Source: Verrucomicrobiota bacterium
Lineage (GTDB): Bacteria > Verrucomicrobiota > Verrucomicrobiia > Opitutales > UBA953
Reading direction: 5' to 3'
NCBI GenBank assembly: GCA_030831965.1
Contig: JAURJZ010000060.1
Location: forward strand, 1 to 64,000
DNA length: 64,000 nucleotides
Position numbers and translations under genes: made by a program. A model generated the notes under the pieces. That model was not told the DNA's origin. It did no database searches and saw nothing but the letters and a program-made list of their open reading frames with translations. Position 1 is the stretch's first letter, and each line of letters begins with the position of its first letter. Positions 1 to 64,000 of the stretch are shown piece after piece.

Positions 1-2356
<2,356 letters not shown>

Positions 2357-2404
2357 GGTGGGTGGGTGCGCCGGGGTGGGCGCTTCCCCATCAATCCCCG
2401 CCCC

Positions 2405-3664
2405 TCAGCAAGGGTCGAGCGTTTTTTTGGGAGGGCGACGGCCGCCCAGCCGGTCGAAGGCCGGGCCCGCCATGGCGGTCGTGACGATCGCCATGAGGAC
2501 GAGGACGGAGAAAAGCAGGGGGCCCACGATTCCCGCCCTCAGCCCGATGCCGAGGAGGATGAGCTCCATCAGGCCGCGCGCGTTCATCAGCGCCCCGATG
2601 CCCAGCGCCTCCCTGGGCGGCAGGCCTGCCAGGCGCGCCGCCGCCCAGCAGGCGCCGCCCTTGCCGAGGATGGAGACCCCGAGGACAAGCCCCGCGAGGG
2701 CCAGGCCCTCGGGCGTCAGCACGAGGTCGAGCCGGGTGTGCAGGCCGGAGTAGGTGAAGAAGACGGGCAGCAGCCAGGGGCCGACCAGCGGGTCGAGGCG
2801 ACGTCCGGCCGCCTGGCTGAGCCGTCCCCGCGGGAGGCAGAGCCCGCAGATGAAACCGCCGAAGACCGCATGGAGCCCGGCCCATTCGCTGAAGGCGAGG
2901 AACGTCGCCAGGGCGAGGGCGAGCGCCAGCCCATCCCCGGCCGAGACCCTGCCGCGCCTCTCGGCCGGCTGGCTGAGACAGCCGAGGGTCCTGCGTCCGA
3001 GGAACGCCGCGAAGACGCCGAGGGCGGCGGCACCGCCGATGGCGCGCGCGAGGGTTCCGGGATCCCCGGACACGGCGGAGACGACGCCGGCGAGGATGCA
3101 CCAGGCCAGGACGTCGTCGATGGCGCCCGAGGCGATGGCGAGGTTGCCCATCGCGGTCCTCTCCAGCCCGCGTTCCCGCACGATCCAGACCAGCATGGGG
3201 AAGGCGGTGATGGCGATGGCGGCCCCGAGGAAGAGGATCCGCATCGGCTCGGTGACTCCCGGCCCGAAGAGGCCGGGGGTGTCGCCGATGGCCCGGGCTG
3301 TCGGCCATGCCGCGAGGAAGGGAACCGCGATGCCCGCGAGGGAGATCGCCGCCGCCGCCCGGGCCCGTTGGCGAATCAGGCCCGTGTCGAAGTCCAACCC
3401 CGCGGCGAAGAGATAAAGCCCGACGCCGACCTGGGCGATGAGACCCAGGATGGGCAGGCTTTCCGAGGGAAAGAGCCAGGCCTGGGCCTCGGGCGCGAGT
3501 TGTCCCAGCGCCGAGGGGCCGAGCAGGACGCCGCCGACCATCATGCCCACGACCTCGGGTTGCCCCAGGCGCGCCGCCGCCCATCCGGACATCCGGGCCA
3601 CCCCTAGGATGAGGGCGTATTGGAGCGCGAGCAGGGCGATGAGCTGGGGCGGGCTCAGGTCCAT
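2405..3664 (-). CDS. CPA2-family (Kef/NhaS-type) cation:proton antiporter
   Basis: A 419-residue polytopic membrane protein of the monovalent cation:proton antiporter-2 family. Seen in the sequence: about a dozen hydrophobic helices, an N-terminal helix pair with GMMVGGVLLGPSALG typical of the family, the LFAAGLDFD motif near residue 90, and an acidic pair in GAIDDVLAW near residue 180 that matches the ion-binding region of CPA antiporters. It has no C-terminal TrkA-N or TrkA-C regulatory domain, so it is the short, unregulated form. The end contains the family's MNARGLMELILLGIGL stretch. Likely role: exchange of Na+ or K+ for H+ at the inner membrane. It sits 48 bp upstream of the pyrophosphatase gene on the same strand, so both could serve ion homeostasis, but co-transcription is not shown. 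The precise cation is unknown. Confidence 0.85.
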   Translation of the reverse strand: MDLSPPQLIALLALQYALILGVARMSGWAAARLGQPEVVGMMVGGVLLGPSALGQLAPEAQAWLFPSESLPILGLIAQVGVGLYLFAAGLDFDTGLIRQRARAAAAISLAGIAVPFLAAWPTARAIGDTPGLFGPGVTEPMRILFLGAAIAITAFPMLVWIVRERGLERTAMGNLAIASGAIDDVLAWCILAGVVSAVSGDPGTLARAIGGAAALGVFAAFLGRRTLGCLSQPAERRGRVSAGDGLALALALATFLAFSEWAGLHAVFGGFICGLCLPRGRLSQAAGRRLDPLVGPWLLPVFFTYSGLHTRLDLVLTPEGLALAGLVLGVSILGKGGACWAAARLAGLPPREALGIGALMNARGLMELILLGIGLRAGIVGPLLFSVLVLMAIVTTAMAGPAFDRLGGRRPPKKTLDPC

Positions 3665-3721
3665 TCGGTCACGATGGGACCGCCGGAAGGGAGGGCAAAC
3701 CCAATGCCGCGAGCGGGCGCC

Positions 3722-4228
3722 TCAGGCCGGTGGCGTCCGGGAGGCGATGAGGTCGCGAAGCCGCGCGGCCTCCTCGTAATTCTCCTCGCGGATGGCCTTG
3801 GCCAGGCGTGCCTCGAGCTCCGCGACGCCTCGCGCGATGGGTGTCGCCGCCCTCAGTCCGTCCATTTCCCGCTGAAGCGGCGCCACCGGGGCACCGGGTC
3901 GGCGGCCTTGGTGGGCCAGCGAGGGTTGCGTGCGGGCAACCAGGGCGCGCGACTGGGCGGCATGGGCCTCGTAGCACGCCGGGCAGCCCAAGCGCTGGTG
4001 TCGCTCGAAATCCGGCCAACGGAACCCGCAGGCGGGACAGGGCGAGCGGCTCGGCGGCAGGGGGATTGGCACCGACAGGCCAGCCGCCGAGGCGGGCAGG
4101 GGGGCCGCGGCCAATCCCTTTGGGGCGCAGGCAGGGCAGAGGGCGACGACGGCGGACTGTTCCCCGGCCACCTGGGCGAGGAAGAGGGTGGCGGGGGCGC
4201 CGCAGCGGTCGCAGGGATGACCCGGCAT
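3722..4228 (-). CDS. McsA-like zinc-finger/UVR-motif protein
   Basis: A 168-residue soluble protein with four CxxC pairs (residues 6-9, 31-34, 64-67 and 82-85), forming probable zinc sites, and a C-terminal UvrB/UvrC-type helix-hairpin motif (about residues 133-160, LEARLAKAIREENYEEAARL). This is the architecture of McsA, which in Firmicutes activates the arginine kinase McsB and controls CtsR and ClpC. No McsB, CtsR or Clp gene is nearby, so the partner, if any, is encoded elsewhere. The gene lies 46 bp downstream of surE and 57 bp upstream of the antiporter gene, all on the minus strand. The domain assignment is solid; the biological role in this organism is inference. Confidence 0.75.
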   Translation of the reverse strand: MPGHPCDRCGAPATLFLAQVAGEQSAVVALCPACAPKGLAAAPLPASAAGLSVPIPLPPSRSPCPACGFRWPDFERHQRLGCPACYEAHAAQSRALVARTQPSLAHQGRRPGAPVAPLQREMDGLRAATPIARGVAELEARLAKAIREENYEEAARLRDLIASRTPPA

Positions 4229-4274
4229 GCCGCCAAGGATGGGGGCGGGCCGGGCCTTGGCAAGCGCCCGGCGC

Positions 4275-5042
4275 TCAGCTTCCGAGCCGGCTGAAGTCGA
4301 GCACGGTGTGGCTGATGGACCCGCGCTCGATGGCCGCCACGTCGGTGTCGGCGCGCCCGCTCAGCTCGGCGCCGTCGTTCCAGCGGAAGGTGAAGCCGTG
4401 GGTGTCGCGCCCGAAGAGCGCGCCGAAGCGCAGGTGGGCCGGCACGGTCCGCTCCACCGGTGTCCGCGAGGTGGTGTCGCTCGGGTAGTTGAGGTTGTGG
4501 ACGGTCAGCCCAGGTGTTTCCGCCCCGACCAGGGTCCGGGCGAAGGCGGCGGCGTGGGCGCACGCCGCGCGCAGGTGGGGCTCGAGCCCGGGCGGGCAGG
4601 TTTCCTTGGCGTGGCGCACCTGCTCGAAGACCTCCTGGCTCAGGTCGAGCGAGCAGGCGGCGGCGGGGATGCCCCAGGCGGCGCCCTCGATGGCGCCCGC
4701 GAGGGTTCCGGAGCTCAGGCAAAGCGGCATGGAGGCGTTGTAGCCGATGTTCATCCCGGACAGGACGACGTCGGGGCGGCGGGGGAGCAGGTGGCCCAGG
4801 GCGATGTTGACGCAGTCCGAGGGGGTGCCGTCCAGGGACCACGCCAGGTCGCCCAGGCCGTCAATGGCGGCCACCGGGACGTTGCGGTTGCGGCTGAAGG
4901 CCCGGCCGATCCAGCTGCGCTCCCCGGTGGGGGCGGCCACCCAGACCTCGAACCCCTCGCGGCCGGCCGCCGCCGCCAGGGTGCGGAGAAAGAGCGCGCC
5001 GATGCCGTCGTCGTTGGTGAGCAGGACCGTGGGCCGTCGCAT
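4275..5042 (-). CDS. surE: 5'/3'-nucleotidase SurE
   Basis: A 255-residue SurE-family phosphatase that dephosphorylates nucleoside monophosphates in the cytoplasm. The N-terminus VLLTNDDGIGA (Asp residues 11 and 12) supplies the metal ligands. APTGERSWIG corresponds to the conserved Ser-containing loop and SGMNIGYN to the metal-binding Asn, and LSSGTLAGAIEG follows as in the family. Length matches typical SurE proteins. The ATG at 5042 directly precedes the beta strand carrying the metal site, so the start is well placed. The upstream 95 bp separate it from the divergently transcribed OppA-like gene. It probably heads a minus-strand run with the McsA-like gene. Confidence 0.93.
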   Translation of the reverse strand: MRRPTVLLTNDDGIGALFLRTLAAAAGREGFEVWVAAPTGERSWIGRAFSRNRNVPVAAIDGLGDLAWSLDGTPSDCVNIALGHLLPRRPDVVLSGMNIGYNASMPLCLSSGTLAGAIEGAAWGIPAAACSLDLSQEVFEQVRHAKETCPPGLEPHLRAACAHAAAFARTLVGAETPGLTVHNLNYPSDTTSRTPVERTVPAHLRFGALFGRDTHGFTFRWNDGAELSGRADTDVAAIERGSISHTVLDFSRLGS

Positions 5043-5137
5043 GACCCATGCCTAGGCGGCAAGCTCCGGGCGGCAAGGAAATGAGAGCCCGGCGTTTGGG
5101 CCTTTTCCCCGGCCGGCCGCCGGTCTAATCCTTGGCC

Positions 5138-6772
5138 ATGCGCCTCCTGCCCGCGCTCCTCGTCCTGCTCCTCGGGTGCGCCCCGGAGGAGGACACCGCC
5201 ACGCGCTCCGCCCGGGAGGGCGTGCTCATCATCAACAACAGCGCCGAGCCCGCCGGCCTCGACCCCCAGGTCGTGACGGGGGTGCTCGAGTCGCGCATCG
5301 TCAGCGCCCTCTTCGAGGGCTTGGTCGAGCCCAATCCCCGCACGCTTGAGCCCGAGCCCGCGGTGGCGGAGCGCTGGACGCTCTCGGACGACGGCAGGAC
5401 ATGGACCTTCCACCTGCGCCCGTCCGCCCGATGGTCCAACGGCGAGCCCGTGACCGCCCAGGACTTCGCGTTCAGCTACCGCCGGATCCTCTCTCCCGGC
5501 CTCGCCTCCGAGTACGCCTGGATGCTGTTCGCGGTCAGGGGCGCCCGGGATTTCAACGCCGGCAAGACGACCGACTTCTCCTCGGTCGGCATCCGGGCGG
5601 TCGACGCGCGCACCCTCCGGGTCGAGCTCGATCACCCGACGCCCTACTTCCTCCAGCTGCTCTGCCATCACAGCTGGCTTCCCGTCCACCCCCCGACCAT
5701 CCTCGCCCACGGGCCGATCGACGCCCAGCACGGCCGCTGGACCCAGCCCGGGACCTTGGTCGGCAACGGGGCGTTCACGCTCGAGTCCTGGGAGGTGGCC
5801 CGGCGCATCACCGTGCGTCGCAATCCGCTTTACTGGGACGCCGCCAACGTCGCGCTCAACGGCGTGCAGTTCCGGGCCATCTCCGACCTCTACACCGAGG
5901 AGCGCGCGTTCCGCGGCGGCGAGCTGCACATCACCGGGGCGGTGCCTCCCTACAAGGTGCACCGGCTGCTGGCGGCCAAGAGCCCCGCCTTGCGCGTCGA
6001 TCCCTACCTGTCCGTGTCCTACATCCGCGTGAACACCCAGGTTCGCGGCAACCCCGCCGTGGCGAGGGCGCTCGCCGACGTGCGCGTCCGGCGCGCCCTC
6101 GGGATGGTGCTCGACCGGCGGCTCATGGCCGAGAAGGTGCTTCGCGCCGGCGAGGCGCCCGCCCTGGGCATGACCCCGCCCGGCACCGCGGGCTATGTCA
6201 GCCGCCACGCCTGGAGCCAGGATCGCGACGAGGCCCGCCGCCTGCTGGCCGAGGCGGGTTACCCCGGCGGCAAGGGCTTCCCCGCCCTCGAGTACCTGAC
6301 CAACACCTCCGAGGGGTCCATCCTCGCCGCCCAGGCCTACCAGGAGATGTGGCGCCGCGAGCTGGGCGTCGAGGTGGTGATCCGCAACCAGGAGTGGAAG
6401 GTCTATCTGCAGAGCCTGAACAAGGGCGACTACCAGATCGCGCGCTCGGCCTGGACCGGCGACTACAACGACCCCAATACCTTCCTCGAGATGTTCACCA
6501 CGGGCAACGAGATGAACCAGACCGGATGGAGCGACCCCGAGTACGACCGCCTCATCGCGCTTGCCGCCGCCGAGTCGGACCGCGACCGGCGGTTCGAGCA
6601 CTTCCAGGCCGCCGAGGCGCGGCTGATCGCCGGGGCGCCCGTCCTTCCCGTGGTCTTCAACCGGAGCAAGTTCCTCATCCGTCCGGAGGTCGAGGGCTGG
6701 CATCCGACCCTGCTCGACGTGCACCCGCTCAAGCACGTTCGGCTGAGACAGCCGACGTCGCCGAGCCGCTGA
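5138..6772 (+). CDS. OppA-like peptide/solute-binding lipoprotein of an ABC transporter
   Basis: A 544-residue extracytoplasmic solute-binding protein of family 5 (OppA/DppA). The ATG at 5138 is preferred over an in-frame TTG two codons earlier because it starts directly at the signal peptide MRLLPALLVLLLGC, where Cys14 is a credible lipobox cysteine. Family features follow: the substrate-site N-terminus (SAEPAGLDPQ), LFEGLVEPNP, AERWTLSDDGRTWTFHLRP, and the late domain with NDPNTFLEMF and TGWSDPEYDRLIA. It would capture oligopeptides at the membrane surface for an ABC permease. No permease or ATPase genes (OppBCDF) are adjacent, so it is an orphan binding protein whose partners lie elsewhere. 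It is the only plus-strand gene in the first 15 kb. Confidence 0.9.
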   Translation: MRLLPALLVLLLGCAPEEDTATRSAREGVLIINNSAEPAGLDPQVVTGVLESRIVSALFEGLVEPNPRTLEPEPAVAERWTLSDDGRTWTFHLRPSARWSNGEPVTAQDFAFSYRRILSPGLASEYAWMLFAVRGARDFNAGKTTDFSSVGIRAVDARTLRVELDHPTPYFLQLLCHHSWLPVHPPTILAHGPIDAQHGRWTQPGTLVGNGAFTLESWEVARRITVRRNPLYWDAANVALNGVQFRAISDLYTEERAFRGGELHITGAVPPYKVHRLLAAKSPALRVDPYLSVSYIRVNTQVRGNPAVARALADVRVRRALGMVLDRRLMAEKVLRAGEAPALGMTPPGTAGYVSRHAWSQDRDEARRLLAEAGYPGGKGFPALEYLTNTSEGSILAAQAYQEMWRRELGVEVVIRNQEWKVYLQSLNKGDYQIARSAWTGDYNDPNTFLEMFTTGNEMNQTGWSDPEYDRLIALAAAESDRDRRFEHFQAAEARLIAGAPVLPVVFNRSKFLIRPEVEGWHPTLLDVHPLKHVRLRQPTSPSR

Positions 6773-6784
6773 CCGGGAAGGGCG

Positions 6785-6820
6785 CCCCGGGGGGCGGAGA
6801 TGGGCGCGCCGACCCCGGGG
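6785..6820. terminator. Possible hairpin between converging oppA-like and glnB genes
   Basis: Two copies of CCCCGGGG (6785-6792 and 6813-6820) can pair across a 20-nt loop in the gap between the 3' ends of the OppA-like gene and glnB. There is no T-run on either strand, so this is at best a weak or Rho-assisted terminator; each arm is also self-complementary. Confidence 0.3.
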
Positions 6821-6836
6821 TGTTCCTCCGCGGGGA

Positions 6837-7190
<354 letters not shown>

Positions 7191-7216
7191 TTAGGGTTAA
7201 CGGTTCCGCTAGCCAT

Positions 7217-7232
7217 TGCAAACCCCGTGCCA
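7217..7232 (-). promoter_or_regulatory. Sigma-54 (RpoN) promoter of glnB
   Basis: On the minus strand this reads TGGCAC-GGGGT-TTGCA, an exact match to the -24/-12 consensus TGGCAC-N5-TTGCW. The -12 element ends about 40 bp before the glnB start codon, leaving a short 5' leader. It lies entirely between the 3' end of trpF and glnB, so glnB can be expressed separately from the hem-trpF genes. No enhancer site for NtrC was identified by eye. Confidence 0.88.
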
Positions 7233-7257
7233 AGGCGAGAAATGCCCTGTCTTGGGC

Positions 7258-7908
7258 TCACTTTTGGACATTTTTGCGCAGAAGCTCGTGGACGAGATAA
7301 AGTTTCTCCACGGATTTGAGGCCCGGGGAGATTTCCACGCCGCTGTTGAGGTCGATGGCCTTGACGCCCCTCGCGGCCGCCTCGGCCACATTGTCGGGGC
7401 CGAGGCCGCCGGCGAGAATCCAGCGATGACCGGGATGGGAGGCCTGCAGGCGCAGGTGGCGGTCCCAGTCTCCCCGCAGGCCGGTGCCCCCGTAGGCGTC
7501 GGCGCGATGCGCGTCGTGCACGAACGCGGAAGCCAGCGGGAGCAGGGTCTCGGGGAACTTGGCGGCTGCCGGCAGTCGCGGCGCGAGCCAGAGACGGCCG
7601 GGACCCGCCGCGGAGGAGAGGGCCGCGGGGTCGCAGAGGCGCTCCGCGGGGTCGAAGTGCACCTGGACGGCGGAGAAACCTTCCCGGAGCAGGTCGAGGA
7701 CCTCCGCGGGCGAGGCGTTGACGGTCACCGCGACGCGGTTGGCCTCGGGGATTTCCCGCAGGAGGGCGGCGCGCCGGGGCGGGTCGACGAAGCGGGGCGA
7801 TCGGGCCCAGGCGTTGACGCCCAGCCAGTCGGCGCCCAGCAGCAGGGCGACCGCGGCGTCGGCGGCGCGCGTGATGCCGCAGACCTTGACCTCGCAGGGA
7901 CCGATCAT
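7258..7908 (-). CDS. trpF: Phosphoribosylanthranilate isomerase
   Basis: A 216-residue TIM-barrel enzyme that isomerises N-(5'-phosphoribosyl)anthranilate to CdRP, the third step of tryptophan synthesis. Diagnostic motifs are VKVCGITRAADA at the N-terminus (catalytic Cys in the CGI(T/R) motif), LGVNAWARSPRFV (family GxxFxxxSPR loop), AVQVHFDP, and ILAGGLGPDNVAEA with AIDLNSGVE near the end for phosphate binding. The open frame continues upstream into hemD, but ATG at 7908 gives the family's normal length and N-terminus. It overlaps the hemD stop by ATGA (7905-7908), so it is translationally coupled to hemD. No other trp gene is in the window; trpF is isolated within a haem operon. Confidence 0.93.
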   Translation of the reverse strand: MIGPCEVKVCGITRAADAAVALLLGADWLGVNAWARSPRFVDPPRRAALLREIPEANRVAVTVNASPAEVLDLLREGFSAVQVHFDPAERLCDPAALSSAAGPGRLWLAPRLPAAAKFPETLLPLASAFVHDAHRADAYGGTGLRGDWDRHLRLQASHPGHRWILAGGLGPDNVAEAAARGVKAIDLNSGVEISPGLKSVEKLYLVHELLRKNVQK

Positions 7909-8702
7909 GCCCTGGCCGAGGCGAGGGCCTCGTCGGCGGCGTCGCGGATGCCCTCCGCGGTGGGCTTGGCGGCGATGGCGCCGACGGGGATGCCGGCGCG
8001 GCGCATGGCCTCGGCGGTGGTCGAGCCGACGGCGACGGCGATGGGCTGCCGGGCGCCGGGCTCGAGCCGAAGCGAGGCGGCCTGGTGCAGAAAGGACTCG
8101 ACGGCGGACGGGCTGGCGAAGACGAGCAGGTCGGCGCCCTCGCGCCGGAAGCTCGCCGCGGCCTCCAGCGCCGACACGTCGCGCTCGCCGGTGCTGTAGA
8201 CGAGGATCTTGTCCACGATGGCATGGCCTTGCTCGGACAGCAGCCGGGGCAGCTCGTCCGAGGCCAGGTTCCCGGAGACGACCAGCACCTTCTGGTGCTC
8301 CACATCGTGCTCGGTCATCAGGGTTCGGGCCAGGCTGACGCCGTCGGCCTCGCGGGGGGTCAGGTCGCTGTCCAGGTGGTAGGCGCGGAGGGCGGCCTCG
8401 GTCGCCGGCCCGACGCAGGCGAAGCGGACGCCGCCGACGGAGCGGATGTCGGTGTAGCGCTCGAGGAAGCGCTCGAAGAACCCGCGCACGCCGTTGGCGC
8501 TGGTGAAGACAATCCACTCGTACTCGCCGATGCCGTCGAGCACCTCGCGGAGGATGGCCTGGTCCGCCTCGTGGCGCACGGCGATGAGGGGCAGCTCATC
8601 GACGCGCGCCCCGGCCGCCTCGAGGGCGGAGCGCCAGGCGGCGGCGGAGCCTTCGGGGCGGGTGAGGAGGACGCGTCGTCCCTTGAGTCGGGCTGGGCTC
8701 AT
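7905..8702 (-). CDS. hemD: Uroporphyrinogen-III synthase
   Basis: A 265-residue protein with the two-lobed HemD fold that closes and rearranges hydroxymethylbilane into uroporphyrinogen III. Visible family features are RVLLTRPEGSAAAWRSALE at the N-terminus, ELPLIAV, EWIVFTSANGVRGFFE, FACVGPATEAALRAYHLDSDLTP, and LVFASPSAVESFLH with AVGSTTAEAMRRAGIPVGAIAAKPTAEGI at the C-terminus. HemD is weakly conserved in general, but these motifs and the position 4 bp downstream of hemC make the call firm. The stop overlaps the start of trpF by 4 nt. Confidence 0.92.
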   Translation of the reverse strand: MSPARLKGRRVLLTRPEGSAAAWRSALEAAGARVDELPLIAVRHEADQAILREVLDGIGEYEWIVFTSANGVRGFFERFLERYTDIRSVGGVRFACVGPATEAALRAYHLDSDLTPREADGVSLARTLMTEHDVEHQKVLVVSGNLASDELPRLLSEQGHAIVDKILVYSTGERDVSALEAAASFRREGADLLVFASPSAVESFLHQAASLRLEPGARQPIAVAVGSTTAEAMRRAGIPVGAIAAKPTAEGIRDAADEALASARA

Positions 8703-8706
8703 GGCC

Positions 8707-9549
8707 TTAGGCTAGGTCGGCGAGGATGGCGCCGACAAGCGGTTCCGCCTCGCGGGCGCCGCGCGCGGGCATGGGATAGGCGCGCCGGCCGAAATCCTCG
8801 CGGAAGAGGTGGACCTCCCCGCCGGCGACATGGCAGGCGAAGGCGGTGTGACACCCCTCGCCCAGCCGGGCCAGGAAGAGCCGCTCGATGCCCACCGACC
8901 GGGCGGTGTCGGCGTCGAGGCAGCCGGCGAAGGCGGGAATGTCGGCGGAGCGGCATTGCAGCGCGACCGCCCCCTGGCCGGCCGCCGGCACCATCTTGTC
9001 CAGCCCGATCGGCTCGATGGCCAGGCCCTCCCATGCGCGGATGCCCAGGCGGTTCATGCCGGCGCACGCGAGGAAGGACGCGTCGGCCTGGCCCGCGGCG
9101 ACCTTGCGCAGGCGGGTGTCGACGTTGCCGCGAAGCTCGTTCCATTCGGCGCGGGGAAACAGCAGCCTGCCCTGGGCGCGGCGGCGCGGGCTGCCGGTCG
9201 CGATGAGGCGGGGCTCGGCGCCGTCGCGGCGGACGAGCGCGTCGCGCGCGTCCTCCCGGGGAAGGAATCCGGCGAGCCCGAGGCCCGCGGGCAGCTCCGT
9301 GGGTAGATCCTTGGCGCTGTGGACGGCGAGGTCGCCCTCGCCGCGGAGCAGGGCCTGCTCGAGCTCGGCGGTGAAGAGGCCCTTGCCGCCCTGCCTCTCG
9401 AGCGACCAGTCGGCCTGGCGGTCGCCCGTGGTCACGAGGATGCGGATCTCGGCGGGGCGCCCGAGCGCGGCGCCGAGGTGCGCCGCCGCCAGCTCCGCCT
9501 GGCGTCGAGCCAGGGGGCTTCCGCGGGTGAGGAGGACGAGCGGGCGCAT
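8707..9549 (-). CDS. hemC: Hydroxymethylbilane synthase (porphobilinogen deaminase)
   Basis: A 280-residue enzyme that polymerises four porphobilinogens into hydroxymethylbilane. Seen: TRGSPLARRQA at the N-terminus, HSAKDLPTELP with the catalytic Asp (residue 81), TGSPRRRAQ, ELRGNVDTRLRK, VPAAGQGAVALQCR, and Cys233 in GEGCHTAF, the expected attachment site of the dipyrromethane cofactor. It is about 30 residues shorter than the E. coli enzyme, mainly in the C-terminal domain, but all catalytic elements are present. It heads the compact hemC-hemD-trpF unit (4-bp gap, then 4-bp overlap) and lies 33 bp downstream of the symporter gene. Confidence 0.94.
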   Translation of the reverse strand: MRPLVLLTRGSPLARRQAELAAAHLGAALGRPAEIRILVTTGDRQADWSLERQGGKGLFTAELEQALLRGEGDLAVHSAKDLPTELPAGLGLAGFLPREDARDALVRRDGAEPRLIATGSPRRRAQGRLLFPRAEWNELRGNVDTRLRKVAAGQADASFLACAGMNRLGIRAWEGLAIEPIGLDKMVPAAGQGAVALQCRSADIPAFAGCLDADTARSVGIERLFLARLGEGCHTAFACHVAGGEVHLFREDFGRRAYPMPARGAREAEPLVGAILADLA

Positions 9550-9582
9550 GGTTCGCCGCCAGCCTCTCCAAAAAAGGGGAAA

Positions 9583-11475
9583 TTAAAAACGAAAAAGGTT
9601 CGGCTGGCCCGGTTTGGGGGGCCGCCTCGCCCTGCCGTCGAAGCAGTGGACGGCCCCCTCGTGCTCCATGATGTACTCCTGCTTGAGCCCGAGGGCCTCG
9701 GGGGCGTGGAGGACGAGCATCTTCATCCGGATGTCGGCCGGCACACGGGCCGCGGTCGCGCGGGAGACGAGCCACATCAGGGAAATGGCGAGGGGCACGG
9801 CCCAGATGGCCGGCTGCTCGCAAAGGATGCGCGCGAGGGGGTGGGAGGCCCAGAGGTCGGCGAGCGCCTTGGCCACGGGGCGGTCGGCCCAGTAGGCGGC
9901 GAGCTCGGCGGCGGGCAACTTCCTGGCGCCCGCGGCGGCGACGTCCGAGACCGAGGTCAGGGTGATGGCGGCGAGCGCCGAGAGCCCGCCCCCGAGCATG
10001 CCGGCGGCAGCGCCCGGCATCGTCATCCCGCGCCACCAGACGCTCAGGAAGAGCAGGGGGAAGTAGCTGGCGGCGGCGATGGCGAAGGCCTGGCCGACCA
10101 TGAAGTTGATCTCGAGGGCCTCGACCTGCATGCCGAGGAGGATGGAGACGGCGCCGATGAGCACGGCGCACCACTTGAAGGCGCGCAGGCGCTGCTCGGG
10201 CGTCGACTCGGGCCGCAGGATGCGGCCGTAGACATCGTGGGCGAGCGCCCCGGTCATGGAGACGAGGAGCCCGGAGAAGGTCGACATGAACGCGGCGAAG
10301 GCGCCGGCGCAGGTGATGCCCGAGAGGACGGAGCCGAGCAGGGTGAGGTCCTTGCCTGCCAGGAGGGTGGGCAGCTCGAGCACGACCTTGTCGGTGCCCT
10401 TGGCGCCCAGGCCCTCGTAAAGGTGGGGTGCGAGGGAGCGCCCGAGCACGCCGTAGACGGGTGTGAAGAGGTAGAAGACCCCGATGAGTATCATCACCCA
10501 CATGGTCGTGCGCTTGGCGGCGACCCCGTCCGGGTTGGTGTAGAAGCGGACGAGGATGTGGGGCAGGCCGGCGGTGCCGCAGACGAGCGCGATGATGAGG
10601 GAGTAGGTGTAGAGCAGGGAGTAGGGGCGCTTGTCGGCCTCGAGGGCGGCCTTGGCCTCGGCGGTGGGCGCGGCGGCGATGGCGGCGTCGACCGCCTTGG
10701 TCGTGAGGCGCCCGAAGGGCGCGATCCACTGCTCGTCCGCGGGCGCCTTGGCGGGCAGCCCGCCGCGGGCCACCTCGGCGGGGACGGCCCGGCCCGCCTC
10801 CCGGGCGGTCCGGTTCGCCCCGAGGTGCTCGTGATAGTGGCCCACCACGGCGGCCAGCACGAACACGGGCACGGCGATGGCGAACATCTTCAGCCAGTAT
10901 TGGAAGGCCTGGACCAGGGTGATGCCCTTCATGCCCCCGAGGGAGACATTGAGGGTGATGACGGCGCCGACCACCACGACGCCGGCCCAGTAGGGCAGGC
11001 CGGGGAAGATGTAGGCGAGGGTGGTGCCCGCGCCCTTCATCTGGGGCATGGTGTAGAAGAAGCCGATGAAGAGGACGAAGCAGACCGCGATCTTCCGGAA
11101 GAGGGGCGAGTCGTAGCGGCCCTCCGCGAAGTCGGGGATGGTGTAGGCGCCGAAGCGGCGGAGCGGCCCGGCGATGAACAGCAGGAGGAACAGGTAGCCG
11201 CAGGCGTAGCAGACGGGGTACCAGAGGGCGTCGTAGCCCACGGCCATGACCATCCCGGCCACGCCCATGAACGAGGCGGCCGAGAGGTACTCGCCCGAGA
11301 TGGCGGAGGCGTTCCAGCCAACGGACACCGAGCGGCCGGCGACGAAGAAGTCGCCCGCGGACTTGGACTTGCCGGCGGACCAGAAGCCCATGCCGACCGT
11401 GACGGCCACGGTGACGAGCGAGAAGGCGGCGATCCAGGGGTCGATGCCGCCCAGGGCCGCGAGCGCCGGGCTCAT
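9583..11475 (-). CDS. Sodium:solute symporter, ActP (acetate permease)-like
   Basis: A 630-residue polytopic protein of the SSS family. Features resembling ActP-type acetate/monocarboxylate permeases are SAGDFFVAGRSVSVGWNASAISGEYLSAASFMG (split here as DFFVAGRSVSVGWN and SGEYLSAASFMG), GAYTIPDFAEGRYD, TMPQMKGAGTTLAYIFPGLPYW, and ITLNVSLGGMKGITLVQAFQYWLK. About 13 hydrophobic helices can be counted. A hydrophilic insertion of roughly 80 residues (about 220-300) separates two helices. Probable function: Na+- or H+-coupled uptake of acetate or a related short acid. The start codon overlaps the stop of a 98-residue membrane protein (11472-11475), the usual pairing for this transporter type. The exact substrate is not determinable. 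Confidence 0.87.
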   Translation of the reverse strand: MSPALAALGGIDPWIAAFSLVTVAVTVGMGFWSAGKSKSAGDFFVAGRSVSVGWNASAISGEYLSAASFMGVAGMVMAVGYDALWYPVCYACGYLFLLLFIAGPLRRFGAYTIPDFAEGRYDSPLFRKIAVCFVLFIGFFYTMPQMKGAGTTLAYIFPGLPYWAGVVVVGAVITLNVSLGGMKGITLVQAFQYWLKMFAIAVPVFVLAAVVGHYHEHLGANRTAREAGRAVPAEVARGGLPAKAPADEQWIAPFGRLTTKAVDAAIAAAPTAEAKAALEADKRPYSLLYTYSLIIALVCGTAGLPHILVRFYTNPDGVAAKRTTMWVMILIGVFYLFTPVYGVLGRSLAPHLYEGLGAKGTDKVVLELPTLLAGKDLTLLGSVLSGITCAGAFAAFMSTFSGLLVSMTGALAHDVYGRILRPESTPEQRLRAFKWCAVLIGAVSILLGMQVEALEINFMVGQAFAIAAASYFPLLFLSVWWRGMTMPGAAAGMLGGGLSALAAITLTSVSDVAAAGARKLPAAELAAYWADRPVAKALADLWASHPLARILCEQPAIWAVPLAISLMWLVSRATAARVPADIRMKMLVLHAPEALGLKQEYIMEHEGAVHCFDGRARRPPKPGQPNLFRF

Positions 11476-11768
11476 CGGCCGGACGCCTCCTTGGCGGCGG
11501 CGGCCTCGGCCGCCTCGAGGGCGAGCGAGCGGCGGATGAAGATCCAGGACAGGAGCCAGACGTAGGGGAAGAAGAGGACGCCCAGGATGAGCCAGCTCAG
11601 GGTGAAGCCCCCGATCCGGCGGGCCATCAGGTCGGGCGCCAGGTAGTTGAGGAGGGGCAAGGCGACGAGCGCCACGACGAAGGCGAGGGCGCAGGCGATG
11701 GAGAGCCGCAGCTGCTCGCGCATGAGCCGCGCGAGGAAGGCCTCGCTGTGGAGGGGGTCGTCTTTCAT
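11472..11768 (-). CDS. Small DUF485-like membrane partner of the symporter
   Basis: A 98-residue protein with two hydrophobic segments (about residues 22-45 and 53-78), a charged N-terminus and an Ala/Glu-rich C-terminal tail. The APDLMARRIGG stretch between the helices and the closing IFIRRS resemble DUF485 proteins, which are encoded next to ActP-type acetate permeases. Its stop overlaps the symporter's start by ATGA, so the two are very likely translationally coupled and function together at the inner membrane. Related small subunits of other SSS transporters (DUF4212) are an alternative family assignment. Confidence 0.75.
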   Translation of the reverse strand: MKDDPLHSEAFLARLMREQLRLSIACALAFVVALVALPLLNYLAPDLMARRIGGFTLSWLILGVLFFPYVWLLSWIFIRRSLALEAAEAAAAKEASGR

Positions 11769-11831
11769 GGGGTCGGGGCGATCCCTTGCCTAGCCTCCCG
11801 CTCTCGGGAGGTCAGCCGGAAAATTTCCCCC

Positions 11832-12242
11832 TCAGCTTGCCCATGGCCCCGCCAGTCGGCGCGCCTCGGCCTCCAGCCGGGCGGTCTCCTCCGCGGAGAA
11901 GTCGTGCGGCACGGCCTTGCCGATGCCGATGACGCCGAGGACGCGGCCGTCGGGCGACAGCACCGGCACGGCGAGCGAGCCGTTGACGCCGGTCGCCTTG
12001 GCCTCGGGGCGGGCGAGGCCGGAGGTGTCGGTCTGCAGGTTGCACAGCTGGACGGGTCCCTTGCGCTCGGCGGCGCAGCCGGCGATGCCCTTGCCGAAGG
12101 GGATGCGGGCCACTTTGGGCAGGAGGAAATCGGGGACGCCGACCTGGGCGACCAGCTCCAGCTGGCCGTCGGCGCCGGTGCGGTGAACGGTGCCGGTCTG
12201 GCAACCGAGGTCGCGGAGGACGCGCGCGAGGAAATCCTGCAT
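11832..12242 (-). CDS. Single GAF-domain protein
   Basis: A 136-residue protein consisting of one GAF domain. Visible: the first-strand region TGTVHRTGADGQLELVAQVGVPD, a central FGKGIAGCAAERKGPVQLCNLQTD, and the closing GSLAVPVLSPDGRVLGVIGIGK followed by the FSAEETARLEAEARRLA helix. GAF domains bind small ligands such as cyclic nucleotides, tetrapyrroles or free methionine sulfoxide. Two Cys residues (56 and 67) are present, but the pattern of the free methionine-R-sulfoxide reductases is not clear, so no enzymatic role is claimed. The start at 12242 was chosen because the GAF homology begins there; the same frame runs upstream only as an antisense-like shadow. It is 37 bp downstream of the ABC-F gene. 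Confidence 0.75.
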   Translation of the reverse strand: MQDFLARVLRDLGCQTGTVHRTGADGQLELVAQVGVPDFLLPKVARIPFGKGIAGCAAERKGPVQLCNLQTDTSGLARPEAKATGVNGSLAVPVLSPDGRVLGVIGIGKAVPHDFSAEETARLEAEARRLAGPWAS

Positions 12243-12279
12243 GGGACCTTTGACAGCCTGGCCGCCGCAGGGGTTCCGC

Positions 12280-14082
12280 TCAGCCCTCCAGCTCGAGCCA
12301 ACGGGTGACGGCCGCGCCGTGGGCCTTCTCGGCCTCGGCCAGCCTGGCCTGGAGCTCGGCGGCCTTGGCGGGCCCGTCCTTGTAGAGCGCCGGGTCGCCC
12401 AGCTGGGCCGTGAGCTCGGCCTGCTCCTTCTCGAGGGCGGCGATGCGCGCGGGCAGATCCGCCAGCTCGCGCTGTTCCTTGTTCGTGAGCTTGCGGGCCG
12501 GCTTGGACGCGGGGCTCGCCGGGGAGGGCTCGGGCTTGGCGGCCGGCTTGGCGGAAGCCTTCGTCGCCGGGGCGGCCTTGGCGAGGCGGGCGACCTCGGC
12601 GCGCCAGTCGGAGTAGCCGCCGACGTGCTCGGTGACGTTGCCCCCGCCCTCGAGCACGAGGGTGCTGGTGACGACGTTGTCAATGAAGGCGCGGTCGTGG
12701 CTGACGAGGAGGAGCGTCCCCTGGTAGCCGACGAGCAGCTCCTCGAGCACGTCGAGGGTGTCGGTGTCGAGGTCGTTGGTCGGCTCGTCGAGGACCAGGA
12801 CATTGGCGGTCTTGGCGAGGAGCTTGGCGAGCAGGAGTCGGTTGCGCTCGCCCCCGGAGAGCATCCGGGCGGGGGAGCGGGCGCGCGAGGGCTCGAAGAG
12901 GAAGTCCTGCAGGTAGCTGATGACGTGGCGGCTGCGGCCCTGGACGAGGAGGGTGTCGCTCTCGCCCGCGACGTTCTCCGCGACGGTCTTGGCGTCGTCG
13001 ATCGCCGCGCGCATCTGGTCGAAATAGGTGACCTCCAGCTGCGTGCCGTGCTTGATCGTTCCCTCGGTCGGCGACAGCTGCCCGAGGAGGAGCTTGATCA
13101 GGGTGGTCTTGCCCGCGCCGTTGGGCCCAAGGATGCCCACCTTGTCGCCGCGGCGCAGGACGAGGTCGAGGCCCCGCACGACCGGGGGCTGGCCGGGATA
13201 GGCGAAGCCGAGCTTCTCGGCCTCGACCACCCGGACGCCTGAGAGGTCGCCGGCCGCGAGGTCCATCCTCGCGGTGCCGTCGGCCCGGCGCCAGCCGCCG
13301 CGCTCGGCCCGCATCTTCCGGAGCGCCTCCATGCGGGCCTCGGACTTCTTGCGCTGGGCGCCGGGGCTGCGGCGCGACCAGGCCTCCTCCTGCTCGAGCT
13401 TCTTCTCGAAGGCGGCCCGCTGGCGTCGCTCCGCCTCCTCGGCCTCGACCTTGCGGCCGAGGTAGGTGTCGTAGTCGCAGGGCCAGTTGGCCAGTTTGCC
13501 GCGGTCGAGCTCGACGATGCGGGTGGCCATGCGGCGGAGGAAGGCGCGGTCGTGCGTGACGAAGAACAGCGGGATGCGCGCCTCGAGCAGGAACTCCTCC
13601 ATCCAGAGGATGGACTCGAGGTCGAGGTGGTTGGTGGGTTCGTCGAGCAGGAGGAGCTCGGGCTTCGCGGCGAGGGCGCGCGCGAGGAGGCAGCGTCGCT
13701 TGAGGCCGCCGGAAAGGGCGTCGAAGGGCTTGTCCTCGGGCAGGCCGAGGCGGGCGACGAGGTCGTCGACCCGTAGGTCGCGCTCCCAGTCCTCCTCATG
13801 CCCGTCCTCCGGCCCGAGGCCCGAGGCCACGACCTCGCGGACCGTGCCCGGGAGCGAGCCGGGAATCTCCTGGGTGAGGATGCCCTGCCGCGCGGATCGG
13901 CCGACCTCCCCGCTGTCCGCCCTCGTCTCGCCGGTCGCGATGCGGAAGAGGGTGGTCTTGCCCGCGCCGTTGCGCCCGACGAGGCAGACGCGCTCGCCCT
14001 CCTCGATCTGCAGGTTGACGCCGTCCAGCAGCGGGGGGCCGCCGAAGGCGAGATGGACGTCGAGCAGGGAAAGGAGGGCCAT
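12280..14082 (-). CDS. uup: ABC-F family ATPase, Uup type
   Basis: A 600-residue soluble protein with two ATP-binding cassettes and no membrane helices, so it is not a transporter. Domain 1 has Walker A GRNGAGKTT near residue 37 and the signature LSGGLKRRCLLA. Domain 2 has GPNGAGKTT near residue 346 and LSGGERNRLLLA. An Ala/Pro/Lys-rich linker (about 520-545) leads to a C-terminal coiled coil (ELADLPARIAALEKEQAEL) characteristic of Uup. ABC-F proteins act on the ribosome; Uup has also been linked to DNA branch processing. Start: ATG at 14082 (MALLSLLDVHLAFGG) rather than 60 nt upstream, because the family sequence begins there. Confidence 0.9.
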   Translation of the reverse strand: MALLSLLDVHLAFGGPPLLDGVNLQIEEGERVCLVGRNGAGKTTLFRIATGETRADSGEVGRSARQGILTQEIPGSLPGTVREVVASGLGPEDGHEEDWERDLRVDDLVARLGLPEDKPFDALSGGLKRRCLLARALAAKPELLLLDEPTNHLDLESILWMEEFLLEARIPLFFVTHDRAFLRRMATRIVELDRGKLANWPCDYDTYLGRKVEAEEAERRQRAAFEKKLEQEEAWSRRSPGAQRKKSEARMEALRKMRAERGGWRRADGTARMDLAAGDLSGVRVVEAEKLGFAYPGQPPVVRGLDLVLRRGDKVGILGPNGAGKTTLIKLLLGQLSPTEGTIKHGTQLEVTYFDQMRAAIDDAKTVAENVAGESDTLLVQGRSRHVISYLQDFLFEPSRARSPARMLSGGERNRLLLAKLLAKTANVLVLDEPTNDLDTDTLDVLEELLVGYQGTLLLVSHDRAFIDNVVTSTLVLEGGGNVTEHVGGYSDWRAEVARLAKAAPATKASAKPAAKPEPSPASPASKPARKLTNKEQRELADLPARIAALEKEQAELTAQLGDPALYKDGPAKAAELQARLAEAEKAHGAAVTRWLELEG

Positions 14083-14190
14083 TCGGCAGCAGGCAGGAGG
14101 AAAACGTCGGAAGTTTAAAGGGGAAAGAGGCGGGGCTGCCAAGGGGAGCGAGGGGCAAGGTGCGAGGAGCGGGGAGGCTGAGCTGTCGGC

Positions 14191-14222
14191 GATGAAGGGA
14201 TGAGTCGATGGAGGGATGAATG
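14191..14222. repeat. 16-bp imperfect tandem repeat
   Basis: GATGAAGGGATGAGTC is followed directly by GATGGAGGGATGAATG, 13 of 16 positions identical, and the GATG theme continues for another 8 bp. It lies in the uup-ilvC gap. It looks like decayed low-complexity DNA; no function is evident. Confidence 0.6.
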
Positions 14223-14357
14223 GAGGATGGGTGCCCGGCTCGGTTTTTCCCGTGTCTCGGGCCGCTTTTCCTCTCCTTCGAATCCGTCGTCACCCTCGCA
14301 TCGCGCACCTCCCGTGCCCCTGTGCCGCTGTGCCCCCGAGCCCCCGTTGCCAAACAA

Positions 14358-14383
14358 AAGGGGCCGGCTCGAGCCGGCCCCTT
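14358..14383 (-). terminator. Intrinsic terminator of ilvC
   Basis: A perfect 22-bp palindrome (14360-14381, arms GGGGCCGGCTC/GAGCCGGCCCC) is extended by AA/TT pairs. Reading the minus strand it is followed by TTTTGTTTG, a usable U-rich tail. It begins about 18 bp after the ilvC stop codon. Confidence 0.88.
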
Positions 14384-14401
14384 GGCAGCGCGCAGGGCGC
14401 G

Positions 14402-15439
<1,038 letters not shown>

Positions 15440-15616
15440 GGTCGTTGGTGGAAGGGGGTAGGAGGCCCCACAAGGACGGAAAGCGGGGCGGTGGGCGAGA
15501 AGAAAAGGGGAGGGGAGCGGGGGCGCGGCGTCGGAGCAAGGCCCAGGCGCGGCCCTCGCTCCGCGCGCCTCGCTTTAGTCTTCCTTCTCCCCTCCCCCTG
15601 CGATTGCCTCCCCGCC

Positions 15617-16783
15617 ATGTTCATCGACGAAGTGAAGGTCCATCTCCGCGCCGGTGACGGCGGGGCCGGCTGCCTTTCCTTCCGTCGCGAGAAGTTCATC
15701 CCCAAGGGCGGGCCCGACGGGGGCAACGGCGGCAAGGGCGGCGACGTCGTCCTGCTGTGCGACAACAACATCGGCGACCTGGAGGCCTACCGCTGGCAGC
15801 CCCATCGCTCGGCCAAGAACGGCCAACCCGGCATGGGTCGCCTGAGCACCGGCTTCAACGGACCCGACCTCCTGCTTCACCTCCCCCCGGGCACCCAGGT
15901 GCTCGACCTCGACACCGGTCGCCTCGTCGCGGAGCTGACCGAGCCGGGCGAGCGCGTCGTCCTTCTCCAGGGTGGTCGCGGGGGCGCCGGCAACGCCGCC
16001 TTCCGCAACTCCATCAACCAGGCTCCGCGCACCACGACGCCGGGCAAGCCGGGCGAGACCGGCTCCTTCCGGCTCGTGCTTAAGACGATCGCGGACCTCG
16101 GGTTGGTCGGCTTCCCCAACGCCGGGAAGTCCTCCCTGACCCGCGCGCTGACCTCGGCCCGCCCGAAGGTCGCCCCCTACCCGTTCACCACGCTGCACGC
16201 CAATGTCGGCGTGGTCGAATACCCCGACCGGCACGGGCGCGTCTTCCTGGCCGACATCCCCGGCCTCATCGAGGGGGCGAGCGAGAACCGCGGCCTCGGC
16301 CACCGGTTCCTCAAGCACATCGAGCGATGCACGCTGCTCGTCTTCCTGCTCGACATGGCGGGGAGCGAGGGCCGCGACCCGCTCGCCGACTACAAGGTGC
16401 TCGAGCGGGAGCTCCGGCTGTACTCCAAGGTGCTCGCCGCCAAGCCCCGCCTTGTCGTGGCCAACAAGATGGATCTCCCGGCCTCCGCCGCCCATCTCGC
16501 CCGCTTCCGGGCCAAGGTGCCCGTGCCGGTCGCGCCCATTTCCTGCCTCCAGGGCGACGGCCTCCCCGAGCTTCGCGAGGCGCTTTGGAAGGCGGTTCGC
16601 CTGGGCAGGCTTCCCGTCGCGGCCGACGTTCCGGCCGCCAAGGCCAGGCCTGCCGCGCGGTCCAGGCCGAAGGCCCCCGCGCGCAAGTCCGCTCCGGCCC
16701 GCCGCAAGCCTCCCCGGGCTCGCAAGCCGGCCGCGAGCCGCAAGCCCGTCCCGGCCGGGCGACGCGGCGCCGGCAGGCGCTGA
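15617..16783 (+). CDS. obg: GTPase Obg (ribosome assembly) with a basic C-terminal tail
   Basis: A 388-residue Obg/CgtA GTPase involved in 50S ribosome maturation and stress control. The glycine-rich Obg fold occupies about residues 1-157 (GGDGGAGCLSFRREKF, GGPDGGNGGKGGDV), followed by a G domain with G1 GFPNAGKSSL (about residue 165), G3 DIPGLIEGA and G4 NKMD. The ATG at 15617 gives the canonical MFIDEV start although the frame is open far upstream. The last ~65 residues are a Lys/Arg/Ala/Pro-rich, probably disordered and RNA-binding tail. No OCT domain, as found in Firmicutes Obg, is visible. The usual rplU-rpmA genes are not upstream here; the preceding gap holds only purine-rich DNA. Confidence 0.95.
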   Translation: MFIDEVKVHLRAGDGGAGCLSFRREKFIPKGGPDGGNGGKGGDVVLLCDNNIGDLEAYRWQPHRSAKNGQPGMGRLSTGFNGPDLLLHLPPGTQVLDLDTGRLVAELTEPGERVVLLQGGRGGAGNAAFRNSINQAPRTTTPGKPGETGSFRLVLKTIADLGLVGFPNAGKSSLTRALTSARPKVAPYPFTTLHANVGVVEYPDRHGRVFLADIPGLIEGASENRGLGHRFLKHIERCTLLVFLLDMAGSEGRDPLADYKVLERELRLYSKVLAAKPRLVVANKMDLPASAAHLARFRAKVPVPVAPISCLQGDGLPELREALWKAVRLGRLPVAADVPAAKARPAARSRPKAPARKSAPARRKPPRARKPAASRKPVPAGRRGAGRR

Positions 16784-16787
16784 GCGC

Positions 16788-17453
16788 CTAGGCGCGAAGC
16801 GCGGCGCGCGTCCGGCGTTCCCGCGCGAGCACGAGGAGCATCGGCCCGCCGACCAACACGAGCGACCACAGGCCGACGAGCAGGGCCCAGAAGGTGCCGA
16901 GGGCGCAGAAGCATTGCTGCTTCCGGCGGAGGACGAGGTACCACGGGGTGGCGAGCGCGAGGCCCACCAAGGTGCCGGCGGTGGCCTGGGCGACGCGTCG
17001 CTCGATCAGGTCGGGCTTTCCCCGGGAGCGATGGGCCAGCAGGAGGGAGAGGCCGACCCAGGTGGCGCCGAGGCCGACCATCAGCCCCTTGAAGATGGCG
17101 TTGCCGAGCGCCGGCCCGACCTCGGCGTCGAGCCATTGGGGAAGGTCCGCCAGGGCGAAGACGGGCAGGGCGATCGCCAGCGACAGCGCAATCGCGCCGG
17201 TTGCCGCCCGCCCGAGCAGGCCGCTCGGCGAGAGCTCGGCCGGCGCCCTCGGCGCGGGCAGGGCGAGGGCCGCCGCCTGGGCGACCGCGGTCGGGACGGC
17301 CAGCCAGAGGAAGACGCGCAAGGGTCCGTCGAGCGTCCACGCGAGGCCCGTCGGCGGGGTCGCGCTCACCAAGGCCAGGCTGAGTTGCAGCCCCAGGAGA
17401 TGGACGCCCGACAAGGCGGCCGCCAGGAGGAGGAACCGGGCCACGGGATTCAC
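16788..17453 (-). CDS. Unknown polytopic membrane protein
   Basis: A 221-residue protein with about six hydrophobic segments and no recognised motif. A possible signal anchor (about residues 5-30), short basic loops (RRKQQ near 180) and the closing LVLARERRTRAALRA indicate an inner-membrane protein with its C-terminus inside. The middle contains WLDAEVGPALGNAIFKGLMVGLGATWVGLSLLLAHR. It lies 64 bp downstream of the RidA-like gene and tail-to-tail with obg (4-bp gap). It has no obvious link to its neighbours. The coding call rests on its membrane-like composition, which would not be expected of an antisense shadow. Confidence 0.6.
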   Translation of the reverse strand: MNPVARFLLLAAALSGVHLLGLQLSLALVSATPPTGLAWTLDGPLRVFLWLAVPTAVAQAAALALPAPRAPAELSPSGLLGRAATGAIALSLAIALPVFALADLPQWLDAEVGPALGNAIFKGLMVGLGATWVGLSLLLAHRSRGKPDLIERRVAQATAGTLVGLALATPWYLVLRRKQQCFCALGTFWALLVGLWSLVLVGGPMLLVLARERRTRAALRA

Positions 17454-17517
17454 GCGACGAGGATGCCCGCGCGGCGGCCCGCCGCAAGCCCGTCTTGGCG
17501 CTATCCGTCCGACTCGG

Positions 17518-17976
17518 TCAGCCGACCTCGAGGGTGATCTGGACCTCGACGGCCGAGTTGAGGGGGAGTCCGTTGACGGACACGGCGGCGCGGGCGTGTC
17601 GGCCGGCCTCGCCGAAGACCTCGAGGAGGAGCTCGGAGCAGCCGTTGATGACCTTGGGGCTGTCGGGGAAGCCGTCGACGCCGTTGACGAATCCCTGGAC
17701 CATCACAACGCGGCGGACGGCGTCGAGCGAGCCAAGCGCCGCCCGGGCGTTGGCCAGGGCGTTGAGGGCGCAGAGTCGCGCCCCCGCGGCGGCCGAGGGG
17801 ATGTCGAGGTCGCGCCCGACCTTGCCCGCGTGGGTCACCTTGCCGTCGCGCATCGGCAGCGTGCCGGCCAGCACCAGCAGGTTGCCCGCGCGGACAGCCG
17901 GCACGTAGGCGCCGGCGGCGGCCGGCGGCGAGGGCAGGGCGATGCCGAGCTCGCGGAGGCGGGCTTCCGCGGACAT
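17518..17976 (-). CDS. RidA/YjgF/UK114-family protein
   Basis: A 152-residue RidA-superfamily protein. Classic RidA hydrolyses reactive enamine/imine intermediates formed by PLP enzymes. Family features seen are NLLVLAGTLPMRDGKV, the ALNALANARAALGSLDAVRRVVMVQGFVN helix-strand region, and the end RHARAAVSVNGLPLNSAVEVQITLEV, which carries the conserved Arg and the Glu near the C-terminus. The N-terminal AEARLRELGIALPSPPAAAGAYVPAVRAG matches the longer 'Rid2-like' subgroup rather than archetypal RidA. It lies 4 bp downstream of an unknown exported protein, so the two are probably co-transcribed. Activity of this subgroup is not established. Confidence 0.82.
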   Translation of the reverse strand: MSAEARLRELGIALPSPPAAAGAYVPAVRAGNLLVLAGTLPMRDGKVTHAGKVGRDLDIPSAAAGARLCALNALANARAALGSLDAVRRVVMVQGFVNGVDGFPDSPKVINGCSELLLEVFGEAGRHARAAVSVNGLPLNSAVEVQITLEVG

Positions 17977-17980
17977 CGCC

Positions 17981-18550
17981 TCAGCGCGAGGGCAGGGCCG
18001 GGGCGGCCTTGGCCTTGTTCATGCCCTCGAACAGCTCGGTCAGGAGCTCGCGGCCGCGGTTCTTGATGTCGCGGGTGAGGAGGGAGTCCGAGGTGCCCGC
18101 CGCGGCCCGCTCCGAGCGGTAGGTCTCGGCCATGACGGGCTGGCCGTTGCGGCGCACGGTGGCCTCGTCGCGCACGGTGACGGCGACGACGGCGGAATAG
18201 CGCCCGAGCCCGCGGTCGAAGCGGATGTCGATCACCAGCTGGGGCGCGCTGGCGTCCGGGTTGATGGTCGGCAGCTCCCGGGGGGTCATCCCGGCGCGGC
18301 GCAGCTCGAGCTCGATCAGGTCGCGCAGCTCGGCCCGCAGGTCGCCGTCCTCGGGCCGGTTCTCCGACGTCCTGACATCGGTGAAGAAGTAGGAGATGGA
18401 GCGGAGGCGTCCGAAGCCCGGGTCGGCCTCCGCGGGCTTGGGCAGGACGCGGGCCGGAGCCGGGGCGGCCGAGGGGGCGGGATCCTCGAAGCCTTGGGCT
18501 CGGAGGGAGGGGGCGCAGGCCAGGGCGAGGAGGGCGGCGAGGAGGCGCAT
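17981..18550 (-). CDS. Unknown exported protein
   Basis: A 189-residue protein with a clear signal peptide (MRLLAALLALACAPSLRA then QGFEDP), followed by a Pro/Ala-rich linker. The mature part contains SISYFFTDVRTSENRPED, a helix LRAELRDLIELELRRAGM, the strand LVIDIRFDRGLGRYSAVVAVTVRDEATVRR (split: LVIDIRFDRGLGRYSAVV) and a C-terminal amphipathic helix. The pattern resembles periplasmic proteins with a short alpha/beta domain that measure or bind other envelope factors, but no family is recognised. It is 4 bp upstream of the RidA-like gene and divergent (87 bp) from the TolQ-like gene. Confidence 0.65.
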   Translation of the reverse strand: MRLLAALLALACAPSLRAQGFEDPAPSAAPAPARVLPKPAEADPGFGRLRSISYFFTDVRTSENRPEDGDLRAELRDLIELELRRAGMTPRELPTINPDASAPQLVIDIRFDRGLGRYSAVVAVTVRDEATVRRNGQPVMAETYRSERAAAGTSDSLLTRDIKNRGRELLTELFEGMNKAKAAPALPSR

Positions 18551-18637
18551 GTTTCCACGCTAGGGTCGGCCCGCCCGAGGGCAACGCGGAAACCGCCGAG
18601 CCTTTCCTCCTCGCCCTCCCGCGCGGCCCTTCCCAAG

Positions 18638-19489
18638 ATGGCGTCGATGATTTCCCTCGGCGTTCCCCTCGTTCTGGCGACCACCTCCCGTGGGGCCGTT
18701 TGGTTTTACGAGCAGATGGACGGCCCCGGTCGCGCCATCGCCCTCATCCTGCTCATCTGCTCGTTCATCGGCTGGGGAGCCATGATCCAGAAATGGACCG
18801 ACATGACGGAGCTCCGGCGCCGCAACCACGCCTTTGAGCGGCGCCTGCGCGACGAGTCCCTGGTCACCGGCCTCAACTTCCCCCGCAGCGCGACGCTCTG
18901 CCCCTACGAGTTCCTCGTGGCCGAGGCCGCGACCGCCTACCAGCGCCACAAGGGCAAGATGGTCTCGCGGCAGGACATCGCCCTCTGCATGGGCCATGTC
19001 GAGAACGCCATCCAGCGCGGCATCTCCCGCAACCTCGTCCGCTACGAGGAGAAGATGGTCCTCCTCAGCTCGCTCGTCTCCGGCGGCCCCTTCCTCGGCC
19101 TGCTCGGCACCGTCTGGGGCGTGATGATCACCTTCGGCGCCCTGACCGACAAGGCCACCATCTCGATGCTCGCTCCCGGCGTGTCCGGAGCCCTCGTGAC
19201 CACCACCCTCGGCCTCCTTGTGGCCATCCCCGCGACCTTCGGCTACAATTACCTCCTCACCCAGGTGAAGATCATGACCACCGAGCTGGAGAACTTCGCC
19301 AGCTCGACCGCCGACCGCATCGAGCTCGAGCTCGAGGCCGAGGTCCGGCGCAACCTGGAATCCCGCCCGGCCGCGCCCATCGCCCTCGCCCCTCCCCCCG
19401 CCGCGCCGGCCGCACCCGTCCCGCCTGCCCCCGCGCCCCAGCCCTCGCTGCCCACCGACGTCATCCCCGGCTGGGAGGACGCCCGCTGA
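18638..19489 (+). CDS. TolQ/ExbB-type proton-channel subunit
   Basis: A 283-residue inner-membrane protein of the MotA/TolQ/ExbB family. The first helix (ALILLICSFIGWGAMI) is followed by a long cytoplasmic stretch, then the paired helices with the family signature GGPFLGLLGTVWGVMITFGAL and PGVSGALVTTTLGLLVAIPA. A Pro/Ala-rich C-terminal tail (about 240-283) is unusual. ATG at 18638 was chosen (a second at 18647 is possible) because it leads directly into the first membrane helix. It forms an operon with the ExbD/TolR-like and TolA-like genes (3-bp gaps) and would energise an outer-membrane process with the proton gradient. Confidence 0.9.
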   Translation: MASMISLGVPLVLATTSRGAVWFYEQMDGPGRAIALILLICSFIGWGAMIQKWTDMTELRRRNHAFERRLRDESLVTGLNFPRSATLCPYEFLVAEAATAYQRHKGKMVSRQDIALCMGHVENAIQRGISRNLVRYEEKMVLLSSLVSGGPFLGLLGTVWGVMITFGALTDKATISMLAPGVSGALVTTTLGLLVAIPATFGYNYLLTQVKIMTTELENFASSTADRIELELEAEVRRNLESRPAAPIALAPPPAAPAAPVPPAPAPQPSLPTDVIPGWEDAR

Positions 19490-19492
19490 GCC

Positions 19493-19921
19493 ATGGGGCG
19501 ACGCAGCTTCAGCAGGCCCCACCGGCTCCACGCGATGACGGAGCTCAACGTCACGCCCATGCTGGACCTTTGCTTCTGCCTGCTGATCATCTTCATGATC
19601 TCGACCCCGGTCCTTGAGCAGACCACCCAGGTCAACCTGCCCAAGGCCGCCCAGGGCGCGGGTCGCCCGCCCGAGGCCAAGCAGCGCTACCTCGTCGTGT
19701 CCCTCGACGCCCGCGGGCAGCTGAGGCTCGCCGACAAGCCGGTCACCCTGCGCGAGCTCGAGGCGGAGTTCAGCCGCGTCGCCGCCCTCCCCGAGGCCGA
19801 GCAGCCCGTCGTTCGCGTGCGGGGCGAGGCCACGGTGACCCTGCAGGGGTTGATGGACATCTTCTCGGCCGCGAAGTCCAAGGGCCTTTCCAAGGTGGCG
19901 ATCGACACCGAGGTGCGCTGA
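19493..19921 (+). CDS. TolR/ExbD-type biopolymer transport protein
   Basis: A 142-residue protein with one N-terminal membrane helix and a periplasmic domain. The conserved LNVTPMLDLCFCLLIIFMIST contains the membrane-embedded Asp (MLDL) used for proton coupling. The periplasmic part includes YLVVSLDARGQLRLADKPVTLRELEAE and VVRVRGEATVTLQGLMDIF, as in ExbD/TolR. It partners the upstream TolQ-like channel in the inner membrane. The gene is 3 bp downstream of that gene and 3 bp upstream of the TolA-like gene. Confidence 0.92.
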   Translation: MGRRSFSRPHRLHAMTELNVTPMLDLCFCLLIIFMISTPVLEQTTQVNLPKAAQGAGRPPEAKQRYLVVSLDARGQLRLADKPVTLRELEAEFSRVAALPEAEQPVVRVRGEATVTLQGLMDIFSAAKSKGLSKVAIDTEVR

Positions 19922-19924
19922 GCC

Positions 19925-20686
19925 ATGTCCGAGGGTGCGCGAGGCTGGGTCGGGTCCGTGATCATCCACCTGGCCGTCGTCGCCGCCTTCGTGGCCGCCT
20001 CCTGGTGGGGTTCCCGCCAGGGCGAGTCGCTCGAGGCGGTCGACCCGCTCCTCGTCACCCTCAACGGCATGCCGGGTCGCAAGCCCGGGGAGGTCGGGCG
20101 CAAGGAGGGCGTGGCGAAAGGGTCGGAAAAGGGCAGCCCGCTTTTCAAGTACACACCCCTCCCTCCCGAGAGGACGGTCGCGCAGACCCAGACCCAACCC
20201 CGTGCCGCCAATTCGGGTTCCGCCTCCTCGACCTCGCGCGGCGCCACGACTTCCTCCGCCCCGAACCGGGTCTCCCTGGATGAGTTCAACCGCGGCAGGG
20301 GGCAGGGTCGCTCCACCGGCGCCGCCAGCGGCGTTTCCGGCGTCTCGCTCGGCCGCGCCACGGGCACGGGTGACAACGGCGGGGATGGTGGCACGGCCAG
20401 CGCCCGCCAGCTTTACGCCGGCGAGGTTCTGGCGAGGTTCCGCGACTCATGGGCCGAGGTCGTGGCCTCCGAGGGGGACGACCTTGGCGACCTCCTCTGC
20501 GGCGTCAGGGTCGCGATTTCCTCCTCCGGGCAGGTCACCTTCAGCGGATGGATTCGGCAACCGGCCAGTCCCAAGGCGTCCGAGTTGGTCCAGAAGGCCA
20601 TCGGCCGAATCGGCAACTGCGGTCCACCCCCCGAAAACAAGGCTTTTACCATCGATTTCACCAGGGTGACGGCTGATGGGGCCTGA
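19925..20686 (+). CDS. TolA/TonB-like energy-transducing protein
   Basis: A 253-residue protein with a single N-terminal membrane anchor (SVIIHLAVVAAFVAASWWG, about residues 11-30), a Gly/Ser/Thr/Arg-rich linker (about 45-155) and a C-terminal domain beginning ARQLYAGEVLARFRDSW. That start, followed by VRVAISSSGQVTFSGWIRQP and the terminal PPPENKAF, matches the TolA/TonB C-terminal fold, which spans the periplasm to contact outer-membrane partners. Two Cys residues (in LLCGVRV and GNCGPPP) could form a disulfide, which is not usual for TonB. The linker is not the (Pro-Glu/Pro-Lys) type of TonB nor a long helix as in TolA. No TolB or Pal gene follows. Confidence 0.75.
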   Translation: MSEGARGWVGSVIIHLAVVAAFVAASWWGSRQGESLEAVDPLLVTLNGMPGRKPGEVGRKEGVAKGSEKGSPLFKYTPLPPERTVAQTQTQPRAANSGSASSTSRGATTSSAPNRVSLDEFNRGRGQGRSTGAASGVSGVSLGRATGTGDNGGDGGTASARQLYAGEVLARFRDSWAEVVASEGDDLGDLLCGVRVAISSSGQVTFSGWIRQPASPKASELVQKAIGRIGNCGPPPENKAFTIDFTRVTADGA

Positions 20687-20781
20687 AAAGCCCGCTTTCA
20701 TGACCATTCCCGCGGGAAGGTGTTGATTCCCCCCTGTGTTTAATATCATTTGCCAAAACTCGGGGTTTGCCCGGCTCAATC

Positions 20782-23481
20782 ATGCCAACCAATCGTCACC
20801 TGATTCTGCCAGCTGTATTACTGGCTGCTGCCGCATCCAGCTTGTCCGCCCAATCCATAACCGTCGGCGCGCAAACCGGCGCGCAGATTTTCTTCAATAG
20901 TTCACTCACTCGAACCTATAACTTTGGCATCACCACCGCCGGCGCCGACACCAACCTCACCATTTCCGCCATCGAGGTCAACCTGAAGGGTGGTAACAAT
21001 GATGTGCAACCTGTTGTCGTCCAGTTGTACAGCGGCCTCGGGGGAACTGGTTCCCTCCTGACGTCGGTGTCGCTCAGCGCCAGCCAGCTCACCAACCAGT
21101 TCGTCTTCAACATTCTCACCCTGCCGACTCCGTTGACGCTCGCTCCCGGGGGCTATTCCGTGCGTTTGACCACGACGAACACCGCCAACTATTTCATCAA
21201 AGACGGCCCCTTGACGCTCAAGGGTGCGTCGGGCGCCACCCTCAGCAACACCGAATGGGTGCAGGACAACAACACCGACGGCACTGCTGGCACCACTCTG
21301 GGTAGCACCACGCCGGTTCTGGCCGACCCGCGGTTCTCCACCCGCACGATCAACTTCGGCAATTATCGCGTGGGCTCGTCGCTCTCGCAGAACGTCACGC
21401 TGACCAATGCCGCCCTCGCCACGTCCAACAACATCACCGAGGCGCTGACGGTCACCGGCGCCACCAACACCAACGGCTCGGCCCAGCTCCCGACCTTCAA
21501 CTGGCTCAACCAGGGGCAGAACGCCACGGGAACCTTCTCGATGTCCAGCGCCGTCGCCGGCGCCAACTCCGGCAGCGTCAACTTCAGCTTCCAGTCGGTG
21601 AAGGGCGACAGCGCCTCGACCAGCACCGCCCCGACCGACCTGCCCGGGCAGACGGTCAACATGAGCGGGACCGGCTACCGTGTCGCCGACGCCTCGTTCG
21701 CCGCCACCTCGGTCAACCTCGGCAATTTCCGCGTCGGCGCCACCAACCTGACCGGCTCCGTCAACGTCACCAACAACGTCACGGCCGACGGCTTCAGCGA
21801 GTCGCTCGTCCTCGCCTCCACCGCCACCACCGGCGGCGCCTCGGCGACCAACCTCTCCGGCGCCATCGCGGCGGGCGCCACCCGCACCCTCGGCGTCGGC
21901 CTCGCCTCCGTCTCCTCCGCCGGGCTCAACAGCGGCACGATCACCCTCGGCAAGACCTCCACCGGCGCCGGCACGAGCGGCCTGGCCGACCTCTCCCAGG
22001 GCAACCAGGTCGTGACGGTCAACGCCAACGGCTACCGCGAGGCCAACGCCGCGTTCGCCGCGACCTCGGTCGACCTCGGCAAGTTCCACGTCGGCGCCGG
22101 CAGCCTGACCGGCTCGGTCGGCGTGACCAACGACGTCGCGGCCGACGGCTTCAGCGAGTCGCTCTCCCTGGTCTCCTCGGGAACGACCGGCGGCGCGAGT
22201 GTCACGAACCTCGCCGGGCTCATCGCCGCCGGCGCCACCCGCAACCTGGGGGTCGGCCTCTCCTCCGTCTCCGCCATCGGCCTCAACAGCGGCACGATCA
22301 CCTTGTCCAAGGCCTCCTCGGGCTCGGGCACGAGCGGCCTGGCCGACCTCTCGCAGGGCAACCAGGTCGTCACCGTGACGGCGACCGGCTATTCCGGCAA
22401 ATCCATCTGGTCGGTCGACGCCAACGGGGACTGGAACAGCTTCGCCGGCTGGGACGGCCCGGGCGGCAAGCCCGGGGTCGACGGTTCCCTCAGCGTCGAC
22501 GACACCGCCACCTTCGCCGGCGCCGCCACCGACGCGCGCACCATCACCCTCGGCTCCGCCGTGCCGACCCTGCGCTCGCTGACCTTCAACAACGCCTCGG
22601 CCTCCTACTACATCGCCCCGGGCGGCTCCGGCCGCCTGCAGCTCGGCACCTCCTCCGGCAACGGCGCCCTCTCCGTGCTGGCCGGCAACCACACCGTCTC
22701 CGCCGGCATCGAGCTCGCGCAGGCCACCACCGCCTCGGTCGCCGCCGGCTCGCGCTTCCTGGTCTCCGGCGCCCTCACCGGGTCCGCCGCCCTCACCAAG
22801 TCCGGGGCCGGCCAGCTGGTCATCGACTCCACGGGCTCCCTCAGCGGCGCCACCACGGTCGCCGCCGGCCTGCTCACCGTCAACGGCTCCATCGCCGACA
22901 GCGACGTCACCGTCGCCTCCGGCGGCACCCTCGGCGGCAGGGGCGCGGTCGGCGCCACCACCATCCAGTCGGGCGGCACCCTTGCCCCGGGCAACTCGCC
23001 GGGCACCCTCACCACGACGGGCAACGCGACCTGGCTGGGCGGCGGGCAATACAACTGGCAGCTTTACAACGCCACGGGTGTCGCCGGCACGGGCTGGGAC
23101 CTCAATGAGATCACCGGCAACCTGGTGCTGACCAGCCTCGACTCGAGCAATCGCTACTCGATCAACGTCTGGACGCTCTCGTCGATCAACACCGACGTCA
23201 ACGGCGACGCCATCAACTTCAACGAGGCCCAGTCCTACACCTGGACCATCGCGCGGGCCGCCTCCATCATCGGCTTCAACGCCTCGCACTTCGTCCTCAA
23301 CCTCACGCCCTCCAACGGCGCCGCCGGCTTCGACAACGCCTACACCGGCTCCTTCAGCGTCCAGGCCAGCGGGGGCAACCTCAACATCGTCTACACGCCG
23401 ATCCCCGAGCCCTCGACCTACGGCGTGGTCGCCGCCCTCGGCGCGCTCGTGATCGCCGCCCGCCGCCGCCGGCGGTCGTGA
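20782..23481 (+). CDS. PEP-CTERM surface protein with tandem choice-of-anchor-D-like repeats
   Basis: An 899-residue exported protein. ATG at 20782 is preferred to an in-frame TTG five codons earlier because it starts the signal peptide (LPAVLLAAAASSLSAQ). Order: an N-terminal beta-rich domain (to about 175); a degenerate and then two nearly identical 119-residue units of the type NFRVGA...VTN (choice-of-anchor-D/ASH-like); an autotransporter-associated repeat region (KSGAGQLVIDSTGSLSGAT near 675, LAPGNSPGTLTTTG near 740); and a C-terminal PEPSTYGVVAALGALVIAARRRRRS sorting signal (PEPSTYG, helix, Arg cluster). It should be processed by an exosortase and displayed at the surface or in exopolysaccharide. 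No exosortase gene is in the window. Confidence 0.9.
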   Translation: MPTNRHLILPAVLLAAAASSLSAQSITVGAQTGAQIFFNSSLTRTYNFGITTAGADTNLTISAIEVNLKGGNNDVQPVVVQLYSGLGGTGSLLTSVSLSASQLTNQFVFNILTLPTPLTLAPGGYSVRLTTTNTANYFIKDGPLTLKGASGATLSNTEWVQDNNTDGTAGTTLGSTTPVLADPRFSTRTINFGNYRVGSSLSQNVTLTNAALATSNNITEALTVTGATNTNGSAQLPTFNWLNQGQNATGTFSMSSAVAGANSGSVNFSFQSVKGDSASTSTAPTDLPGQTVNMSGTGYRVADASFAATSVNLGNFRVGATNLTGSVNVTNNVTADGFSESLVLASTATTGGASATNLSGAIAAGATRTLGVGLASVSSAGLNSGTITLGKTSTGAGTSGLADLSQGNQVVTVNANGYREANAAFAATSVDLGKFHVGAGSLTGSVGVTNDVAADGFSESLSLVSSGTTGGASVTNLAGLIAAGATRNLGVGLSSVSAIGLNSGTITLSKASSGSGTSGLADLSQGNQVVTVTATGYSGKSIWSVDANGDWNSFAGWDGPGGKPGVDGSLSVDDTATFAGAATDARTITLGSAVPTLRSLTFNNASASYYIAPGGSGRLQLGTSSGNGALSVLAGNHTVSAGIELAQATTASVAAGSRFLVSGALTGSAALTKSGAGQLVIDSTGSLSGATTVAAGLLTVNGSIADSDVTVASGGTLGGRGAVGATTIQSGGTLAPGNSPGTLTTTGNATWLGGGQYNWQLYNATGVAGTGWDLNEITGNLVLTSLDSSNRYSINVWTLSSINTDVNGDAINFNEAQSYTWTIARAASIIGFNASHFVLNLTPSNGAAGFDNAYTGSFSVQASGGNLNIVYTPIPEPSTYGVVAALGALVIAARRRRRS
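21673..22386 (+). repeat. Two tandem 357-bp in-frame repeats
   Basis: Copies at 21673-22029 and 22030-22386 have exactly the same 357-bp (119-codon) period inside the PEP-CTERM gene. They share blocks such as ADGFSESL, GLNSGTITL, SGLADLSQGNQVVTV and AATSV-LG. A more diverged copy precedes them (RTINFGNYRVGSSL, about 21330-21670). The conservation at DNA level suggests a fairly recent duplication of one domain. Confidence 0.9.
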
Positions 23482-23535
23482 GGCTTTCCCCAGCCCGCGC
23501 TTGCGTCCCGCGGCGCGCGCCGTTCCCCTCGCTGG

Positions 23536-24354
23536 GTGGAAATCACCGTCCTCGGCTGCGGGACCTCCCAGGGCGTGCCCCTGGTGGCCCATGACAATCC
23601 CGGATGGGACCGGGGCGAGCCCCGCAACTGGCGCACCCGCTCGAGCATCCACGTCGTGCTCGAGGGTCACCATGTGCAGGTCGACTGCGGACCGGATTTC
23701 CGGTCGCAGTGCCTCAGCTGCGGCATCCGCGAGGTCGACACCGTCATCCTGACCCACGGCCACGCCGACCACGTGCTCGGCATGGACGACCTCCGCCAGT
23801 TCTGCACCAACCGCGGGGGCGCCGCCATCCCGGTTTACTCAACCGACGAGGGCCTGGGTCGGCTGCAGGCCATCTTCCCCTACGCCTTGGGCAAGCCGGC
23901 GAGCAGCGGCTACGTCTCCCTGGATCCGCGCCTGATGCCGTCCGAGCTCGCCTTGCCCGGGGGCGGCATCATCCGGTCGACCCTGCTGCCCCATGGCGTC
24001 GATGTCCTTGGGCTGGTCTTCGAGGAGCCCTCCACCGGCGCCCGCCTGGCCTACTACACCGATTGCAAGCGTGTGCCGGCGGCGGCCCGCGAGCTGGCCA
24101 TGGATGTCGATGTCGCGATCCTCGACGGGCTGCGTCCCGACTGGCACCCGACGCACATGACCGTCGCCGAGGCCTGCGAGGTGGCCGAGGCCATCCGCGC
24201 CCGGCAGGCCTTCCTCACCCACATGACCTATCAGGTCGACTACGGCACCTACTCCCGGAAGCTCCAAGCCGGGCACCCGCGGGTCGCCCTGGCCCACGAC
24301 GGGCTCACCCTTCGCCTCGGGGGGCGGGGCGGCGATTCACTTGGCCGCGGCTGA
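23536..24354 (+). CDS. PhnP-like MBL-fold phosphodiesterase
   Basis: A 272-residue metallo-beta-lactamase-fold hydrolase resembling PhnP, a cyclic phosphodiesterase. It begins at GTG with MEITVLGCGTSQGVPL, the family's typical start. The zinc motif is THGHADHVLGMDDLRQF (HxHxDH, about residues 75-80), with further ligands in LLPHGV and the Asp of YYTDCKRV. The end DVAILDGLRPDWHPTHMTVAEAC and AFLTHMTYQVDY supply the later His residues. The natural substrate is unknown. Its last 18 bp overlap, tail to tail, the end of the membrane cytochrome/LRR gene on the opposite strand. Confidence 0.88.
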   Translation: MEITVLGCGTSQGVPLVAHDNPGWDRGEPRNWRTRSSIHVVLEGHHVQVDCGPDFRSQCLSCGIREVDTVILTHGHADHVLGMDDLRQFCTNRGGAAIPVYSTDEGLGRLQAIFPYALGKPASSGYVSLDPRLMPSELALPGGGIIRSTLLPHGVDVLGLVFEEPSTGARLAYYTDCKRVPAAARELAMDVDVAILDGLRPDWHPTHMTVAEACEVAEAIRARQAFLTHMTYQVDYGTYSRKLQAGHPRVALAHDGLTLRLGGRGGDSLGRG

Positions 24355-25830
24355 GCGCGCCCTCATCTCCTCCTTGCTCGGAGGGGCGGGGGGCGTCTTG
24401 TCCGCGAGCGACATCTCCGCGACCAAGCGGAGGGCGGGGCGGGACGACTGGAGGGCGCCGGCGGCCTGGGCGGTGACCTTGCTCTGGCCGACAAACAGGG
24501 ACCTGAGCGAGCGGGCCGACGCGAGCGAGGCGAGGCCGGCGTCGGTCAGCTGCGTCGACCGCAGGGCGAGCCGCTCCAGCCGCGGCAGGGTCGCCGCGGC
24601 CTTCGCGAGCGCGTCGCCCGCCTGGGTGTCGTTCAGGATGAGCACCTCGAGGTTGGGGAATCTCGGCAGCTGGGCCGCCGAGGCGTCGGTGATCCTCGAC
24701 CGCGAGAGGTCGAGCTCGGCCACCGCGGGGCCGTCCGCCGCCAGCTTGGCGAAGGCGGCGTCGTCGAAGCGGGCGGCCGCGGCGTGCGCGGCCACGACCA
24801 GCCCGGCGTCGATCTCGAGCGCCCGGGGCAGGGCGGTCAGCCCATCCTGCTCGGCCAGGCGCGCGGCCACCTTGCGGAGCTCGGCGTTGGGACGAAACGA
24901 GGCCGGCTTGGCGGGCGCGGGGCTGGCCGCCTCCGGCGCGGCGGGTTTGGCGGGCGGGGCGCCGGCGGCGGGGGCCACGCCGTCGATCCAGGCCCGGAGC
25001 ACATCCACCTGCTCCTTGCTCAGCATCGGCTTGGGGTCCGGCGGCATCGACTCGTCATCCTCCCGGGGGAGGGTCGATCGGATGATGATCCGGCTCTCGG
25101 CGGACTTGCCCCAGACCAGCGCCGGTCCCTCGCTGCCGCCCTTTTCCAGGGCCGCGATGGAGTCCATGCGCAGCTTGCCCTTCTGCTTCTTGGCGTCGTG
25201 GCAGGAGGTGCAATGCTCGGCCAGCAGGGGTTTGACCCGCGTCTCGTAGACGTGCAGCCGCAGCTGCCCGGGGCTCATGGCGGCGAGGTCGGCCGGCGCG
25301 GCCTCGGCCGTGGCCGGCGCGACCCGCGCCCCGGAGGGGCGGGTCAGGAACCCCTCGCCGTGCACGAGCTCGCCGCCCACGTGCCCGGCAGCGGCCACGG
25401 ACAGGGCGGCGGCCGCCTGCAGGGGCAGGCGGACAAGGAAGGCGGCCTGCATGAGGCACCAGGAGACGGCGGCCAGCGCGGCGCAGCCCACCCCGAGCCA
25501 GAGATGGTCGTCGATACCCTGACCCTCGAAGCCGTTGTGATGGGCGTGCAGGATCCCGAGCAGGGCGGCCATCCAGGTTCCGCCCGCCGCGAAGTCTCCC
25601 ATCAGGAGCAGGGCGCGGGAGGGTTTCGGCTCGCGCAGGACGATCTCCGCGAGCGGGATGAGAAGGAGGACCGCCGCGGGGATGTGCAGCAGCAGGAGGT
25701 GCCACTTGCCGACGACGGAGAGGGCGGCGGGGCCGCGCTCCACGCCGTCGGGCGGCAGGAGCAGGGCAAGGGCGACCAGCAGGGCGGTCGCGGCGAGGGC
25801 CAGCCAGGGGCGGAAGCGGGGAGGGATCAT
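24337..25830 (-). CDS. Membrane-anchored c-type cytochrome (PSCyt1-like) with leucine-rich-repeat tail
   Basis: A 497-residue protein. Residues 1-160 hold about five membrane helices with several His residues (KWHLLLLHIP, HAHHNG, GHVGGELVHGEGF) that could bind haem b, resembling DUF2231-type domains. Residues 195-285 form a planctomycete-type cytochrome domain with CTSCH at 207-211 and the MPPDPKPMLSKEQVDVLRAWID motif. After a Pro/Ala linker, residues 340-465 show leucine-rich repeats (VAELDLSRSRITDASAAQL, LEVLILNDTQAGDAL, LERLALRSTQLTDAGLASL). The start at 25830 was chosen since it starts the first helix, and it overlaps the DUF1501 stop by ATGA. Function unknown; electron transfer at the membrane is an inference. 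Confidence 0.8.
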   Translation of the reverse strand: MIPPRFRPWLALAATALLVALALLLPPDGVERGPAALSVVGKWHLLLLHIPAAVLLLIPLAEIVLREPKPSRALLLMGDFAAGGTWMAALLGILHAHHNGFEGQGIDDHLWLGVGCAALAAVSWCLMQAAFLVRLPLQAAAALSVAAAGHVGGELVHGEGFLTRPSGARVAPATAEAAPADLAAMSPGQLRLHVYETRVKPLLAEHCTSCHDAKKQKGKLRMDSIAALEKGGSEGPALVWGKSAESRIIIRSTLPREDDESMPPDPKPMLSKEQVDVLRAWIDGVAPAAGAPPAKPAAPEAASPAPAKPASFRPNAELRKVAARLAEQDGLTALPRALEIDAGLVVAAHAAAARFDDAAFAKLAADGPAVAELDLSRSRITDASAAQLPRFPNLEVLILNDTQAGDALAKAAATLPRLERLALRSTQLTDAGLASLASARSLRSLFVGQSKVTAQAAGALQSSRPALRLVAEMSLADKTPPAPPSKEEMRARSAAAK

Positions 25831-27305
25831 GAGAGGAGGGCGCGGACGACCTTGCCGCGGGTGTCGGTCAGCCGGAAGTCCCGGCCTTGGTAGCGGTAGA
25901 CCAGCTTCTCGTGGTCGAGACCCAGCTGGTGGAGGAGCGTCGCCTGGAGGTCGTGCACGTGCATCTTGCCGTCGACGATCTCGTAGCCGATCTCGTCGGT
26001 TCGGCCGTAGCTCAGGCCCGGGCGGAAGCCCCCGCCGGCCACGATCATCGAGAAGGCGGCCGGGTGGTGGTCGCGACCGAAGAAGGCGTTGTCGGCCCCG
26101 TTGCGGTTCTCCCACATCGGCGTGCGGCCGAACTCGCCGCCGATGACGACGAGCGTGTCGTCGAGCATGCCCCGCTCGCGCAGGTCGGCGACAAGGGCGG
26201 AGCAGGCCTTGTCCATGTACCGGGTCTTGGCGGTGAAGGCCTTGGCCAGGTCGGTGTGGGCCGCCTCGCCGTGCATGTCCCAGCCCCAGTCGTAGAGCTG
26301 GATGAACCGAACGCCCCGCTCGGCCATGCGGCGCGCGAGCAGGACGTTGTTGGCGAAGGACTCCTTGCCGGGCTCGGCGCCGTAGCGCGCGAGCGTGGCG
26401 GGGCTCTCCCGGGAGAGGTCGGTCGCCTCGGGGGCCGACATCTGCATGCGGAAGGCGAGCTCGTACTGGGCGATGCGGGTGAGGGTCTCCTGGTCGCCCA
26501 GCTCGGCGTGCTCCGCCCGGTTGATGGCCCCGATGGCGTCGAGCGCCTGGCGACGGAGGTCGCCCGTGACGCCGGCGGGATTGGCCAGGTAGGGGATCGG
26601 GTTGCCCACCGTCTGGCACTGCGTGCCTTGGTAGACGGACGGGATGAACCCCGAGGACCAGAGCGCCTTGCCGCCGTCGGGCTTGGTTCCGCCGGAAAGG
26701 AGGACCACGAAGCCCGGCAGGTTGGCGTTCTCCGATCCCAGGCCGTACATCACCCAGCTGCCGAGGGACGGGCGCCCGGAGATCTGGAACCCGGTCTGGA
26801 CCAGGAGCTGGGCCGGCGCGTGGTTGAACTGCTCCGTCCAGAGGCTGCGAATGAGCGTCAGCTCGTCGGCCACCTGCGCGAGGTGGGGGAGCCGGTCGCT
26901 GAGCTCCATCCCGCAGCTACCGTGCTTGGCGAAGGGGTAGAGCGGCCCCAGCAGCTTGGGGCGTCCCTTGATGAAGGCGAAGGTCTTGCCGGCGATGAAG
27001 GACTCGGGGCAAAGCTCCCCGTGCAGCCGCACCAGGTCGGGCTTGGGGTCGAAAAGCTCGAGCTGCGACGGCGCGCCGGCGAGGTGGATGTAGATGACGC
27101 GCTTGGCCTTGGCGCCGCGGGGCGCGGGCCGGGGCGACAGGTCGCCCGGCCCCGGCTCGGCCGCGACGGACTCTCCCGCGAGGATCGGCAGGGCGGCCGC
27201 GCCCAGGCAGAGGCCGGCGTTGCGCATGAACTGCCGCCGGGTGACCAGGCGGAGGTGCTCGCGGACGGCCTCGTCGGCCAGGCGGCTGGGATCGGAAGGG
27301 CGCAT
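25827..27305 (-). CDS. DUF1501 family exported protein
   Basis: A 492-residue DUF1501 protein of the alkaline-phosphatase/sulfatase-like fold. It has a Tat-type leader (TRRQFMRNAG with Arg 23-24, then a hydrophobic stretch ending AESVAAEP). Hallmarks are VIYIHLAGAPSQLELFDPKPDL, IRSLWTEQFNHAPAQLLVQTGF, FIQLYDWGWDMHGEAAHTDL, LVVIGGEFGRTPMWENRNGADNAFFGRDHHPAAFSMIVAGGGFRPG (split: VVIGGEFGRTP, GRDHHPAAFS) and LLHQLGLDHEKLVYRYQGRDFRLTD. This is abundant in Planctomycetes and Verrucomicrobia, always beside DUF1549/DUF1553 cytochrome proteins. Enzymatic activity is not established. It is 1 bp from the upstream giant cytochrome gene and overlaps the downstream membrane gene. Confidence 0.93.
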   Translation of the reverse strand: MRPSDPSRLADEAVREHLRLVTRRQFMRNAGLCLGAAALPILAGESVAAEPGPGDLSPRPAPRGAKAKRVIYIHLAGAPSQLELFDPKPDLVRLHGELCPESFIAGKTFAFIKGRPKLLGPLYPFAKHGSCGMELSDRLPHLAQVADELTLIRSLWTEQFNHAPAQLLVQTGFQISGRPSLGSWVMYGLGSENANLPGFVVLLSGGTKPDGGKALWSSGFIPSVYQGTQCQTVGNPIPYLANPAGVTGDLRRQALDAIGAINRAEHAELGDQETLTRIAQYELAFRMQMSAPEATDLSRESPATLARYGAEPGKESFANNVLLARRMAERGVRFIQLYDWGWDMHGEAAHTDLAKAFTAKTRYMDKACSALVADLRERGMLDDTLVVIGGEFGRTPMWENRNGADNAFFGRDHHPAAFSMIVAGGGFRPGLSYGRTDEIGYEIVDGKMHVHDLQATLLHQLGLDHEKLVYRYQGRDFRLTDTRGKVVRALLS

Positions 27306-27306
27306 C

Positions 27307-30300
27307 TCAGTTGCGGTTCAGGGCGGTGTCGCTGTTGAGCAGGACGGTGGCGACCTGCCACCAGGCCGCCTCCTCGGGGGTCAGCCCGCCCTTGCGGGCG
27401 AGCTCGGGGTCGGCCGCGTAGGCCTGGCGGGAGGCCAGGAGCAGGCCCAGCGCGGCCCGCACCGACTCGGGTCTCGGGTCGGCCTCGCCGACGAGGGCGA
27501 ATCCGGCCCGGACCTTGGCGGCGTCATCCCCCGCTTCCTGCAGGAGGCGGCGCCCGAAGCCCTTCTGGGCCTCGACGAGAATCTCCTCGTTCAGCGCCGT
27601 CAGGGCCTGCAGCGGGGAGTTGGTGTTGACCCGGCGCGTCGCGCAGGTGTCGCGGTCCGAGGCGTCGAAGATGGTCAGGACGGCGAACGGCTCCAGCCGC
27701 TTCCAGAACCCGTAGACCGAGCGGCGGAAGCGCCCCGCGTCGGTGGTCACCCTGACCTCGCTCGCGCCCGAGAAGGCGTTGCGCAGGTAGCCTCCGGGCG
27801 AGGGCGGCACATAGGGAGGGCCCTCGGTCTGCGCCGTGTTCAGGAGCCCCGCCAGGGCCAGGGCCTGGTCCCGGACCATCTCGCCGCTCAGGCGCTTGCG
27901 GGGGGCGCGGCCCAGCAGCCGGTTCCTCGGGTCGCGTTCCTTGAGCTCGGCCGAGGCCTGGGAGGTCTGCCGGTAGACGGAGGACAGGACCATCTCCCGG
28001 ATGGCGCGCTTCGGGCTCCAGCCCCACTCGTGCATCAGGCGGTGCGCGAGGTGGTCGAGTAGCTCCGGGTGCGTGGGCTTCTCACCCATGGTCCCGAAAT
28101 CCTCCGAGGTCAGCACCAGCCCCGTCCCGAAGAGCTCCTGCCAGAGGTAATTGACGGCGACGCGGGCGGTCAGGGGGTTGTCCTTGGAGGCGATCCAGCG
28201 CGCGAAGCCGAGCCGGTCGCGGGGCTGGTCCTTGGGGAACGGGTGGAGGGTGGCGGGCGTGAAGGGCTCCGCGATGGGCTCGCCCGGGCTGTTCCAAGCC
28301 CCGCGCACCAGCAGGTGGGTCTTGCGGCGCTTGTCCTGGGGCAGGTCCATCATGACCGGAAGCCGGACGGTCGGGGCTTTCTCCAGTTGCTGCCGGAGCA
28401 TGGCCAAGCCGCCGGGCTGGGCGTTGGCGCCCGCCGGGGGCGCGTCGGTCGCCCGCACCTTGAACGCGGCCAGGTCCATCCCGGCGAAGCCCGGCTTCGC
28501 GTGGGCGTGGTGCAGGCGAATCCTGATTTGCTCGCCGGGCGCGAGGGTCGCGGTCTCGGCCAGGGCGAGAGTGAGGCGGTGCGGCTCGTTCACGCGGGGT
28601 CCGACCGCCCAGCCGACGCTCGCGGGGGAGTCGTTGGCGAGGACCGCGGAGGCGGGGTAGGCGTTCTGGGAGTGGTCGGCCTCGGCCCGGGCGACGGGCA
28701 GGGCGGTCTCGGCGCGGTCGACCGCCATCTCGACCAGCTGCGTGGCCGGACGCAGGGGAATCGCGCGCGACCAGGCGGGGCGGCCGTCGGCGTCGAGCAG
28801 GGCGACGGTCGCGCCGACGATGCGGGCGTCGTTGCCGGAATCCATCCGGTTCCAGATGCGGACGGCGGCGATGGCCGAGGGCGAGCCGAGGTCGATCTCC
28901 AGCCAGGGATTGTCCTCGGTGTGGGTCGAGGTGGTGTCGTCGATCCCGGCCGAGCGCTTCCCGTTGACCGCGTTGGAGGCCGGATAGCCGGGGAAGGTCG
29001 ACGATTGGGTCGCCTTGGCGTTGAGCGCGAGGTTTCTTCCGGCGGCGTCGAGCACCTCGATCTCGGAGACATTGACCACCTTGCCCTTGCCCGCCATGCT
29101 GAGGCGCAGGCGCCTGGCCACGACCGGACCCGCGGAAGGCGCGATGCGGGAAACCTCCACCGCGCTCAGCACGAAGTTGCCGTCCGGATGTCGTCCTGCC
29201 GGCCGGCCCGGCCCGGCGGGGACGTCGATGGCCACGGCGGCGACCTGGCGGAGCCCGGCCGGACGGAGGTCGACCTCGCTGACCGAGCTGCCGGGACGGG
29301 GCCCCGAGGCCCTGATCACGCCGTCGGGCTGGGCGGTCAGCACGGCGCCGCCGGAAGCGACCGAGCGGGCGACGGCCAGCTCGGTCCATGAGGTCGCGAC
29401 GACGGCCTTGGCGCCCTCGGTCCGCTCGGCCTCGGCGATGGCGGAGCGAAGGCGTCGGTCGGCGGCCGGGTCGGAGGGGAAAGGGATGGTGGGGCGGTCG
29501 TCCTGCTTGTCGGAGTCCTGCGACTGGTTCAGGAAGGCGTAGCTCCCGTAGTAGTCCCTGTCCCGCAGGGGGTCATAAGGGTGGCTGTGGCATTGCGTGC
29601 AGGCCATCTGGAGGCCCATGAAGGCGTTCCAGGTGGTGTTGACCCGGTCGATCACCGCGTAGGTGCGGTATTCCTCGTCGTTGGTGCCCCCCTCGTCGTT
29701 GGTCTTGGTCAGCCGGTGGAAACCGGTCGCCACCAGGTCCCTCTCGGGCTCAGGCAGGAGGTCGCCCGCCATCTGGCGGATGATGAACTGGTCCCAGGGC
29801 ATGTCCTGGTTGAAGGCCCGGATGACCCAGTCGCGGTAGGGCCAGATATGGCGGGTGCTGTCGTGCCCCAGGGCCTTGGAGTCGCCGTAGCGGGCGAGGT
29901 CCAGCCACATCGCGGCCCAGCGCTCGCCGAAGCGGGGAGAGGCGAGAAGGCGGTCGACCGCCTTCTCGTAGGCCTGGGGAGAGCTGTCCGCGAGGAAGGC
30001 GGCGGTTTCCTCGGATGTCGGGGGCAGGCCGGTGAGGTCGAGCGTGACGCGCCTGAGCAGGGTCGCCTTGTCCGCCGGGGCGGAGGGCCTCAGGCCCGCC
30101 TGCTCAAGCCGAGCGAGGATGAAGTTGTCGACCGGGTTCGAGACCCAGGCCTTTGTCCTCACTGCCGGCGCGGGCGCGGGCTTGGGCGGCACGAAGGACC
30201 AGTGGTCGTCCCACTTGGCGCCCTCCTTGACCCAGCGGGTGAGGATGTCGGTCTCCGCCTTGGTCAGCGCCGGCTTCTCCTTCGGCATCCGGTCGTCGTG

Positions 30301-30552
30301 GTCGTCGGTGAGGATGCGGCGGATCAGCTCGCTTCGCTCGGGCTTGCCGGGGACGACGCAGGGCTCGCCCGACTCCCCCTTGCCGAGGATGTCCTCGCGG
30401 TACTGGACCGAGATGCCGCCGGCATGCTTGACGCCGCCGTGGCACCCCATGCACTTCTCGTTGAGGATGGGCCGGACGTCCCGGTTGAAGTCGACGGGCT
30501 CGGCCGCGCCGACGCCCGCGGCGACCAAGAGGACAAGGAGCGGCCTGGCCAT
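27307..30552 (-). CDS. PSCyt1-DUF1549-discoidin-DUF1553 exported cytochrome-like protein
   Basis: A 1081-residue protein. After a signal peptide (to about residue 17, VGAAEPVDF) comes a planctomycete cytochrome domain with CMGCH (near 34) and MPKEKPALTKAETDILTRWVKEGAKWDDHW. DUF1549 spans about 140-350 (VDNFILARLEQAGL, LTGLPPTSEETAAFL, RFGERWAAMWLDLARYGDS) with a second haem motif in ACTQCHSHPYDP. A discoidin/F5-F8C-like domain is inserted at about 480-610 (ATQSSTFPGYPASNAVNGKR, NPWLEIDLG). DUF1553 follows from about 780 (PLTARVAVNYLWQELFG, EDFGTMGEKPTHPELLDHLA). The inserted domain suggests carbohydrate binding. The function of these proteins is not proven; a role in periplasmic polymer breakdown is only a hypothesis. 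Confidence 0.93.
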   Translation of the reverse strand: MARPLLVLLVAAGVGAAEPVDFNRDVRPILNEKCMGCHGGVKHAGGISVQYREDILGKGESGEPCVVPGKPERSELIRRILTDDHDDRMPKEKPALTKAETDILTRWVKEGAKWDDHWSFVPPKPAPAPAVRTKAWVSNPVDNFILARLEQAGLRPSAPADKATLLRRVTLDLTGLPPTSEETAAFLADSSPQAYEKAVDRLLASPRFGERWAAMWLDLARYGDSKALGHDSTRHIWPYRDWVIRAFNQDMPWDQFIIRQMAGDLLPEPERDLVATGFHRLTKTNDEGGTNDEEYRTYAVIDRVNTTWNAFMGLQMACTQCHSHPYDPLRDRDYYGSYAFLNQSQDSDKQDDRPTIPFPSDPAADRRLRSAIAEAERTEGAKAVVATSWTELAVARSVASGGAVLTAQPDGVIRASGPRPGSSVSEVDLRPAGLRQVAAVAIDVPAGPGRPAGRHPDGNFVLSAVEVSRIAPSAGPVVARRLRLSMAGKGKVVNVSEIEVLDAAGRNLALNAKATQSSTFPGYPASNAVNGKRSAGIDDTTSTHTEDNPWLEIDLGSPSAIAAVRIWNRMDSGNDARIVGATVALLDADGRPAWSRAIPLRPATQLVEMAVDRAETALPVARAEADHSQNAYPASAVLANDSPASVGWAVGPRVNEPHRLTLALAETATLAPGEQIRIRLHHAHAKPGFAGMDLAAFKVRATDAPPAGANAQPGGLAMLRQQLEKAPTVRLPVMMDLPQDKRRKTHLLVRGAWNSPGEPIAEPFTPATLHPFPKDQPRDRLGFARWIASKDNPLTARVAVNYLWQELFGTGLVLTSEDFGTMGEKPTHPELLDHLAHRLMHEWGWSPKRAIREMVLSSVYRQTSQASAELKERDPRNRLLGRAPRKRLSGEMVRDQALALAGLLNTAQTEGPPYVPPSPGGYLRNAFSGASEVRVTTDAGRFRRSVYGFWKRLEPFAVLTIFDASDRDTCATRRVNTNSPLQALTALNEEILVEAQKGFGRRLLQEAGDDAAKVRAGFALVGEADPRPESVRAALGLLLASRQAYAADPELARKGGLTPEEAAWWQVATVLLNSDTALNRN

Positions 30553-30572
30553 GACCTATTGACAATCAGAAA

Positions 30573-30595
30573 GCCCCGGGGTTGCAACCCGGGGC
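30573..30595 (-). terminator. Probable terminator after the small cytochrome gene
   Basis: Stem GCCCCGGG/CCCGGGGC (8 bp) around a 7-nt loop GTTGCAA, followed on the minus strand by TTTCTGATTGT. The U-tract is interrupted, so termination may be partial, allowing some read-through into the large cytochrome gene 20 bp beyond. Confidence 0.6.
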
Positions 30596-30627
30596 CTTCG
30601 TCTGGCCTCAGGGGAAGGGAGCGGTCG

Positions 30628-31008
30628 TCACTTGCCCGCCTCGATCCACTTGCGCAGCGTCTCCAGTTCCTCCGGGGTCAGGGGCTTGGCGGTGCTCTTC
30701 TTGGGAGGCATGGCGAGGTCGTCGTCGCGGTCCGCCTTCGAGAGGAGGTAGAGCGAGCTTTCCATGGGCTTGCCCCAGGTGACGCCCGCGCCCTGCTCCT
30801 TGCCGCCCTTGACGACGGCCTCGAGGCTGGTGGTGCGGAAGCCACCCTTCACCTTGACCTTGCCGTCCTTGTCCTTGCCGCCGTGGCAGCCGACGCAGGA
30901 GCGTTCCAGCATGGGCTTGATGGTCTTCTCAAAGGCCTCCTCCTTCGTTTGCGCAAGCGCGAGCGAGGGAAGGAGTCCGGCGGCGATCAGGAGGGTCGGT
31001 GTGCGCAT
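30628..31008 (-). CDS. Small exported c-type cytochrome (PSCyt1-like)
   Basis: A 126-residue protein. The start at 31008 (MRTPTLLIAAGLLPSLALA) begins the signal peptide and is preceded by a GGGAG ribosome-binding site; an in-frame ATG seven codons earlier is less likely. The mature protein has one haem-binding CVGCH (near residue 39) and the closing LAMPPKKSTAKPLTPEELETLRKWIEAGK typical of planctomycete-type cytochrome domains. It probably acts in the periplasm in electron transfer. It precedes the large DUF1549/DUF1553 gene on the same strand, separated by a weak terminator. Confidence 0.9.
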   Translation of the reverse strand: MRTPTLLIAAGLLPSLALAQTKEEAFEKTIKPMLERSCVGCHGGKDKDGKVKVKGGFRTTSLEAVVKGGKEQGAGVTWGKPMESSLYLLSKADRDDDLAMPPKKSTAKPLTPEELETLRKWIEAGK

Positions 31009-31040
31009 GGGTCGTCTCCCTTCTGACAAATCGCCCGCCG

Positions 31041-32363
31041 TCAGGTTGCAACCTTTTGCGCGTAGGGGGCGGTCGCCTCGAGCAGGCGGGCCGGCACCAG
31101 GGCGTCCAGTTCCACACCCCCGTCCGTCGCCTTTTCCGACAGGATGGCGGCCGCGCCATGGAGCTTGGCGACCAGGTCGTAGCGGTCGTGGGGGATGAGC
31201 AACCTTAGGCGGCGGTCCCCCTGCGCGGCGAGTCGGTCCAGCTCCGCCAGCAGCTCGGGCACGCCCTCCCCGGTGCGGGCGCTGACCAGGATGGCGCCAG
31301 GGTGGCGGGCCAGCGCCTCGGCGCGGGCCAGGGGATCGGCAACCAGGTCCGCCTTGTTCAGGACCGTCAGCACGGGGCGGTCGCCCGCCCCGACCTCGCC
31401 GAGGACGCCGAGCGTTGTCTCGGCGTGGGCTGCGGCGTCGGGCGAGGCGAGGTCGACCACGTGCAGGAGGACGTCGGCCTGGACGGATTCCTCAAGGGTC
31501 GCCTTGAAGGCCTCGACCAGGCGGTGGGGCAGCCGGCGCACGAAGCCGACCGTGTCGGTCAGCAGGAGGCCCCGGCCCGAGGGGAGCGCCAGGCGCCGGG
31601 TGGTCGGGTCGAGGGTCGCGAAGAGCCGGTCCGCCGCGAGGACCTCGGCGCCGGTCAGCCGGTTGAGGAGCGACGACTTGCCGGCGTTGGTGTAGCCGAC
31701 GATGGCGAAGGTCGGGACCGGCACGCGCTGGCGCTGCTTGCGCTGCGTGGCGCGCTGGCGCACCACCTCGTCCAGCTCGCGGCGCACGCGGGCGATCTTC
31801 TCCCGGATTCCCCGCTGGTCCATCTCCAGCTGCGTCTCCCCGGCGTCGCGCTGCATGGCCCCGCCGCCCCTCTGGCGGTCAAGGTGCGACCACAGCCGCC
31901 GCAGCCTCGGGAGCTGCTGCTGGAGCCGGGCCAGCTCGACCTGGAGGACCGCCTCGCGCGTCTTGGCCCGGGCGGCGAAGATGTCGAGGATCACCTCCTG
32001 CCGGTCGATGACGCGCAGGCCGGGCGCGTCCTTCTCCCAGTTGCGCTGCTGGGCCGGGGTCAGGGCGTCGTCGAAGACGACCAGCCCGCAGTCGAGCCCG
32101 CGGGCGAGCGCGGCGATCTCCTCCATCTTGCCCGAGCCCACCAGGTGCCGCGGGTGCTCCTCGCGCAGGCGGGCGACAAGGTCGCCCCTCACCTCGATGC
32201 CGAGGTTGCCCACCAGCTCGCGCAGCTCCTCGAGCAGGCTGAGCGAGTCGCGGGCGTCCTGGTCGGGGCGCTGGAGGCCGACAAGAAAGGCGCGGCCGAG
32301 TCGTTCCCGGACCTTGGGGTCCTGGGGGTCGATCGGCGAGGGCAGGGGGGCGGCGGTGGACAA
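31041..32363 (-). CDS. hflX: Ribosome-associated GTPase HflX
   Basis: A 440-residue GTPase that splits or recycles ribosomes under stress. The N-terminal HflX domain (about 20-190) has EVRGDLVARLREEHPRHLVGSGK, LVVFDDALTPAQQRNWEK and RQEVILDIFAARAKTREAVLQVELARL. The GAGETQLE-type linker reads GGGAMQRDAGETQLEMDQR. The G domain starts about residue 205 with AIVGYTNAGKSSLLNRLTG, DTVGFVRRLPHRLVEAFKATLEE and NKADL. The C-terminal domain is present. It is 6 bp downstream of ispA and is the third gene of a yhbY-ispA-hflX unit. Confidence 0.95.
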   Translation of the reverse strand: MSTAAPLPSPIDPQDPKVRERLGRAFLVGLQRPDQDARDSLSLLEELRELVGNLGIEVRGDLVARLREEHPRHLVGSGKMEEIAALARGLDCGLVVFDDALTPAQQRNWEKDAPGLRVIDRQEVILDIFAARAKTREAVLQVELARLQQQLPRLRRLWSHLDRQRGGGAMQRDAGETQLEMDQRGIREKIARVRRELDEVVRQRATQRKQRQRVPVPTFAIVGYTNAGKSSLLNRLTGAEVLAADRLFATLDPTTRRLALPSGRGLLLTDTVGFVRRLPHRLVEAFKATLEESVQADVLLHVVDLASPDAAAHAETTLGVLGEVGAGDRPVLTVLNKADLVADPLARAEALARHPGAILVSARTGEGVPELLAELDRLAAQGDRRLRLLIPHDRYDLVAKLHGAAAILSEKATDGGVELDALVPARLLEATAPYAQKVAT

Positions 32364-32369
32364 GGTCGC

Positions 32370-33245
32370 TCAGTTCCTGCGGTCGATGAGGGAGTCGGCC
32401 AGCGCCTCCAGGAAGGCGGTGCGACCTCCCGTGGCGCGAAGCCTCGCGCGGCAGGTCCCGGTGAGTTCCCGCACCTTGGCCCGGGCGGCCTCGACCCCGT
32501 GCAGCCCGTGGTAGGTGAGCTTGCCCCGCGCCGCGTCGGCGCCGGTTGGCTTGCCGACCACCGAGGCGTCGCCCTGCAGGTCGAGCAGGTCGTCCGCGAT
32601 CTGGAAGGCGACGCCGAGCGAGAGGCCCGCCTCCCGGAAAGCCGCGCGCGCGCCGTCCCCGGCGCGGGCGGCCACCGCGCCCATCTCGAGCGAGGCCGCG
32701 ATCATCGCCGCGGTCTTGCCGCGCTGGATCGCATCCAGCCTCTCCGCGCTTGCCGGGCCGAGCAGGCCGAGGGTGTCCTCCATCTGCCCCCCCACCAGGT
32801 GGGCCGGGCCGCTGGCCCGGGCCAGGACCCGCGTCAGGTCCCTCGCCGTCTCCGCCGGATGCTCGGCGGTCAGCTCAAAGGCCAGGGCCAGGAGAGCGTC
32901 GCCGGCCAGGACAGCCGCGGCCTCGTCGAAGGCGCGGTGCACGGTCGGCTTGCCCCGGCGCAGGTCGGCGTTGTCCATGCAGGGCAGGTCGTCGTGGATG
33001 AGCGAGTAGGTGTGCACGAGCTCGAGGGCCGCCGCCGCGCGTCGCGCGTCCGCCCCGGGGTCGATGGCCGCCGCCGCGGCCAGGCAGAGCACCGGCCGCA
33101 GCCGCTTGCCCCCGGCGTTGACCGCGTGCCGCATCGCCGCCTCGAGTCGGGCCGAGGGACCGGCGGTCCGGGCGAGCGCGTCGGCGAGGGCCGTCTCGGC
33201 GACCCCCACCAGCCGGGCCAGCTCGGCGCGATCCCCGGAGGTCAT
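32370..33245 (-). CDS. ispA: Polyprenyl (farnesyl/geranylgeranyl) diphosphate synthase
   Basis: A 291-residue isoprenyl transferase that builds short-chain prenyl diphosphates from IPP and DMAPP. The first Asp-rich motif is LIHDDLPCMDNADLRRGKP and the second is FQIADDLLDLQGD. Around them are NAGGKRLRPVLCLAA, VHRAFDEAAAVLAGDALLALAFEL and LVGGQMEDTLGL. The family assignment is certain; chain length (C15 versus C20) is not, and the symbol follows the most common annotation. Its ATG overlaps the yhbY stop (33242-33245). Confidence 0.93.
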   Translation of the reverse strand: MTSGDRAELARLVGVAETALADALARTAGPSARLEAAMRHAVNAGGKRLRPVLCLAAAAAIDPGADARRAAAALELVHTYSLIHDDLPCMDNADLRRGKPTVHRAFDEAAAVLAGDALLALAFELTAEHPAETARDLTRVLARASGPAHLVGGQMEDTLGLLGPASAERLDAIQRGKTAAMIAASLEMGAVAARAGDGARAAFREAGLSLGVAFQIADDLLDLQGDASVVGKPTGADAARGKLTYHGLHGVEAARAKVRELTGTCRARLRATGGRTAFLEALADSLIDRRN

Positions 33246-33538
33246 TCCCCCGCCTCCTCGCCGCCCTTTCGGTAAAAGGCCGCGGTCCGACCGACCGAGC
33301 CGACAAGCGCGCTCCCCGTGGCGGCGGCGAGCGCCTCGGCCTGGGCGGCCATCTCGTCACGGCCCGCCGTGAAGCGGACCTTCACCAAGTCGGCCTTCCG
33401 AAAGGCCTGGCTCAGCTGGAGGGCCAGCGCCGGCGAGGCGCCCTCCTTGCCCACGAAGACCTTGGGCTCGAGCGTCTGGGCGAGCCCCCGGAGGTGGGCC
33501 TTCTGGGCGCCGGTGAGGATGGGTGCGGAATCGGGCAT
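33242..33538 (-). CDS. yhbY: YhbY-type RNA-binding protein
   Basis: A 98-residue CRS1-YhbY domain protein that associates with pre-50S ribosomes. The start at 33538 (MPDSAPILTGAQKAHLRGLAQTLEPKVFVG) gives the family N-terminus; an in-frame ATG ten codons earlier lies in a region without homology. Seen: LTGAQKAHLRGLAQTL, VGKEGASPALALQLSQAFRKADLVKVRFTAG (split: VGKEGASPALALQLSQAF), TGSALVGSVGRTAAFYRKG. The gene overlaps the start of ispA by ATGA and lies 49 bp downstream of the uvrA-like gene. Confidence 0.88.
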   Translation of the reverse strand: MPDSAPILTGAQKAHLRGLAQTLEPKVFVGKEGASPALALQLSQAFRKADLVKVRFTAGRDEMAAQAEALAAATGSALVGSVGRTAAFYRKGGEEAGE

Positions 33539-33587
33539 CAGGGCGCAATCTGACAGGACCAGGCCCAAAGGGAAAGGGGGAAAGGGC

Positions 33588-36404
33588 CTAGCCCCTGAGG
33601 CAGGCGCCGGTCGGGGTGTCCGCCTTGGCCAGGCTCTCGGGCGGTCCCTCGTGGAGGAGCCTCCCGCCCGCCTCGCCTCCTTCCGGGCCGAGCTCGATGG
33701 TCCAGTCGGCCGCCCGGATCACGTCCGGGTGGTGCTCGATGACGAGCAGGGTGGCGCCCGCGTCGCGCAGCCGGAAGAGCAAGGCCATCAGCCGCTCCAC
33801 GTCGTCCGAGGCGAGGCCCGTCGTCGGCTCGTCCAGCAGGTAAAGCCGGCCGCCGTGCTCGCGTCGGGCCAGGTCGGCGGCCAGCTTCAGTCGCTGCGCC
33901 TCCCCGCCCGACAGCGTGGTGGCGGGCTGGCCCAGCCGGAGGTAACCCAGGCCGACCTCCCCGAGCGTCCGCAGCTTCTCGGCCAGCCGCGGCTGGGCGC
34001 GGAAGACCTCGGCCGCCTCGCGCACCGAGAGGGCCAGCGCGTCGGCGATGCTCAGCCCCTTGAAGCGCACCTCGAGCGTCTCCCGGTTGAAGCGGCGGCC
34101 CGAGCAGCTTGGGCACTCCACGTAGGTCTCCCCGAGGAATTGCATGTCGAGCGCGACCGCGCCCTCGCCCGAGCAGGCCTCGCAGCGGCCCCCGCGCACG
34201 TTGGCGCTGAAACGTCCCGGCCCGTAGCCGCGGGCCTTGGCCAGCGGGGTCGCCGACCAGAGGTCGCGCAGGTGATCGAGGATGCCGGTGAAGGTCGCGG
34301 GGTTGGACCTCGGGCTGCGCCCGATCGGCTCCTGGTCGACGAGCGTGTGGGCGCCGAAGCGCTCCAGGCCCTCGATCGCGCGGTGACGCCCGGGCACGAC
34401 CTTCGCGCCGTTGATCCGCCGGGCGGCCGCCGCCCCCAGCACATCGAGCGCGAGCGTGCTCTTGCCCGAGCCCGAGACGCCGCAGAGCACGGTCAGCCGC
34501 CCGACCGGCAGACGCAGGTCGATGTCCTTGAGGTTGTTCTCCGTCGCCCCGCGCACGGCCAGCCAATCCGCCGGCGCGGCCAGGGGACGCCTTCCCGCCG
34601 GCTTGGCGCGGCCCGACAGCCAGGCCCCGGCTCGCGAGGCGGGGCTTGCCGCCGCCTCCGCCGGCGCGCCCTCGAAGACGACGCGCCCGCCCTCCTCGCC
34701 CGCGCCCGGCCCCATCTCGACCAGGTGGTCGGCCGCCGCGACCATGTCGCGGTCGTGCTCGACCACGATCACGGTGTTGCCGAGGTCGCGCAGCTGCCGC
34801 AGCGAGCGGATCAGGCGGGCGTGGTCGCGCGGGTGCAGGCCGATGCTCGGCTCGTCGAGCACATAGGTCACGCCCACCAGGCCCAGGCCCAGCTGCGAGG
34901 CGAGCCGCACGCGCTGGGCCTCGCCGCCGGAGAGGGTGCCGAACTCCCTCGCCAGGGTCAGGTAGGAAAGCCCCGCCTCGTCGAGGAAGCCCAGCCGGCG
35001 CTCGAGGCCGCGGCGCGCCTCCTCGGCGGGACGCACCGGGGGCGCATCCGCGAGCCCGCGCGCGAAGGCCAGCGCCTCCGGCACCGTCAGGTCGAGGAAC
35101 TCGGCCAGGTTCAATCCCCCAAGCCTGAGTCCCAGCGCCGCGGCCGACAGCCGGCGGCCGTGGCAGGCGGGGCAGGGCGTCGCCGCCTGATAGGCGAGCA
35201 GCCGCTGGCGCAGCGACTCGCTGGACGTGGTTCGCGACACCTGGGTGAGCTCGTGGAACATGCCCCTCCACTCCGACTCCACGGGCTTCCGCCCCTTGGG
35301 CGGCGGAAGCAGGAATGCGCGGCGCGGCTCGCCCTCGAGCAGGAGGCGTCGCGTGGAGGCGCCAAGTTTTCCCCAGGGAGCCGAGGGGTCGAAGGGCACC
35401 TGCTCCGCCAAGGCCCGGACAAGGGCGTTCCGTCGGATGAGCATCTTGCGCGTGCCCAGCCGCCACGGTTTCACGGCGCCTTCCGCCACGCCGAGGCTCG
35501 CGTCGGCCACGCAGAGCTCCTCCCGGAAGCTCAGCGTCTTGCCCAGCCCGTCGCACGTCGGGCAGGCGCCGCGGGGATGGTTGGGCGACAGCTCGCGCGC
35601 GCCCAGCGCCTCGTGGGTCTCCCCGCAGGTCTCGCAGGCAAGCGCGAGGGACAGCGCGAACTCGCGCCGCCCGGCCTCCTCCTCCGCCACGACCAGGCAT
35701 TTCCCGGAGCCCTCGCGGAAGGCCAATTCCAACGAGTCGGCCAGCCGGCTGCGCTGGTCGGGCCCGGCCACCGCGCGGTCGACGACCAGGTCCAGCCGCC
35801 TCTCCGCCCTTCCGGTCAGCCGCCCCGAGGCCTCGTCGGTCGTCACGATTTCGCCGTCGATCCGCACCCGGGAGAACCCGCGCCGAGCCAGGTCCTCCAC
35901 GGCCTCGAGCAGCGCGCTCGGCTTGTCCGAGCGAATCGGGGCCAGCAGGTGAAGCCTGGTGCCGGCCCCGAGCCGGAGGAGGGGTTCCAGGCAATCGTCC
36001 AGGGATCGGCGTCGGATGAGGCCGCCATCCTTGGGGCATCGCCGCTCGCCGCAGAGCGACCAGAGCAGCCGCGCGTGCTCGGCGATTTCCGTCACCGTGG
36101 CCACGGTTGAGCGCGGGTTCGCCCCGCCCGAGGTCCTCTGGGCGATTGCGATGACCGGCGAGAGCCCGTGGATGAAGTCCACGTCGGGCCTGGGCAGCGT
36201 CTCCAGCAGGCCCCTGGCCCGGGTGGACAGGGACTCCAGGTACTGGCGGCTCCCCTCCGCATGGAGAGTGTCGAAGGCAAGCGAGGATTTCCCCGAGCCG
36301 CTTACCCCTGTCACCACCGTCAGACGGTTCCGGGGCAGCCGCACCTCGACCGACCTCAGGTTATGGACCCGGGCCCCCTTGATATGGATGAAATCCCCCT
36401 CCAT
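33588..36404 (-). CDS. uvrA: Excinuclease ABC subunit A (UvrA-like, divergent)
   Basis: A 938-residue ABC-type DNA damage sensor. It starts at ATG 36404 ([21 protein letters not shown]); upstream in-frame ATG codons give a non-homologous extension. Two ABC modules are present with Walker [16 protein letters not shown] (about 35) and [15 protein letters not shown] (about 645), signature [16 protein letters not shown] and [15 protein letters not shown]. Zinc cysteines are seen in CETCGET...CPTCDGLG and [12 protein letters not shown]...[10 protein letters not shown]. The region after the first Walker A is less typical: STRARGLL and [16 protein letters not shown] instead of SAYARQFL and EQKTTSHNPRSTVGT. 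So this could be the genome's main UvrA or a paralogue. Confidence 0.88.
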
Positions 36405-36669
36405 TGCCCCCTCAATCAGCAGGGGAATGGAGGAGAGTCCAGCGTCATAGCCGAGCCTCCCCCGCACCCCACCCCCTCCCAAAGCCTCTACATTTGGGCC
36501 TGTCGCCCTTTTTTCGCTTTTTTGTCACCAAAAGGGGTTGATTGCCCGATTCTAGCATTTAATCTTTCTTCATCGCAGTCACCCCCTGCGAAATCCCACC
36601 CCCTCAGTCGTTTCCGGACACCACTCCGAAAAATCTCCGCACACCCCCGCCGAGACACCCTTGAATCCG

Positions 36670-39600
36670 ATGACTCCCAAGGCCAATCGCAGCCTCTTCC
36701 GCGCGTTGCTCGCCGCCGCCGCGCTGACTCCCGCAGCGCCTGCAGCCACGCTCTATTGGGATGGTGCCAACACCACGGTGAATGCCGATGGCGGCAACGG
36801 CACATGGGATGCCTCCGGGCTTGTCTGGAACGACGCGGAGAACGGCGGAGCCTCGGTGGCCTGGACCGAGGGCGATGCCGCCGTCTTCGGCGGCGCCGCT
36901 GGCACGGTCACGGTCGACGGCGCCTTCTCGCTCGCGTCGCTGTCCATCACCGGCGGTTACTCCCTCTCCGGCGGAACGCTCGGTCTGGGCGGGCGCACCC
37001 TGACGACCTCGGCCACCGGCTCCGGTACCGACATCACCATCGCCTCGGCCATCTCCGGCTCCGGCGGCCTCACCCTCGCGGCCCATGGCGACACGTCCGT
37101 CACGGGCGGCGGCGTCGGCGGCAGCCTGTTGCTCTCGGGAGCCAACACTTTCACCGGGGGCGTCACGATCACCTCCGGTGTCGTCAACCTCAACTCGAGC
37201 TTCGGCGACGCCTCCAACTCGGTCACGCTCAACGGCGGCGGCCTCGTCGACGAGGGTGTCAACGCCACCTTCGCCCGCAACCTCGTCATCGGGTCCTCCG
37301 GCGGCGTCATTCGCAACTGGGGCTCGATCGCCAACACCTTCACGGGGACCGTCAGCGGCACCGGCTTGGTCCGACGCACCGATGGCGGCACCTCGCTTTT
37401 CCAAGGCGACTGGTCCGGATCGGTCTCCCTCGAGGCCCAGCGCGGCTACTCGCTCGTCGGCGGCATTTGGAATTCCTCCGGTACCATCTCCACCAGCGGC
37501 GGCAGCGTCGGTTTCTCCCGCTCCGCCTCGCTCGGCACCGCCTCGACCTACCTTGCCCTCGCCAGCGGCGCCGCCCAAGGCAACTCCCGCGGTCTCCTGC
37601 TCGACTCCTCCCGCGTGGTCTCGGGTCGGGCCCTCAGCCTTGGCTCCGCGGCCGTCGCGCCCATCATCGGCTCCTCGGCGCTCAGCCTGACCGGCAACAT
37701 CGCGGGCGTCCACCCCGGCTACGCCGGAACGTTCTCCACCGCGGCAAACGTGACCGTGGTCGAGCAGGGCTTCCACGCCCCCAACGCGGCCTTCGAGACC
37801 AACAACACGGTCGACATCTGGGGCGGCCCCCTCGTCGTCGGCTCGCTCAGCGGCTCCGGCACCATCACCACGAACGGCGTCGGTCGCGGCGACACCGGTC
37901 GCCTGGGCGGCTTCGGCACCCTGGTCTTCGCCGGATCTGCCTCCCAGTCCAGGTCGGGCGCCATGGTGGGGCGGCTCAACGACGCCGCCCTGGTCGTCGG
38001 CTCCAACAACGCCAGCACCACCTGGTCGGGCTCCCTCACCAACGGCTCCTGGTCCGGCGGCGCGGCCTCGCTCCTCAAGCGCGGGAGCGGCACCCTCACC
38101 GTCACCGGCAACGGCGGCGCCAGCGGCGGCTACACGGTCGAGCAGGGCACACTCCGCTTCTCGGGAGCCAACTTCGGCTTCCCCGGCTCGGCCCGCTACG
38201 GCAACACGTTCGCCGTCCTTCAGGGCGGGGCCGTCGAGGCCGCGGCCAACTATCCCTTCTCCCAAGGACAGACCGCCTACCTCCTGGGCGGCACGCTGCG
38301 CTACATCAGCGGCGACATCTACGCGCCCCAGATCGTGATGGATGGCGGGCGCATCGAGGGCAACGGCTTCCGCTTCGGCTACAACCAGGACCACTTCATC
38401 AACGTCCTTGCCGGGCGCGGCGCCTCGACCATCGCGGGCAACCTCAACCTCTATAATAACGGCACCAGCCTGACTTTCCGGGTCGACGATGGGGCGGCCG
38501 CTCGCGATCTCCTTGTCTCCGGCCAGCTCAACGATGCCGGCGGCTACGGCGGCCAGCGCCTCATCAAGGCCGGCCTGGGCACCCTGGCCCTCACCGCAAC
38601 CAACGCCCGCTCCGGCGGCACGACCCTTCAGGGGGGTGTCATCGAGGTTGCCGCCACCAATGCGATCGGCACCGGCACCACCGCGGGCGTGACCCTCGAG
38701 GGCGGCACCCTGCGCGTCGACTACGCCCTCGGGGGGACCCTCGCCACCCAGCCCTTCAGCTTCGGCGGTGGCACGCTGCTGCTGACGGGCAACACCGGCG
38801 CCGTCACCCAGGGCATCGGCGCCACCTCCCTCGCCAACGGCAGCTCGACCGTCAGCGCCGTCCCCGGCGCCGGCGGCGCCACCACCGTCAGCTTCGGATC
38901 GATCACCCGCGCCGGCTCGGCCACCCGCGCCCTCCTCAACCTCAGCGGCACGGCGACCTGGACCACGACCCAGGCCAACGACGCCGCCGGCAAGCTCGCC
39001 GGGGTGCTCCTCGGCGGGGCCCTTGCCGCCAACGACGGCGCGGGCAACATCGTCAAGTTCGCCGGCACCCAGCTGGCGTCCAACTTCATCGAGAGCTCGA
39101 CCGCCGACCTCGTCATCGGCGCCAATGTCACCGGCGACCTCGCCCTGACGAACCCCGGCACCACCACGGTCGGCACCCTCTCCCTTGATGGCACCGCCTC
39201 CGGCCGCACCGTCAATGTCGGCGCGGGCAACATCCTGCGCGTCACCGGCGGCCTCCTCCAGGTCTCGTCCGGCCTCGCCTTCAACGTCGCCGGCGGCACC
39301 CTCACCGGCGGCGCGGCGGACAACACCGCGGCCGACCTGCTCGTCAACGCCACCGGCGGCCTGGCCGCGGGGGCGGGCATGACCCTTTCCTCGGTCGTCG
39401 CCGACAACGGCACCGGGGCCGTCACCCTCGTCAAGGGCGGGGCCGGCTCGCTGACGCTCAGCGGCGCCAACACCTTCACCGGCGGTCTCCTCATCCAGCA
39501 GGGCAGGGTGGCGGTCGGCTCGGACTCCTCGGCGGGCGCGGGCGCGATCACCGTCAACGACGGCGGCCAGCTCTACGCCACCGGCAACCTTTCCCGCGCC

Positions 39601-42600
39601 ATCACGCTCAACGGCGGCATCGGCACGGCCGAGGGCGCGGGCACCCTGGGCGCCCTCCGGCTCGAGGGCGGCGTCACCCTCTCGGGCGGGCTCACCGTCG
39701 CGCGCGACTCGCAGGTCACGACGTACGGCGGCGCCACCGCCAACCTGACGGGCGCCGTCACCCTCAACGCCGCGCTGGTCAAGACCGGCTCGGGCACCCT
39801 CAATCTCACCGGGGCTGGCTCCAACTCCGGCACGGGCACCCTCGTCGTCAAGGAGGGTGTCGCCCAGGTCGGCCAGGGCGGCGCCTACAACAGCGTCAGC
39901 TACGACGCCTACGTCGCCTCCGGCGCGCGCCTGGTCGCCCTCGGCATCAATTCCTGGCAGGGCAACCTTGTGACCGTCGCCGCCGGCGGCGTCTTCGAGG
40001 TCAGCGGCTCTGGCACGAACGGGGCCCACAACAAGTTCCGCAACATCAACCTGCTCGGCGGCAGCTGGATCGGCACTGGCGGGGGCAAGTACGCGGGCGA
40101 GGACGGTAACTTCGTCGACAGCAGCTTCGGCGTCTTCGTGGGCGGCTCCTCCCGGTCGCTCTTCGAGACCCCCAACAAGATCTCCCTGGCCGACACCCGT
40201 TTCTTCGTGCAGGACGTCACCGGTAATTCCGCGCCCGACTTCCTCGTCAAGGGCTCGTTCGTCGGCACCGGTTACCTCGGCGGCCTCGGCGCCACCCGCT
40301 TTGAGCGGCGCGTGGGCGGCTCGGCCAACTCGAACCACACCGCCACCATGGTGGTGCAGGCCGGCCACACCCTTGAGTTCGGCGGCGACGGCGCGATGGG
40401 CACCGGCGCCATCACCCTCGACGGCGGTCGCCTCCGCGCCACCTCGCTCGACGGCTTGGCGGAGTACCAGGTCACCGGACAGTCCTCGATGAACACGACC
40501 GCCACCGGCACCTTCCGCCAGGTCACGGTCGACACCGCCCGCGCCAATTCCACCTCGGACTTCGGCGACAACACGGTCTGGTCCTATCGCGGTCGACTGA
40601 CGGTCGACGCCACCCGCACGATCGCCTTCCGCGAGGGCATCGACGACGTCGCCTGGGTGCGCGTCTGGGGGACCGCGGCCGATGGCACGGCCGTCGACCA
40701 AGTCGTGCTCAACGACACCCGGTGGGATGTCACCACCGCCGGCACGATCACCCTGGGCCCCGGCACCTACAACCTTGACGTCCGCGCCCAGAACGGCGGC
40801 GGCGGCGCGGGAGGCTTCCTGCAGTGGGATTTGAACGGCGGCACCAACTGGTCCGCCATCGGCGTCCCGACCGTCTCGGGCGTCCGGCTCGTCTCCGAGC
40901 TCGGCATCTCCCAGACGCTCGCCAACAATGTCGCCCTCAGCCGCCGCTCGGAGGTCGAGGTCCTGGAGTCGGCCGACACCCTCACCCTCTCCGGCGTCGT
41001 CTCCGGCGCGGGCATGCTCGAGAAGACCGGCGCCGGCACGCTCGCCCTGACGGGCTCCAACAGCTTCACCGGCGGGCTCACCGTCTCGGGCGGCACCGTG
41101 CGCTTCTCCGCCGCCGCCAACCTCGGCGCCGGGGCCGTCAACCTCCTCGAGGGGTCGACCCTCGCCTATGGCGGCGCCTCGGCCCTGACGCTCTCCACCC
41201 CCGTCTCCGTCGAACTCGGCAACGCCACCATCGCCGTGACCAGCGAGTCCGGCACCCTCACCCTCGGTCAGGGGGTCGACAACTACCTGGCCGGCGCCGC
41301 CACCCGCGACGTCACCAAGGCCGGTCCCGGCGCCCTCGTCGTGGCTGGCGCCTCCACCGGCAACAACCGCTTCGTCGTCAGCGCCGGCTCGCTCTCAGTG
41401 ACCTCGACCGACGCCTCCCGCGCCAGCGCCAGCGTCGGGGCCGCGGGCACCCTCTCCGTCTCGTCGGCCGTCTTCGGGGCGATCACCAACGCGGGCGCCG
41501 CCACCGCCGACTCGACCACCCTGGGCGCCCTCACCAACACCGCCGGCACCCTGACCGCCGCCAACGCCACCACCGTCGGTGCCCTCGCCGTCTCCGGCGG
41601 CACCCTCTCCCTCGCCGCCGCCACCGCCTCCGGCAACGTCGCCGTCACCGGAGGCACCCTCGCCGCCGCGGCCCTCGCCAACGCCGGCACCCTCGGTCTC
41701 TCCGCCGGCTCCGCCACCCTCGGCGCGATCAGCGCCGGGGCCACCACCTTTTCCGGTGGCACCCTCACCCTCGCCTCCGGCTCGACGCTCGCCTCGGTCA
41801 GCAAGACCGGCGGCTCCCTGCTGATCGCCGGCAACGGCGCGGCCGGCACCCTCAATGTCACGGGCGACGCCGCCCTCGGCGGCGTCCTCCGCTTCGATCT
41901 CTCCTCGAGCCTGTCCTCCGGCAACGACCGCATCCTCGCCGGCGGCGACGTCAGCCTGCTCGGGCTCACCGAGGTCAACCTCGGCCTGCTCAGCGGCTCC
42001 CTCACCACGGGGCAGTACGTCCTGGTCTCGGGCGCCAGCGTCACCGGCCTCGGCCTCATGTCCATCACGGGCGTCGCCTCTGGCGACTCGCGCCAGACCC
42101 TCACGCTATCCTCCACCGCCACGGCGAACCCCCTCTCGCTCATCGTCGACGGCTCGGTCGCCAACCTTAGCTTCGCCAATGGCGGCACCGCCACCGGCGT
42201 GTGGTCCAACAGCCTCGACGACACTGTCTGGTCCAACGGCGGCACCGACGACCGGTTCTTCTCGGGCGACATCGTCAGCTTCGGCGACCTCGCGGGCGTT
42301 GCCGCCCAGACGGTCACGCTGTCCGGCGAGCTCGTCCCCGGGGCGGTGACCTTCGCCAACACCTCCGCCACCACCTACACCCTCGCCGGATCCGGCGCCA
42401 TCGCCGGGGTCACCGGCCTCACCGTCTCCGGAGGCGGGCGCGTCGTCCTCGCCAATTCCGGCACCAACACCTATTCCGGAGACACCACGGTCGCCTCCGG
42501 CACCCTCGAGCTCGGCTCGGCCTCGGTGCTCTCGGCCAATTCCGCCACCGTCGTCAACGGCGGCACGCTCGACATCGCCGCCGTCGCCAACGTCGCCGCC

Positions 42601-45600
42601 GGCGCCGTCACGCTATCCTCCGGCTCCATCGTCGGCACGACAGGCTCCCTCGTCGCCTCCGCCATCACCGTCAGCGGAGGCCTGCTCGACGCCAACCTGG
42701 CCGGCTCCGGCTCGCTCACCTTCAACGGCGCGGGCCAGACCTTCGCCTACGCCAAGTCCGCGGCCCACACCGGGGGCACCACGCTCGCGGCCGGCACCCT
42801 CAACCTCTCCGGGCAGGTCTCGGGCGCCCTCGCCCAGTCCGCCGGCACCACGCTCAACCTCTCCGGAACCGTCGGCGGCGCGCTGACCCTCGCCGTCGGC
42901 GCCACCGCCGACATCGCCGCCACCGGCGCGGCCAACGGCGGCGTCATCCTTTCCGGCAACCTGGTGTCCGGCTCCACCGTCACCTCCGCCGGTGCCATCG
43001 CCGGCGGCGCGACCGTCCAGCGCAACGCCACCTTGACCTCCTCGGGGTCCCTCGCCGGCGGCGCCACCATCGCCGCGGGCGGCACCCTGGTCACCTCCGG
43101 TTCCCTGTCCGGCAACGTCGCCAACGCCGGCACGCTCCGCTTCGCGGGCGCCGGCGAGGTCGCCTACTCCGGCGTCATCTCGGGCGGCTCCCTCGTCGAG
43201 AAGACCGGCGCCGGCACCGTCACCCTTTCCGGCACCGCCCACGGCATCGCCACGCTCGCGCTCCAGCAGGGCCGCCTGGTCGTCAACACCGGCTCCGGCG
43301 GCACCTGGAACAACACCCTTAACTACGCCAATGTCACCCAGGCCAACGGCACCACCCTGGCCTTCGGCAGCAACTCCTCGCTCAACGGCAACCTGGGCTT
43401 CGCGGGCGATTCCGCCATCGAGGTCGCCTCCGGCGTCACCGTCTGGAAGGACACCGCGGGCGTGCTTGGCGTCAACTCCGCCGGCGCGACCTTCCGCAAG
43501 ACCGGCGCCGGCCGGCTGGTCATCGCCACCAACAACATGGGCTTCGGCGCCGGCGCCCAGGTCATCGTCGACGGGGGCACGCTCCAGTTCAACAAGGGCA
43601 ACTGGTACTCGGGCAACATCGTCGGCCAGGCCAGCCTGACCGTCAACGCCGGCGGCACGGTTGACATCACGAGCTACCACGTCTTCGACGCCTACACCGG
43701 CTTCGTCCCCGTGGTCAACGGCGGCACCATCACCGGCAACGGGCAGGACGTCTATGTCGGCGGTTTTGTCATGACCGGCGGCACCGTCACCGGGACCCGC
43801 TTCGTCAACCTCACCGGCATCACGACCAACGCCTCGGCCAGCACCGCCACCTACTCCGCCGACCTCGCCACCGCCGCGGCCACGATCAGCGTCGCCGACG
43901 GCACCGCCGCGGTCGACTTCCTCCTCGCCCCGTACTGGAACGGCACGGCCAACGCCACCGCGATCACCAAGACCGGAGCCGGCCTGATGCAGGTCACCCT
44001 CGCCGCCACCGGCACTCTCGCCTTGAACGAGGGCTCGGTCCAGGTCGGCGCCGGCGGCACCGCCGGCACCGTCGGCAATGTCACCTCCGCCGCGGGCACC
44101 AGCCTGAGCTTCAACCGTTCGGACGAGTACGCCCACGCCGCCACCATCGGCGGTTCCGGCGCCGTCGCCCATGTCGGGGCGGGCAAGCTGACCCTCTCCG
44201 GCGCCAACACCTTCACCGGAGGCCTCACCCTCGCCGGCGGCACCCTCGCCCTCGGCACCTCCGCCTCGGGCGGCTCCGGCGGGCTCACCGTCGCGACCGC
44301 GGCCGCCAACCTCGAGATAGGCGCGGGCGCTGAGGTCACCCGCACGACCCTTGGCGGCACGGGCAGCCTGACCAAGTCCGGCGCCGGCTCCCTGACCTTC
44401 TCCGGGGCCAGCACCCTGGCCGGCGACCTCGCCGTCACCGAGGGCGCCCTCGCGCTGACCGGCGCCGCCTCCCTCGGCCATTCCGGCACGGTCGCCGTCG
44501 CCGCCGCCGGCACCCTTGTGGTCGGCGCCTCCGTGGCCGACACCGGCACAGCCGCCATCACCAACGCCGGCACCCTCACCTTGGCCGGCACGACGGCCCG
44601 TTCCCTGTCCAACAGCGGCACGGCGACCATAACCGGGTCGGTCGGCGCCCTCACCGTCACGGCCGGCACCGTGACCAGCACCGGGAGCGCGGGCAATGTG
44701 ACCCACACCGGCGGCGTCCTCAACCTGTCCGGAACATTCGGCTCGGTCGCCTCCACCAGCGGCGAGCTCCGCCTCAGCGGCACCGGCGGCGCGCTCACCG
44801 TTGGCGGCGACAGCGTGATCAACGTGGGGGGCGTCGGCGCGACCTCCTCGGCCACGTTCACCTCCCTCACCCTGCAGGACGGCGCTTGGCTCGAGTTCGA
44901 GATCTCCGACCCCTCCGCCCTCGCGTTCCAGGACCGCATCGTCCTCAACGGGGGCGACCTCGACTTCTCGGGCCTGACCACGGGCATCATCCTGGATGTG
45001 CACGGCCTGAACCGCGCCACCGGGACCCGGGACGGCGCCACTGTCTTCAACCGCTACGCGGATTACACCGTCAGCCTGGTCAGCGGCGCCGGCCAGGTTA
45101 TCGGCTACGACGCCGGCCTGGTCGACTTCACCATCGGCGGCTTCGGCACCGGGCTCGACGCGACCGGCACCTGGACCCTGCAGCAGGTCGCCGGAGGGCT
45201 CGACCTCGTCTACGAGGGAATCCCCCTGCCCGAGGCTCTTGTCACGGTCGAGGCCAGCCTGACCCAAGGCTTGTCTGACAGCCAGGAAGGCCTGGATTTC
45301 CTCGCTGACGGCGACGAGCAGATCTTGGCCAAGGCGGGCGCGGGTCGCCTGACCGTGACCGAGGCCCTCACCCATGTGGGCGGCGTCAAGGTCAACGCCG
45401 GCACCCTCCTCCTCAGCGGGGCCACCGCCGACCTCGGCCCGGGCGATGTCACCCTCGCCTCCGCCGCGGTCCTTGAGCTTGACCGCGAGGGCGCCGTGGC
45501 GAGCAACATCGCCGGCGCGGGTGTCATCCGCAAGGTGGGATCCTCCTCGACCACCCTCACCGGCATCCTCGCCAACACCGGCGGGATCTTTGTCGACGCC

Positions 45601-48600
45601 GGCACCCTTGGCGCCAATTTCGCCCCCTACGCCGCCACGGTCACCGTCGCCTCCGGGGCCTTCGCGGACTTCCTCGGGGAGCAGGCCCAGACCTTCGCGG
45701 GCAACCTCGCCGGCGCGGGCACCGTGCGCATCACCGGCGCCAGGGTTGTCACCCTTTCCGGCTCCAACTCCGGCTTCACCGGCACGCTCGACGTCCAGGA
45801 CGGCGGGCTCGTCCTCGCCGCCGACCAAGCCGCGGGCTCGGGCACCGTGCAGGTCGCCGCCGGCGCCACCGCCACGGTTTCCGGCGCCGTCACCCTCGGC
45901 TCGCTCGTCACGGGCGCGGGCACCCTGGCCAAGGCCGGGTCTGGCCTCTCGACCCTGTCGGTCGCCCCCACCCTGGCCGGCGACATCTCGGTCAACCAAG
46001 GCACGCTGCGCGGCGACTTCAGCCAGGCCAGCGGCGCGATCACCGTCGCCGCCGGCGCCACGCTCGATTTCGCCACCGCCGGCTCCGCCTCACGCGGCGC
46101 GGCCGACATCACCGGCGCGGGCGCCTTCGCCAAGACCGGGGCCGGCACCCTCGCCCTCACCTCCGCCCCCGGCGTGACCGGCGGCATCCGCGTCGAGGAG
46201 GGCGTGCTCGCCGCCGCCGACTTCGGCACCTCGTCCGCCGTGGCCGTGGCCTCCGGGGCCACCGCCGAGGTCAACCTCGCCGGGACCGCCACCCTGGCCT
46301 CGACCTTCACCGGAACGGGCACCTTCCGCAAGGCGGGCGCCGGCACCCTCACGCTCGGCGCCACCGGGCTCGCCGGCTTCTCGGGCAAGATCCGCCTCGC
46401 CGACGGCGCCCTCGCCGTCAGCTCCTCGACCAGCTACGGCCTGGTCTCCGGTGCCGACGCCATCCAGCTCGCCGGCGGCGCGCTCGCCTTCAGCAACGGC
46501 CTCACCCTCGGCGGCGGCCTGGGCATCCAGGTCACATCCCTCGGCGGACGCCTGGACGCCTCCGCCCTCGGCGCCAGCGGCACCGTCACCGTCAACGGCG
46601 AGGTCTCGGGGACGGGCACCCTCACGATCGCGGGCAGCGGCAACACCAGCGCCAGCGGCGGCGGCGACGCCGGCCTCGGCCTGCGCCTGGCCAACGGCGC
46701 CAACTCCTTCACGGGCGACATCCGGATCACCTCGGGGCTCGTCTCCTACACCTCCTCCGCCGCGCTCGGCAACGCCGGCAACCGCATCGTGTTCGACGGC
46801 GGCGGCATCCTCGACAACAACGTCAACCTCTCGCTCGCGCGCGCCATGCACGTGACCGCCAACGGCGGCCTCATCCGTCTCTACGGGGGGGCCAACGCCA
46901 CCTACAGCGGCGCCCTGACCGGCGTCGGCGAGCTCCGCCGCACCGACGGCGGCGACACGGCCTTCACCGGCGACCTCTCCGGGTTCACCGGCACCTTCAC
47001 CAACCAGTCCAACTCGACCACCCGGTTCACCGGCGCCGCCGCCGCCTTCGGGGCCGCCACGATCAACGCCAGCAGCGGCAACGTCGGCTTCGCGGTCGGA
47101 CGCGTCGGCGCCGCCACGGTGCGGCTCGACGGCGCCAACGTCTTCTTCGTCGACGGCGGCACCGCCGGCGGCACCTTCCAGCTCGTCGAGGGCCGGAACG
47201 CCAACTTCTACGCCGACACCAACACCGTCGCCCTTCCCAACCTCGGCGGCACGGGCGCCAACCTCTACCTTCAGAACAGCGGCACGCTGCGCCTGCTCTC
47301 CGGGTCGCCCACGCTCACCGGGGCCTTCCGGGCCAACGCCGGCACCCTGGCGGTCGACGGCGCCGCGGTCGCCGCCGGCACCCTCGAGGTCTTCAACGGC
47401 GCCATCCGCTCCGACTCCGGCTCGATCACCGTCGCCGACGGCATCTACATGGGCACCGGCACCCTCACCGTCGCCGGCGGCACCGTCAGCGCCGCGCGCA
47501 TCCGCACCTCCGAGGGCGGCGGCACCGTCTCGACCATCAACCAGACGGGCGGCACGGTGAACATCACCGGCGCGGTCATCGAGAACGAGCGCAACAACTC
47601 GTTCATGCTCAACCACTGGCCGGGCGCCTCCACCTACAACCTCTCGGGCGGCACGCTCAACGTGCTCAACACCAACGCCAACCTGGGCTGGGACGGCAAC
47701 GCCTACATCAACCAGTCGGGCGGCGTCGCCAACCTTCGCGGCGTCAACCTCGCCTCCGGCCGCAACAACGCCGGCGGCTACACCCTCTCGGGCGGCCGGC
47801 TCAACCTGGGCGTCGGCGGCGTCAGCGCCGCGTCGGCCAAGACCTTCACGGCGGGCAACGCCACCCTCGGCGCGATGGCCAACTGGACGTCCGCCAGCGC
47901 CATCACCCTCAACGGCGCGACCGGCACGGTCATCGACACCACCGACTCGGTCGACGGCTCGACCGGCCGCACCATCACGATCTCCGGGGCCCTCGGCGGC
48001 ACCGGGAAGCTCATCACCCAGGGCGCGGGCACCGTGGTCCTCTCCGGGGCCAACACCAACTCCGGGGCCATCCGGGTCGACTCCGGCACCCTCCGTGTCA
48101 CCGGCACGCTCCGCGGCGGCGCGGCCCTGACGGTCGCCTCCGGCGCCTCGCTGGAACTCGACGCCACCAACATCTTCGTCGGCGGTCACGATGCGGCCCT
48201 GGCCGCGACCCAGACCCTCGCCGCCAACGGCGGCTCCATCTTGCTGGGCGGCGGCTTCGACTCCCGCCTCGGCAACATCAGCCTGAACGGGGCCACCCTC
48301 ACCTCCAACCGCGGCCTGGGAGGCTACGACGCCTACCTGGCCGAGACCACGGGCGGCGCCGTGTCCGTCACCGTCGGCGGCGCCTCCGCCTCCCTGATGA
48401 ACGGCACGGGCGGCATCCACCTCGGGTCCAATGTCCGGTTCGACGTCGCCAACGCCACCGGCGACGCCGCGGCCGACCTCCTCGTCAGCCTCCGGCTCGA
48501 CAACGGCGGCGCCATGGGCACCACCGGGTCGCTCACCAAGTCCGGCGCCGGCACGCTCGTGCTCGACAACGCCCTCAACAGCTTCACCGGCGGCGTCACC

Positions 48601-49950
48601 GTCGAGGCGGGCGTCCTCCGCATCGCCTCCGCCGGCTCCCTCTCGACCGGCGACATCGTGCTCACCGGGGGCCTCCTCGACCTCGGCAACTTCGCCTTCG
48701 CCGGCAACATCACCCTGGCTGGCGGCATGGTCGTCAACACCGGCGGCTGGACCGGCACCGGCACCGCCAATCCCGCCTTCACCGTTGACCCCGCCTTCCT
48801 CGCCGGGCTTTCCGCGGACACAACCTTCTCGGTCCTGCCCGGCATGACCGCCGACATCTCCGGGGTCCTCGCCTCCGTCGATCTCCGCGGCGGCGCCCTG
48901 CAGGGAGTCGGCGCCTACGCCGGCGCCCTCAGCGTGTCCGCCGGCACCCTCGACCTCACCCAGGCGACCCCCCTCGGCAGCCTCGCCCTGGGCGGCACCG
49001 GCTCGATCGACTTCGGCGGGCGGGCGTCCGACATCGACATCGACTATTCCGGCGGCTCCCTCGTCAACGCCGCCAACTACAGCGGCGACATCACCGTGAC
49101 CGGCGCCTCCACCACCCTCGTCGCCGGCACGCTCGGCGGCGGCACCGTCGTGGCGGGCAACGGCCGCCTCCTCGTCTTCGGGGCCAACTTCGCCAACAAC
49201 GTCCGCCTCGTCGGCGGCTCCGTCCTCAATCTGCAGAACTTCCAGGGCACGCTCTTCGTCGGGGCCGGCAGCTCCGTCAACCTCGGCCGCATCGCCGACA
49301 ACACCGACACCGTCACCCTCGCCTCGCTTGTCCTGGAGAACGGCGGCATCCTCTCCGGCGAGGGCACCTTGGCCTCGCTCACGCTCGACGCGGGCGGCGT
49401 GCTCGCGGTCGGCAACTCGCCCGGCGTCATCACCACGACCGGCAACGTCACCCTCAACGGCGGGTCGCAGCTCTTCGAGATCCGCAACGCGGTCGACACC
49501 CTGAGCAACCAAGCCTCCGCTCCCGGCGTGGACTACGACGTCGTCCTGGTCCAGGGCACGCTCGACCTCTCCGGCCTGAGCGCGCAGAACCGCTTCCTGC
49601 TCGAGCTTATCAGCCTCGCCCAGGACGACACCCTCGGGCCTGTCGTCGATTTCGACCCCGCCGGCACCTACCAGTTCACCCTCTACGACTTCGCCGGGCT
49701 CAGCCTCGGGTCCAACACCGCGGGGTCGGTCAACTCCCTGTTCACCATCGATGCCGACGGGTTCGTCGACATGAACGGCGACCAGGTCGACGGGTCCCTG
49801 TTCTCCGTCTCGCTCAACCTGCAGGACAACACCCTCGTGCTCAACTACGGCGTCGTGCCCGAGCCCTCCACCTACGGGCTCATGCTCGGCGGCCTCGCGC
49901 TCGCCCTCTCCGCGTGGCGTCGCCGCCGCAAGGCCGCTCCCCAGGCCTGA
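36670..49950 (+). CDS. Giant (4426 aa) autotransporter-repeat PEP-CTERM surface protein
   Basis: A single 13.3-kb open frame. ATG at 36670 is favoured over TTG at 36661, since it leads straight into the signal peptide (RSLFRALLAAAALTPAAPA). The mature protein is low in Cys and rich in Gly, Thr, Ala and Ser. It is built of autotransporter-associated beta-strand repeats such as KTGAGTLALTGSNSFTGGLTV, with at least eight SGANTFTGG-like cores, a PA14-like module (about 1296-1397), and a ~150-residue module seen four times. It ends in VPEPSTYGLMLGGLALALSAWRRRRKAAPQA, a PEP-CTERM sorting signal (PEPSTYG, helix, Arg cluster). There is no beta-barrel, so despite the repeats it is not a type V autotransporter. 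Expected location: cell surface or extracellular matrix; function probably adhesion or matrix building. Confidence 0.9.
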   Translation: MTPKANRSLFRALLAAAALTPAAPAATLYWDGANTTVNADGGNGTWDASGLVWNDAENGGASVAWTEGDAAVFGGAAGTVTVDGAFSLASLSITGGYSLSGGTLGLGGRTLTTSATGSGTDITIASAISGSGGLTLAAHGDTSVTGGGVGGSLLLSGANTFTGGVTITSGVVNLNSSFGDASNSVTLNGGGLVDEGVNATFARNLVIGSSGGVIRNWGSIANTFTGTVSGTGLVRRTDGGTSLFQGDWSGSVSLEAQRGYSLVGGIWNSSGTISTSGGSVGFSRSASLGTASTYLALASGAAQGNSRGLLLDSSRVVSGRALSLGSAAVAPIIGSSALSLTGNIAGVHPGYAGTFSTAANVTVVEQGFHAPNAAFETNNTVDIWGGPLVVGSLSGSGTITTNGVGRGDTGRLGGFGTLVFAGSASQSRSGAMVGRLNDAALVVGSNNASTTWSGSLTNGSWSGGAASLLKRGSGTLTVTGNGGASGGYTVEQGTLRFSGANFGFPGSARYGNTFAVLQGGAVEAAANYPFSQGQTAYLLGGTLRYISGDIYAPQIVMDGGRIEGNGFRFGYNQDHFINVLAGRGASTIAGNLNLYNNGTSLTFRVDDGAAARDLLVSGQLNDAGGYGGQRLIKAGLGTLALTATNARSGGTTLQGGVIEVAATNAIGTGTTAGVTLEGGTLRVDYALGGTLATQPFSFGGGTLLLTGNTGAVTQGIGATSLANGSSTVSAVPGAGGATTVSFGSITRAGSATRALLNLSGTATWTTTQANDAAGKLAGVLLGGALAANDGAGNIVKFAGTQLASNFIESSTADLVIGANVTGDLALTNPGTTTVGTLSLDGTASGRTVNVGAGNILRVTGGLLQVSSGLAFNVAGGTLTGGAADNTAADLLVNATGGLAAGAGMTLSSVVADNGTGAVTLVKGGAGSLTLSGANTFTGGLLIQQGRVAVGSDSSAGAGAITVNDGGQLYATGNLSRAITLNGGIGTAEGAGTLGALRLEGGVTLSGGLTVARDSQVTTYGGATANLTGAVTLNAALVKTGSGTLNLTGAGSNSGTGTLVVKEGVAQVGQGGAYNSVSYDAYVASGARLVALGINSWQGNLVTVAAGGVFEVSGSGTNGAHNKFRNINLLGGSWIGTGGGKYAGEDGNFVDSSFGVFVGGSSRSLFETPNKISLADTRFFVQDVTGNSAPDFLVKGSFVGTGYLGGLGATRFERRVGGSANSNHTATMVVQAGHTLEFGGDGAMGTGAITLDGGRLRATSLDGLAEYQVTGQSSMNTTATGTFRQVTVDTARANSTSDFGDNTVWSYRGRLTVDATRTIAFREGIDDVAWVRVWGTAADGTAVDQVVLNDTRWDVTTAGTITLGPGTYNLDVRAQNGGGGAGGFLQWDLNGGTNWSAIGVPTVSGVRLVSELGISQTLANNVALSRRSEVEVLESADTLTLSGVVSGAGMLEKTGAGTLALTGSNSFTGGLTVSGGTVRFSAAANLGAGAVNLLEGSTLAYGGASALTLSTPVSVELGNATIAVTSESGTLTLGQGVDNYLAGAATRDVTKAGPGALVVAGASTGNNRFVVSAGSLSVTSTDASRASASVGAAGTLSVSSAVFGAITNAGAATADSTTLGALTNTAGTLTAANATTVGALAVSGGTLSLAAATASGNVAVTGGTLAAAALANAGTLGLSAGSATLGAISAGATTFSGGTLTLASGSTLASVSKTGGSLLIAGNGAAGTLNVTGDAALGGVLRFDLSSSLSSGNDRILAGGDVSLLGLTEVNLGLLSGSLTTGQYVLVSGASVTGLGLMSITGVASGDSRQTLTLSSTATANPLSLIVDGSVANLSFANGGTATGVWSNSLDDTVWSNGGTDDRFFSGDIVSFGDLAGVAAQTVTLSGELVPGAVTFANTSATTYTLAGSGAIAGVTGLTVSGGGRVVLANSGTNTYSGDTTVASGTLELGSASVLSANSATVVNGGTLDIAAVANVAAGAVTLSSGSIVGTTGSLVASAITVSGGLLDANLAGSGSLTFNGAGQTFAYAKSAAHTGGTTLAAGTLNLSGQVSGALAQSAGTTLNLSGTVGGALTLAVGATADIAATGAANGGVILSGNLVSGSTVTSAGAIAGGATVQRNATLTSSGSLAGGATIAAGGTLVTSGSLSGNVANAGTLRFAGAGEVAYSGVISGGSLVEKTGAGTVTLSGTAHGIATLALQQGRLVVNTGSGGTWNNTLNYANVTQANGTTLAFGSNSSLNGNLGFAGDSAIEVASGVTVWKDTAGVLGVNSAGATFRKTGAGRLVIATNNMGFGAGAQVIVDGGTLQFNKGNWYSGNIVGQASLTVNAGGTVDITSYHVFDAYTGFVPVVNGGTITGNGQDVYVGGFVMTGGTVTGTRFVNLTGITTNASASTATYSADLATAAATISVADGTAAVDFLLAPYWNGTANATAITKTGAGLMQVTLAATGTLALNEGSVQVGAGGTAGTVGNVTSAAGTSLSFNRSDEYAHAATIGGSGAVAHVGAGKLTLSGANTFTGGLTLAGGTLALGTSASGGSGGLTVATAAANLEIGAGAEVTRTTLGGTGSLTKSGAGSLTFSGASTLAGDLAVTEGALALTGAASLGHSGTVAVAAAGTLVVGASVADTGTAAITNAGTLTLAGTTARSLSNSGTATITGSVGALTVTAGTVTSTGSAGNVTHTGGVLNLSGTFGSVASTSGELRLSGTGGALTVGGDSVINVGGVGATSSATFTSLTLQDGAWLEFEISDPSALAFQDRIVLNGGDLDFSGLTTGIILDVHGLNRATGTRDGATVFNRYADYTVSLVSGAGQVIGYDAGLVDFTIGGFGTGLDATGTWTLQQVAGGLDLVYEGIPLPEALVTVEASLTQGLSDSQEGLDFLADGDEQILAKAGAGRLTVTEALTHVGGVKVNAGTLLLSGATADLGPGDVTLASAAVLELDREGAVASNIAGAGVIRKVGSSSTTLTGILANTGGIFVDAGTLGANFAPYAATVTVASGAFADFLGEQAQTFAGNLAGAGTVRITGARVVTLSGSNSGFTGTLDVQDGGLVLAADQAAGSGTVQVAAGATATVSGAVTLGSLVTGAGTLAKAGSGLSTLSVAPTLAGDISVNQGTLRGDFSQASGAITVAAGATLDFATAGSASRGAADITGAGAFAKTGAGTLALTSAPGVTGGIRVEEGVLAAADFGTSSAVAVASGATAEVNLAGTATLASTFTGTGTFRKAGAGTLTLGATGLAGFSGKIRLADGALAVSSSTSYGLVSGADAIQLAGGALAFSNGLTLGGGLGIQVTSLGGRLDASALGASGTVTVNGEVSGTGTLTIAGSGNTSASGGGDAGLGLRLANGANSFTGDIRITSGLVSYTSSAALGNAGNRIVFDGGGILDNNVNLSLARAMHVTANGGLIRLYGGANATYSGALTGVGELRRTDGGDTAFTGDLSGFTGTFTNQSNSTTRFTGAAAAFGAATINASSGNVGFAVGRVGAATVRLDGANVFFVDGGTAGGTFQLVEGRNANFYADTNTVALPNLGGTGANLYLQNSGTLRLLSGSPTLTGAFRANAGTLAVDGAAVAAGTLEVFNGAIRSDSGSITVADGIYMGTGTLTVAGGTVSAARIRTSEGGGTVSTINQTGGTVNITGAVIENERNNSFMLNHWPGASTYNLSGGTLNVLNTNANLGWDGNAYINQSGGVANLRGVNLASGRNNAGGYTLSGGRLNLGVGGVSAASAKTFTAGNATLGAMANWTSASAITLNGATGTVIDTTDSVDGSTGRTITISGALGGTGKLITQGAGTVVLSGANTNSGAIRVDSGTLRVTGTLRGGAALTVASGASLELDATNIFVGGHDAALAATQTLAANGGSILLGGGFDSRLGNISLNGATLTSNRGLGGYDAYLAETTGGAVSVTVGGASASLMNGTGGIHLGSNVRFDVANATGDAAADLLVSLRLDNGGAMGTTGSLTKSGAGTLVLDNALNSFTGGVTVEAGVLRIASAGSLSTGDIVLTGGLLDLGNFAFAGNITLAGGMVVNTGGWTGTGTANPAFTVDPAFLAGLSADTTFSVLPGMTADISGVLASVDLRGGALQGVGAYAGALSVSAGTLDLTQATPLGSLALGGTGSIDFGGRASDIDIDYSGGSLVNAANYSGDITVTGASTTLVAGTLGGGTVVAGNGRLLVFGANFANNVRLVGGSVLNLQNFQGTLFVGAGSSVNLGRIADNTDTVTLASLVLENGGILSGEGTLASLTLDAGGVLAVGNSPGVITTTGNVTLNGGSQLFEIRNAVDTLSNQASAPGVDYDVVLVQGTLDLSGLSAQNRFLLELISLAQDDTLGPVVDFDPAGTYQFTLYDFAGLSLGSNTAGSVNSLFTIDADGFVDMNGDQVDGSLFSVSLNLQDNTLVLNYGVVPEPSTYGLMLGGLALALSAWRRRRKAAPQA
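38070..48510 (+). repeat. Dispersed ~150-aa module repeated four times in the giant gene
   Basis: Copies at about 38070-38540, 39830-40270, 43490-43960 and 48110-48510. Each runs from a 'GGxL...' beta-helix stretch to a common ending: DGAAARDLLVSGQL, TGNSAPDFLVKGSF, DGTAAVDFLLAPYW and TGDAAADLLVSLRL. The span given is the outer limit of the four copies; other material lies between them. Confidence 0.7.
40555..40860 (+). other. PA14-like domain inside the giant protein
   Basis: Residues about 1296-1397 read like a PA14 carbohydrate-binding module: WSYRGRLTVDATRTIAF, a DDVAWVRVWG strand, VVLNDTRWD, GTITLGPGTYNLDVRAQNGG, and GFLQWDLNGG. This is a different fold from the surrounding beta-helical repeats, and suggests glycan binding. 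Assignment is by pattern only. Confidence 0.55.
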
Positions 49951-50001
49951 GCCTCCGCCCTTCGGCTTGCCCCGGCGCCCCGCGCCGCCCATCCTGAGCG
50001 C

Positions 50002-50433
50002 GTGGAGCATCTTCGCCGCCTGCTGGTCGTCCTCCTTGAGTGGGCCTCGCTCGCCCTCGGGGTCTTCGTCGCCTCCAAGTGGGGTTTGCTCGCCTATGAC
50101 GACCTGGCGGCCCTCGCCGCGGTCATCCTGACCATGGGGGTGCTCAACTCCTTCGTCCGCCCGCTCGTGCTCGGGGTCTACCTCATCGTCTCCCTCCCGG
50201 TGCTCATCCTCTCGCTCGGATTGGCCTATTACCTGGTCGTTCTCCTCGCCAACGGCACCGTGCTCTACCTCGCGGACCAAATCCTCGCCAGCTTCAAGGT
50301 CACGCGCTGGGCGTTGGCCACCCTTTGCATCTCCCTCGTCTCCTGGCTGCTGACCTCCGCCCTCGGCATCGAGCAGGTCAAGCCGTGGCGACGGCCCGCC
50401 CGGAAGGGCCCCGACGACGCCATCGACGTCTGA
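50002..50433 (+). CDS. YvlD/phage-holin-IV-type membrane protein
   Basis: A 143-residue protein with four hydrophobic helices, starting at GTG. The motif ILTMGVLNSFVRPLVLGVYLIVSLPVLILSLGLAYYLVVLLANG (split: GVLNSFVRPLVL, LPVLILSLGLAYYL) matches the small 4-TM family PF04020 (YvlD/'phage holin IV'). The C-terminus is basic (KPWRRPARKG). The biological role of the family is not known, though some members are linked to cell-envelope stress. It lies 51 bp after the giant gene and 54 bp before the aminotransferase gene. Confidence 0.75.
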   Translation: MEHLRRLLVVLLEWASLALGVFVASKWGLLAYDDLAALAAVILTMGVLNSFVRPLVLGVYLIVSLPVLILSLGLAYYLVVLLANGTVLYLADQILASFKVTRWALATLCISLVSWLLTSALGIEQVKPWRRPARKGPDDAIDV

Positions 50434-50487
50434 GCCGCCGGAACTTTCCTTGCCTTCCCGCCCCGGGACGGTTCCCCTGCTGCCGAG

Positions 50488-51675
50488 ATGAGTCCCGCCC
50501 TCTCCACCTGGTCCCGCAACATCGCGCCCTCGCCGACCCTCGCCGTCGACGCCAAGGCCAAGGCCCTCAAGGCCGCCGGCAAGGACGTCTGCGGCTTCGG
50601 CGCCGGCGAGCCCGACTTCGACACCCCCCAGTTCGTCAAGGACGCCTGCGCGCAGGCCCTCGCCGAGGGCCAGACCAAGTACGCGCCCACCCCGGGCATC
50701 CCCGCCCTCCGCAAGGCCCTCGCCGAGGCCTACGCCGCCCGCGGCTTCGCCGGCGTGACCGAGGCCAACGTCGTCGTCTCGCCCGGCGGCAAGATGTCCT
50801 GCTACCTCGCCATCCTCGCCACCGTCAGCCCGGGCGACGAGGTCGTCATCCCCGCCCCCTACTGGGTCAGCTACCCCGAGATGGTCAAGCTGGCCGGAGG
50901 CGTCCCCCGCTTCATCGCCGCCGAGGACACCGCCGGATTCAAGGTGACGCCCGACCAGCTCCGCGCCGCCCTCACCCCGCGCACCCGCATGGTCGTCCTC
51001 AACAGCCCCTCCAACCCGACCGGGGCCGTCTACACCCGCGCCGAGCTCGGGGCCCTGGTCGACCTCTGCGTCAAGGCCGGCGTGTGGATCCTCTCCGACG
51101 AGATCTACGAGCACCTCGTCTACGACGGGCAGTCCACCTGCAGCCCCGCCACCTTCTCGCCCGAGGCCGCCCGGCTGACCATCACCGTCTCCGGCTACGC
51201 CAAGACTTACTCCATGACGGGCTGGCGCCTCGGCACCCTGGTCGCCGACAAGCCCCTGGCCGCCGCCGTGGCCGACCTCCAGAGCCAGATCTCCTCCAAC
51301 GCCACCACCTTCGCCCAGTTCGGCGCCCTCGCCGTCCACCGCCATCCCGACAAGGCCGCCGCCGCCCTCGCCGAGATGCAGGTCGCCTTCGACCGCCGCC
51401 GACTCCTCCTCTGGAACGGCCTCAACGCCATCCCCGGGCTGACCTGCTACCGCTCGCAGGGCGCCTTCTACCTTTTCCCCAACATCCGCGCCTTCGGCCT
51501 CGGCTCCGCCGAGTTCTCGGCCCGGCTGCTCGACGAGGAGCTGGTCGCCGTCGTGCCCGGCTCGGCTTTCGGCTCCGAGGGCTACATCCGCCTCAGCTAC
51601 GCCACCTCCGACGAGGTCATCCGCAAGGGGCTCGAGCGCCTCGCGCGCTTCTGCGCCAAGCTGCGGAAGGCCTGA
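50488..51675 (+). CDS. Class I (aspartate-type, Ib) aminotransferase
   Basis: A 395-residue PLP enzyme. Motifs include [66 protein letters not shown] (the NSPSNPTGA family motif), [14 protein letters not shown], and [16 protein letters not shown] with the PLP-binding Lys. Such enzymes transaminate aspartate (and in some cases prephenate or aromatic acids). It is a stand-alone gene, and a second, distinct class I aminotransferase lies at 62943. Confidence 0.9.
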
Positions 51676-51691
51676 GTCCCCGCTCCCGCCC

Positions 51692-52306
51692 TCAGGCCGG
51701 CTCCACCATCACGCACGGCATCCCGGCGGCCTCCGCCGCCTCGCGGCCGCGGTGGCTGTCCTCGATCACCACGCACGCGGACGGGGCCGTGCCGATCCGC
51801 CGCGCGGCCTCGAGGAAGAGGTCCGGGTGCGGCTTCGACCGGGGCGCGTCCTCGCAGGTGACCACCGCGTGCAGCCGCGGCATCAGCCCGAGCTTGCGCA
51901 GGGTCAGCGTGACATGCGCGCGCGTGCCCCCGGAGGCCACCGCCGTGCGCGAGCCGCGGGCGTGGACATGCTCGAGGACGGCGATGACCTCGGGGCGGCC
52001 CTCCACGTTGGCCTCCAGGTTCCCGTGCAGCCACTCGTCGGTGTGCGCCCGGATCAGGGCCACGTCCAGCTCGAGGCCGTGACGCTCGCGCAGCCGCAGG
52101 CAGGTGTCCTCGGCCGACATCCCGCCCATCGAGCAGAAGAACGCCCAGTCGAAGTCGAACGGCCGCCCGATCTGACGCTCGATCGCGTGCGTCCATGACC
52201 GCTGGTGCAGGCGCATCGTCCGGGCCAGGGTGCCGTCGCAGTCGAAGATCCATCCCGGCCGGTCCAGCAGGGCGGGGTCGAGGGCGTCCAGCAGCAGGCG
52301 GCTCAT
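51692..52306 (-). CDS. HAD-superfamily phosphatase (beta-phosphoglucomutase-like)
   Basis: A 204-residue HAD hydrolase. Motif I is IFDCDGTLA (about 20-28), motif II VASGG, motif III KPHPDLFLEAA and motif IV ACVVIEDSHRGREAAEAAGM. A helical cap follows motif I (RQRSWTHAIERQIG-like region). Typical substrates are sugar phosphates; the exact one is unknown. The open frame extends upstream, but the family start and an ATGA overlap with the SDR stop fix the start at 52306. It is the last gene of the FAH-ffh-SDR-HAD run. Confidence 0.88.
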   Translation of the reverse strand: MSRLLLDALDPALLDRPGWIFDCDGTLARTMRLHQRSWTHAIERQIGRPFDFDWAFFCSMGGMSAEDTCLRLRERHGLELDVALIRAHTDEWLHGNLEANVEGRPEVIAVLEHVHARGSRTAVASGGTRAHVTLTLRKLGLMPRLHAVVTCEDAPRSKPHPDLFLEAARRIGTAPSACVVIEDSHRGREAAEAAGMPCVMVEPA

Positions 52307-53016
52307 GCGAAGTTGTCCTCGACCGAAGGCCGCAGCACCAGCTCGTGCGCGGCCGCCCCCGCCGGCAGGCGCAGCAGCCCGACCACCGCCTCCGCCACCG
52401 TCTCGGGACGAAGGTAGTCCGGCCTGGCCTGGGCGCGGAACGGGGTGTCGACGCCCCCGGGGTAGACCGCCGTGACCTGGATGCCCAGGGGCTTGCCCTC
52501 GCGGCGCAGGACGCCCGTCAGCCCGTCGAAGGCCGCCTTCGACGCGGTGTAGCCGCCCAGGCCCGCGGTGGAGAAGCGCGCCGCGGAGGAGACGATGTTG
52601 ACCACCCGCCCGCCGCCCGCCGCCGCCATCGCCCGCCAGACCGGCTGGGTGAGGGCGAGCTGGGCCGTGCAGTTGAGGTCGAGCATGGCCGCGAAGGCCG
52701 CCAGGTCGATGTCCGCCGCCGCCGCCTTGCCGAGGTTCGCGCCCGCGTTGTTGATCAGGATGTCGACCCGGCCGAGCCTGGACAGCGCGTCGCCGGCGAA
52801 GGCGGCCGCCGCGGTGTGGTCCGCGAGGTCGAAGGCCCGCGCGACCAGCCGCGCGGAGGGCAGGGCGAGCTCCGCCTCCAGCGAGGCCAGCTTCGCCGGT
52901 GAACGGCCGCACAGGGCGAGCCGACACCCCTCCGAGGCCAGGCGCAGCGCCAGGGCGCGCCCGATGCCGGAGGTGGCGCCGGAGAGGAGGACGGCTTGGT
53001 CGCGGAGCGCGGCCAC
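52303..53016 (-). CDS. Short-chain dehydrogenase/reductase
   Basis: A 237-residue classical SDR. The NAD(P)-binding motif is LLSGATSGIGRALAL (TGxxxGIG variant with Ser-Gly-Ala-Thr), with ILINNAGANLG, a catalytic Ser in NIVSSAARF and YTASKAAFDGL (YxxxK), and VTAVYPGGVDTPF. The CGRSP stretch with Arg near residue 40 favours NADP. Substrate not determinable. It begins 2 bp after the ffh stop, and its stop overlaps the HAD gene. Confidence 0.9.
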   Translation of the reverse strand: MAALRDQAVLLSGATSGIGRALALRLASEGCRLALCGRSPAKLASLEAELALPSARLVARAFDLADHTAAAAFAGDALSRLGRVDILINNAGANLGKAAAADIDLAAFAAMLDLNCTAQLALTQPVWRAMAAAGGGRVVNIVSSAARFSTAGLGGYTASKAAFDGLTGVLRREGKPLGIQVTAVYPGGVDTPFRAQARPDYLRPETVAEAVVGLLRLPAGAAAHELVLRPSVEDNFA

Positions 53017-53018
53017 GG

Positions 53019-54380
53019 TCAGCGGAACATCCCCGGGGGACGGAAGCCGCCCCCGCCGCCCATGCCGCCCATGCGGCGCATGAGCTCCTTGCCCTTGCCG
53101 CCGCGCATCATGCGCATGACATCGCGCATCTGCCCGAACTGCTTGAGCATGGCGTTGACGTCGGCCACCTGGGTGCCGGAGCCCCGGGCGATGCGCGAGC
53201 GGCGCGAGGCGTTGAGGAGGTCCGGCTTGCGCCGCTCCCTTCGGGTCATCGAGGTCAGGATGGCCTCGGTCCGGCGGAGCATGCCCTCCTCGCGGGCGCC
53301 CACCTGCATCCCGCCCATCCCTGGCAGCATCTTCATGATGTCGCCCAGCGGGCCCATCGACCGCATCTGGCGCATCTGGCTCAGGAAATCCTCCAGGTCG
53401 AAGTCGCCCTTGCGCATCTTCTCCGCCAGCCGCTCGGCCTCGCGCTGGTCGACGGTCGCCTGGGCCTTCTCGACCAGGCTCACCACGTCGCCCATGCCGA
53501 GGATGCGCCCGGCCATGCGCCCGGGCTGGAAGGTCTCGAAGTCCCCGGGCTTCTCCCCGGTGCCGAGGTAGCGGATGGGCACGCCCGTCACCTCGCGGAT
53601 CGACAGCGCGGCGCCGCCGCGCGCGTCGCCGTCGAGCTTGGTCAGGATGAGGCCCGTCAGCGGCGTCGCGGCGTGGAACCTCGCCGCCACGTCCACGGCC
53701 TGCTGGCCCAGGGCGGCGTCGGCCACGAGGAAGACCTCGTCGGGCCGCACCGCCTCGCGGATGCGCACCACCTCGGCCATCAGGTCGGCGTCGGCCTGCA
53801 GCCGCCCCGCCGTGTCCACGATGACCGCGTCGGCGCCCTCGGCCAGGGCGCGGGCCAGGGCGGCCCCGGCCAGCGCGGCGGCGTCCCGCGAGGCGCGGTC
53901 GGAGAGGAAGCCGACCCCCTCCTGCGCGGCCAGCGTCTCCAGCTGGTCGATGGCGGCGGGGCGGTGGATGTCGGCGCCCACCAGGAAGGGCTTGGCGACA
54001 CCTTCCTTGGCCCTGAGGTGCCGGGCGAGCTTGGCGGCGGTGGTCGTCTTGCCGGAACCGTGCAGCCCCACGAGCAGGATGCGCAGGGGGCGCCTCGCGG
54101 CCAGCGCCCGGGCCTCGCCGCCGAGCAGCTTGGCCAGCTCGTCGTGGATGACCTTCACCGCCATCTGGGCCGGCGTCACCGACTCGGTCACCGCCTGGCC
54201 GAGGCAGGCCGCCTTCACCCGCTCGGTGAAGTCGCGCGCCACGCGGAAATGCACATCCGCCGCCATCAGGGCCTGCCGGACCTCGGCCAGCACCGGCTCG
54301 AGGCTCGGCTCCGTGATCTTGGAGAGACCGCGAAGGTCCCTCAGGACCTTGGAGAATCGCTCGGAGAGGGCGGCGAACAT
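53019..54380 (-). CDS. ffh: Signal recognition particle protein Ffh (SRP54)
   Basis: A 453-residue GTPase that, with 4.5S RNA, targets nascent membrane proteins to FtsY and SecYEG. The N domain starts MFAALSERFSKVLRDLRG. The G domain has LLVGLHGSGKTTTAAKLARHL (about 108), VDTAGRLQADADLMAEV, and TKLDGDARGGAALSI. The M domain is Met-rich from about 320 and ends in a Gly/Met tail (KELMRRMGGMGGGGGF). No SRP RNA gene was found within the window. It is 43 bp downstream of the FAH-family gene and 2 bp upstream of the SDR gene. Confidence 0.97.
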   Translation of the reverse strand: MFAALSERFSKVLRDLRGLSKITEPSLEPVLAEVRQALMAADVHFRVARDFTERVKAACLGQAVTESVTPAQMAVKVIHDELAKLLGGEARALAARRPLRILLVGLHGSGKTTTAAKLARHLRAKEGVAKPFLVGADIHRPAAIDQLETLAAQEGVGFLSDRASRDAAALAGAALARALAEGADAVIVDTAGRLQADADLMAEVVRIREAVRPDEVFLVADAALGQQAVDVAARFHAATPLTGLILTKLDGDARGGAALSIREVTGVPIRYLGTGEKPGDFETFQPGRMAGRILGMGDVVSLVEKAQATVDQREAERLAEKMRKGDFDLEDFLSQMRQMRSMGPLGDIMKMLPGMGGMQVGAREEGMLRRTEAILTSMTRRERRKPDLLNASRRSRIARGSGTQVADVNAMLKQFGQMRDVMRMMRGGKGKELMRRMGGMGGGGGFRPPGMFR

Positions 54381-54423
54381 GGAGGGTTGGCTTTATGGGG
54401 CGGCGCGGGGCGTTCCGCCAGCC

Positions 54424-55227
54424 TTAGGTTGCCTCCTCGGCCACGGGGTTGCGGAGCACGCCCACCCCGGGAATCTCGACCTCCATCACGTCCCCGGGGA
54501 CCAGCCAGCGGGGCGGCGTCCGCGCCATCCCCACCCCCGCCGGGCTGCCCGTCAGCACGACCGAGCCCGCGGGCACCGTCGAGCTGCCCGAGAGGAAGGC
54601 GAGGATCTCGCCCACGCCGAACTGCATCTCGGAGGCGGAGGCCGACTGCATCGTCACGCCGTTGAGCCGGAGGCGAATCTCGAGCCGCGAGGGGTCCGGC
54701 ACCTCGTCGGCGGTGAGCAGGCAGGGCCCGAGCGGGCAGAAGGTGTCGAACGACTTGCCGCGCGACCACTGCGTGCCGCCCCACTCCTTCTGCCAGTCGC
54801 GGGCCGACACGTCGTTCGAGCAGGTGTAGCCCAGCACCTTGCGCAGGGCCTCGGCCGGGGTCGCGTTGCGGATGTCCTCCCCGACGACCACGGCGATCTC
54901 CGCCTCGAAGTCGACCTTGTCGCTGCGCAGGTGCCGCGGCAGGCGCACCGTGTCCCCGGTCGCCGCGACCGAGGCCGGGCTCTTGTGGAAGATGGTCGGC
55001 CATGGGCGCTGCTCATGCCCGAATTCCCTCGCGTGCGACGCGTAGTTCACCCCCACGCAGAAGAGCACCCGGGGATCGACCGGGGCGAGGATCCTGCCCC
55101 CGGCGAATCGCCGGCCGGCCGGGATGAAGCGCAGCCCCTCGCGCCGGACCTCCTCCCAGCCGCCCTCGGCCTCGCGGGCGTGGACCGGCTGGGCATTGGG
55201 TCTTTCCAACAGGCGGAACACTCGCAT
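54424..55227 (-). CDS. Fumarylacetoacetate hydrolase (FAH)-family protein
   Basis: A 267-residue FAH-fold enzyme. The core begins VLFCVGVNYASHAREFG, then FHKSPASVAATGDTVRLP, VDFEAEIAVVVGEDIRN (metal-binding Glu residues), YTCSNDVSARDWQ, WSRGKSFDTFCPLGPCLLTADEVPDP (split: GKSFDTFCPLGPCL), and VVLTGSPAGVGMARTPPRWLVPGDVMEVEIPGVG (split: LTGSPAGVGMARTPP). Such enzymes hydrolyse C-C bonds or decarboxylate beta-keto acids; the substrate is unknown. The ATG at 55227 is only 23 bp from the divergent MocA-type start, so the true start could be somewhat downstream, since the first 30 residues are not well conserved. Confidence 0.87.
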   Translation of the reverse strand: MRVFRLLERPNAQPVHAREAEGGWEEVRREGLRFIPAGRRFAGGRILAPVDPRVLFCVGVNYASHAREFGHEQRPWPTIFHKSPASVAATGDTVRLPRHLRSDKVDFEAEIAVVVGEDIRNATPAEALRKVLGYTCSNDVSARDWQKEWGGTQWSRGKSFDTFCPLGPCLLTADEVPDPSRLEIRLRLNGVTMQSASASEMQFGVGEILAFLSGSSTVPAGSVVLTGSPAGVGMARTPPRWLVPGDVMEVEIPGVGVLRNPVAEEAT

Positions 55228-55250
55228 ACGCTGAGGGTCACCAACTTGCC

Positions 55251-56558
55251 ATGCCCCGCAAGCCCAACCCCTCCCTTTCCCGCCGGTCGTTCCTGGGCAA
55301 GGCGGCCCTCCTCGGCGCCGGCCTGACCATCGTCCCGCGGCACGTCCTCGGGCGCGGCTACATCCCCCCCAGCGAGACCCTCAACCACGTCCTGGTCGGC
55401 TGCGGCGGCATCTCCGGCGAGCACCTCGCGCAGACCCGGGGCTCGGAGCACCGGTGGCTCGCCTGCGCCGACCCCGACGACAACCACGCCGCCAACCGCG
55501 CCGGCCAGATCGAGAAGGCCCAGGGACGGCGCCCCAGGACCGTCCGCGACTTCCGCGAGGTCATCGGCCTGGCCGACGCCGACATCGTCCACGTCTGCAC
55601 CCCTCCCCACTGGCACGGCTTCATCGCCGCCGCCGCCGCCCGACTCGGCAAGGCCGTCTGGTGCGAGAAACCCCTGACCCGCACCATCGGCGAGGGTCTC
55701 GCCCTGGTCGACGTCGTCGAGAGGGCCGGCGTGCCCTTCCGGGTCAACACCTGGTTCCGCCTCAACTCCACCGGCTACTACGGCGTCGGGCCCGCCCGCG
55801 AGATTCGCCGCATTGTCGCCAGCGGCGTCCTCGGCGGCCCCCTCACCATGCGCGTCGCCTCCGGCGCCGGCGGCATCCAATGGAAGGCCAACCTTTGGGT
55901 CGGGAAGACCAACCTCGAGCCCCAGCCCGTGCCCAAGCACCTCGATTGGGACCTCTATTGCGGGCCCTCGCCCCTCATCCCCTACCACCCCCATCGCGCC
56001 CACGGGTCCTTCCGGGGCTACTGGAACTTCGACCAAGGCGGGCTGGGCGACATGGGCCAGCACTTCCTCGACCCCGCCCAGTACTTCCTCGGCAAAGACG
56101 GCGAGTATCCCGTCTCCGCCGAGGCCGACGCGCCCTCGCAGGACGCGCTCGCCTGCGGCGCCTGGAAGACCGTCACCCTGATGTACCGCGACGGCACCAA
56201 GCTCATCCTCGAGTCCGAGCTTTGCCCCGGCCACGGCACCCGCCCCTTCATCGAGGGCCCCAACGGCAAGCTCTGGCCCAACCTTCGCACCGACCCCGTC
56301 CACCTCGCCGCCAAGGCCCGGGAGTTCCCCCTGCCCGAGCGCCAGGAGGACGACTTCCATCGCGCCGTCCGCGAGCGACGTCCCTTCGGCTACGGCGCGC
56401 GCGAGGCCCATCACAGCTGCACCGTGGTCAATCTCGCCGCCCTGTCCGTGCGGCTCGGCCGCAAGGTCACGCTCGCCGAGGACGCCCGCGCCATCGTGGG
56501 CGACGCCCAGGCCCAGCGCCTCCACTCGCCGGAGTTCCGCGCCCCCTGGCGCATCTGA
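55251..56558 (+). CDS. Tat-exported Gfo/Idh/MocA-family oxidoreductase
   Basis: A 435-residue NAD(P)-dependent dehydrogenase-like protein. It has a twin-arginine signal (SLSRRSFLGKAALLGAGL, Arg 11-12), so it is probably exported folded with its cofactor. The Rossmann part follows (NHVLVGCGGISGEHLAQT), then the family motif VHVCTPPHWHGFIAAAAARLGKAVWCEKPLTRT (split: VCTPPHWHGF, GKAVWCEKPLT) and the C-terminal domain with WNFDQGGLGDMGQHFLDP. Such secreted members are common in Planctomycetes/Verrucomicrobia with sugar-degradation genes; the substrate here is unknown. Its stop overlaps the next gene's ATG by one base. Confidence 0.9.
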   Translation: MPRKPNPSLSRRSFLGKAALLGAGLTIVPRHVLGRGYIPPSETLNHVLVGCGGISGEHLAQTRGSEHRWLACADPDDNHAANRAGQIEKAQGRRPRTVRDFREVIGLADADIVHVCTPPHWHGFIAAAAARLGKAVWCEKPLTRTIGEGLALVDVVERAGVPFRVNTWFRLNSTGYYGVGPAREIRRIVASGVLGGPLTMRVASGAGGIQWKANLWVGKTNLEPQPVPKHLDWDLYCGPSPLIPYHPHRAHGSFRGYWNFDQGGLGDMGQHFLDPAQYFLGKDGEYPVSAEADAPSQDALACGAWKTVTLMYRDGTKLILESELCPGHGTRPFIEGPNGKLWPNLRTDPVHLAAKAREFPLPERQEDDFHRAVRERRPFGYGAREAHHSCTVVNLAALSVRLGRKVTLAEDARAIVGDAQAQRLHSPEFRAPWRI

Positions 56559-57172
56559 TGACGGCGCGCCGCGAGTTCACCCTCCTCGCCGCGGGCGCCG
56601 TCGCCCTGGCCGTCCTCGCCGCGCTCGGCTGCAAGGACCTGCCCACCTGGGCGCTGGAGTCCTCGCCTGTCTTCCTCGGCGCCGCCCTCGCGCCCTTCCT
56701 GCCCGCGCCCTCGCGCCTGGTCGGCCGCCTGCTCTTCGCCCACGCCCTCATCCTCATCGTGGGCTCCCATTGGACCTACGCCGAGGTGCCCCTGGGCGAC
56801 TGGGTCCGCGACCGGCTCGGCCTGCTCCGCAACCCCTACGACCGCCTCGGCCATCTCTTCCAAGGCCTCGTCCCCGCGCTCCTTTTCCGGGAGGTCCTCC
56901 TGCGCGGCTCCCTCGTCGCCAACGCGCGCTTCGCCGGGTGGCTTGCGGCGGCTTGCGCCCTCGCCTTCAGCGCGGTCTATGAGCTCATCGAGTGGGGTGT
57001 CGCCGTCGCCATCGGCCAATCCGCCAACGCCTTCCTCGGGACCCAGGGCGACCCGTGGGACACCCAGGCCGACATGGGGTGCGCCCTTCTTGCCGCCGTG
57101 GCCGCCGTGACCCTTCTCGCCCGCTCGCACGACCGCTCGCTCGCCGCCCTTGCCCCATCCCCAACCGCCTGA
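56558..57172 (+). CDS. DUF2238 (YjdF-type) membrane protein
   Basis: A 204-residue polytopic membrane protein with about six helices. Motifs of the DUF2238/YjdF family are seen: HWTYAEVPLGDWVRDRLGL, RNPYDRLGHLFQGLVPALLFREVLLR (split: NPYDRLGHLFQG), SAVYELIEWGVAVA and GTQGDPWDTQADMGCALLAA. The function of the family is not known. The start is fixed by the TGATG overlap with the preceding oxidoreductase gene; the same frame continues upstream only as a shadow of that gene. Confidence 0.85.
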   Translation: MTARREFTLLAAGAVALAVLAALGCKDLPTWALESSPVFLGAALAPFLPAPSRLVGRLLFAHALILIVGSHWTYAEVPLGDWVRDRLGLLRNPYDRLGHLFQGLVPALLFREVLLRGSLVANARFAGWLAAACALAFSAVYELIEWGVAVAIGQSANAFLGTQGDPWDTQADMGCALLAAVAAVTLLARSHDRSLAALAPSPTA

Positions 57173-57183
57173 CCCCGCCTCCC

Positions 57184-58074
57184 ATGCGACTGATCCTCCT
57201 CGTCCTCGCGCTCCTGGTGCCGCTTGCCTCGCAGGCCCAGGCGTCGCCGCCCTCGCGCGAGAGCCTCGCCGCCCTCCTCGAGGCCTTCGACAAGGCCGAG
57301 GGTCGCCGCGCCAGGGAGCTCGAGGCCATCCATCTCGCCACCCTCGCGCTCGGAGCAGCCGAGCGCGCCCCGGGCGCCCTCGCCGCCTGGTGGTTCCCCG
57401 AGCTTCGCCGCCGCGCCGAGGCCGCCCAGCATCCCGAGGTGAGGTTCACCCTCGAGGCCCAGCTCAGGCTCGATCCCTCGGCGGCGACCGTGTCGCCGCT
57501 CGCCCCCGAGCCCGTCAAGGCCGTCCCCTACGCCCCCGGCCAGGGCGACCTGGCCGCGGTGGTCGACTCCCTTCGCTCCATTGAGCTTGGTCAGAAGCCC
57601 GCCCTCGCCCCCGCCCAGGTGATCGCCCTCGCCAAGGGTCCCGACGGCGAGCTTGCCACCCGCGCGCTCTACCTCCTGCGCCGGATGAACCCCGAGCTCG
57701 CCGCTCCCCTCCTCTGGGAGAAGCTGGCCGACGCCAAGCGCCGCTCGGATGTCCTGGCCATCGAGGAGGAGCTTCTCCGCCTTCCGATCGCCGCCCTCCC
57801 CAGGGGCTTTGTCGCCAAGGCTCCCGAGGGATGGTCCCGCGGCGCGCGCGCGGCCTGGCTTCGCGTCGCCGCCTCCCGGCCTTCCCTCAAGGTCGACAAG
57901 GAAACGGTCTTCGGCCTGCTCAAGGGGCCGGCCGACGAGCTAACCGAGGCCGCCTGGGACGCCGTTCCGCGCGTTTTCTCCGCCGCCGACCGCGCGCGTC
58001 TCGCCCCGGCCAGCGAGGGCCTCTCCGAGCGCCTGGCGCCGCGCGCCAAGCAGGCGCTCGAGGCGCTGCGCTGA
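57184..58074 (+). CDS. Unknown exported alpha-helical protein
   Basis: A 296-residue protein with a signal peptide (LILLVLALLVPLASQAQA). The mature part is almost entirely helical, in repeated ~30-residue helical hairpins such as GELATRALYLLRRMNPELAAPLLWEKL and DELTEAAWDAVPRVFSAADRARLAP, which suggests HEAT-like repeats. No catalytic motif is seen. It is 11 bp after the DUF2238 gene and 42 bp before aroK. Probable location: periplasm; function unknown. Confidence 0.7.
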   Translation: MRLILLVLALLVPLASQAQASPPSRESLAALLEAFDKAEGRRARELEAIHLATLALGAAERAPGALAAWWFPELRRRAEAAQHPEVRFTLEAQLRLDPSAATVSPLAPEPVKAVPYAPGQGDLAAVVDSLRSIELGQKPALAPAQVIALAKGPDGELATRALYLLRRMNPELAAPLLWEKLADAKRRSDVLAIEEELLRLPIAALPRGFVAKAPEGWSRGARAAWLRVAASRPSLKVDKETVFGLLKGPADELTEAAWDAVPRVFSAADRARLAPASEGLSERLAPRAKQALEALR

Positions 58075-58116
58075 CGGACGGCTTGCGCCCGGGCCAGGCC
58101 GGGCCTTGGATGCCGA

Positions 58117-58665
58117 ATGGCCGAGTCCTCCCAGCCCAACCTGCTCCTCGTGGGCTTCATGGGCACGGGCAAGTCGACCCTCGGGCGCCTGCTCGCCCGC
58201 CGCTGGGGCCGCCCCTTTGTCGACACCGACGAGGTGGTTGAGCGTCTCGCCGGCAAGACCATCCCGGAGATCTTCGCCCAGGACGGCGAGCCCGCCTTCC
58301 GCGCCCTCGAGCGCCAGGTCGTCGAGTCCCACCTTCCGTCCTCCGGCGCCGTCATCGCCTGCGGCGGCGGCCTCGTCGTCCCCGAGGGCATGGGCGCGCT
58401 CGTCGCCGCCAAGGGCGTGGTCGTGACCCTCTTCGCCTCCGCCGAGTCGATCCTCCGCCGAACCGAGAAGCGCGGCCACCGGCCCCTCCTCGAGGGTCCC
58501 GACCCCGAGACCCGCATCCGCGAGCTCCTCGCCTCGCGCGAGAAGGCCTACCTCGCCTGCGGCATTGCCGTGTTCACCGACGGGCGGACCCTCCAGCAGA
58601 TGGTCGACGCGGTCGAGCGCATCTACCGCCGCGAAGCTCCCTCCTTCAGGCCCGCCCAGGGCTGA
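58117..58665 (+). CDS. aroK: Shikimate kinase
   Basis: A 182-residue kinase that phosphorylates shikimate at O3, a step of chorismate synthesis. Walker A is GFMGTGKST (residues 13-21). The shikimate-binding DTDEVVERLAGKTIPEIFAQDGEPAFRALE (split: DTDEVVERLAGKTIPEIF, EPAFRALE), the ACGGGLVV motif, and the lid Arg residues in RTEKRGHRPLL are present. Length matches the family. It overlaps the end of aat on the opposite strand by 20 bp. Together with aroF at 61360 it represents scattered aromatic-pathway genes. Confidence 0.93.
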   Translation: MAESSQPNLLLVGFMGTGKSTLGRLLARRWGRPFVDTDEVVERLAGKTIPEIFAQDGEPAFRALERQVVESHLPSSGAVIACGGGLVVPEGMGALVAAKGVVVTLFASAESILRRTEKRGHRPLLEGPDPETRIRELLASREKAYLACGIAVFTDGRTLQQMVDAVERIYRREAPSFRPAQG

Positions 58666-59323
58666 GCGGCCACAGGCCGGGCAGGGGCCTGGCGTCCCTC
58701 AGCGCCTCAACCGCGTCCAGGAAGTCGTCCCGGCGCGTCAGGACCGCGCCGAGGGACATCAGGTGGGGGGTTGGCGCCTGGCAGTCGACCAACGGCACCC
58801 CGTGCTCCCGCAGCCGCGCCACCAGGCTGGCGAAGGCCACCTTGGACGCGTCCGTGACCAGGTGGAACATCGACTCGCCGCAGAAAAGCCGCCCGACCTG
58901 CATCCCGTAGAGCCCTCCCACCAGGATGCCTCCCCGCCTCACCTCCACGCTGTGGGCGTGGCCCCGACGGTGCAGCTCGCCGTAGGCTTGCTGGAATTCC
59001 GGCGTGATCCACGTTCCCGCCTGCCCGGGTCGCGCCGCCCTCGCGCAGGCCGCCACGACCGAGGGGAAGTCCTGGTCCACGCTCACCTCCCAGCCGGGCT
59101 TTCGCAGGGTCCGGGCCAATCCCCGCGGCGGCTGCCAATCCTTCGTCAGCAGCACGCAGCGAGGGTCGGGCGACCACCAGGTCGGTCCCTGCGGCCCCGT
59201 CTCCCAGGGGAAAACGCCGCTGCGGTAGGCCCGGATCAGGCGCTCGGGGGAGAGGTCGCCCCCCGTGCCGAGGGGCCGACGTCGGGGCCCCGCGCGGGGG
59301 TCGCCAAGGTCCCACGGCTCCAT
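58646..59323 (-). CDS. aat: Leucyl/phenylalanyl-tRNA--protein transferase
   Basis: A 225-residue enzyme (from ATG 59323) that adds Leu or Phe from tRNA to proteins starting with Arg or Lys, the entry step of the bacterial N-degron pathway. Family motifs are LIRAYRSGVFPWE, PTWWSPDPRCVL, WITPEFQQAYGELHRRGHAHSVE, LVGGLYGMQVGRLFCGESMF, and ASKVAFASLVARLREHGVPLVDCQ (split: SKVAFASLVARL, PLVDCQ). The frame runs 14 codons further upstream, but the conserved part begins after MEPWDLG, which is preceded by a GGGGGG-type ribosome-binding site. It lies 38 bp downstream of the small HTH gene. Confidence 0.88.
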   Translation of the reverse strand: MEPWDLGDPRAGPRRRPLGTGGDLSPERLIRAYRSGVFPWETGPQGPTWWSPDPRCVLLTKDWQPPRGLARTLRKPGWEVSVDQDFPSVVAACARAARPGQAGTWITPEFQQAYGELHRRGHAHSVEVRRGGILVGGLYGMQVGRLFCGESMFHLVTDASKVAFASLVARLREHGVPLVDCQAPTPHLMSLGAVLTRRDDFLDAVEALRDARPLPGLWPLSPGRA

Positions 59324-59361
59324 CCCCCCATCCTGCGCGGAAGGGGGGATGGGGCAAGCGG

Positions 59362-59694
59362 TCACTTGGTGATGTTGTAGACCGAGGGGATCGAGACCCC
59401 GAGCTCGGTCGCGATCTCGCGCACGGACAGCCCCTTCTGGCGCATGGTCGCGGCGCGGCGGCGCATGGTCTCGTCGATGACGGCGCGGCGGCGGGCCGGG
59501 CGGGTCATCAGGCGGAGGAGCCGGCGGGCGAGCTCCTGCTTCGAGAGACGGTCGATCTCCTTGGTCAGCTTGGAGCTCTGCCGCTTATGGGCTTCCTCCC
59601 ACTTCTCGGAGGCAAGGTCGCGGGCCTGCGCGAGGGCGGCGCGGACATAGGCGTCCTTGGTGGGGTATTCGGAGGGGTCGAGTTCGATGCGCAT
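59362..59694 (-). CDS. Small helix-turn-helix DNA-binding protein
   Basis: A 110-residue protein. It has an N-terminal acidic section, a long charged middle helix (LASEKWEEAHKRQSSKLTKEIDRLSKQELARRLLRL) and a C-terminal HTH, RRAATMRQKGLSVREIATELGVSIPSVYNITK, of the Hin-recombinase/Mor-like type, where SVREIATELGVSIPSVYNI forms the two helices. The protein ends right after the HTH, so the recognition helix is at its C-terminus. The start at 59694 begins after a non-conserved 15-residue extension. The leader is unusually AT-rich. Likely a transcription regulator or architectural DNA-binding protein, but its targets are unknown. Confidence 0.7.
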   Translation of the reverse strand: MRIELDPSEYPTKDAYVRAALAQARDLASEKWEEAHKRQSSKLTKEIDRLSKQELARRLLRLMTRPARRRAVIDETMRRRAATMRQKGLSVREIATELGVSIPSVYNITK

Positions 59695-59760
59695 GGCGGT
59701 GTTATGTGAAAAATGAGTTAAAAAATATCTACAACGCAAAAATAATAGTTACTTAACCTC
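59695..59760 (-). promoter_or_regulatory. AT-rich leader of the HTH gene
   Basis: 59701-59760 is 75% A+T (45 of 60 bases) in a window that is otherwise very GC-rich. It contains GTTAAGTAAC, an imperfect palindrome, near 59745-59756, and a T-run (ATATTTTTTAAC). This is promoter-like for the HTH gene and could hold an operator for that protein; no clean -35/-10 pair was found. Confidence 0.5.
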
Positions 59761-59784
59761 AGTACCCCCCAAAGGGCGGAAAGT

Positions 59785-60765
59785 TCAGGTTTTGCTCCAT
59801 TCGAGCATCCGTCGCAGCGGAATCTCGGCCTTTGCCCTGATTTCCTCGTCCAGCGCGATTTCCGGCCCCTCGTTCGCCAGGCAATCCCTGAGCTTCCGAA
59901 GGGTGTTCAGCTTCATGTAGCGGCACTCGTTGCAGGCGCACCGGTCCGTCGGGGCGGCCACGAAGGTCTTGCCGGGCACCTCCCGGCGCAGCCGGTGAAT
60001 CATGCCCGACTCGGTCGTGACGATCAGCGTGTCGGCTTGTTGGCGCCTGGCCCAGGCCACCATCAGCTCGGTGCTGCAGACCTCGTCGGCGAGGGCGCGC
60101 ACGGCCTCGGTGCACTCGGGGTGGGCCACCACGGGCGCTCCCGGATGGAGGGCCTTGGCGCGGAGCAGGGCGGTGGGGGTGAACTGGACGTGGGCGTAGC
60201 AGCTTCCTGGCCAGAGCCGGAGCTTGCGGCCGGTGCGTTCGGCGACCCATTGGCCGAGGTTCTGGTCGGGCACGAAGAGGATCTCCCGGTCGGCGGGGAT
60301 GCGCCCGACGATCCGGCTGGCGTTGCCGCTGGTGCAGATGACGTCCGACAGCGCCTTCACCGCGGCCGAGCAGTTGATGTAGGCCACCACCGCCATGCCG
60401 GGGTTCTCCGCCTTGGCCTTGGCCAGGCGCTCGGCCGGGCAGCTGTCGGCGAGCGAGCAGCCCGCCTCGAGGTCGGGCAGGAGCACGCGCTTCGCCGGAT
60501 TCACGATCTTGGCCGTCTCCGCCATGAAGTGCACGCCGCAGAAGACGATGGTCGAGGCCGAGACCTCGGCCGCCTTGTAGGCGAGGCCGAGCGAGTCGCC
60601 GACGAAGTCGGCCACCCCCTGGATGTCCTCGCACTGGTAGTTGTGCGCGAGGATCACGGCATCCTTGGCCTTCTTCAGGGCGAGCACCTCCCGCTGGAGG
60701 TCGGAGAGGGGCGTCGGGCCCGCGAGGGGCGGGAAGACCGTGGGGTTCGGGGGCGCGAGGGGCAT
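59785..60765 (-). CDS. nadA: Quinolinate synthase
   Basis: A 326-residue enzyme that condenses iminoaspartate with dihydroxyacetone phosphate to quinolinate, the precursor of NAD. It needs a [4Fe-4S] cluster. Seen are LKKAKDAVILAHNYQCEDIQGVADFVGDSL (split: DAVILAHNYQ, VADFVGDSL), VFCGVHFMAETAKIV, LPDLEAGCSLADSCP, YINCSAAVKALSDVICTSGN, PDQNLGQWVAERTG, SGMIHRL and the Cys-rich CACNECRYMKLNTL. Three conserved Cys (CxLAD, IC, CxECRYM) are the cluster ligands. Start: ATG 60765, 5 bp after the Fur-type gene's stop; the open frame upstream is a shadow of that gene. Confidence 0.95.
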   Translation of the reverse strand: MPLAPPNPTVFPPLAGPTPLSDLQREVLALKKAKDAVILAHNYQCEDIQGVADFVGDSLGLAYKAAEVSASTIVFCGVHFMAETAKIVNPAKRVLLPDLEAGCSLADSCPAERLAKAKAENPGMAVVAYINCSAAVKALSDVICTSGNASRIVGRIPADREILFVPDQNLGQWVAERTGRKLRLWPGSCYAHVQFTPTALLRAKALHPGAPVVAHPECTEAVRALADEVCSTELMVAWARRQQADTLIVTTESGMIHRLRREVPGKTFVAAPTDRCACNECRYMKLNTLRKLRDCLANEGPEIALDEEIRAKAEIPLRRMLEWSKT

Positions 60766-60770
60766 GGGGT

Positions 60771-61247
60771 TCAGGCGCGCGCCTCCCTTTTCTGGCAGTC
60801 CGCGCAGATGGCGTTGACCTGCAGGCGCTGCGAGACCGGACGCATTCCGTGCTTGGCCGCCACCGCCTTGCCGTACCATTCCATGAAGGGCGCCTCCACC
60901 GGGATGATTGTCTCGCAGCGCTCGCAGATCAGCTGCGCGCGGAAGCTGGCGCCGCCGCTCTCGGTCAGGTAGTAGGTGTGGTCGCGGCCGACGTCGACCT
61001 CGCGCACGGCCCCGCATCCCACGAGCAGGGGCAGGGTCCGGTAGACGGTCGCCCGTGACACCGTGTCGTCGATCTGGCGCGCCTTGCGGAGGAGCTCGTC
61101 CGCCGTGTAGTGCCCGGCCAGCCCGCGCGCCGCCTCGTAGACCGCCATGCGCTGCCGGGTTCCCCTGAGGCCCTGCTGGGCGATGTAGGCGCGGAATGCC
61201 TCCGCCCGGTCGGGCTCCCTCGCGACGGCTGACGGCTTGCCTTTCAT
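60771..61247 (-). CDS. Atypical Fur-family transcription regulator
   Basis: A 158-residue Fur-type protein. The winged-helix part reads GLRGTRQRMAVYEAARGLAGHYTADELLRKARQIDDTVSRATVYRTLPLL (split: GHYTADELL, TVSRATVYRTL). Both structural-zinc pairs are present (CERC 108-111, CADC 148-151), and His46 and His133 match conserved positions. However, the HHDH/HxH segment that precedes the first CxxC in Fur, Zur and PerR is here ASFRAQ, so the usual regulatory metal site is lost or changed. It is 5 bp upstream of nadA, hence probably co-transcribed. A GAGACA direct repeat lies just upstream. Confidence 0.85.
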   Translation of the reverse strand: MKGKPSAVAREPDRAEAFRAYIAQQGLRGTRQRMAVYEAARGLAGHYTADELLRKARQIDDTVSRATVYRTLPLLVGCGAVREVDVGRDHTYYLTESGGASFRAQLICERCETIIPVEAPFMEWYGKAVAAKHGMRPVSQRLQVNAICADCQKREARA

Positions 61248-61254
61248 GTCAGTT

Positions 61255-61271
61255 GAGACACAATCGAGACA
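61255..61271 (-). promoter_or_regulatory. GAGACA direct repeat upstream of the Fur-type gene
   Basis: GAGACA occurs at 61255-61260 and 61266-61271 with an 11-bp period, one helical turn. It lies 8-24 bp before the start codon of the Fur-family gene and could be an operator for it or for another regulator. It does not look like a canonical inverted-repeat Fur box. Confidence 0.35.
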
Positions 61272-61359
61272 GGCTGGGATGCCGTCAACACCTACCCGCG
61301 CGCCGGGTTCCTGCGTTGACTCGCCCCCCCTCGCCGCCTTGCCTCAACCCTTTTCCCCG

Positions 61360-62433
61360 ATGTTCCAAAACACGGACGACCTTCGGATCCGGAGCCGGCA
61401 GCCGCTGGCTCCCCCCAGGGTCGTGCTCGCGGAGGTCCCCGCGACCGAGCGCGCCAGCGAGGTCGTCGCCGCCTCCCGGCGCGAGATTTCCAGGGTCTTG
61501 CAGGGGCAGGACGACCGCCTCCTCGTGGTGGTCGGCCCTTGCTCCATCCACGACCCCGAGGCCGCCTCGGAGTACGCCGACAAGCTCCTGGCCGAGGCCC
61601 GCCGCCACGCCGCCGACCTCCTCGTCGTCATGCGGGTCTACTTCGAGAAGCCCCGCACGACCGTCGGCTGGAAGGGCCTGATCAACGACCCCGCCCTCGA
61701 CGGCTCCTTCGCCATCAACGACGGCGTCCGCCTCGCCCGCCGGGTGCTCCTCGGCATCGCCGACCGCGGGCTGCCCACCGCGACGGAGTTCCTCGACCCC
61801 ATCACGCCCCAGTACCTCGCCGACCTCGTCTCCTACGGCGCCATCGGCGCCCGCACCACCGAGAGCCAGATCCACCGCGAGCTCGCCTCCGGGCTCTCCA
61901 TGCCGGTCGGCTTCAAGAACGGCACCGACGGCTCGGTCCAGGTCGCGGTCGACGCCTGCCTCTCGGCGCGCTCCTCGCATTGGTTCCCCTCCGTCACCAA
62001 GGACGGCGAGGTCGCCGTCTTCCAGACCGCCGGCAATCCCGACGCCCATGTCATCCTCCGCGGCGGCTCGCGCACCGGCCCCAACTACGGTCCGGAGCAC
62101 GTCGCCGACGCCGTCGCCCGCCTCGCCAAGGCCGGCCTGCCCCCGCGCCTCGTGCTCGACTGCTCCCACGGCAACAGCTCCAAGGACCACCGCCGCCAGC
62201 CGGCCGTGGCCGCCGAGATCGCCGCCCAGGTCGCCGCCGGATCGACCGCCGTCGCCGGCCTCATGATCGAGAGCCACCTCGCCGAGGGTCGCCAGGATTG
62301 GCAGGGCAGGGCGGCCTCGCGCCGCGGCGTCAGCATCACCGACGCCTGCATCAGCTTCGAGCAGACCGTCCCCGTCCTCGACGGGCTCGCCGCCGCCGCG
62401 CGCGCCCGCCGCGCCGCGCCCGTCGCCCGCTGA
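61360..62433 (+). CDS. aroF: 3-deoxy-7-phosphoheptulonate (DAHP) synthase, class I
   Basis: A 357-residue enzyme condensing PEP with erythrose-4-phosphate, the first step of aromatic synthesis. It is of the AroF/G/H type: LLVVVGPCSIHDPEAASEYA, VYFEKPRTTVGWKGLINDP (split: YFEKPRTTVGWKGL), TEFLDPITPQYLADLVSYGAIGARTTESQIHRELASGLSMPVGFKNGTDG (split: IGARTTESQ, PVGFKNGTDG), ILRGG and DCSHGNSSKDH. The isozyme type (Phe-, Tyr- or Trp-sensitive) cannot be told, so the symbol is generic. ATG at 61360 was chosen as the family start; the frame is open 123 bp further. It is 7 bp upstream of the Lrp-type gene. Confidence 0.93.
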   Translation: MFQNTDDLRIRSRQPLAPPRVVLAEVPATERASEVVAASRREISRVLQGQDDRLLVVVGPCSIHDPEAASEYADKLLAEARRHAADLLVVMRVYFEKPRTTVGWKGLINDPALDGSFAINDGVRLARRVLLGIADRGLPTATEFLDPITPQYLADLVSYGAIGARTTESQIHRELASGLSMPVGFKNGTDGSVQVAVDACLSARSSHWFPSVTKDGEVAVFQTAGNPDAHVILRGGSRTGPNYGPEHVADAVARLAKAGLPPRLVLDCSHGNSSKDHRRQPAVAAEIAAQVAAGSTAVAGLMIESHLAEGRQDWQGRAASRRGVSITDACISFEQTVPVLDGLAAAARARRAAPVAR

Positions 62434-62440
62434 CCTTCCC

Positions 62441-62923
62441 ATGAACCCCGTGCTCAAGCTCCTCCTCGAGGGCGAGACCCTCGACACCGCCCAGATGGGC
62501 AAGATCCTCGGGCTCGGCCCCGACGCGGTCGCCCGCGAGCTCGACCAGCTCCGCCGCGACGGCGTCCTCCTCGGCCTGCGCCCCGTGCTTAATCCCGCCT
62601 GGGAGGCCGAGCGCCGCGTCCGCGCCGTGATCGAGATCAAGGTCCGCCCCGAGGGGCGCGGCGGGTTCGACGGCCTGGCCGAGCGCATCAGCGCCTTCGA
62701 GCAGGTCGAGAGCTGCCACCTGATGTCCGGCGGCTACGACCTCCTGGTCGTCGTCGCCGCCGACAGCCTCTACAAGGTGGCCAGCTTCGTCCACGAGCGC
62801 CTCGCCCGCATCGAGGGCGTCCAGGGCACCTCCACCCACTTCATCCTCCGGGCCTACAAGAAGGACGGCTTCGTCGTGGGCGACCAGGGCGCCGACCGGG
62901 ACAAGCCCGCGGTCAGCGCCTGA
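62441..62923 (+). CDS. Lrp/AsnC-family transcription regulator
   Basis: A 160-residue regulator. It has an N-terminal winged HTH (LLLEGETLDTAQMGKILGLGPDAVARELDQLRRDGVLLGLRPVLNP) and a RAM/ligand-binding domain (RVRAVIEIKVRPEGRGGFDGLAERI, VESCHLMSGGYDLLVVVAADSLYKVASFVHERLARIEGVQGTSTHFIL, split for reading). It is followed by an aminotransferase gene 19 bp later, an arrangement also seen for the Bacillus yugG-yugH pair. It probably senses an amino acid and controls the neighbouring aminotransferase and perhaps the DAHP synthase. Confidence 0.9.
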   Translation: MNPVLKLLLEGETLDTAQMGKILGLGPDAVARELDQLRRDGVLLGLRPVLNPAWEAERRVRAVIEIKVRPEGRGGFDGLAERISAFEQVESCHLMSGGYDLLVVVAADSLYKVASFVHERLARIEGVQGTSTHFILRAYKKDGFVVGDQGADRDKPAVSA

Positions 62924-62942
62924 GCCCCCGCCCCGCCCGCCC

Positions 62943-64000
62943 ATGAACGACGACCGACGATTCGTCGCGCGCCACGTGGCCGCCCTGCCCAAGTCGGGCA
63001 TCCGCGACTTCTTCGCCATCGTCTCCCAGATGAGGGACGCCGTCTCGCTCGGCATCGGCGAGCCCGACTTCGTCACCCCCTTCTCCATCCGCGAGGCCGC
63101 CATGGCCGCCCTCGAGAAGGGCCGGACCTCCTACACCGACAACCGCGGCCTGCTCGCCCTCCGCGAGGAGATCAGCCGCTACGTCGCCCGCAACTACGGG
63201 CCCGAGTACCGCCCCGACGACGAGATCCTCGTCACCATCGGCGTCTCCGAGGCGCTCGACATCCTCCTGCGCGCCGTCCTCAACCCCGGCGACAAGGTCC
63301 TCTACCACGAGCCCTGCTACGTGTCGTACGCCCCCAGCGTCGCCCTCTGCCACGCCGTGCCCGTGCCCGTGCGCACCTCCGCCCGCGACGCCTGGGCCCT
63401 CGACCCCGCCGCCCTCCGCGCCGCCTGGCAACCCGGCTGCAAGGTCCTCGTCCTCAACTTCCCCACCAACCCCACCGGCGGCACCGCCGACCGGGCCAAG
63501 CTCGAGGCTATCGCCGCCTTCGCCGTCGAGAAGGACCTGCTCGTCGCCTCCGACGAGATCTACTCCGAGCTCACCTACGAGGGCGACCACGTCTCCATCG
63601 CCTCCCTGCCCGGGATGCGCGAGCGCACCGTCTTCCTCCACGGCTTCTCCAAGGCCTTCGCGATGACCGGCTTCCGCGTGGGCTACGCCTGCGGCCCCGC
63701 CGCCGTCATCGACGGCATGCTCAAGGTCCACCAGTACGCCATCATGTGCGCCCCCATCGTCAGCCAGGAGGCCGCCATCGAGGCCCTGCGCAACGGCCGC
63801 GACGCCATGCTGCACATGCGCGACAAGTACCGCGAGCGCCGCGACTTCATCGTCCGGCGCCTCAACGAGCTCGGCCTGCCCTGCCACCTCCCGCGCGGCG
63901 CCTTCTACGCCTTCCCGCGCGTCGACGTGACCGGCCTCGACTCCATGGCCTTCGCCCAGGGCCTGCTCCGCGAGCAGAAGGTCGCCATCGTCCCCGGCAC
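62943..64000 (+). CDS. Class I aminotransferase (3' end cut by window)
   Basis: At least 352 residues of a PLP-dependent aminotransferase of the PatA/YugH type. Motifs seen are SLGIGEPDFVTPFSIREAA, YTDNRGLLALREEISRYV, ITIGVSEALDILLRAVLNPGD, LVLNFPTNPTGGTADR, VASDEIYSELTYEGDH, and LHGFSKAFAMTGFRVGYACG with the PLP-binding Lys in SKAFAMTG. The last visible part (HLPRGAFYAFPRVDV, EQKVAIVPGT) belongs to the C-terminal domain, so only some 30-40 residues are missing. It follows the Lrp-type regulator by 19 bp. The substrate is probably an aspartate-, aromatic- or N-acetyl-LL-diaminopimelate-type amino acid. Confidence 0.9.
   Translation, partial: MNDDRRFVARHVAALPKSGIRDFFAIVSQMRDAVSLGIGEPDFVTPFSIREAAMAALEKGRTSYTDNRGLLALREEISRYVARNYGPEYRPDDEILVTIGVSEALDILLRAVLNPGDKVLYHEPCYVSYAPSVALCHAVPVPVRTSARDAWALDPAALRAAWQPGCKVLVLNFPTNPTGGTADRAKLEAIAAFAVEKDLLVASDEIYSELTYEGDHVSIASLPGMRERTVFLHGFSKAFAMTGFRVGYACGPAAVIDGMLKVHQYAIMCAPIVSQEAAIEALRNGRDAMLHMRDKYRERRDFIVRRLNELGLPCHLPRGAFYAFPRVDVTGLDSMAFAQGLLREQKVAIVPG

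Follow-up and report, generated by a model that had tools for sequence, protein, structure and literature searches.

A 13.3-kb single gene of a Verrucomicrobiota bacterium that joins an autotransporter-type repeat passenger to a PEP-CTERM signal

The window, by which we mean the whole 64,000-nt stretch of DNA analysed here, contains a giant gene on the plus strand (36670..49950), whose frame runs without interruption from an ATG at 36670 to a stop codon at 49950 and encodes 4,426 residues in 13.3 kb; an alternative in-frame TTG start at 36661 would give 4,429 residues. An earlier reading made from the letters alone (the sequence-only reading) had described a single uninterrupted frame covering about one fifth of the window, and the frame is indeed open throughout and covers 20.8%. 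GC3 is 0.87–0.99 in all 900-nt blocks of the gene, and the composition screen that produced the GC3-selected gene list of the window picks this frame as coding. The gene is real. Minus-strand ORFs as long as 1,751 aa lie beneath it, and other giant genes of relatives likewise overlie long minus-strand frames; these antisense ORFs are taken as a by-product of GC-richness. A scan for sigma-70 and terminator signals around the gene yielded nothing exceeding shuffled sequence.

Several other genes of the window deserve mention. A small membrane protein (Phage_holin_4_2; 50002-50433) is encoded on the same strand, starting 52 nt past the giant gene, with which it is possibly co-transcribed. A second PEP-CTERM protein of up to 904 aa (20767..23481, plus strand) shares the C-terminal module of the giant protein and also carries choice-of-anchor D domains; within its gene, at 21672-22370, a 357-bp unit occurs twice in tandem, the two copies being 83% alike. 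At 25827-30552, a DUF1501 gene adjoins one whose product combines PSCyt1/PSCyt2/PSD1 with a discoidin-like domain; this gene pair is known from Planctomycetes and Verrucomicrobiota.

The giant protein begins with a Sec-type signal peptide, MTPKANRSLFRALLAAAALTPAAPA (36670..36744, plus strand), which was claimed by the sequence-only reading and is recognisable by eye; its cleavage is predicted, also by eye, between MTPKANRSLFRALLAAAALTPAAPA and the following A, near A28/A29 in the 4,429-aa numbering. The passenger that follows (aa 153-4099; 37117..48957, plus strand) contains approximately 20–22 beta-strand repeats of the PATR/TIGR02601 type (PATR, passenger-associated transport repeat). The profile searches that the sequence-only reading had proposed for its autotransporter-associated repeats matched 16 stretches with Pfam PATR (PF12951, E 2.8e-34) and 17 with TIGR02601 (E 1.4e-35). 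A repeat model trained on the PATR hits of the bacterium's own genome identified 22 copies, 20 of them above 8 bits, and found no copies in five shuffles of the protein's residues used as a control. The repeats are spaced 61–414 aa apart. The protein is rich in Gly (18%), Ala (14%) and Thr (12%), poor in Lys (0.8%), and devoid of cysteine, and a beta-helix with zero cysteines is typical of exported passengers. The whole-protein self-BLAST returned the diagonal only; a slice-wise self-comparison detected a diverged internal duplication (best between aa 109-253 and 3294-3441, 45%).

Pfam and TIGR profile searches matched no barrel family in the giant protein, including the C-terminal 12-strand barrel of type Va autotransporters (PF03797), in agreement with the missing barrel noted in the sequence-only reading. 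The profile searches also revealed no catalytic family across the 4,429 aa, a phmmer search with the full-length protein found nothing among PDB chains, and no recognised ligand-binding domain was found. The solenoid is interrupted by an insert of long strands (aa ~1305-1391; 40573..40833, plus strand) that resembles a jelly-roll-like beta-sandwich in an AlphaFold2 model of aa 1099-1639, where the pLDDT is 64 for the whole slice and 72–86 for the insert. The Foldseek matches of the insert, to PA14 lectin, CBM and MAM folds, are weak and non-significant (best E about 0.004-0.04).

Structure prediction by slices had been proposed earlier, and, of the two slices modelled, the one comprising the last 470 residues gave the more confident result (pLDDT 87 and pTM 0.80, from an alignment of 38 sequences). 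The model runs from short beta-helix-like strands through a sandwich cap and a lower-confidence loop at the PEP site to a membrane helix at model positions 443-466. By our reading of the strand pattern, this end would consist of a beta-helix (aa 3960-4274; 48538..49482, plus strand) and a beta-sandwich cap (aa 4275-4396; 49483..49848, plus strand), which together form the C-terminal module, and the alignments of relatives show the cap in both PEP-CTERM-ended and barrel-ended proteins. The five best PDB matches of the model are all autotransporter passengers, namely Ssp, Ag43, IgA1 protease (twice) and VacA p55, although the matches are weak (Foldseek E 1.4e-3 to 0.1), and the viral structure library contained no significant match. 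The protein thus has the PATR-bearing beta-helical passenger of a type Va autotransporter, with the fold modelled confidently in the last 470 aa only. The module is followed by the PEP-CTERM signal (49855..49932, plus strand), consisting of PEPSTYG, a membrane helix and RRRR. This signal, which the sequence-only reading had recognised as a terminal PEPSTYG/helix/Arg element, scores above the cut-offs of both curated profiles at residues 4399-4424 (TIGR02595, 25.3 bits versus 16; PF07589, 26.3 bits versus 20.7), and its helix is present in the model.

The earlier assignment to a Verrucomicrobiota cell agrees with the identity of the congeners, which are MAGs named 'uncultured Opitutae bacterium' (LaPlata_bin-3548, LJ_bin-1123), and the lake names of related MAGs suggest that these bacteria live in freshwater. 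None of five congeners has a full-length ortholog of the giant protein; the best congener match covers the C-terminal ~450 aa at 40–44% identity. The repeat region is a mosaic in which different slices match different relatives, and the last ~180 aa are recognisable in 74 of 78 loci, which had been selected through that very end.

Single frames built in the same way, each bearing a single leader and a single PEP-CTERM tail, occur in other genomes at a wide range of sizes: two adjacent ones of 3,597 and 4,229 aa in the 10-contig assembly G008, 9,593 aa in G217, 11,590 aa in G181, 12,014 and 11,897 aa in YR_bin-3491 (G036), and 12,377 aa in VK4_bin-1524 (G016). A further frame of at least 17,232 aa in G006 is open at the contig end, and a 2,663-aa example is present in the one-contig, 6.0-Mb genome G142 of the order. 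The giants of G006:C2, G016:C10, G036:C33 and C70, G181:C37 and G217:C4 (L129-L143) reside in genomes of ~2.2-2.7 Mb. Because same-module single frames elsewhere reach 12,377 aa, the window protein is mid-sized and ordinary in its Opitutales family; the 'very large' protein of the sequence-only reading is real at 4,426 aa, but its size is not exceptional among its relatives. Freshwater Opitutales genomes of ~2 Mb thus spend 30–50 kb on single genes for such proteins. A barrel-ended, cysteine-free frame of at least 13,549 aa was also observed in a barrel-rich genus of the family (G024:C160:3-40649, L149-L151). The bacterium's own genome contains another, even larger PATR frame, which has 37 repeats and runs into a contig end, so that its 6,629 aa are a minimum length (G000:C1:2414-22300; L010, L011). 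Joining C1 with C77 into a still larger gene was considered and rejected, because the two share only 79 nt, the last of the C1 frame, and do not meet end to end.

The sequence-only reading had named an assembly error joining two or more genes as the finding that would overturn it. The genome is a 96-contig draft whose other PATR genes break at contig ends with overlaps of exactly 141 nt, and these breaks, together with the missing full-length ortholog in congeners, are what one would expect if two or more PATR genes had been joined artificially. However, the longest exact repeat within the giant gene is 22 nt, and the longest stretch it shares exactly with the genome's other PATR contigs that were compared is 29 nt, both far under 141 nt; overlaps of that length suggest that repeats considerably longer than 29 nt posed no problem to the assembler. 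The even GC3 and the single leader and single tail also speak against a fusion, as do the independent assemblies, some of ~10 contigs, that contain single frames of the same build from 3,597 to 12,377 aa. Because of the short longest repeat, the even codon composition and the similar genes in independent assemblies, a false join is very unlikely.

An exosortase, whose absence from the genome was the other finding named as fatal to the sequence-only reading, is encoded once, at C63:30476-31378 (PF09721, E 5.7e-36). Its score is above the cut-off of TIGR04178 and below that of TIGR02602, and it contains the motifs CSGIR, GRN and VHD, which supply the Cys/Arg/His triad of the family. The gene adjoins those of a glycogen-synthase-like enzyme and a Gcw_chp protein, with no polysaccharide cluster at that site. 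The genome-wide count of PEP-CTERM genes proposed earlier yielded 11 tails. Elsewhere in the genome there are a Wza-type exporter (PF02563) adjoining Wzz, two secretins and three autotransporter barrels. Among 135 near-complete genomes of the order, 92 have both exosortase and PEP-CTERM, 18 exosortase only, 4 PEP-CTERM only and 21 neither (Fisher p 2e-10, a value that is optimistic because the genomes are related). Some of the 18 exosortase-only genomes do carry tails that the model missed: G013 was scored as tailless, and yet a protein of this genome ends in IPEPSTYG. In another set of 18 genomes, those behind loci that PEPSTYG had found, TIGR02595 matched in only 6. At E 0.001 it detected no PEP-CTERM in the g2 genomes G006, G010, G013, G016 and G022, although G013 and G016, at the least, have clear PEPSTYG tails. 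Surveys by TIGR02595 therefore undercount PEP-CTERM proteins.

The most interesting aspect of the giant gene is the exchange of anchors on its C-terminal module, which ends in PEP-CTERM in most relatives and in an autotransporter barrel in three species. Several profile matches of the C-terminal end stop at position 442, where the PEP-CTERM part starts. In two relatives (G016:C7 and G218:C4), a PF03797 barrel follows the module in the same frame; in the third (G211:C119), the barrel was read from the sequence, closely resembles the barrel end of G016 and terminates in YRRRF. Module positions 2-442 are matched in the barrel-ended relatives at 190–219 bits, the alignment extending through the final residue of the cap, and the barrel-ended and PEP-CTERM-ended caps are 40–47% identical. 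G016 carries both forms, and the bacterium's own genome has, divided between contigs C20 and C9, a PATR protein with a diverged cap and a barrel end. In a tree of the caps, the three barrel caps form one supported clade among PEP-CTERM caps, whereas the own-genome barrel cap is placed elsewhere on a long branch; the tree needs at least two anchor changes, and its backbone is weak. Among the five genera compared, barrels number 3–24 per genome in g3 and g5, and 0–5 in g1, the genus of the window, and its sister g2.

The switch of the module to a barrel falls precisely at the PEP boundary, so that a PEP-CTERM end takes the place of the barrel. We tentatively consider, as a possibility that falls short of an even chance, that the two ends are interchangeable on one family of giant passengers; if so, the exosortase pathway may accomplish across the outer membrane what a barrel does elsewhere, and the cap would be a common docking or folding part of both forms. 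We found no paper in the open-licence literature describing such an exchange on a shared module. The same passenger end occurs with a barrel and with PEP-CTERM, sometimes in one genome, and this allows two envelope-delivery routes to be compared directly within one protein family; if the two ends are interchangeable, such matched pairs would help to trace how PEP-CTERM proteins get through the outer membrane.

As to function, we favour, as a reasonably probable reading, a cysteine-free beta-helical envelope protein that serves as a long structural or adhesive fibre of the cell surface or matrix. Sec would export the protein, the PEP-CTERM helix would hold it in the inner membrane, and the single exosortase would cut it at PEPSTYG and then transfer or release it; the protein would finally reside at the surface of the cell or within the polysaccharide matrix, and there its long beta-helix may act in a fibre-like manner. 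We infer the processing, outer-membrane crossing, surface location and adhesion from the features described above. Weighing against this reading are the lack of a recognised ligand-binding domain, the weak fold matches of the insert, an exosortase that scores under TIGR02602 and lies outside a polysaccharide locus, and Foldseek E-values of only about 1e-3. Because the module is common to both ends, the PEP-CTERM/exosortase route would here serve a passenger that is barrel-borne elsewhere in the family. In Nostoc, PEP-CTERM proteins disappear from the exoproteome and biofilm formation suffers when the exosortase is lost (PMC12188702), and floc formation in Aquincola reportedly involves a PEP-CTERM gene (PMC9850573).

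The outer-membrane crossing of PEP-CTERM proteins is an open question (PMC12188702), and the exosortase-cut protein could instead stay in the periplasm as a scaffold or be freely shed as a matrix filler, with no role as a surface adhesin. The giant protein has no barrel of its own, Nostoc ScyE and ScyF are periplasmic (PMC12188702), and in Akkermansia intracellular fractions contained more PEP-CTERM protein than outer-membrane fractions did (PMC4960237). We nevertheless consider this outcome unlikely, given that relatives bear the same C-terminal module on a barrel, an outer-membrane secretion device, and that the cysteine-free beta-helix is of the kind found in exported passengers. The jelly-roll-like insert, with its weak similarity to GlcNAc-binding PA14 and CBM folds, could point to a surface protein that binds or processes glycans, and the great length and a repeat region that turns over rapidly from congener to congener would suit a bulky coat against grazers and phages, rather than mainly an adhesin. 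The lack of any catalytic family and the non-significant fold matches of the insert, however, make this explanation somewhat less likely still than a periplasmic or shed protein. A surface or matrix fibre thus remains our preferred reading.

The giant gene joins two known kinds of proteins, PATR passengers and PEP-CTERM proteins. With type Va autotransporters (PF12951 with PF03797; Ag43, Ssp and ShdA), the window protein shares the PATR repeats, the beta-helix fold and the near absence of cysteine, and its relatives carry the C-terminal module upstream of a barrel; it differs in having a PEP-CTERM end and no barrel. With PEP-CTERM/exosortase proteins (TIGR02595, PF07589), it shares the leader, the PEP motif followed by a helix and a basic cluster, and a genome containing a Cys/Arg/His exosortase, many tails and polysaccharide export genes. 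PEP-CTERM proteins are mostly without known domains (Haft 2006, PMC1569441), whereas the window protein has a giant autotransporter-type beta-helix. In Akkermansia muciniphila, which belongs to the same phylum, 23 PEP-CTERM proteins were predicted and 9 were seen by mass spectrometry, and the available part of that report mentions neither giant PATR proteins nor a cap module in common (PMC4960237). The giant genes of other PVC bacteria that PMC12057145 cites, whose products reach 85,800 aa, have very long single frames in common with the window gene; those products are described as containing many membrane helices and carbohydrate-degradation domains, in contrast to the PATR beta-helix and PEP-CTERM end of the protein described here.
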